From a virus, in IMG/VR virus record IMGVR_UViG_3300044624_000981, positions 1-25,688 of that record: a stretch of 25,688 nt of DNA; one strand, 5' to 3'. The notes under the pieces were generated by a model, which worked only from the letters and a program-made list of their open reading frames with translations, searched no databases and had not been told where the DNA came from. The position numbers were made by a program, and so were the translations under genes. The first letter of the stretch is position 1; every line of letters starts with the position of its first letter. Below are positions 1 to 25,688 of the stretch, piece by piece.

Positions 1-87
1 ATCGGGTGTCGCAGGAAACCCATCTTTACTATATGTAGTTAAACTTAATACTGCTATATTGTTTGTATATACCTGTAACAACGACAT
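1..87 (-). CDS. Partial hypothetical protein, probable head-tail connector region
   Basis: Minus-strand reading frame open from an ATG at 85-87 to the window edge, giving 29 residues that begin MSLLQVYTNNIAVL; the rest lies outside the window. A strong GGAGG sits only 2 nt before this ATG, so the TTG two codons later (8 nt from GGAGG) may be the true start. It follows the capsid gene and a small head gene in the same direction, which is where head-completion or connector proteins usually lie. The fragment is too short to assign a family. Confidence 0.5.
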   Translation of the reverse strand, partial: MSLLQVYTNNIAVLSLTTYSKDGFPATPD

Positions 88-96
88 TGCCTCCGA

Positions 97-480
97 TTAA
101 TTATAGTATTCCTGCACCTCACGCGGGGTAGCCATTCTAAATCCCTTTTCATTGCTAAATAGATATTCTGCATCATCTACAGACATAGCAATATAAGGAT
201 GCTCTTTGGTAAATACATATCCATTTACTTGATATGTTGGGTTGGCTCTCTCCATGCGTACTAGTACAGTTTCTCCAACGATTGTTTTTTTAGCCTTCTT
301 TGGCTCTAAGTCTACTGTGGCTTTCTCTGCACCTAAGAATTTACTATACATTTCGTATGTGATTCCTTCTTCTGTTAAGACAGAAACAATTTCATTCTTA
401 GTTTTAAGACCTTCTAGGTCAACGGCAAAGTACTCGCCAACCTCTCGTAAATCACTAACTTTCATTGATGTAAAAGACAT
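97..480 (-). CDS. Small head-region protein with SAP/HeH-like N-terminus
   Basis: A 127-aa protein. The start is placed at the ATG at 480 because AGGAG lies 5 nt upstream; the frame stays open upstream but has no better signal. Residues about 5-50 (KVSDLREVGEYFAVDLEGL, then KTKNEIVSVLTEEGI) look like the short helix-extended-helix fold of SAP, LEM or Rho-N modules, which are common at the start of phage head and connector proteins. A lysine-rich linker near residue 60 (PKKAKK) leads to a C-terminal half with beta character. It is the first gene after the capsid terminator and has its own promoter. A role in head completion or the neck is inferred from position; the exact function is unknown. 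Confidence 0.7.
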   Translation of the reverse strand: MSFTSMKVSDLREVGEYFAVDLEGLKTKNEIVSVLTEEGITYEMYSKFLGAEKATVDLEPKKAKKTIVGETVLVRMERANPTYQVNGYVFTKEHPYIAMSVDDAEYLFSNEKGFRMATPREVQEYYN

Positions 481-502
481 TTTTACTCCTATCCTCATAT
501 TA

Positions 503-511
503 ATTATATCA
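503..511 (-). promoter_or_regulatory. Extended -10 promoter for the post-capsid genes
   Basis: The minus strand reads TGATATAAT, a perfect extended -10 element, about 22 nt before the ATG at 480 and just after the capsid terminator. No good -35 is visible, as expected when the TG extension is present. The predicted transcript starts near 496 and includes the AGGAG of the 97..480 gene. Confidence 0.6.
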
Positions 512-522
512 GAAATGACAAA

Positions 523-544
523 AGGAGAGGATTTCTCCTCTCCT
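523..544 (-). terminator. Hairpin terminator after the major capsid gene
   Basis: Nine-base-pair perfect stem (AGGAGAGGA / TCCTCTCCT) with a GAAA tetraloop when read on the minus strand, followed by TTTG. It starts 22 nt beyond the capsid stop codon. The U-tract is short, so termination may be partial. A promoter follows directly, marking a transcription-unit boundary. Confidence 0.7.
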
Positions 545-565
545 GTTGCCAATAAGAAACTAAGA

Positions 566-1558
566 TCAGGAAGCGATCTTAACGTTCTTAACGATTACGA
601 AGGAATCAAGGTTTTCGACTGCTACACCAACACGAATGAAGAGTGTGTATTCGATTGTGTCCTTCTTTGGCTTGAACTCACGGTAAACAGTAACATCACG
701 CTTGATACCGATGAGGAAGTTATTTGGGAATGACAAATGAACTTCACCATGCTGTCCTGATGTTCCTGAGTATGTACCAGCGCGAGTTTCATCAATTAGA
801 GGAACCTCAACGACTGGAATACCGAAAGCAAACGGAATGACTCCACCTGGAGCGCCATCTGGTGCTGCTGGGTTGCCGCGAAGAATGCTTGAAGCAATAT
901 CTTCTGGGGTTGAGCCAACAGTTGTCAGATTGTACAGGTAGTCTTGAACCAAGTTGCTTCCGGTGAAGAAGCGCAACTGGTTACGACGTTGCTTGTACTT
1001 GCGTGGCATTTCCTTAAGTGCGCTATTGAAGATGGCCTTGCTGATTCCTGCGCCAGCAGCATCAACAACATGTGCCCCATCAAGAGCCAATTGACGGAAT
1101 CCGTCAAATGCCTTAAGAAGATTGTTGCTTGTTAAGGAGTTATCTCCATTAATAGCCAAATCTTCAACGTCATTTCCTGCTTGTGTTGCCATCAAACGGG
1201 CGATATGATCCTCAAGATCTGCTCCCTCAATGCTATCCTCAAGGGATTCGCTTGAGAGTTCCCAATCTAGACGTAGTTTCTTTGTTGTTAATGAAACCTT
1301 AGTGAATGTTGCTCCACGGTCAGTCTGGCCTGTGGTTTCACCTTCAGTTGCAACAACCATTAGTCTCTCACCAACGCCAACCTTGTCAATTTCGGCTGTG
1401 TCTGAACGCATACGAATTGTGCGAGCAGCGCGGGTAAGAATTGTAGCGTCAAACATGTAGTCAATGAAGCGATTAGATTGCTCTGGCTTCAAAAGACCGC
1501 CACCGCCTGCGCCAACTTCTGTTGTGTCGATTACTTTTTGTAAAAGTTCGTTACTCAT
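566..1558 (-). CDS. Major capsid protein (HK97 fold)
   Basis: A 330-aa protein matching the length and composition of HK97-fold major capsid proteins. The N-terminal segment MSNELLQKVIDTTEVG, the glycine-rich stretch GAGGGGLL, and the following FIDYMFDATILTRAARTIRM and KVSLTTKKLRLDWELS segments resemble the N-arm and early E-loop/P-domain region of the family. The tail segment FLIGIKRDVTVYREFKPKKD resembles the conserved C-terminal P-domain strand pattern. It follows the protease-scaffold gene, the standard head-gene order. The ATG at 1558 is chosen (AGGTG about 9 nt upstream); a GTG at 1570 in frame is the alternative. A terminator lies 22 nt downstream, consistent with high-level expression ending here. 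Assignment rests on family resemblance and gene order. Confidence 0.88.
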   Translation of the reverse strand: MSNELLQKVIDTTEVGAGGGGLLKPEQSNRFIDYMFDATILTRAARTIRMRSDTAEIDKVGVGERLMVVATEGETTGQTDRGATFTKVSLTTKKLRLDWELSSESLEDSIEGADLEDHIARLMATQAGNDVEDLAINGDNSLTSNNLLKAFDGFRQLALDGAHVVDAAGAGISKAIFNSALKEMPRKYKQRRNQLRFFTGSNLVQDYLYNLTTVGSTPEDIASSILRGNPAAPDGAPGGVIPFAFGIPVVEVPLIDETRAGTYSGTSGQHGEVHLSFPNNFLIGIKRDVTVYREFKPKKDTIEYTLFIRVGVAVENLDSFVIVKNVKIAS

Positions 1559-1589
1559 CTTGCTTTTCACCTACCTTTCGATTTTTTGT

Positions 1590-3164
1590 TTATAGGTCAC
1601 GGACGCCGAGGAAAGATCCAGACCAGATACCTTTTCTTATTGTTTTTTCTTCCTTTGATCCCTCAAGATCGCGGGACTTCTTAACAGCAGTTTCATTTTC
1701 AACCAAATCAACGCGCTTTTCGATTGTGTCGATTGCACTTTTGATATTCTCAACTGCTTTGCTTAGGGAATCGTGCTTGTCAGCCAATTCTGTAATACGA
1801 GCATCTATAGTCTTGCTAAGTTCATCTACTGTAGACTTAGTTTCCTCTGCGCTCTTAGTAATGTTGTCTCCAAAGAATGTTTTGAGGTCGTCCAACATTT
1901 TCACAAAGTCGGGTTCTTCAACCTCAACATCAGAGACAGCAGCCTTTTCTAATTCTTCTACTTCTTCAACTTCTTCAGTAGCAAGATCTTCTACTGTATC
2001 AGCCTTTTCAAGTTCTGCGTCTTCAAGTGACTTATTGCAATTGCACTCACAATTTCCATCACAACCATCTGACTTAATAACTTCTTCTACGGCTTCTACT
2101 TCATCATTCTTTTCAATTTCCATATTTGCTGCACCTCCTTCAATATTGGTTTCATCTTCTGCCTGCTTTGCTACTTTGTCTGTTGCCCCAGGCAATGAAT
2201 CTATTTTCCTTAGTGTACTCATTTTGTGACCCACTAAAGTTTCTGTTTCTTCCCACCCATTGCCAGAGTCTCTATATATTCTTATAAGAACAGCAGGATC
2301 TTCTGGGGTAGCACCGACAGAGAAATCTGAATCTGGAACCTCTAGCGTTCCTTCTGTCAGGATACGCTCTATTCTTCCTCTAGCAGTCCCGCCAGAAGAG
2401 TTCCAGGAAACAAAGTCTCCCTTCTTCAATGTCCCAGGCTCTGCCTTAGAAATATGTCTGCCTATAGCCTTTTCTATTTCTTCATTCTTAGAAATATCAT
2501 TTGACTCTACCCAACCAATATTTGTCATTTCTGTATCACAAACTATACATGTTGAGGAGTCGGACTCTTTTGCTACAGCAATTTGGTCATTCTCACACCA
2601 GAAAATAGTATCCATTTTTAAGTCTACTGCTATTCCAGTTATTGAATTTCCAGAATCACTTTTTTGTACTGCAAAGATATTGGCTAGTTGATTTGCTGGG
2701 CTATCAACTAGAGATAATTCTACAAGTTCATACTCTTTAATAACTCTAACTGAGTCACCATTCTTCTGAACTGTATCTACTTTTGTAATATTTCCGCCGA
2801 TTGAAAAACCAGAGAGAGTGCCGTCAAGAACCTTCTCCCAGGTATCTTGGGCACCCTTAGAGACATATGTATCTACAAATACCCCACGGTATGTTTCACC
2901 AGTTGACTTATCGAAGAACTGCTCTTCTTTAAAATTAGTTACTTTACCAACAGCAATTGGCTGATGCATTTCACGAAGATTGCCACGGAAAGTCTCAAAT
3001 GCTTTCATTGATGCTTCTGCATCAACTATATCATTATGTCGATCGACATTATCTAACGTAGCAAATCCAGATACGATTCTACGCTCTTTATCAACCTTAA
3101 AAAACGGAACAGATAGACTTATTCTATCGCCGTCACTATGCCAATAAGACTTTTTAATTTCCAT
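1590..3164 (-). CDS. Prohead maturation protease fused to a scaffold domain
   Basis: A 524-aa protein in four parts. Residues 1-165 form an HK97-type prohead serine protease: FATLDNVDRHNDIVD, a catalytic His67 in NLREMHQP, Ser121 in LSGFSIGG, and the acidic ELVELSLVDSPAN segment. Residues about 183-220 hold Cys190, Cys206 and Cys209. Residues about 245-320 (KKGDFVSWNSSGG ... LVGHKMSTLRKI) resemble the small SH3/tudor-like DUF2945/HVA1 domain. After that come a cysteine cluster (Cys368, 372, 374, 376), a very acidic stretch and a coiled coil near 440-490, ending in a basic-hydrophobic tail: features of an internal scaffold. It probably drives procapsid assembly and then cuts itself and the capsid protein. 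No Shine-Dalgarno precedes the ATG; a -10 element lies about 9 nt before it. Confidence 0.85.
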   Translation of the reverse strand: MEIKKSYWHSDGDRISLSVPFFKVDKERRIVSGFATLDNVDRHNDIVDAEASMKAFETFRGNLREMHQPIAVGKVTNFKEEQFFDKSTGETYRGVFVDTYVSKGAQDTWEKVLDGTLSGFSIGGNITKVDTVQKNGDSVRVIKEYELVELSLVDSPANQLANIFAVQKSDSGNSITGIAVDLKMDTIFWCENDQIAVAKESDSSTCIVCDTEMTNIGWVESNDISKNEEIEKAIGRHISKAEPGTLKKGDFVSWNSSGGTARGRIERILTEGTLEVPDSDFSVGATPEDPAVLIRIYRDSGNGWEETETLVGHKMSTLRKIDSLPGATDKVAKQAEDETNIEGGAANMEIEKNDEVEAVEEVIKSDGCDGNCECNCNKSLEDAELEKADTVEDLATEEVEEVEELEKAAVSDVEVEEPDFVKMLDDLKTFFGDNITKSAEETKSTVDELSKTIDARITELADKHDSLSKAVENIKSAIDTIEKRVDLVENETAVKKSRDLEGSKEEKTIRKGIWSGSFLGVRDL

Positions 3165-3173
3165 CTTAGTTAA

Positions 3174-3182
3174 ATGTTACCA
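3174..3182 (-). promoter_or_regulatory. Extended -10 just ahead of the protease gene
   Basis: The minus strand reads TGGTAACAT, a TGn-extended hexamer of the TANNNT type, ending 9 nt before the protease ATG. The predicted start would leave a leader of about 3 nt, and no Shine-Dalgarno is present. A weak TTGTAT lies 16 nt upstream as a possible -35. Confidence 0.4.
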
Positions 3183-3216
3183 AGTATTTAAAATAATACA
3201 AAAATTTTATTCACAA

Positions 3217-4788
3217 TTATTGCACAGATCTTCCGTCGCCTTGTGGATTTCTTGCCTCTCCTGATATATCTGGAGAGTTATTTTCCCTTTGCTGATCCCT
3301 CTGACGATTTCCAGTTGCCTGTGTAGCCTGTTCTGCCCTAGCCTGAGCATTTAGAACTATTGGCTTGTCGCCGCCGTCTAATGCTGGAAGACCCTTTAAT
3401 GCTCTAATTTCATTTGGAACATAAACTTGCATTCTAAGATATCTTTCATCAATCTTGCTTTGAGTATCTTCATCAGTAAGAGTAAGTTCATTAAATTTAA
3501 GATAGAACATATCAGTAAATTCTTTAATAATCTTTGAGATCTTCTTTTCAAAGTAATCCTGGGTTGGCTTTGTTACTTGCTCGCGGAAGTTCTTGTCTGC
3601 ATCTCTTGCAGCGGCTAAGGATACTCCTGCTCCCATGCTAACCTTTGTTACAGGAACTCTATGAGACATAAGAATCTCATCTCTATTTTCAATCCTGTAG
3701 TTCTTGAATGAAGAATCTTGTATTCCAGCCTCTACTGGCTCCATCTTAAACTCTACCTTAGATTGTCCATCATCAGCAGGAAGTGGAATATATAGAGATC
3801 TATGGTTTTTACCTTTTAGACCTGTTTGGAAAAACTCTAATAACTTTCTCTGACTCTCATCAGAGAGTCTAGCGCCCTTAACTACCACAATATATCTTGG
3901 GACTGCCTTATTCTCAAAGTAATCAAGGTTGAATTTAGACGCGAACTCGTCCCCCGCGAGGGCTGTGAGTGCTGGAATAATATCTGGGACACCATAATAA
4001 TTATTTGTTGGTGTATATTTCTTAAAATGAATAAGTTCATTTGGCCTATTATCATGCCCAGTAGGATCTTGTGTAGATTGATCTCCATAATTCCTGAAGA
4101 ACACTACCTTATTGTTAACAATTTGTATAAAGCCATCTCTAATTCTACGAACTCTAACATTGCTAGATGGTACATGACCAATATACCCTATGGCTCCATC
4201 GACTTTTCTTCCGATTTCCATATAAGCATTACCAGTTGATTCATAGTCCGTAGCAATTTTTTTCATAGTCTCTGTAAAACTTTCGTCCTCGTTCATAGAG
4301 TCAATAGTCTCAAAAAGATCGGACTTTGCACGGGCTATTTTTCTTCTTAAGAAACTTAGTCTATCAGTATCGTCATCATCTATTTCTTCAATTCGTGACT
4401 TTGTTGCTGATGTTTCTAATAGGTCATATCCTAGTCCAACTGTATTAGAAACCTTAGCGTCACATGCGGCATGGTGGGGTGACGAAATTTCATATATCTT
4501 AGAAAGATAATCCATATTATATGGAGGCTCTACAACCTCAAACATGGCGTATCCAGTTACGTCAGGATCTTCAATTTTCTTAGACCCCGCGCCTGTGCCA
4601 CGATGATATTTTTGTATTAATCTAGTATTTTTTCTTTTAAATGAAGAAGATAATCCATCAAATTTATTTATTTTTTCTACGCTCTCAAAGAACGGATCTG
4701 AGTATGATGCCTCAGAAAATTTAAAAAAGTCATTAGATGATGTAATTTGAACTTCTGATGATACAGAGTCCTCTACATATTCAGTCAT
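3217..4788 (-). CDS. Portal protein (PBSX-like family)
   Basis: A 523-aa protein forming the dodecameric channel at the head vertex through which DNA is packaged and ejected. Recognisable stretches are EPPYNMDYLSKIYEISSPHH and CDAKVSNTVGLGYDLLE in the N-terminal third, EIGRKVDGAIGYIGHVPSSN in the middle, and the HFKKYTPTNNYYGVPDIIPA clip/wing segment, all typical of the SPP1/PBSX portal group. The C-terminus is low-complexity and Gln/Asn/Arg-rich. Translation is coupled to the upstream 112-aa gene by an ATGA overlap (4785-4788), with AAGGA about 9 nt ahead. It is followed by the protease and capsid genes. Unusually, no terminase gene precedes it. Confidence 0.85.
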   Translation of the reverse strand: MTEYVEDSVSSEVQITSSNDFFKFSEASYSDPFFESVEKINKFDGLSSSFKRKNTRLIQKYHRGTGAGSKKIEDPDVTGYAMFEVVEPPYNMDYLSKIYEISSPHHAACDAKVSNTVGLGYDLLETSATKSRIEEIDDDDTDRLSFLRRKIARAKSDLFETIDSMNEDESFTETMKKIATDYESTGNAYMEIGRKVDGAIGYIGHVPSSNVRVRRIRDGFIQIVNNKVVFFRNYGDQSTQDPTGHDNRPNELIHFKKYTPTNNYYGVPDIIPALTALAGDEFASKFNLDYFENKAVPRYIVVVKGARLSDESQRKLLEFFQTGLKGKNHRSLYIPLPADDGQSKVEFKMEPVEAGIQDSSFKNYRIENRDEILMSHRVPVTKVSMGAGVSLAAARDADKNFREQVTKPTQDYFEKKISKIIKEFTDMFYLKFNELTLTDEDTQSKIDERYLRMQVYVPNEIRALKGLPALDGGDKPIVLNAQARAEQATQATGNRQRDQQRENNSPDISGEARNPQGDGRSVQ

Positions 4789-5123
4789 CTCTTAAATCCT
4801 TTCTGGCGTGCAAGGAGTTCATCTCTGGCTGCACCATAATCTAGTTCGTCTGGGATAAGTCCCCAATCCATTCTTTGCTTTTGATATTCGTATTCTTCAT
4901 CTGTCACTCTTCTATTTCCTGACCAAAACACGGCTTTGCCTTCTGTTATGCCATAGGATCTAGCAGCATCTGCTAGGGCTTTAATCTGTACTTGGTCGCC
5001 TTTCTTTGCTGGTATGTTTAAGAAGTTTTTATCCTCGTCAGCGACGAGCCTTCCATCTGGCATTTCCCATAAGTAAAGGCCATAGTCTGTTTCTTCAACG
5101 TGAGTGATTCTTGTTTTTCCCAT
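4785..5123 (-). CDS. Conserved-looking small protein upstream of the portal
   Basis: A 112-aa protein of unknown function. The N-terminal half (GLYLWEMPDGRLVADEDKNF, followed by a GDQVQIKALADAARSYG segment) looks like a small alpha/beta domain; the C-terminal half (FWSGNRRVTDEEYEYQKQRM, then DELDYGAARDELLARQKGF) is helical and charged. It is translationally coupled to the portal by a 4-nt overlap, suggesting a packaging or head-assembly role; that is inference. There is no Shine-Dalgarno. Instead an extended -10 (TGGTAATAT) ends exactly 6 nt before the ATG, suggesting a leaderless message. Confidence 0.7.
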   Translation of the reverse strand: MGKTRITHVEETDYGLYLWEMPDGRLVADEDKNFLNIPAKKGDQVQIKALADAARSYGITEGKAVFWSGNRRVTDEEYEYQKQRMDWGLIPDELDYGAARDELLARQKGFKR

Positions 5124-5129
5124 ATTGCA

Positions 5130-5138
5130 ATATTACCA
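5130..5138 (-). promoter_or_regulatory. Extended -10 with leaderless spacing
   Basis: The minus strand reads TGGTAATAT followed by six bases (TGCAAT) and the ATG at 5123, so transcription would begin at or next to the start codon. A 12-bp perfect palindrome, ATATTGCAATAT (5122-5133), overlaps the -10 and the ATG. Confidence 0.45.
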
Positions 5139-5169
5139 TTTTCCTATGCTAAAACATAAATATAGAACA

Positions 5170-5199
5170 ATTATAGGACATATTAGTTAGTAAAGTCTA
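5170..5199 (-). promoter_or_regulatory. Possible second promoter ahead of the head genes
   Basis: TAGACT (5194-5199) and TATAAT (5170-5175) on the minus strand are separated by 18 nt. The same TAGACT serves as a plausible -35 at 24278-24283. The -35 lies in the last codons of the LamG-like gene. This could drive the head operon with a leader of about 40 nt. Confidence 0.35.
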
Positions 5200-8100
5200 T
5201 TTCTTCCCACGAAGATGTGACAAACTTTACCTTTGGCAAGTCCAACATCTCAAAATACTCTCCGTTATCATCTCTATAGTATGACTGTGATGTAGGGGTA
5301 TCTTTAACATTTATTGTTCCTCCAGAAACAACTTTTGTTATTTTACCAATTAAGTCTTGATACTTATCTGATACATATGAAGCAATATCGGCTGGGGTAT
5401 TCTCATAAACACAAATCTTGCCGATTGATCCATTTAGAGTATTAAGAACAGATTTATTATTGCCAATATGGATACAGTTATCTATTGCTGTGTCAAAAAC
5501 TACGAATACATGGTAGATTTCTCCAACTAAAATATCTATATTGCTAAGATTAGAAACTATTGATCCATCTATGTACAAATCATAGTCTCCACTTTTAACT
5601 AGGGAGCCGGATGAAAGCACTAGGTTAGTATTTGTTACTCCAGATAGATCAAATATAGTATATTGTTCTGAGGCATTTGGGTATTTATTTATTTTAAATA
5701 CTAGTTCAAAGCAGCCGTAGTCTACAGATTTTGCAGAAATCTTACATCCACTAGATATGCTAGGGATAAACTTTAACCCTAGATTATCGTCATGCGCTAG
5801 TATATTAGTGTTATTAGTTTTTATAACATATGGATCATTAATCTTGTTTGATGATCCATCTAAGTTTTGCAATATCTCAAAATTAGATAGCGATGATGAT
5901 ATAGATGATGAATCTATTGTAGATAGGTATAAATTATTAATTTTAACACTATCATTTAGAGAATCTTCTGTTATGGCAGATACAGAAATATTAACATTTT
6001 CTGGTGCCGTGTAGTTAAATCCAGGTATATTTAAAGATTCTTCAATAAACTCATCATTGACTACAATGTTTAATTTAGCGCCACTATTAAAGGTGATTAT
6101 TGAATTATTTGATGAAGTGAGTTCTGTAGCATCATAATTAAATACAGCCTTTTGAGACACATTAAGGTTTCCGTTGAATCTTGCCATATAAATGCCAGGA
6201 TCATACCAATCTATATCATTAAAATCTGTATAATTATCTATGCAAAAGTTTCTTATATAGTCTGAGAATCCAGCACTTAGTCCTGGTAGATTACCAATAT
6301 ACATAGATGATATATTTTCTATTGATGGGAACTCTAGATCATTAAACTCTTCCCCGCCAACAAGGGCGGATAGTGTTCTATCTGAGAAGTTTAACGCTAC
6401 ATTATATTCTCCATCGCCTAGCGTCATGCTACTAAATAATTCTTCAGGGGCTTGATCATTAAACTCTTTTAGAAGTTGTCCAACAATTTTATCAGACTCC
6501 TTTTTTACTATAAATGCATAATATCCAGTTATTGGTATTAGAGAAAGAATTATTCCATCTGCATTTAAAGAGTCTAACTCAACCTGGAGTCTAACAGTAG
6601 AGAAGGAAGTATTAAAGTAAGAATTAATGTTTTCTACGACAGCATGGCAATCATCTGTAAAAGATATGCCAACGTCTTCTAAATTAAAAGATCCACCAGC
6701 AAGTCCTGACTCTACCAAGATAGGACTAACTTTAGGCATGTATAATCCGTTATTTGTATAAACTAAATTCTGAATATTAAGTTTATTATTTTTTGCTAAT
6801 GTTGTTACATCTATACCATTTACTTGGTATGAGTCAGAATAGTCCGTATTAAATCTGTCCCCGCCATACCTAATTGCAAGATTGTCTGACAGATCATTGG
6901 TAGCATAATTTAGTCTTTTTTGTATTTTATTCCTATCTATTTGATATGGATAAATACCAATTCCAGATACTAACAATGGCTCATAGTTAGCGGTTTTTTC
7001 ATCCCAGGGTAATAGATGCTCTGACTTTTCTAAAAGAATTGCATCAACAAGGAACTTTTCTCCAGCAGAGCCAGAAGATGCTTGATATATTGAGAAGTCA
7101 ATATACTTTGTTCTTGCGTGCGGGGTAAAACTATTATTAATTCTTGTCCACCCGTCTGAATCATCTATAAGAATAGACTCTGTATGCTGACTTATTGGAG
7201 TAGATGAAGAAATTGAATCATATTCATTACACTTTATAGTAATGGTAGATGCATCGTCACCAGAAGGTATTTTAATATATGCAGATGCTTGATATTTCTT
7301 ATAGGACTCTACCCTAATTCTATTTGTTGCTGACATTCCAGAATTAGATACTGCAGCCTTTGTTACTCGTAGGCAGGCAGACCCAGAAAAACTATCTGTG
7401 TTAATTAATGATATTGAAGTACCAGAGCCTATCGCTGCCCACCCATCAGTATTATTTTCTATGGATGGATTGACTATTAAATTCCTTGGCTCAGATGATG
7501 GACCAATAACTATGCTAGGAATTGAGTTTGCATCAGCAATATCATTAAATCTAAAGTTTTCATCTAAAGAAATTGATACTGGGCTTCTATTATCTAAATA
7601 AAGGTCTATGCTTCTATTGAAATATGAAATGGCAAGATAGTGCTGAGAAGTCCAGTCAACTACCTGTATGCTCTCTTTTTTCCCACCAGATTCTATGTAT
7701 AGCCTATCTCTTTCAATATAGCAATCTAGGAATGTTCCAATTTTTACAAGAGAGTGTCTATATGATGGAGGTTTATCAATGGTGAACCAAAAATCTAGCG
7801 TGGCTGGCTTTAACTCTGATCCAGAAATAAATAATTTATATTCATTTTCAATAGTAGCAAACGAGTTCTGGTATAGTTTTAATGCACCGTTGGTTCCAAA
7901 TATTATTGGCTTTGCGTTTTCATGAGCATCCTCATATACATTAATATTGTTATTAGAAACTTCATCTTCTAATTGGAATGCTGTTCCTTCATAAAATTGA
8001 ACATAATCAACTAATAAAGTGTCTCCAATTGATCCAGAGTTCGTGCTTACGACGCCCCATGAAACATAATAGTCATTATCGTTTGGAGTATAAATAAGAT

Positions 8101-8542
8101 CTGTATGATAAATGGTTGTCCATTCATCACTAGAAAGAGTAAATTCATTTCCTACTCTTACTGGTTCTGATAATGTTGATCCACTCTGAGTAGTATAGTA
8201 TTCAATTCTAATGGCTGCATTTCTTGACCCAGAGCCTCTTTTTACTCGCGCAATCATTGTGTATCTTCTGCCTGGATATACTCTAATTCTGCTTCCAGAA
8301 GATATTCTTATTGCTATGGAGTCTGATGCAGTTGCATTTGCAGTTGCCTGTAAGCAGGCGGTGCCAATATATGAATCACTAGTTATTCTAGCAATTGTTG
8401 TATCACTATCAACTGCCGACCATCCAGAGGTACTAGTCTCAAACGAGGACTGATTACTGGTAAGCGAGTTCTCTACCCCAAATTTGGGGGAATCCCAGTA
8501 TCCTGCTGGACGATCTGATAGGATTAACTGTGAATATGACAT
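5183..8542 (-). CDS. Large LamG/carbohydrate-binding tail protein
   Basis: An 1119-aa protein. After the N-terminal MSYSQLILSDRPAGYWD, typical of phage LamG-type minor tail proteins, residues about 25-185 form a CBM4/9-like beta sandwich (SFETSTSGWSAVDSD ... DTLLVDYVQFYEG). Residues about 210-340 form a concanavalin/LamG-like domain (FWFTIDKPPSYRHSLVKIG). A second CBM4/9-like module follows (NLIVNPSIENNTDGW ... KFLVDAILLEKSEH), and at least one more LamG-like region lies downstream. It probably sits at the tail tip or fibre and binds host surface glycans. Start: the ATG at 8542 fits the family N-terminus and has TATAAT six bases ahead; an ATG at 8560 is the alternative, with AAGGG only 3 nt away. 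It separates the enzyme cassette from the head genes. Confidence 0.78.
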   Translation of the reverse strand: MSYSQLILSDRPAGYWDSPKFGVENSLTSNQSSFETSTSGWSAVDSDTTIARITSDSYIGTACLQATANATASDSIAIRISSGSRIRVYPGRRYTMIARVKRGSGSRNAAIRIEYYTTQSGSTLSEPVRVGNEFTLSSDEWTTIYHTDLIYTPNDNDYYVSWGVVSTNSGSIGDTLLVDYVQFYEGTAFQLEDEVSNNNINVYEDAHENAKPIIFGTNGALKLYQNSFATIENEYKLFISGSELKPATLDFWFTIDKPPSYRHSLVKIGTFLDCYIERDRLYIESGGKKESIQVVDWTSQHYLAISYFNRSIDLYLDNRSPVSISLDENFRFNDIADANSIPSIVIGPSSEPRNLIVNPSIENNTDGWAAIGSGTSISLINTDSFSGSACLRVTKAAVSNSGMSATNRIRVESYKKYQASAYIKIPSGDDASTITIKCNEYDSISSSTPISQHTESILIDDSDGWTRINNSFTPHARTKYIDFSIYQASSGSAGEKFLVDAILLEKSEHLLPWDEKTANYEPLLVSGIGIYPYQIDRNKIQKRLNYATNDLSDNLAIRYGGDRFNTDYSDSYQVNGIDVTTLAKNNKLNIQNLVYTNNGLYMPKVSPILVESGLAGGSFNLEDVGISFTDDCHAVVENINSYFNTSFSTVRLQVELDSLNADGIILSLIPITGYYAFIVKKESDKIVGQLLKEFNDQAPEELFSSMTLGDGEYNVALNFSDRTLSALVGGEEFNDLEFPSIENISSMYIGNLPGLSAGFSDYIRNFCIDNYTDFNDIDWYDPGIYMARFNGNLNVSQKAVFNYDATELTSSNNSIITFNSGAKLNIVVNDEFIEESLNIPGFNYTAPENVNISVSAITEDSLNDSVKINNLYLSTIDSSSISSSLSNFEILQNLDGSSNKINDPYVIKTNNTNILAHDDNLGLKFIPSISSGCKISAKSVDYGCFELVFKINKYPNASEQYTIFDLSGVTNTNLVLSSGSLVKSGDYDLYIDGSIVSNLSNIDILVGEIYHVFVVFDTAIDNCIHIGNNKSVLNTLNGSIGKICVYENTPADIASYVSDKYQDLIGKITKVVSGGTINVKDTPTSQSYYRDDNGEYFEMLDLPKVKFVTSSWEEIDFTN

Positions 8543-8548
8543 AGTATA

Positions 8549-8554
8549 ATTATA
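8549..8554 (-). promoter_or_regulatory. TATAAT with leaderless spacing before the LamG protein
   Basis: The minus strand reads TATAAT, then TATACT, then ATG (8542). A transcript starting 7 nt after the hexamer would begin at the start codon. There is no Shine-Dalgarno for this ATG. The -35 region is not recognisable. Confidence 0.4.
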
Positions 8555-8573
8555 TCCCATCTACCCTTAGTTA

Positions 8574-9293
8574 CTATATAATTCCTTCATATATCCAAAG
8601 ACGCTTCTTGGCTAGGTCCGATGCTTCTTTGGAAATATCGTTCGTTATAGCGAATCTATCATTTCTTGCTGCACACAGGGCTGTTACTCCTGATCCACCG
8701 AACGGGTCAAGTACCGTTCCCCGCTTCTTGCTAAATAACTTGATGAAGTGATCTGCTATCTCTATAGAGAAGGCATCCCCTACTCTGCCCAACTTATTCA
8801 GTTCCTGCTCTTCAGGAATATCCATATTATTAAACTTTGATCTGAATATCATCCCCAGGTGCTTCTTGGCAACAAAGTTGTTGATGGGTATTCTCTCACC
8901 CTTGTAGAAGACCATCCATATCTCATGGGTCTTGTGCAGAAACTCTGTTTTCTTAGTGTAGTCCTCCGATAAGTCCCAGACGACATTGCCAAAATACTTG
9001 AATTCGGTCTGCCTGGTTATCAGGTGGCAATAACTGAAGCATGTGGGCGTATTGATGTTTATTACCATTGCTGAGTTATTCTTTAACACACGATACATTT
9101 CTTTAGTGGCAAGCACTAGGGACTCTAGGAACGAGTCCTCGTCAGACACATGGTTAATCTGCTTTCTTGGGTCACCACCATATCTTACAGTATCCACCCC
9201 GAAGTACGGTGGCGATGTAATAATAAGATCGACTGACGCATCTTCTATTGGGAGAAAGAGAGCATCCTCGTTAAGAAAAGTAACCTTACTCAT
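8574..9293 (-). CDS. Beta-class DNA methyltransferase (N4-cytosine or N6-adenine)
   Basis: A 239-aa amino-methyltransferase that transfers a methyl group from S-adenosylmethionine to DNA. The catalytic motif TSPPYFGVD lies near residue 27 and the cofactor motif LDPFGGSGVTALCA near residue 195. The order IV before I defines the beta class, and SPPY rather than DPPY leans toward N4-cytosine. The region between probably contains the target-recognition segment. The ATG at 9293 is chosen because it overlaps the stop of the preceding gene by 8 nt (ATGAGTAA) and gives the usual N-terminus; the longer frame would intrude into that gene. No restriction nuclease is nearby, so it is an orphan enzyme, plausibly protecting phage DNA from host restriction. 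Confidence 0.87.
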   Translation of the reverse strand: MSKVTFLNEDALFLPIEDASVDLIITSPPYFGVDTVRYGGDPRKQINHVSDEDSFLESLVLATKEMYRVLKNNSAMVININTPTCFSYCHLITRQTEFKYFGNVVWDLSEDYTKKTEFLHKTHEIWMVFYKGERIPINNFVAKKHLGMIFRSKFNNMDIPEEQELNKLGRVGDAFSIEIADHFIKLFSKKRGTVLDPFGGSGVTALCAARNDRFAITNDISKEASDLAKKRLWIYEGII

Positions 9294-10014
9294 AGTTTTT
9301 CTTATTCCAATGCATTTTCTTATACCCGCCCTCTTCATGTTTCTTTAACTCTACTAGACTTTTAGATATTTTTTCATCTGTATGATTACTAAACTCTAAA
9401 ACTTCTGAATTCCAATCTTCACGTTTGAACGGCATCATTTGATAAATTGGAGTGCCTGCTTTTATGGTTCCTAAAAATCCTTTGCGAACTAAAAATGGAT
9501 AATTCCCTGGTACAGACCAGGAATCTGTATCAATAATTCCAGTTAGTGATAGTAATGGTAGATTTGGCATATTGTGTGGCTGGGTATATAAAGTACTGTA
9601 ACCTCTAGGGGTAATTGGCTCCCATTGCGTATTCCATACGAACTCTTGTTTATAGTAACCATCACCTATGTCTAGGTAACTAGCGCCAGTTCTAATTTCT
9701 ACTGGCGGTATAGTTGAATTATAATCAACTGACAAATTTCCATCTTTTTCATAGAAAGTTACATCGCACCAAAGTTCTTGTATGTATCCATTCATATACG
9801 GATCAAGGAACGGTAGGCACTTCTTAAACGTCGCATTACTATCCCATTGACCATCTGGGTATCTTGTAACCTCTTTATTGCCATCCTCCCAAATAGGTGC
9901 ATCTTTATACCATTGTGGAATATATTTTTTTGCTGGGCTTGGAGGTGGCACCAACAACTGAGTCTCATAAGAAGATGGAATCCACTTAATTGACTGTGAT
10001 TTTTTATTAAACAA
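9286..10014 (-). CDS. Paralogue A of the three-copy cassette family
   Basis: A 242-aa protein homologous to those at 10576..11334 and 12295..13047. Shared landmarks are PPSPAKKYIPQWYKD near the N-terminus, FKKCLPFLDPYMNGY, PRGYSTLYTQPHN, LTGIIDTDSW, GTIKAGTPIYQMMPFKRE and a basic KK-x-Y C-terminus. The function is unknown. The order PRG..., GIIDTD, aGTPI-x-Q resembles dUTPase motifs 2-4 (PRSG, GxIDSDY, GxRIAQ), hinting at a dUTPase-like beta fold; this is inference. The TTG start at 10014, 1 nt after the dioxygenase stop, is chosen by alignment with paralogue B (MFGSKKQKF versus xFNKKSQSI); the frame could extend to 10116 but would overlap the dioxygenase heavily. Confidence 0.65.
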   Translation of the reverse strand: MFNKKSQSIKWIPSSYETQLLVPPPSPAKKYIPQWYKDAPIWEDGNKEVTRYPDGQWDSNATFKKCLPFLDPYMNGYIQELWCDVTFYEKDGNLSVDYNSTIPPVEIRTGASYLDIGDGYYKQEFVWNTQWEPITPRGYSTLYTQPHNMPNLPLLSLTGIIDTDSWSVPGNYPFLVRKGFLGTIKAGTPIYQMMPFKREDWNSEVLEFSNHTDEKISKSLVELKKHEEGGYKKMHWNKKNYE

Positions 10015-10015
10015 A

Positions 10016-10567
10016 CTACGGCCTATCTCTAAACCATGAAACAATGATAAATTTGGTTCCGCTTGTAACTGGGAGTGCCGCATGTAGATAGATATAGTTA
10101 GATGGAAAGAGAACAATAGATGGGTTGTCAGGTTTTATCTTAAGGTCAAAGTAGGTAAAGTGTGTTTCTCCGCCAGTATAGTCAGCGGGGTTTAGATATA
10201 TGAGAGCAGAGATAACTCTATATGCCTGTGGCGCTGCATCTACATGATAATCATATGAATTGCCAACTCCATATCTCAGCAGATTAAATCCCTCGTCACC
10301 CACAAGACCTACATTGAAGATCTTTGCATAATCACGCAATGCAGGAACAAACTCTGACTTTATCTGCTTTGCTAGGCCAGGGTTTTTTTTGCTTAAAGGA
10401 AACTCTTGACTAGTTCTTATGCTTTGCATCTGATCTGAGCCGTCACCGATCTTGCTTTTATTCCAGTTAAATTCATTAGACTTATCTGCCCAGGACATTG
10501 CCTTATCTGACAAGTCGGTAGAAAATGGATATTGATAAACCCCTGGCCCTAAAATAATCTTGTCCAT
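10016..10567 (-). CDS. Prolyl 4-hydroxylase-like Fe(II)/2-oxoglutarate dioxygenase
   Basis: A 183-aa single-domain enzyme with the double-stranded beta-helix signature. The iron ligands are His and Asp in YDYHVDAAPQAYR and a distal His in YLHAALPV. A basic residue in GTKFIIVSWFRDRP would bind the 2-oxoglutarate carboxylate. LIYLNPADYTGGETHF is characteristic of the P4Hc subfamily. It would hydroxylate a proline or similar residue, using O2 and 2-oxoglutarate. AAGGA lies 5 nt before the ATG. It is flanked by paralogues A and B and is two genes from a GT60-type glycosyltransferase, suggesting a hydroxylate-then-glycosylate pathway. The substrate is unknown; virion proteins are the natural suspects. 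Confidence 0.87.
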   Translation of the reverse strand: MDKIILGPGVYQYPFSTDLSDKAMSWADKSNEFNWNKSKIGDGSDQMQSIRTSQEFPLSKKNPGLAKQIKSEFVPALRDYAKIFNVGLVGDEGFNLLRYGVGNSYDYHVDAAPQAYRVISALIYLNPADYTGGETHFTYFDLKIKPDNPSIVLFPSNYIYLHAALPVTSGTKFIIVSWFRDRP

Positions 10568-10575
10568 AATTATCC

Positions 10576-11334
10576 TTAAGAATACTTCTTCTTTACCCTA
10601 TGCTTCTTCTTATACTCGCCGCCTACAACATTACCGCCCTCATCATAGCGACTACGATCAAACATCTCTGAACCCGCTTTATTAAATCTAATAATCTCAG
10701 GGGTCAACTTCTCTGACCCCTTTTTCCAATCTTCTCTTAGGAAAGGAATAATTTGAACTATTGGAGTCCCAGAGGGGATAGTTCCAGTAAAATTTTCAAG
10801 GAGCATAAATGGAAACTGGACAGCAAGTGGATGGCTATCTGTTTCCACTACACCAGTAAGAGTTAGAAACGGCGATACCTGATTAAATGGGTGGGTAAAA
10901 ATACAACTATATCCTGGCGGAGTCGTAACCAAATAAGGGTTAGTCCACTTAAACGCATATTCACGATAGATACCTTGTGTTGATACTCCCCTAATCTGCT
11001 CCCAGGGATGCATTGTGATTGGCTTATTGGTTGAGGTAATCTCAATCGATTTGTTGTCAGGGTATATTTTACACTCAAGTCCACCCTCTTCATTAATACC
11101 AAATTCAGCATCGTAGCGGGTTACAAGAAAGTACCCTGTAGTCAGGGCATCAAGGACTGGTATGCACTTTTTAATCGTAAAGTCTGGGTTGCTGCCTTCT
11201 GATAGAACTCTCATAGGCTCAATCTTTTTATACCATTCAGCAATTACTCTATCTGCTGGGACCATCTCTACAAGACCATGGGAAGCATGTTCTACTGGAT
11301 GTGCTTCAAACTTTTGCTTCTTACTTCCGAACAT
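10576..11334 (-). CDS. Paralogue B of the three-copy cassette family
   Basis: A 252-aa relative of paralogues A and C, showing IKKCIPVLDALTTGYF, PPGYSCIFTHPFN, LTGVVETDSH and GTIPSGTPIVQIIPFLRE in the same order, and a lysine-rich end (KKKHRVKKKYS). The dUTPase-like GxIDxD position is GVVETD here, so the catalytic aspartate of true dUTPases is not conserved; if the fold is shared, the chemistry is probably not. The ATG overlaps the glycosyltransferase stop by 14 nt, with GGGGA about 8 nt ahead. It lies between the glycosyltransferase and the dioxygenase, and co-translation implies a linked role. Function unknown. Confidence 0.7.
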   Translation of the reverse strand: MFGSKKQKFEAHPVEHASHGLVEMVPADRVIAEWYKKIEPMRVLSEGSNPDFTIKKCIPVLDALTTGYFLVTRYDAEFGINEEGGLECKIYPDNKSIEITSTNKPITMHPWEQIRGVSTQGIYREYAFKWTNPYLVTTPPGYSCIFTHPFNQVSPFLTLTGVVETDSHPLAVQFPFMLLENFTGTIPSGTPIVQIIPFLREDWKKGSEKLTPEIIRFNKAGSEMFDRSRYDEGGNVVGGEYKKKHRVKKKYS

Positions 11335-12295
11335 TCTCTATTCCCCATTTCTCTACTAGACTCTGGATATCAATATTAGCATATTGCTCATAATTAGATA
11401 CAGACTCCTTATTATTAATAAAATAACTATAAATTATTGACTGGATTGAATTCTTGTGCTTTTCAATGATTGGATCGCCAATGTTTTCTCTAGCCCCTCC
11501 ATACTCATTGATATCTGAATAATATAGGTGATACATCAACCCACTTATTGTTGGCTGTATCAATTTATATCCTCTCTGAACCATTTCAATTGACATAACT
11601 ATCTCTTCCTCAAAAAATCGATAAACGAATGGGAAATAGTCTTTATAACTCTCAGCAAACTTACTGTCCGAAAAGATAAATCCAGCGGATACCTTATCTG
11701 CTTTTATATATCGTCTTTGCACATCTTCTTCTGTTAGGTCTTCATTATCCCAGAATGGAAGCATTTCCCAGGTTTTACAAACAGAGCATCCCTCATGCCT
11801 AGCCGAGAATGACTTATCATCTCTAGAGAATGCTGCTTTCATTATTCTATGTGTATCATTTGGCTTTCTATTGTCCATGCCAACACCATTGTATCTATAT
11901 TTTGGTAGATATCCAGTTAACGCGACTCTTTCTCCATATTCCTTAACTGCATCAGAGTATTCAACGATAATTTTTTTATCCCATGATGGAGTAAATAAGG
12001 TGTGAGAGTCTATTTGTAGAAAATAATCTTCCCCATTATATAGAGAGTGTGCTGCTAGGCGACCGAATCCGACCCCAGTATGATTATTAAAATTTTGAGA
12101 TTTAATTTGTACATTGGGGTATTTTTCTAGTTCTGAGCGTAACTTATTTACTTTTTTCTTAGAGTTAAATATAACAGAATAGGCTATACCTATGTGTATT
12201 TCATTTTCCCCGCTGGATTCTGAAAGACAATTGACCACAGTAGGTACTATCTCAGAATCATCTAAGGAAGGAACTGATACGAAAATACTATTCAC
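11321..12295 (-). CDS. GT60-type GlcNAc transferase
   Basis: A 324-aa GT-A-like glycosyltransferase resembling the GlcNAc transferase family PF11397/GT60. Seen: IFVSVPSLDDSEIVPTV at the N-terminus; GVGFGRLAAHSLY; FLQIDSHTLFTPSWDKKI, with DSH in place of DxD as metal-nucleotide motif; KADKVSAGFIFSDSKF; the acidic FFEEEIVMS; and SGLMYHLYYSDINEYG near the end. The GT60 founder, Dictyostelium Gnt1, adds GlcNAc to hydroxyproline on Skp1, and a hydroxylase-like gene lies two genes away here. The GTG at 12295 is preferred (1-nt overlap TAGTG with the previous stop, AAAGAG 9 nt upstream); a TTG at 12319 is the alternative. It probably decorates a virion or host protein. Confidence 0.78.
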   Translation of the reverse strand: MNSIFVSVPSLDDSEIVPTVVNCLSESSGENEIHIGIAYSVIFNSKKKVNKLRSELEKYPNVQIKSQNFNNHTGVGFGRLAAHSLYNGEDYFLQIDSHTLFTPSWDKKIIVEYSDAVKEYGERVALTGYLPKYRYNGVGMDNRKPNDTHRIMKAAFSRDDKSFSARHEGCSVCKTWEMLPFWDNEDLTEEDVQRRYIKADKVSAGFIFSDSKFAESYKDYFPFVYRFFEEEIVMSIEMVQRGYKLIQPTISGLMYHLYYSDINEYGGARENIGDPIIEKHKNSIQSIIYSYFINNKESVSNYEQYANIDIQSLVEKWGIENVRK

Positions 12296-13047
12296 TACTG
12301 ATAACTCTTTTTCTCCCAATTGTTTTCTCTATAATATCCATATTTTACTGATCTAGCCTCACTCCCAAGTAACCCTGAATATTTACTTGAAAATATAGAT
12401 GAATATGCCATCCAACTTTTTCTTTTAATGGGGATAAGTTGTGCAAATGGGGTGCCTGCTGGAATTATTCCATCAAAGTCATCTTTGAGGAAGAATGGAA
12501 GGTTTCCATGTGTCCAGAAAGAATCACTATCGATAAACCCAGTCGTAGTTGTAAATGGTAAGTCAAATCTATTATATGGATGAGTAACCATTAGGCTCCA
12601 CCCTCTAGGTAATCTAACTCCCCACTCACTCTTCCAGATGAAGTGGTTATCCATGTGTCCAGCAGGACGAGGTATTAGTCTTCCAATGTCTCCATGACGC
12701 TCTCCAATAATTTGCACGGTTAAACTAGGTGGAAGAACCTCATAATCACTAATTTTATCGTTGAACGTTACATAGTCAAACGAGACTCCGTATTCATTAT
12801 TAGTAACACGAATGTCATGCCATGTAGACAACATGTATCCAGATATCATGGCATCCAAGAACGGTAGACATGTCTTTAAACCTCCGCCTGCATCGGTGTC
12901 ATTTTTATCAGTCTTCATTCCAGTTTTTTTAGAAATGAACATTTCAGACTGCTTATACCAATCTGGCATATACATCTTTGCTGGATTCGGGGCTGGGAGG
13001 GCATGGCTAATAGCACTTCCAGAAGGAACGAATCTAATTCTCTTCAC
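12295..13047 (-). CDS. Paralogue C of the three-copy cassette family
   Basis: A 250-aa protein starting at a GTG that directly follows the stop of the preceding gene, with AGGGA 6 nt upstream. It shares with paralogue A the N-terminal PAPNPAKMYMPDWYKQ and with both others KTCLPFLDAMISGYM, PRGWSLMVTHPYN, TTGFIDSDSF, GIIPAGTPFAQLIPIKR and the KK-x-Y C-terminus. FIDSD and AGTPFAQLIPI are the closest of the three to dUTPase motifs 3 and 4, but the DY tyrosine and the C-terminal glycine-rich motif 5 are absent. Function unknown. It opens the cassette that continues into the GlcNAc transferase. Confidence 0.7.
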   Translation of the reverse strand: MKRIRFVPSGSAISHALPAPNPAKMYMPDWYKQSEMFISKKTGMKTDKNDTDAGGGLKTCLPFLDAMISGYMLSTWHDIRVTNNEYGVSFDYVTFNDKISDYEVLPPSLTVQIIGERHGDIGRLIPRPAGHMDNHFIWKSEWGVRLPRGWSLMVTHPYNRFDLPFTTTTGFIDSDSFWTHGNLPFFLKDDFDGIIPAGTPFAQLIPIKRKSWMAYSSIFSSKYSGLLGSEARSVKYGYYRENNWEKKSYQ

Positions 13048-13254
13048 TTACTGTCCCTGTACTGGAACGACTACTTGCTGACCATCAATAACTGTGCTGA
13101 ATGCTGTACCATCGAATGTCCATCCACCAGCAGTAATATTATGGTTGCTAATATCTACTATTGTTGGATTGCTCAACATAATTGATGCCATACGATCATC
13201 ATAATTAACTACTTCTACAACTTCTCCGTCGATAACGAATGCAATTGCTTTCAT
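13048..13254 (-). CDS. Small beta-rich protein, paralogue of 13486..13788
   Basis: A 68-aa protein. KAIAFVIDGEVVEVVNYDDR, then IMLSNPTIVDIS and GGWTFDGTAFS, align with IAFVIDGVVEDIIHCNER, LLLSDPVIVEVE and EWTYDEDSNTFS of the gene two positions upstream, so the two are a local duplication. AGGAGG lies 7 nt before the ATG, which overlaps the preceding stop by 4 nt (ATGA). It ends in a Gln-Val-rich strand (QQVVVPVQGQ). Its position after the fibre genes suggests a virion or assembly protein; the function is not recognised. Confidence 0.65.
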   Translation of the reverse strand: MKAIAFVIDGEVVEVVNYDDRMASIMLSNPTIVDISNHNITAGGWTFDGTAFSTVIDGQQVVVPVQGQ

Positions 13255-13493
13255 TTTTCTACCTCCTCTTCATAATTATACCTACCCCATTTATTTAATG
13301 GGCAGTCGGCATTTGGTAACTTTGTTTTTTCTGACATAAAACATTTACAAATTTTACATTGGTGTGTAATAGGAATTAACTTTGGGCAAGCAGAACAAAT
13401 TTCCATTCTTTCTCTTGCTACTTTAGGTGGAACTCTACCAATCTTTTTATTCCATAGGTCCCAGGGTCTGGCTGATCGATTTTCATCAGACAA
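13251..13493 (-). CDS. Small zinc-ribbon-like protein
   Basis: An 80-aa protein beginning xSDENRSARPWDLWNKKIGR. Cysteines occur as CSACPKL, then QCKICKCFMSEK, then ADCPLNKW: two CxxC knuckles plus two further cysteines, suitable for one zinc ribbon. The TTG at 13493 is chosen because AGGAGG lies 9 nt upstream and the start overlaps the previous stop by 8 nt; an ATG far upstream in frame would overlap the neighbour by 90 nt. The PWDLWN start and CK-x-C-F segment resemble small proteins near phage tail and fibre genes, but I cannot name a function. It lies between the two paralogous small genes. Confidence 0.68.
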   Translation of the reverse strand: MSDENRSARPWDLWNKKIGRVPPKVARERMEICSACPKLIPITHQCKICKCFMSEKTKLPNADCPLNKWGRYNYEEEVEK

Positions 13494-13788
13494 TAGACTC
13501 TGCCTCCTCTGGCTTACTAAAAGTATTGCTGTCCTCATCGTAGGTCCATTCGATAGATGCTTCTCTATCTTCAACCTCTACAATAACTGGATCACTTAAT
13601 AATAACATTCCAAGTCTTTCGTTGCAATGAATAATATCTTCAACAACTCCGTCAATTACAAAGGCTATGTGCATCGGAGCCACATTGTGATTTTCATACG
13701 GAGAAGATACTTTTTCTTGGATCTTTGGCGCTCTCTTTAAGTATCTTTCAATTAAATACTTTCCATAAGTCTTCTTTTTAAACATCAT
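13486..13788 (-). CDS. Small protein with basic N-terminus, paralogue of 13048..13254
   Basis: A 100-aa protein. A basic N-terminal extension of about 35 residues (FKKKTYGKYLIERYLKRAPK) precedes a beta-rich domain (MHIAFVIDGVVEDIIH, LLLSDPVIVEVE, EWTYDEDSNTFS) that matches the 68-aa protein downstream. The ATG at 13788 overlaps the cysteine-rich protein's stop (ATGA); the adjacent ATG at 13785 has better spacing from AGGG and could be the start instead. The shared IAFVIDG domain has no function I recognise. Confidence 0.62.
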   Translation of the reverse strand: MMFKKKTYGKYLIERYLKRAPKIQEKVSSPYENHNVAPMHIAFVIDGVVEDIIHCNERLGMLLLSDPVIVEVEDREASIEWTYDEDSNTFSKPEEAESIV

Positions 13789-14816
13789 CCTACCCTAAAT
13801 TCATCTATAGTGTTGCCTTGTGAAGAGTTTGCTGGGGCTACTAGGATACCATGTCTTTTATTTTTTACCGCTCCAGTTGCTGCTGTGGTCCAATCAGATC
13901 CTATTTGAGTCGTATAATTAGCAGTATTAAACGTTCTTACAGTCACGTTATTACCACTTAGGATAACTCTAAAAGATCCAACTACTGCACTCCATGCTGA
14001 ATTTGCTACAGCAGAAATTGTTCCAGTCACATTTTTTATAAGTTTAGTCTGATATGTAGTTGTACAGTTACATGAGAAAAAGAAGAAATTTCCTGCATTG
14101 CATGGAAATGTTGGTGAATTACATTGAGAAGTTGAGCATGTACTGCTATTACATACGCTTGTTGAACATGGATTCCAAGTAACGCAGTTTCCAGAGGCAC
14201 ATGTTCTTTGATTACACGTTGCTGGATTTCTTCCATTGCAGAATGCTGGGTTTCTAGCAGTACAGTTTTTATTTGCAGAACTCCAAGAAATACAGTTAAA
14301 TCCAGCAAATGTGGTGCAATTTCCTAGCGTGAAAGCGTTGCATGTCCAGGTCGTACAGAATGTTGTTGCACAAAATTGCCCACCATTACAGGTGCTAGCA
14401 TTACATTTAGAAGTTAGGCATGTGGAAGCAGCACAACCTGTACTATACGTTACGCACGAAAATCCTTGACATGTCTGACAGGCATACACAATATCATATG
14501 TGGCACCCCACCAGTTATCTGCATCAGAAAGCCAGAAAACAGTACCCGCTCCTGATGCTGGTGTAGAAATTCCAATAGTTACATCTGTATCAAGGAAGTT
14601 AAGGGTCGCTGCAGGATAACTAGATGCTGGTGATGTTGCAGAAGCCTGGTTAGAAGAAATGGACCATGTGCCGCGCCAAACTTTCCAAGCCTGCCCAGAT
14701 ATAGAGCCTAATGATCCATTTGCTCTATTAAATGTGTCAATTACTGTCTTTAAGGCTGCAAGAACATAGAGCCCAAAAGATCTAGCGCCAGCAGAAATTG
14801 AAGAAATAAGAGGCAT
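13785..14816 (-). CDS. Lectin-like tail protein with a 24-cysteine insert
   Basis: A 343-aa protein. Residues 1-110 and 253-343 read as one concanavalin/LamG-like beta sandwich (VIDTFNRANGSLGSISGQAW, FWLSDADNWWGATYDIVY, then TYQTKLIKNVTGTISAVANS and GILVAPANSSQGNTIDEFRV). This domain is split by residues 113-251, which contain 24 cysteines, mostly five residues apart (CLTSKCNASTC, CSTSVCNSSTC). The spacing is mirror-symmetric about residue 180, suggesting an antiparallel hairpin cross-linked by a disulfide ladder and projecting from the lectin domain. The many Asn, Ser and Thr between cysteines fit an exposed spike. It is probably a receptor-binding or decoration protein. The ATG overlaps the previous stop by 1 nt (TAATG). 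Confidence 0.72.
   Translation of the reverse strand: MPLISSISAGARSFGLYVLAALKTVIDTFNRANGSLGSISGQAWKVWRGTWSISSNQASATSPASSYPAATLNFLDTDVTIGISTPASGAGTVFWLSDADNWWGATYDIVYACQTCQGFSCVTYSTGCAASTCLTSKCNASTCNGGQFCATTFCTTWTCNAFTLGNCTTFAGFNCISWSSANKNCTARNPAFCNGRNPATCNQRTCASGNCVTWNPCSTSVCNSSTCSTSQCNSPTFPCNAGNFFFFSCNCTTTYQTKLIKNVTGTISAVANSAWSAVVGSFRVILSGNNVTVRTFNTANYTTQIGSDWTTAATGAVKNKRHGILVAPANSSQGNTIDEFRVG
14064..14480 (-). other. Mirror-symmetric cysteine insert (predicted disulfide ladder)
   Basis: This segment encodes residues 113-251 of the lectin-like protein. Cysteines fall at 113, 116, 121, 128, 133, 138, 143, 149, 154, 159, 167, 175, 185, 193, 201, 206, 211, 217, 222, 227, 232, 239, 249 and 251. 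The intervals run 3, 5, then 7,5,5,5,6,5,5,8,8 on the left arm, a central 10, then 8,8,5,5,6,5,5,5,7 on the right arm, then 10, 2. Ten pairs (121/239 to 175/185) each sum to 360. The two outer pairs fit if the FFFF-containing segment before Cys249 is a five-residue bulge. Confidence 0.8.
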
Positions 14817-15358
14817 TACGCAAACCCCGTTAGCGATCCTAAGGCTATGTATGTTGGATTTGCGACTGTTTTTATTATTGTAAATGAATATACATCAATG
14901 CCAGAAGCATTGCCAGCAGTTGGAGCAGAGCCGCCTTGCCACTCTAAGGTTACAGAACCGCTAGACCCATCAATCTGAAATCCTGTTTGATAGTAAGCAG
15001 TTGAACCATTTGTAACTAAAAATGCACAAGTTATTGCTGCACCTACTGGAAGTATTGAATTTAAAGTGGTAGAAGAATTACCTCTTAAATTAAGCGTCCA
15101 GTTTGCAGAAGCATTAATCGTATAATAAAGTACTGACTGAGTTACAAGATCGAAGTTTACAACCCCAGTCGCTGCAGTCGTAGAAATAGTAACTACCTCT
15201 TCTGGACTTTGAAGTGTTTTATTAGTAAGAGTGTCAGATGTGGTTCTTCCAACCAACGTATCTGTAGATGAAGGTAGAGTTACAGTATTAGCGCCTACTG
15301 TAATTGTTCCAGTTCCTAATTCAAGGGCATTTTTAACTTTAAAGTTTTTGTCTGCCAC
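14816..15358 (-). CDS. Fibre-associated beta-rich protein
   Basis: A 180-aa protein with a GTG start at 15358 and GGGGAG about 10 nt upstream. The N-terminus (KNFKVKNALELGTGTITVG, then TLVGRTTSDTLTNKTLQSP) is the repeat-like shaft sequence seen in many phage tail fibre and hinge proteins. The C-terminal part is a small beta sandwich (YYTINASANWTLNLRGNSST, GFQIDGSSGSVTLEWQGG). It is likely a short fibre or fibre-tip protein. It is driven by an extended -10 that overlaps the stop codon of the preceding fibre gene and ends with a TAATG junction to the cysteine-rich protein. The family is inferred from composition and context. Confidence 0.65.
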   Translation of the reverse strand: MADKNFKVKNALELGTGTITVGANTVTLPSSTDTLVGRTTSDTLTNKTLQSPEEVVTISTTAATGVVNFDLVTQSVLYYTINASANWTLNLRGNSSTTLNSILPVGAAITCAFLVTNGSTAYYQTGFQIDGSSGSVTLEWQGGSAPTAGNASGIDVYSFTIIKTVANPTYIALGSLTGFA

Positions 15359-15390
15359 CTAGTTCACTCTCCCCAGGGTTTGATAGTTTT

Positions 15391-15399
15391 ATTATACCA
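15391..15399 (-). promoter_or_regulatory. Extended -10 overlapping the fibre stop codon
   Basis: The minus strand reads TGGTATAAT, a perfect TGn-TATAAT; its TAA is the stop codon of the 886-aa fibre gene. The predicted start near 15384 gives a leader of about 26 nt containing the GGGGAG of the next gene. No clear -35. Confidence 0.55.
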
Positions 15400-18052
15400 C
15401 GGATGTTCTTACAACCTTAACCGTAGCCGATGTAATGTTGGCATCAGTTATAGTAATTAAAAGTTTATTAGTAACTGGTCCCCCTCCTGGGATAAAACTG
15501 TCTGTGGTTATAGTATATGGTATAGAGCCGCCAGATTCTACTATTCCATACTGAACTATATCAAGGTCCACCGAGGTCATTAATGCTTTGAGTACTGTAA
15601 CTTTAGATGCTTGTTTAATTTGAATTAAATATTCACATGAAGAGAATGATGATTGAACAAACGAATCTATTTCTGTAGCACTCGTAGACGATACAGTTGT
15701 TGTTATAGTATCAATGTATGCTGTTGAGTCAATAGAAAGTCTTTCTGTATCTGCAGTTCCAGTAAATGATGGACTATTGGCAAAAACAAGTGCCCCAGAT
15801 CCAGTTTCATCTGAAATAACCCCTGCTAATTCAGAGGATGTAGTTGCAGCAAACTGAGAAAGTTTTCCAGTTGTTAGTGCAACGTTTGTTATTGCTCCTG
15901 TAGACCCATTGACGCTCAAAACTCCAGCATTGGAAAATTGATTTCCAGTTAATGTTATTCCAGTTCCTGCAGTATATGTTCCAGCACCAGAAAATTGGGT
16001 AAAGATAATTGGGTCTGATCCTACTGTTCCTAAATGCTCTGTTTGTACCCAGCCTGTATCATTATTTACCGTTCCACCAGTTACGAATACAAAGTCCCCG
16101 CCGTCAATTTCTGCGGCTGTATCAAAGTCTGATGCTCTAACTAGGGCCGTTCCATTAAATGTATAAATACCATTTTGAGAATTTGTAGATTGATTCTTAA
16201 CAAGAACTCTCATGTTAGTTGTTAGAGTTACAGAGTCTATTGATGCTGGTGGTGAAGAAAGATCAGAAATATTTGTTGTTGTTGCAGCAGCACAGGATTC
16301 GTGAATATGTAAGCCTTGTGCAACTGAATCAACATATTGTTTTGTTGCTGCTTGTAAGTCTTGTGTTGGGTCTGCATTAAGAGTAACTGTTCCTGGGAAA
16401 GTAACAGCACTTGGCAACGATATAGTTACACTTCCAGTAGATGAAGAGACAGTAATTTGATTTGAGGTTCCTGAAATTCCAGTAACACCAGCATTAGTTA
16501 CTGTTAATGTATCTGTAGTGGCATTGGTAGTAAGAGTAATTCCAGTTCCAGATTCAATTGTTAAAGTATCATCGTTAGTATCTGCAACTATTGTTGACTG
16601 ACCAGATACTGCTATATTTTTAAATATACTTTGGGAAGATCCTTTATCAGTATTTGTAGTGGTGATTGAAATATTTCCTAAATTGGTCATTGTAGCAGAG
16701 CCAGTAATGTCTCCGTCTAAAGTAACCGTTGGATCATTAACATTAAAATCAAGTTTCCCGTTTGTGTCATCATATGTTACAGAAATTCCTGATTCAGTAT
16801 TAGATGAAACCATCCCCCCAACAACATCTTGAACATCTTCTGTAAAGTTTGCAATTGTAGAGGTTGTATGATTATGAGAATCATCTACTACTGCCGCTGT
16901 TAAAGTTTGACTAGTTAGATCTGTGAGAGTTACTGATCCAGTAAGATCTCCACTCAAAGTAATTACGGGGTCTGGTTTATTGGTAGCATTTGTCCAATCT
17001 AAATAATATGAACCTTGTTCGCCATCTAAAAGATCTGCATCTATTCCTGATGATGCTCCATCAACTTCTTTAATTGCATCAACAAGTGCTTGATTCTTCC
17101 ATAAAGAGGTAGAATTATCGTATGAAATAATATGGTTATCTGCAATGCCATTTATTAAAACATTATGAAGTTCATTTAATTCATATCCATTTTGAGGATT
17201 TACAAAGATACGACCAGAAGATGAATTAACGCTCAGGCAGTAACCAATAAATACCGCATGGGCTGGCTGTGTAGGCTTTACATTTGTCAATTGTCCTGCT
17301 GTGGATGATAGCCATAATGCTTGTCCAGCAGTAAAGGAAGATGTATTTATTCCAGTTACAACTCCAAATGTGCAAACAAATCCTTCTAAACCATCTGAAA
17401 TATTCTCAGCAACTACACCGAATGTTTTACTAGATGTTTCTTCTGTGTCCGCATCAGAAAGTGCTAAAGAAGGTCTTTGACCCTGTGCCCCAGAAATATA
17501 AACAACTGAACCTTTTGTTATTGTTGATCCAGTTCCATTAAAGCATAGGGCTATATTTTCTTGACCTATTTCAAGGTTTATATTACCTCCTTTTAGGCCA
17601 AAATTAAGGGTGCCCTCTCCATCATCCCAGGTTAACCTACCTACGGCAGAAGAAATGGTATCTGCAGTATCAAAATCTATAGCGGTAATGTCAAATGCTT
17701 GGTCTGAATCTCTATAAACAATTGTTGATGCTGTGTTAAGTGCAGTAGCATTTGTTGCAAATTCTATAGTATCAGTAGATGATGATCCAGTTATAATCAT
17801 ACCTGTACCAGCATTTAGGGCTAATTCGTCTGTTGAAGAATCTGCTACAGGCCATGTTCCAGATGGTGTTCGTATTGTTTCAAAGGAGTTACTTGAGCCG
17901 CCGCCGCTTCCTGATAAATCATTCCACGCACCATCATAATAAACTCTAATTTTATTAGATGAGGAGTTAAAATATGCATCACCCTCTGAACCAGTTGCTG
18001 GATCAGAGGCAGAAGGTGATAAATTTAATGCTGTTAAAAATCTTTTAGCCAT
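15392..18052 (-). CDS. Long tail fibre protein
   Basis: An 886-aa fibre. The start is the ATG at 18052 with AGGAG 5 nt upstream; the frame continues upstream through a hairpin but without a start signal. Domains in order: an N-terminal MAKRFLTALNLSPSASDPAT segment shared with the next fibre, probably the attachment end; an intramolecular-chaperone-like or shaft region with FGVVAENISDGLEGFVCTFG; a LLDGEQGSYYLDWTN motif common in phage tail fibres, followed by repeats of the GDLTGSVTLTDL / GDITGSATMTNL type; the TKQYVDSVAQGLHIHESCA module; and a C-terminal beta region (TIVKVV-like strands ending KVVRTSVV). It is likely a trimeric receptor-binding fibre. Confidence 0.8.
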   Translation of the reverse strand: MAKRFLTALNLSPSASDPATGSEGDAYFNSSSNKIRVYYDGAWNDLSGSGGGSSNSFETIRTPSGTWPVADSSTDELALNAGTGMIITGSSSTDTIEFATNATALNTASTIVYRDSDQAFDITAIDFDTADTISSAVGRLTWDDGEGTLNFGLKGGNINLEIGQENIALCFNGTGSTITKGSVVYISGAQGQRPSLALSDADTEETSSKTFGVVAENISDGLEGFVCTFGVVTGINTSSFTAGQALWLSSTAGQLTNVKPTQPAHAVFIGYCLSVNSSSGRIFVNPQNGYELNELHNVLINGIADNHIISYDNSTSLWKNQALVDAIKEVDGASSGIDADLLDGEQGSYYLDWTNATNKPDPVITLSGDLTGSVTLTDLTSQTLTAAVVDDSHNHTTSTIANFTEDVQDVVGGMVSSNTESGISVTYDDTNGKLDFNVNDPTVTLDGDITGSATMTNLGNISITTTNTDKGSSQSIFKNIAVSGQSTIVADTNDDTLTIESGTGITLTTNATTDTLTVTNAGVTGISGTSNQITVSSSTGSVTISLPSAVTFPGTVTLNADPTQDLQAATKQYVDSVAQGLHIHESCAAATTTNISDLSSPPASIDSVTLTTNMRVLVKNQSTNSQNGIYTFNGTALVRASDFDTAAEIDGGDFVFVTGGTVNNDTGWVQTEHLGTVGSDPIIFTQFSGAGTYTAGTGITLTGNQFSNAGVLSVNGSTGAITNVALTTGKLSQFAATTSSELAGVISDETGSGALVFANSPSFTGTADTERLSIDSTAYIDTITTTVSSTSATEIDSFVQSSFSSCEYLIQIKQASKVTVLKALMTSVDLDIVQYGIVESGGSIPYTITTDSFIPGGGPVTNKLLITITDANITSATVKVVRTSVV

Positions 18053-18067
18053 ATTAACTCCTATTGT

Positions 18068-18097
18068 TAAGTGTGGGGGTCGAAACCCCCACACTTA
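18068..18097 (-). terminator. Strong hairpin with UUCG loop between the two fibre genes
   Basis: A perfect 13-bp stem (TAAGTGTGGGGGT / ACCCCCACACTTA) closes a TTCG tetraloop on the minus strand. It starts 5 nt after the stop codon of the upstream fibre gene and ends about 7 nt before the AGGAG of the downstream one. There is no U-tract on either strand, so it is either a U-less terminator, as described in actinobacteria, or an RNA-processing/stability element. Confidence 0.6.
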
Positions 18098-18102
18098 CAA
18101 AA

Positions 18103-19158
18103 TTATCCTACTATAACTACCTTGTAGTTTGTTCCTGTAGCGACATTGCTTGCAAACTTAATGGTAACAACGCTTGTGCTTGTTCTTTCTATATCAACCT
18201 CTACTGTATCGTATGGTGATGCAGCATCATAAACTTGCACCTGTACTTCTCTAGTTCCTAAATTATGTGTAATAGCAAAAGAAGAATTTGTGCTATCTCC
18301 AGTTACATCACCAGTAAACTTACGAACCATATCGAAGTAGGTTGAACCGTTATTTGTAAATGTCCACTTATCGGAAGTCTCGTTCCATAAAATAGAAACA
18401 TTATCAGATGTGCCGCGCTCAACTTCAATTCCAGCATCTAGTGATGGTGATCCAGTAACACCAGAATTTAGAACAACTGTATTATCTTCTACTGCAAGAT
18501 TTGTTGTATTAAGAGTAGTTGTTGTTCCATTTACTGTAAGATCTCCAGTAACAATTAAACTATTGTTTACGGTTGTATTACCACTATTAGCACCAATTGA
18601 TATTGTGCTTGCTGCTCCACCAATATTTAATGTTGTTGCATTAGCATTAAAAAGTGTTGCAGTTCCTGTTACTGTAGTGGTAAGATCTCCACCATTAACA
18701 GCGACATCTCTAGAGAATGTACCTCCAGAGAAAGAAACTGAATCTGATGTTCCAACTGCCTGACCAATTGCAACTGTTGGACTCCATCCTTCTCCTGCAG
18801 TTCCAGTAACTGTTACTCCAGTTCCACCTGTAATGTCATTTACATAGTTTCCTGTAGTATCTGTTCCAAGTGCTACGGAGTTAGAAGCAATTGTTGTGCT
18901 AATAGTAATTGTTCCAGAAGAAACATTTGCTGTACCAGTTACGTCACCTTCTAATGTAACTGTTGATGCAGCACTTCCTCCAATTGCTAATGGCTGCCAT
19001 GTAGTGCCATCATAAATCTTTAACTTATTATTTGTTGAATCAAAGTAGACCCGACCCTTTACGCCAGTAGGCTCAGAAGCCGCTGGCAGATTTTGAATTA
19101 CGGCATTCTGCAATTCATTGGTGCCGAGGTCTAAACTAACTAAAAATCTCTTAGCCAT
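18103..19158 (-). CDS. Tail fibre protein with MAKRFL N-terminus
   Basis: A 351-aa fibre. It begins MAKRFLVSLDLGTNELQNAV, paralogous to the start of the 886-aa fibre, then GRVYFDSTNNKLKIYDGTTW. The shaft holds GDVTGTANVSSGTITIS repeats and the modules GDLTVNGTTTTLNTTNLAVE and AGIEVERGTSDNVSILWNE, which recur in phage tail fibres. The C-terminal domain (FAITHNLGTREVQVQVYDA ... GTNYKVVIVG) resembles the C-terminus of the collagen-like protein upstream. AGGTGG lies 8 nt before the ATG. The shared N-terminus implies that both fibres dock on the same virion site. Confidence 0.77.
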   Translation of the reverse strand: MAKRFLVSLDLGTNELQNAVIQNLPAASEPTGVKGRVYFDSTNNKLKIYDGTTWQPLAIGGSAASTVTLEGDVTGTANVSSGTITISTTIASNSVALGTDTTGNYVNDITGGTGVTVTGTAGEGWSPTVAIGQAVGTSDSVSFSGGTFSRDVAVNGGDLTTTVTGTATLFNANATTLNIGGAASTISIGANSGNTTVNNSLIVTGDLTVNGTTTTLNTTNLAVEDNTVVLNSGVTGSPSLDAGIEVERGTSDNVSILWNETSDKWTFTNNGSTYFDMVRKFTGDVTGDSTNSSFAITHNLGTREVQVQVYDAASPYDTVEVDIERTSTSVVTIKFASNVATGTNYKVVIVG

Positions 19159-19173
19159 TTATTATTCCACCTC

Positions 19174-19491
19174 TCATGATAAATATGCCTTTCCAGCGAA
19201 AGGGTCTGCGAATGTAGCAACTACTGTATTGATATTTGTAAACTCATAACTTCCAATTACAGAAGTTCCAGCAGAGTCAATAATTTCTACATTGGGATAG
19301 AATCCTAGATTATGGTTGATTGTCCATGTACTTGATGCAGTTCCCTGTGTATGAACATAAGATCCTATACCTGGATCTCCTTGTGGACCCTGTGGGCCTT
19401 GTGGACCCTGAGTACCCTGTGGTCCTTGAACGCCAACAGCATCTACAATTACATTATTTTCTGTTAATTGTACATTTACATTATTGGTCAT
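19174..19491 (-). CDS. Collagen-like stalk protein
   Basis: A 105-aa protein in three parts: a short N-terminal segment (residues 1-19), seven Gly-X-Y triplets (residues 20-41, GVQGPQGTQGPQGPQGPQ then GDPG), and a beta-rich C-terminal domain (WTINHNLGFYPNVEIIDSAG ... TVVATFADPFAGKAYLS) related to the end of the next fibre. Triplets of this kind form a trimeric triple helix that acts as a rigid stalk in phage tails. It has an ATGA overlap with the upstream gene. With four Gly-Pro-Gln triplets and one Pro in the Y position, it is a candidate substrate for the hydroxylase at 10016..10567; that link is inference. Confidence 0.78.
   Translation of the reverse strand: MTNNVNVQLTENNVIVDAVGVQGPQGTQGPQGPQGPQGDPGIGSYVHTQGTASSTWTINHNLGFYPNVEIIDSAGTSVIGSYEFTNINTVVATFADPFAGKAYLS
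19366..19434 (-). repeat. Gly-X-Y collagen-like coding repeat
   Basis: Degenerate 9-bp tandem units (CCTTGTGGA, CCCTGTGGG and variants on the plus strand) encode seven Gly-X-Y triplets, four of them Gly-Pro-Gln. Codons vary between copies, so selection acts on the protein rather than on a recently expanded DNA repeat. Confidence 0.8.
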
Positions 19492-19829
19492 CGTACCACC
19501 GCAGGATAAACAGATAGGAATCCTTTAAGTATTGTTGTGTATTGCCCACCAATACTAGCAATTTGTAGTTGGTAGGCAGCAGAAGGAGTAGTAAATCTTC
19601 TTGTTTGTGCTGGGCTAAATGTTATTAATAAAACTCCAGTTGATCCATTAATAGTTATACCATTTCCATTTGTGACTGATGCACACAAAATTTTTCCAGC
19701 GGGTTCATTTCTTACATCCATCCTAGCAGAATAGTTATTTAAATTTATTGCTGTTCCATTAGGATTTGTGTAAGTGACTTGAATGCTGAAAGTATCACCC
19801 TGTACAACTTTAAAGTTTACATCTTCCAT
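19488..19829 (-). CDS. Small beta-sandwich virion protein
   Basis: A 113-aa protein. FKVVQGDTFSIQVTYTNPNG, INLNNYSARMDVRNEPAGK, GVLLITFSPAQTRRFTTPSA and a final strand pair (TTILKGFLSVYPAVVR) form the pattern of small Ig-like or baseplate/fibre-adaptor proteins that often precede fibre genes. The ATG at 19829 is preferred (AGAGGTG about 9 nt upstream); a GTG at 19841 is possible. It heads the fibre operon, directly after the lysin terminator and an extended -10 promoter. Its likely role is linking fibres to the tail; this is inferred from position. Confidence 0.65.
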   Translation of the reverse strand: MEDVNFKVVQGDTFSIQVTYTNPNGTAINLNNYSARMDVRNEPAGKILCASVTNGNGITINGSTGVLLITFSPAQTRRFTTPSAAYQLQIASIGGQYTTILKGFLSVYPAVVR

Positions 19830-19854
19830 CAATACAGACACCTCTTTCAGTTAA

Positions 19855-19863
19855 ATTATAGCA
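19855..19863 (-). promoter_or_regulatory. Extended -10 promoter of the fibre operon
   Basis: The minus strand reads TGCTATAAT, perfect in both the TG extension and the hexamer, within GATGCTATA that recurs at the glycosyltransferase promoter near 24260. The predicted start near 19848 is followed by GAAAGAGGTG and the gene at 19829. It lies immediately downstream of the lysin terminator. Confidence 0.65.
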
Positions 19864-19880
19864 TCTATCAGAACTAATAC

Positions 19881-19906
19881 AGAAAGCCCGTCAGTAATGA
19901 CGGGCT
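19881..19906 (-). terminator. Rho-independent terminator after the endolysin
   Basis: Nine-base-pair G+C-rich stem (AGCCCGTCA / TGACGGGCT) with a TTAC loop, followed on the minus strand by TTTCTGT. It begins 18 nt after the lysin stop and separates the lysis block from the fibre operon. Confidence 0.8.
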
Positions 19907-19923
19907 AACTATATATGTATTAA

Positions 19924-20862
19924 TTATGGCTTATCTTTACCAAATAACTTTATCCATGTAGTCTTATTTGGAAGACCGTCTTGCCTTTCTAATCTAATAC
20001 CTATTTGCTGTTGATATTTTTTCATAGCAATCAACGGATATTCTTGAGTGCCTAGTGCTGCGGCTGGCCTTCTTTTTACACCAACATCATATAGCCTACA
20101 TGCTAATCTCCATGCAGCCTTATTATTAATTTTATCGGTGTATGATTTAAGGCAGGCAGTACGAGAAGGAATAGTTCCATCCCATGTCCTTGGTGTAGAG
20201 TATGATTTAATCTTATCTCTCCACCATAAAGCATTATATTCCTTAGGAGTTTGATCTCCAGGCCATGTTGCCCATGGTCCATCCAGAGTATCATTCTTTC
20301 TTCCGACGCAAGGGGAGGGACCATTTGGATTTGCTCCATGGCATCCATCTGTATAGCACTTGTGAGTTAGAATTGATTTATCAATGTTCCATTCAGCAAG
20401 TTGTGCCAATGCTGCCATTGTTTTTGATGTATTTTCAATTTGATATTCTGTAATAGTTCCAGGATTTACTCCTGGATCATCAATTTCAATTCCAAATAAT
20501 CTTGTTTGACCTAGAAATCCCCTTGAAGGAATTCCTAGTGCTGGAACTGGGCCTCCATCTCCACAATGATACACGCTTCCTGCGGCTAGTAGCCATGTTC
20601 CCTGATTTGCATCTTTGCCGATTAACATATTACAAACTGGCTTATCGTATGCAGTTACTGCCCATCCAAGAACCCCGTTGATGCTGCCGCCAACCTTGGC
20701 GTTTGGATTTGCGGTATGGTGAATTACTCCACCAGTTAATCCTGGTGAGCCATCTGGACCCTGCCATGGGCGTCCAACAGTATCCCATCCTTGATAAAAT
20801 TTAACGTCTACTCCGAAATCTAAGAGTGCTTGTCTAATTTCGGAAGGGCTAGGATTAGCCAT
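19924..20862 (-). CDS. Endolysin, N-acetylmuramoyl-L-alanine amidase
   Basis: A 312-aa lysin that cuts the amide bond between N-acetylmuramic acid and the peptide stem. Residues about 20-190 form an amidase_2/PGRP domain: GGVIHHTANP and ILTHKCYTDGCHG supply zinc-binding histidines, GRKNDT the likely third ligand, and FGIEIDDPG the core strand. The C-terminal 100 residues contain a peptidoglycan-binding-like segment (YPLIAMKKYQQQIGIRLERQ, then DGLPNKTTWIKLFG). The ATG at 20862 is chosen because it overlaps the preceding stop by 8 nt (ATGGCTAA); ATGs at 20868-20874 are also possible with AAGGA. No signal peptide, so release depends on the holin two genes upstream. Confidence 0.88.
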   Translation of the reverse strand: MANPSPSEIRQALLDFGVDVKFYQGWDTVGRPWQGPDGSPGLTGGVIHHTANPNAKVGGSINGVLGWAVTAYDKPVCNMLIGKDANQGTWLLAAGSVYHCGDGGPVPALGIPSRGFLGQTRLFGIEIDDPGVNPGTITEYQIENTSKTMAALAQLAEWNIDKSILTHKCYTDGCHGANPNGPSPCVGRKNDTLDGPWATWPGDQTPKEYNALWWRDKIKSYSTPRTWDGTIPSRTACLKSYTDKINNKAAWRLACRLYDVGVKRRPAAALGTQEYPLIAMKKYQQQIGIRLERQDGLPNKTTWIKLFGKDKP

Positions 20863-20983
20863 TTGCATCATCATCCTTATCAAGAACTGGTGTGTTTGGC
20901 TCTACTTCTTTTGGAATAAAGTTTTGGGGGGATTGATCAATATCGAAGTCTGCCAAATCAAAAGATCCAACTACGTCAGTCAT
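20855..20983 (-). CDS. 42-aa acidic protein between holin and endolysin
   Basis: A short frame that fills the gap between the two lysis genes. It starts at an ATG that overlaps the holin stop by 8 nt (ATGACTGA) and ends in a TAA that overlaps the lysin start by 8 nt (ATGGCTAA). The product begins MTDVVGSFDLADFDIDQSP and ends NTPVLDKDDDANG; it is acidic, with no membrane segment or cysteine. The double coupling makes it very likely to be translated. A role in lysis timing is possible but unsupported by any motif. Confidence 0.65.
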   Translation of the reverse strand: MTDVVGSFDLADFDIDQSPQNFIPKEVEPNTPVLDKDDDANG

Positions 20984-21206
20984 TATTCTTTAATCCGTAC
21001 CTTGGATCACTCTTATTAAGAGCAGTCACCACTACTGGAAGAACAGCAGCAAGCCCAGCCGCCAACCATGATTTTAAATCTGTTGCAGATACTGCAAAAA
21101 TATCAGCACCATCTGCAATGAATAGACCAAGGATTACGGTGACAAAAGAGACAACGTAGGAGCGCAACGCTCTACCAAGATCTGTGTTATTAATCCAATT
21201 CCACAT
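20976..21206 (-). CDS. Holin (r1t-like)
   Basis: A 76-aa membrane protein with two hydrophobic segments: residues about 15-38 (YVVSFVTVILGLFIADGADI) and about 45-62 (SWLAAGLAAVLPVVVTAL). They are followed by NKSDPRYGLKNND, a tail typical of r1t-type holins. It would open the cytoplasmic membrane so the amidase can reach the wall. GGAGG lies 5 nt before the ATG at 21206; the frame reaches 21218 but that codon lies within the Shine-Dalgarno. An extended -10 lies just upstream, within the reductase stop codon, giving the lysis block its own promoter. Confidence 0.85.
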   Translation of the reverse strand: MWNWINNTDLGRALRSYVVSFVTVILGLFIADGADIFAVSATDLKSWLAAGLAAVLPVVVTALNKSDPRYGLKNND

Positions 21207-21222
21207 AATTACCTCCAATTTA

Positions 21223-21231
21223 AGTATATCA
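21223..21231 (-). promoter_or_regulatory. Extended -10 promoter of the lysis block
   Basis: The minus strand reads TGATATACT; its TGA is the stop codon of the reductase gene. The predicted start near 21216 leaves a 10-nt leader carrying GGAGG. No convincing -35. Confidence 0.55.
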
Positions 21232-23160
21232 TGTAATGTCTACAACTTCACAGCCTGTATCTGCGCTACATGCAAGTTCTTGAGATCCCTTTGTGCCATC
21301 TTCTGTCTCATAGAAAACCATATCTTCCCAACGAATATCCTTTGGCATCTTGGCAAGCAGTTCTTCATATTCCTTCTTAGTTGCATCTTGGTATGGTGCC
21401 TGCTTATATGTATGATCTGAATATGGAAGGAATGAAATTCCAGAAACTTCATCAAAATTTTTCCATACCCATGCACCAACGTCCATCCATTCATCTTCTT
21501 TAACTGAGACAGTAATTGATGGCTTATGCTCACACCATGCACGCTGATAAGTTAGCCAAATATCTAGATGCTCTACTGCTGTAAGGTCATTGCGTAAAAC
21601 AGCATCCTTTGGTGCTTTAATTGGGAATGAAAATACTGTTGTATCATTTGGCTTCATAACGTCATCTTCCGCAGGAACGCCAGAATCAACAAGGAACTTA
21701 GTTAGAGGATCTTTCTTGTCTCCACGAACTGTACGAATATAGTATTCATTATGCCATGGATGCATACCAGAAGAAACCCCTGTCAACTGAGAAACTGTAC
21801 CAGAAGGCTTAACACAAGTAATAGATGCTGATGGGTTAATTCCCAGTATCTTAGCCTCTTCAACATTAACCTTTACGGCATGTTCTCTTAGATTATTAAG
21901 TACTTGTGCTAACTTGTCTAGACCTGATTGTCCTGACATTAATTTATTTCCAAACTGACCAGTTATTGAAACTCCAAGAAGTCTCTCTTCTTCAGTATTA
22001 TCTTTCCAAATCTTTCTTAAATACTTGAAATTAGTTAATGTTGATTGCCAGGTTCCAAGGATGGTGGCTAACTCTACCTTACGCATAAGAGTCTTTTCAG
22101 TATCATCTTCACGGACTACAACTTCTGATAAATTACAGAATTGATATGGACGGAGAATGATTTCGCTACATGGATTTGTTCCATATCTTATTTCTGGATC
22201 TCTACGTCCGTACTTTGCAGCCTGACCCTGGGCGGCGGCAACATTATATATTCCACGCTCGCCAGACTTGCTTTCATAAAGATTCTTCCACTCTGTGATG
22301 AAATCAGACATGCTTGGACGCTGAGTATATGCAACAGAATTATTTGATAGTGCGCGTTGTGAGTTATATTCCCACCATGCACCGTGCTTTGCACGGGCCA
22401 TATCATGATCATTAAGGTCGGATAGTGAAATCATAGCAGATCTACGAACGCCGCCTACGACTACAACCTCTCCAATCTTGCACATAATGTCATGTGCCTC
22501 TAATGGCCTTAACTTTCTTCCTGCTGCATTTTTAATAATATTTACACAGAAGTCAAACAACTGTACTAGCGGTTCTGGTCCAGATGCTCGTCCTCCAAAA
22601 GTCTTTAGTCTTGCCCCTGCTGGGCGAACCTTAGAAATATCCCATGATGGAACCTGTCCCTGCCAAAGAAGGGCGAGTAGTTCGCGGAGAGCCTTAGCCC
22701 AACCAGCCTTAGAATCTTCAACAACAATAGTTGTATTAGTAATTTCAAAGTGCTCGTTTACTGTAGGAAGTTTATCTACATAAACACTTTCTACGGAGAA
22801 TCCAACACCCGTTCCACACATAAGGATATACATTGCTTCATCAAAGGATCTCAAAGAGTCCACTGGTAGGAAGGAACAGTTATATCCAGCAACATTATCT
22901 CTTTCTAGTGCTGGCCCAGAAGTCATAATCGCTCGCATTGATGGCATCACATTTCTTGTAAATACTGCCTCTCTTAACTCTGAAACTAAGTTTTCAGATG
23001 GTTCGTAATTACATTCTTCTTTAAGATGCTTCTTAATGTATGAAAAATATCTATCTACTGTTTCGCCCCATGTCTCGCGGCGATTCTCTTCAGAAATCCA
23101 CCTAGCGTAACGGCTTAGAGCGATAAAGTTTTCATAGTGACTATCAATTGCTTGTGACAT
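21229..23160 (-). CDS. nrdJ: Class II (adenosylcobalamin-dependent) ribonucleotide reductase
   Basis: A 643-aa monomeric reductase of the Lactobacillus leichmannii RTPR type, converting ribonucleotides to deoxyribonucleotides with a cobalamin-generated thiyl radical. Active-site residues: Cys331 (thiyl) with Asn329 and Glu333 in GTNPCSEI; Cys95 in AGYNCSFLPV and Cys342 in YQFCNLSEV as the redox pair. The 11-residue gap between Cys331 and Cys342 equals that of RTPR (408 and 419). The C-terminal CSADTGC (Cys631, Cys637) is the shuttle pair that re-reduces the site. TCVKPSGTVSQLTGVSSGMH is the phosphate-binding segment. It is shorter than RTPR (739 aa). AGGAG lies 6 nt before the ATG. It supplies dNTPs together with the divergently encoded ThyX. 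Confidence 0.93.
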   Translation of the reverse strand: MSQAIDSHYENFIALSRYARWISEENRRETWGETVDRYFSYIKKHLKEECNYEPSENLVSELREAVFTRNVMPSMRAIMTSGPALERDNVAGYNCSFLPVDSLRSFDEAMYILMCGTGVGFSVESVYVDKLPTVNEHFEITNTTIVVEDSKAGWAKALRELLALLWQGQVPSWDISKVRPAGARLKTFGGRASGPEPLVQLFDFCVNIIKNAAGRKLRPLEAHDIMCKIGEVVVVGGVRRSAMISLSDLNDHDMARAKHGAWWEYNSQRALSNNSVAYTQRPSMSDFITEWKNLYESKSGERGIYNVAAAQGQAAKYGRRDPEIRYGTNPCSEIILRPYQFCNLSEVVVREDDTEKTLMRKVELATILGTWQSTLTNFKYLRKIWKDNTEEERLLGVSITGQFGNKLMSGQSGLDKLAQVLNNLREHAVKVNVEEAKILGINPSASITCVKPSGTVSQLTGVSSGMHPWHNEYYIRTVRGDKKDPLTKFLVDSGVPAEDDVMKPNDTTVFSFPIKAPKDAVLRNDLTAVEHLDIWLTYQRAWCEHKPSITVSVKEDEWMDVGAWVWKNFDEVSGISFLPYSDHTYKQAPYQDATKKEYEELLAKMPKDIRWEDMVFYETEDGTKGSQELACSADTGCEVVDIT

Positions 23161-23173
23161 AAAAGACTCCTAA

Positions 23174-23222
23174 TATCCATATATGGATTTAAATAATTTT
23201 ATTTGTAATAAATATAGTATCA
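23174..23222 (-). promoter_or_regulatory. Candidate promoter and paired NrdR-like boxes upstream of nrdJ
   Basis: TGATACTAT (23214-23222, minus strand) is a plausible extended -10 for the reductase gene. A perfect 14-bp palindrome, ATCCATATATGGAT (23175-23188), lies between it and the Shine-Dalgarno. A second imperfect half-matching element, ATAAATATAGTAT (23208-23220), is centred 31 bp away, the centre-to-centre distance typical of NrdR box pairs. Matches to the NrdR consensus are partial, and the region is very A+T-rich. Confidence 0.3.
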
Positions 23223-23231
23223 TTCTATAAA

Positions 23232-24248
23232 TCAAAAACCGCGACTTTTGAAAATATTTTTTAGATGTTCTGCTGTTGGTTCGGTCACACGGTCCCAATC
23301 ATATTCCATATGGACATGAAATGAATTTTTATATGCTTCTTTCTGATACTTTTCGTAGTTGTCTACCATATCTATCATTGACTTTTTAAGAAAATCTTTA
23401 TCTACATTATAAGTAAGTCCAGGATGTAGTTCTTCATGAATGGTTGGACCAAGTTCCGCTTCAAGGGGGATGGTGATATATTTTTGATACTCAGCCCATT
23501 GATAAGTAGAAATAGTTGGCATACCAGTTGCTAACGCTTGCAACGGGATAAAGCCAAAGCCCTCGCCAGCGGTGGGGTAGATAAGTGCATGTGTCTTATA
23601 ATAAAGTTCAATCATCTGTGAATGGGTTAATGGAAGCGTAAGAATATTAATATTTTTATATTTAGAGTCGGGGCTTCCTATAATAGATCCACTATTCTCA
23701 TATAAACGTGTACTATTCATTCCGCTACATTTAAGAACAAGTTCATAGTCTGGGTTGTTACCGAAAAGTTCAATGAACGTATCCACCACTAATTGTCCAT
23801 TTTTTCTTATCTGTGGCTCTCCGACATGAAGAAATCTAAATGGTTTTTTATTTTTACGTCTTATAGGCTTCCAATCGATATCAATACCGTGTGGATAAAC
23901 GTGGATATCTTCCCTATTCAATGTTTCTTTAAATACGTTTGCGGTCCATGTTGAAGTTGCCCATATTTCGTCGCAAGACTTCATTTTACTTAGCCAACCA
24001 TCTCTCAACTGGGTAGACTCCCAGGCTGTATATCCTATTTTATATTGATTCGGGGCAAAGATGTAGTCCGTAGGAAAGCCCATAGATATCGCTAATGGCG
24101 CACTTTTATCTTTAATAGAAGTAGTAAATCCAAATCTTTCGAATGCATTCATTATTTGGTATGAAGCATGGCTATATCCAACCAAATCTTTTACTTCATC
24201 TTTAAGTGTTATCATATGTTCTGGGGCAGAGGTGAAAGAAACTTTCAT
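23232..24248 (-). CDS. GT-B glycosyltransferase (family 4-like)
   Basis: A 338-aa glycosyltransferase. Donor-binding landmarks are HVYPHGIDIDWKPI, KPFRFLHVGEPQIRKNG at the start of the second Rossmann domain, and YPTAGEGFGFIPLQALATGM. The last corresponds to the EX7E motif of the GT4 group, but the second glutamate is glutamine here. The N-terminal acceptor domain includes KIGYTAWESTQLRDGWLSKM, as in host- and phage-encoded family members that recognise cell-surface or protein acceptors. It is the first minus-strand gene after the divergent region. There is no Shine-Dalgarno; TGCTATACT ends 6 nt before the ATG, predicting a leaderless message. Acceptor and donor are unknown. Confidence 0.82.
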   Translation of the reverse strand: MKVSFTSAPEHMITLKDEVKDLVGYSHASYQIMNAFERFGFTTSIKDKSAPLAISMGFPTDYIFAPNQYKIGYTAWESTQLRDGWLSKMKSCDEIWATSTWTANVFKETLNREDIHVYPHGIDIDWKPIRRKNKKPFRFLHVGEPQIRKNGQLVVDTFIELFGNNPDYELVLKCSGMNSTRLYENSGSIIGSPDSKYKNINILTLPLTHSQMIELYYKTHALIYPTAGEGFGFIPLQALATGMPTISTYQWAEYQKYITIPLEAELGPTIHEELHPGLTYNVDKDFLKKSMIDMVDNYEKYQKEAYKNSFHVHMEYDWDRVTEPTAEHLKNIFKSRGF

Positions 24249-24254
24249 TCATGA

Positions 24255-24283
24255 AGTATAGCATCTGAAGCATTATCAGTCTA
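24255..24283 (-). promoter_or_regulatory. Leaderless promoter of the GT-B gene
   Basis: On the minus strand TAGACT (24278-24283) is followed after 17 nt by TATACT (24255-24260) with a TGC extension, then six bases and the ATG at 24248. This is the best-formed promoter in the window, with both elements at ideal spacing. The predicted start is the first base of the gene. Confidence 0.65.
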
Positions 24284-24299
24284 TGTGATTGAGGTCACA
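24284..24299. promoter_or_regulatory. CRP/GlxR-like operator in the divergent region
   Basis: TGTGATTGAGGTCACA is an exact TGTGA-N6-TCACA palindrome, the consensus of cAMP receptor protein and its actinobacterial relatives (GlxR, Cmr). It abuts the -35 of the minus-strand promoter, with its centre about 43 bp before the predicted start (class II activator position). It also lies about 70 bp before the first plus-strand gene. No CRP-type gene is in the window, so a host regulator is implied. Confidence 0.55.
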
Positions 24300-24362
24300 G
24301 TAGATAATTTAGTACCATTATAAGATCATATGTACAATTGCAATATATAAAGAAAGAACAAT

Positions 24363-24605
24363 ATGGACATAAGAGTATTTAGTAAATATTATCAATATAG
24401 TTTAAAAGATAAAGTACTACCGATTCGATGCATAATGGATGCTGATCATCCTATACTAGTGCCTAATCTCAGAATTGATGATGACGGTAATGAAACAATT
24501 TATTTTTATTGCCTTGACTGTGATTCTAAACTATATCCTGGATTGAGTTTATATAATGATGTTAAGTCTATTTTAGAAAAGTTGGAAAATGATGAAGAAG
24601 ATTGA
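24363..24605 (+). CDS. Small CxxC protein, first gene of the plus-strand operon
   Basis: An 80-aa protein of unknown function. LPIRCIMDADHPILVPNLRI and ETIYFYCLDCDSKLYPGLSL place three cysteines, including one CxxC, in a compact domain that could bind zinc; the C-terminus is acidic (LEKLENDEED). A weak purine-rich AAAGAAAG precedes the ATG. A possible -10, TATAAG (24319-24324), lies downstream of the CRP-like palindrome. The 3' end overlaps the ThyX start by up to 17 nt, so the two genes are co-translated, but that does not reveal its role. Confidence 0.7.
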   Translation: MDIRVFSKYYQYSLKDKVLPIRCIMDADHPILVPNLRIDDDGNETIYFYCLDCDSKLYPGLSLYNDVKSILEKLENDEED

Positions 24606-25299
24606 TGTTTTGAATCTAGGCTATGTAGGTCTAGTTTCTACTATGGGTAATGATCTAGAAGTTGCTAATGCTGCTAGAGTTTCCTTTGATAAAAGAAGTG
24701 AATTAGATATGACTGGTCTTTTGAAAACTAAAGATAAGAAACTAATTGATTTCCTTTGGAAAGAAGAACATACTTCTCCATTCAGGCATTGTGCCCTTTC
24801 TTTTGAAATTTATGCTCCGCTTATGGTAGCACGCCAACATTGGAAGTATACTGTAGCCTCCACATTCGTAGATGATCAGAACGGATGGAATGAGTCGTCA
24901 CGCAGATACATCACAGAGGAACCTGAGTTTTATATCCCTACCGCAGATGCATGGCGATCCGCGCCAGAAAACGCGAAGCAGGGATCTGGAGAGCCTATAA
25001 ATTACGGCCTAGGGATAGAACTCACTATGCGCCTTTTTAATTTAGTAGAGGCCGCAGAAGTAGAATACAACTATGCTCTAGAGACAGGAGTGAGTGCGGA
25101 ACAGGCTAGACTATTCCTTCCTGCATACGGAATGTATGTGCGATACAGATGGACAACATCACTTCATGGAATAATGCACTTCACTCAGCAGAGATTAGCC
25201 CACGACGCACAGGTAGAAATAACAGAATATGCTAAAGCAATGAGCGCGTTAGCAGAAGAAGCATTTCCTTATTCGATGAGTTTGGTTAAACAGGTATAA
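24589..25299 (+). CDS. thyX: Flavin-dependent thymidylate synthase ThyX
   Basis: A 236-aa enzyme (235 if the second ATG at 24592 is used) that makes dTMP from dUMP with methylenetetrahydrofolate, FAD and NADPH. VANAARVSF (residues 25-33), HTSPFRHCALSFEIYAPLMV (61-80), the NESSRRYITE segment (101-110) and QRLAHDAQVEITEYA near the C-terminus are the ThyX pattern. The signature RHRxxSxNExSxRY is altered: the RHR position reads KYT (86-88), and about seven extra residues (STFVDDQNGW) precede NESSRRY. The sequence after it (WRSAPENAKQGSG) is a further extension. It overlaps the preceding gene. With the class II reductase it completes dTTP supply. Confidence 0.88.
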   Translation: MMKKIDVLNLGYVGLVSTMGNDLEVANAARVSFDKRSELDMTGLLKTKDKKLIDFLWKEEHTSPFRHCALSFEIYAPLMVARQHWKYTVASTFVDDQNGWNESSRRYITEEPEFYIPTADAWRSAPENAKQGSGEPINYGLGIELTMRLFNLVEAAEVEYNYALETGVSAEQARLFLPAYGMYVRYRWTTSLHGIMHFTQQRLAHDAQVEITEYAKAMSALAEEAFPYSMSLVKQV

Positions 25300-25300
25300 T
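25295..25300 (+). promoter_or_regulatory. TATAAT overlapping the thyX stop, with leaderless spacing
   Basis: TATAAT spans the thyX stop codon (TAA at 25297-25299) and is followed by six bases (AAAATT) and the ATG at 25307. The next gene has no Shine-Dalgarno, so an internal leaderless transcript is plausible. No TG extension. Confidence 0.4.
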
Positions 25301-25306
25301 AAAATT

Positions 25307-25492
25307 ATGAGAGCCTGGATAGAAAACGATGACGATATAACCCCATATGTCGAAATTGATGTGTATGAGGGCGGGGAAATGGTAGAAGCCATAGGATTTC
25401 AAATGCGTCCATTACCATGGAGAATAGAGTTTGATACTGATGATATACATGATGCTATCATTATAGAAGACGATGAGGAGCAAGATGACTGA
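25307..25492 (+). CDS. Small acidic protein
   Basis: A 61-aa protein, strongly acidic (ENDDDITPYVEIDVYEGGEM at the N-terminus, EDDEEQDD at the end), with a central GFQMRPLPWRIEFDTDD strand pair. No recognised family. It starts 7 nt after the thyX stop without a Shine-Dalgarno and ends in an 8-nt overlap (ATGACTGA) with the next gene. Small acidic early proteins of phages can act as DNA mimics or host-protein inhibitors, but nothing here shows that. Confidence 0.6.
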   Translation: MRAWIENDDDITPYVEIDVYEGGEMVEAIGFQMRPLPWRIEFDTDDIHDAIIIEDDEEQDD

Positions 25493-25673
25493 CGAACAGT
25501 TCGAAATTGTTCAAGAGTTACTATCAGCAATATACATCCAATTGGCTCGTAATTACGATATGTTGTGTATAAGTACCAGTAATCAAGAGAAGATGCTTGA
25601 AATGTACAATAGGCACAAAGAAGGAAAGGTCTTTGCTCCCGCCCCCGCTTTAGTTATGGATGAAGATGAATAG
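25485..25673 (+). CDS. Small helical protein
   Basis: A 62-aa protein starting at the ATG at 25485, with GAGGAG 4 nt upstream; the frame reaches back to 25473 but lacks a signal there. The first 45 residues (TDEQFEIVQELLSAIYIQLA ... NQEKMLEMYNRHKEG) are predicted helical, followed by a Pro/Ala-rich acidic tail. Translationally coupled to the preceding gene by 8 nt. Function unknown. Confidence 0.6.
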   Translation: MTDEQFEIVQELLSAIYIQLARNYDMLCISTSNQEKMLEMYNRHKEGKVFAPAPALVMDEDE

Positions 25674-25688
25674 TAACGATATTCAATT

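What the first reader, a model, noticed from the sequence alone, without database searches (positions are those of the whole stretch)
14064..14480. Mirror-symmetric cysteine spacing predicts a disulfide-ladder hairpin spike
The insert in the lectin-like tail protein has 24 cysteines whose intervals read 7,5,5,5,6,5,5,8,8,(10),8,8,5,5,6,5,5,5,7. The run is a perfect palindrome about residue 180. Ten pairs (175/185, 167/193, 159/201, 154/206, 149/211, 143/217, 138/222, 133/227, 128/232, 121/239) each sum to 360. Equidistance from a centre is what an antiparallel hairpin with every rung disulfide-bonded requires; the outer pairs (116/249, 113/251) fit with one five-residue bulge at the FFFF stretch. 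Arms differ in sequence, so this is not a DNA palindrome. The insert replaces a loop of a beta-sandwich, suggesting a rigid covalently zipped spike at the virion surface. I know of no named family with this architecture.
Basis: partly seen in the sequence, partly recalled or inferred. Interest (0 to 1): 0.92.

Follow-up and report, generated by a model that had tools for sequence, protein, structure and literature searches.

The report
Mirror-paired cysteine arm on phage lectin
A phage tail protein that looks like a sugar-binding domain carries a fast-changing loop whose cysteines are spaced as a mirror image, and 60 distinct family proteins (this one and 59 relatives) indicate that the loop doubles back on itself and is probably zipped shut by disulfide bonds, an arm that appears not to have been described in phages before.

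Summary
Window 14064-14480 (minus strand, residues 113-251 of a 343-aa protein) holds 24 Cys. Ten pairs sum to 360. A mirror run of nine intervals arises in 3 of 1,000,000 permutations. Fifty-nine further distinct IMG/VR proteins share the lectin-like core and carry a Cys-rich insert at the same place. Four results support an antiparallel, cross-linked hairpin. (1) The insert's Cys count is even in all 60 proteins (30 clusters). (2) Mirror order recurs family-wide (Fisher 4e-9; translation control 0.18). (3) Length changes and Cys gains or losses often occur on both arms, and per-arm counts can be odd (11/11, 9/9), which needs cross-arm bonds. (4) In one relative the two arms have swapped places as a pair. 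Exact equidistance is peculiar to this protein: bulges, register shifts and a few one-armed changes occur. AlphaFold models the core well (matches: Douge central-fibre tip Z 17.5, CBM66 Z 17) but not the arm. Between phages whose flanks are 87-94% identical, a 6.2-kb cassette starting inside this gene is replaced. Best reading: a receptor-binding tail lectin carrying a hypervariable disulfide-laddered hairpin. The bonds themselves are inferred. I found no earlier description.

The parts
13785..14816 (-). 343-aa lectin-like tail protein with Cys-rich insert; start codon overlaps the stop of the upstream 180-aa gene, and its own end overlaps the next gene by 4 nt
14481..14762 (-). N-terminal part of the beta-sandwich core (residues 19-112); its strand 101-113 leads into the insert
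   Evidence: AlphaFold pLDDT >90; Z 17.5 to Douge central-fibre tip domain
14292..14480 (-). left (ascending) arm, residues 113-175, 12 Cys, intervals 3,5,7,5,5,5,6,5,5,8,8
14265..14291 (-). predicted hairpin tip, residues 176-184 (ISWSSANKN), aligned with the conserved tip motif NSANxGNxAPPxGF of relatives
14064..14264 (-). right (descending) arm, residues 185-251, 12 Cys, intervals 8,8,5,5,6,5,5,5,7,10,2; predicted rungs 175/185, 167/193, 159/201, 154/206, 149/211, 143/217, 138/222, 133/227, 128/232, 121/239 and, with a bulge, 116/249 and 113/251
13788..14063 (-). C-terminal part of the beta-sandwich core (residues 252-343); return strand 251-263
14816..15358 (-). 180-aa upstream gene (phrog_5906), directly adjacent in the close relatives L191, L193, L194, L195, L199
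8555..14764 (-). variable cassette replaced relative to phage L195 (flanks 93.8% and 86.8% DNA identity); one edge lies about 50 nt inside the ladder gene

Best explanation
The protein is a tail-fibre receptor-binding module. A carbohydrate-binding-type beta-sandwich (shown by model and fold match) has the short turn between two strands (101-113 and 251-263) lengthened into a hairpin arm of about 140 residues. The two arms run antiparallel (inferred from mirror order, paired changes and arm swap). After the virion leaves the reducing host cytoplasm, Cys on one arm bonds with its mirror partner on the other, giving up to 12 rungs (inferred). The cross-links replace a hydrophobic core, so the residues between rungs are free to vary. 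The arm changes by gain, loss and exchange of paired two-strand modules, while the lectin base stays conserved and anchors it. Its likely job is to reach and bind a variable surface structure of an actinobacterial host (inferred).
For: Mirror run of nine intervals: 3 per million permutations. Sixty proteins in 30 clusters: insert Cys count even in all. Tolerant mirror-order test over 21 clusters: Fisher p 4e-9, and 1.5e-7 without this protein; the same test on unreversed arms gives 0.18. With an independent tip motif, arm Cys counts are 12/12, 12/12, 11/11, 11/11, 8/8, 11/11 and 13/11. Odd counts per arm require cross-arm bonds if all Cys pair within the chain. Paired changes: L202 vs L209 lose 3 residues in both mirrored rungs and one Cys on each arm. 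L208/L214/L218 have 8|13-14|8 where L220/L221/L226 have 10|11-14|10. L191 vs L193 differ by 14 residues and 2 Cys on each arm near the tip. L207 vs L237 have 3+3 vs 2+2 blocks; L216 lost one Cys per arm relative to L212. Arm swap: L191 left resembles L194 right (z 4.6) and L191 right resembles L194 left (z 10.3), while like-with-like is not significant (z 1.6 and 0.2), although the cores are 81% identical. Core fold: Douge central-fibre tip Z 17.5, CBM66 Z 17, TM4 receptor-binding domain Z 15.6; the Douge tip domain binds mycobacterial glycans (PMC13033339). Hypervariability: L193/L194 core 85%, insert 25%, and their DNA alignment breaks just at the insert. The gene sits at the edge of a replaced 6.2-kb cassette.
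Against: AlphaFold did not model the arm (pLDDT about 40). Exact spacing is unequal in most homologues, and L199 has two extra Cys on one arm. In a regular antiparallel ribbon, intervals of 5 put successive rungs on opposite faces and alternate hydrogen-bonded with other sites, so the backbone cannot be a plain beta-ladder throughout. Some relatives with the same core fit translation better (L222/L227/L246, median p 0.001) or fit neither. No experimental disulfide, virion or receptor data exist. The paired changes were compiled by inspecting close pairs, not by one formal test.
Confidence: 0.66

Rival explanations
1. The two arms lie antiparallel, but disulfides are mostly local within each arm (small loops stacked into two rods), so the mirror reflects packing rather than rungs.
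For: Mirror order and paired changes alone do not name the bonded partners. Some relatives carry local CPSGGxxSGxxC loops.
Against: Arms with 11/11 and 9/9 Cys (L192, L193, L195, L203) cannot be closed within arms. Single Cys losses come one per arm (L202/L209, L212/L216).
Confidence: 0.16
2. The insert is a tandem-repeat solenoid whose short repeat (5, 8 or 13 residues) makes spacing look symmetric; mirror symmetry is a by-product of few interval types.
For: Intervals are mostly 5 and 8. L259 is a plain tandem array by eye, and L222/L227/L246 fit translation.
Against: Interval permutation keeps the same types, yet reaches this run in only 3 per million. Across clusters translation is not favoured (0.18) while mirror is (4e-9). 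No tandem repeat was found in the DNA.
Confidence: 0.08
3. The Cys bind metal (zinc or iron-sulfur clusters) along a rod.
For: High Cys density; CxxC and CxC occur near the base.
Against: Counts of 6, 10, 14, 18, 22, 26 and 30 are as usual as multiples of four, and all are even. In this protein CxxC/CxC occur only at the base of the arm. The protein looks extracellular (fibre fold).
Confidence: 0.04
4. Chance symmetry in one Cys-rich protein.
For: Most other members lack exact symmetry.
Against: 3 per million, and the family-wide mirror order remains significant without this protein (1.5e-7).
Confidence: 0.02

Closest known systems
Central-fibre tip C-terminal domain of mycobacteriophage Douge gp20 (8ZDP) and TM4 gp23 receptor-binding domain (9N6A)
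   Same: Same beta-sandwich fold over the whole core (Z 17.5 and 15.6); tail receptor-binding location; Douge domain binds host cell-wall glycans (PMC13033339)
   Different: Only 7-13% sequence identity; no Cys-rich insert is mentioned for them in what I read
CBM66 and related concanavalin-A-like carbohydrate-binding modules
   Same: Core fold (Z 17)
   Different: No laddered hairpin that I know of; glycan binding untested here
[quoted passage not shown] cystine-ladder-like motif in algal HAP2
   Same: Parallel disulfides; in theta-defensins they join two antiparallel strands (PMC10096437). The HAP2 motif is an insertion in a loop of a larger beta protein (PMC6327110)
   Different: Three disulfides in 18 (cyclic) or 37 residues, against up to about 12 predicted in 139 residues; no modular paired growth described; no homology
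Bovine ultralong CDR H3 stalk-and-knob antibodies
   Same: Works alike: a long Cys-diverse arm grown from one beta-sandwich loop, with variable Cys number and pattern (PMC5994613)
   Different: Ig fold, not homologous; up to 70 residues; disulfides in the knob, whereas the stalk is a ribbon; no mirror spacing

Membership tests
Concanavalin-A-like / CBM66-type beta-sandwich of phage tail receptor-binding proteins | beta-sandwich fold | tested here: met
   Core pLDDT >90; Z 17.5 to 8zdp, 17.1 to 4b1m
Concanavalin-A-like / CBM66-type beta-sandwich of phage tail receptor-binding proteins | sequence-profile membership of a named Pfam or PHROG family | tested here: not met
   No PHROG hit for any of 48 members; only weak chance-level Pfam matches
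Concanavalin-A-like / CBM66-type beta-sandwich of phage tail receptor-binding proteins | encoded among tail/fibre genes | tested here: met
   Neighbours match tail/virion PHROGs and a collagen-like fibre; order conserved in the close relatives
Concanavalin-A-like / CBM66-type beta-sandwich of phage tail receptor-binding proteins | binds host glycan | not testable with these tools
   Needs a binding assay
Cystine ladder (theta-defensin type) | parallel disulfides across two antiparallel strands | tested here: inconclusive
   Mirror order, parity and paired changes fit; no structure of the arm
Cystine ladder (theta-defensin type) | head-to-tail cyclic 18-residue peptide | tested here: not met
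   Linear insert of 139 residues in a larger protein
Bovine ultralong CDR H3 | immunoglobulin variable domain | tested here: inconclusive
   Best fold matches are CBM/lectin sandwiches; no immunoglobulin domain is among the 50 rows shown, but absence from that list does not exclude one
Metal-cluster protein | Cys in groups of four, e.g. paired CxxC | tested here: not met
   Counts often not multiples of four; all even
Tandem-repeat solenoid | repeats in translation along the chain | tested here: not met
   pT 0.08 for this protein; no tandem repeat in DNA. Some relatives (L222/L227/L246, L259) may differ
Diversity-generating retroelement target | reverse transcriptase and template repeat nearby | not tested
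   Window is a 25.7-kb fragment; not examined

The most novel reading that the evidence does not exclude
A phage adhesin arm made of interchangeable two-strand modules: each module is a matched pair of short Cys motifs, one on each arm, held by cross-strand disulfides, so the arm can grow, shrink or flip by whole rungs (1/1, 2/2 or 3/3 copies, and an A/B to B/A swap) while the lectin base is conserved. It would be a covalently zipped scaffold for rapid diversification of host recognition, comparable in purpose to antibody loops.
Probability: 0.35. Interest if true: 0.88.

Novelty: new variant of a known kind. Interest (0 to 1): 0.74.

Why it matters
If true, this is a long protein arm whose fold can be read from spacing alone and which is held by up to a dozen cross-strand disulfides rather than a hydrophobic core. 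It would show how a virus can keep a conserved binding domain and vary a long covalently stabilised arm on it, raise the question of how matched changes arise on two distant stretches of a gene, and offer a template for stable designed hairpins. It also gives a test case for structure predictors, which fail on it here.

Tried and rejected
Direct searches with the protein or its core found nothing in IMG/VR, genome contigs or the isolated-phage collection. Relatives were reached only through the neighbouring 180-aa gene and then by alignment. A DNA scan for seven Cys at spacing 5,5,5,6,5,5 gave mostly unrelated repeats and out-of-frame low-complexity reads. AlphaFold with seven close relatives failed (pLDDT 31); 48 relatives gave the core only. 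An exact single-centre mirror test is significant only for this protein, L203 and L209, so a bulge-tolerant test was used. Motif pairing xGxCxxW/F with NPxxCN holds in L191 3/3, L195 3/3, P0001 2/2, L192 1/1 and L194 (swapped), but not in L193 or L199. A last scan for tandem NPxxCN motifs found no new family member. Later alignment scans mostly returned the same contigs. Paper searches found no description.

Full report
What was checked. The gene is window 13785-14816 on the minus strand, 343 aa. Its 24 Cys all lie in residues 113-251 (window 14064-14480). Ten pairs sum to 360, and the inner 19 intervals read 7,5,5,5,6,5,5,8,8,(10),8,8,5,5,6,5,5,5,7. Shuffling the 23 intervals gave a mirror run of nine or more in 3 of 1,000,000 trials. 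The DNA has no inverted or tandem repeat there. One 24-nt same-sense repeat (88%) joins Cys133-138 to Cys227-232.

Where it lies. The window is a 25,688-base IMG/VR virus record. Its portal is about 60% identical to Streptomyces phage portals, so an actinobacterial host is likely but not shown. The gene overlaps its upstream neighbour (180 aa, phrog_5906) and its downstream neighbour by a few bases. Further upstream lie proteins matching tail or virion families and a collagen-like protein.

The family. Searches with the protein alone found nothing. The neighbour gene led to two relatives, and their alignment to 76 loci. They yield 60 distinct proteins including this one, in 30 clusters at 60% identity. 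All keep a core motif of the form [TS]DxNNW[WY], followed by a Cys-rich insert and a return strand.

Core fold. AlphaFold with 48 relatives gives a beta-sandwich at pLDDT above 90 outside the insert, with long strands 101-113 and 251-263 on either side of it. The insert itself is not modelled. The core matches the Douge central-fibre tip domain (Z 17.5, 162 residues), CBM66 (Z 17) and the TM4 receptor-binding domain (Z 15.6). The viral model library adds uncharacterised proteins of uncultured phages at 19-28% identity and minor tail proteins of actinobacterial phages. The Douge tip domain binds mycobacterial glycans (PMC13033339).

Evidence for disulfides. The number of Cys in the insert is even in all 60 proteins, with values from 4 to 30 that include 6, 10, 14, 18, 22 and 26. 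Cys outside the insert in the L222 group and in L242 were set aside. Even counts that are often not multiples of four favour disulfides inside one chain over metal sites or free thiols.

Evidence for antiparallel arms. A bulge-tolerant mirror test over 21 clusters with 12 or more Cys gives Fisher p 4e-9 (1.5e-7 without this protein). The same test with arms compared in the same direction gives 0.18. With the tip fixed by a sequence motif, arm counts are 12/12, 12/12, 11/11, 11/11, 8/8, 11/11 and 13/11. Odd arms need cross-arm bonds if all Cys pair within the chain.

Paired changes. L202 and L209 (63% identical) differ by three residues in both members of one mirrored rung and by one Cys on each arm. 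L208/L214/L218 have 8|13-14|8 at the centre, where L220/L221/L226 have 10|11-14|10. L191 and L193 differ by 14 residues and two Cys on each arm near the tip. L207 and L237 have three and two blocks on each arm, and L216 lost one Cys per arm relative to L212. These examples were picked from close pairs by eye. One-armed changes also exist (L199; L205 vs L212).

Arm swap and modules. L194 and L191 have 81% identical cores, but the left arm of one resembles the right arm of the other (z 4.6 and 10.3), while like arms do not match (z 1.6 and 0.2). Motifs xGxCxxW/F and NPxxC[NS] sit on opposite arms in equal copy number in five of seven close relatives. In L202 the arm modules run X,Y on the left and Y,X on the right. 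This fits blocks made of two paired strands.

Variation. In L193 and L194 the core is 85% identical and the insert 25%, and their DNA alignment breaks just over the insert. Against L195 the window is 86.8% identical from 14765 to 19821 and 93.8% from 7375 to 8554, while the 6.2 kb between is replaced. One edge falls about 50 nt inside this gene. This is what a receptor-binding cassette under selection looks like (inference).

Mechanism, with status. Lectin fold and insertion between two strands: shown by model. Antiparallel arms: strongly supported by sequence. Disulfides: supported by parity. Rung-by-rung cross-arm bonding: inferred. Extracellular oxidation after lysis, rigidity and receptor binding: inferred. 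Intervals of 5 are hard to fit into a regular flat ribbon, so local twists or bulges are expected.

Known kinds. Cystine ladders of three disulfides are known in theta-defensins and an algal HAP2 loop (PMC10096437, PMC6327110). Cow ultralong CDR H3 is the nearest functional analogue (PMC5994613). Neither is homologous. I found no description of the phage arm; subscription papers are mostly not in that library.

Noticed in passing
window 10016-10567 and 11321-12319, with 19174-19491: A 2OG-Fe(II) oxygenase (prolyl-4-hydroxylase-like, PF13640) and a glycosyltransferase of the GlcNAc family PF11397 lie in the replaced cassette, and a collagen-like protein (GPQGPQGPQG) lies in the tail cluster. 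The pair recurs beside the ladder gene in L192, L194, L195 and L199. From my own knowledge PF11397 includes a hydroxyproline GlcNAc-transferase, so the phage may hydroxylate and glycosylate prolines in its fibre or in the NP-rich ladder.
   Followed up: partly
window 9286-10116, 10576-11334, 12295-13047: Three paralogues of phrog_7084 (unknown function) in one cassette.
   Followed up: no
window 8555-14764: 6.2-kb segment replaced relative to L195 although flanks are 87-94% identical.
   Followed up: partly
L035 (minus strand, about 1395-3977) and L111 (minus strand): Very long proteins of unknown function, unrelated to the ladder lectin, ending in dense CCT/CCTD Cys repeats (more than 50 Cys per 100 aa); both begin with a similar segment (GAQLHxPxxxADDIL).
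   Followed up: no
L026 (minus strand, 2745-7732): Two proteins of about 1000 aa made almost wholly of Thr-rich repeats (TTTTFNTSRST), one ending in what looks like a Hint-type domain (domain guess by eye).
   Followed up: no
L259 2382-4343 and L222/L227/L246: Same lectin core, but the Cys pattern looks like translation rather than mirror (L222 group by test; L259 by eye); possibly a different way to use the same insertion site.
   Followed up: partly
window 5183-8560: 1125-aa protein with two matched stretches of the CBM_4_9 carbohydrate-binding family (PF02018).
   Followed up: no
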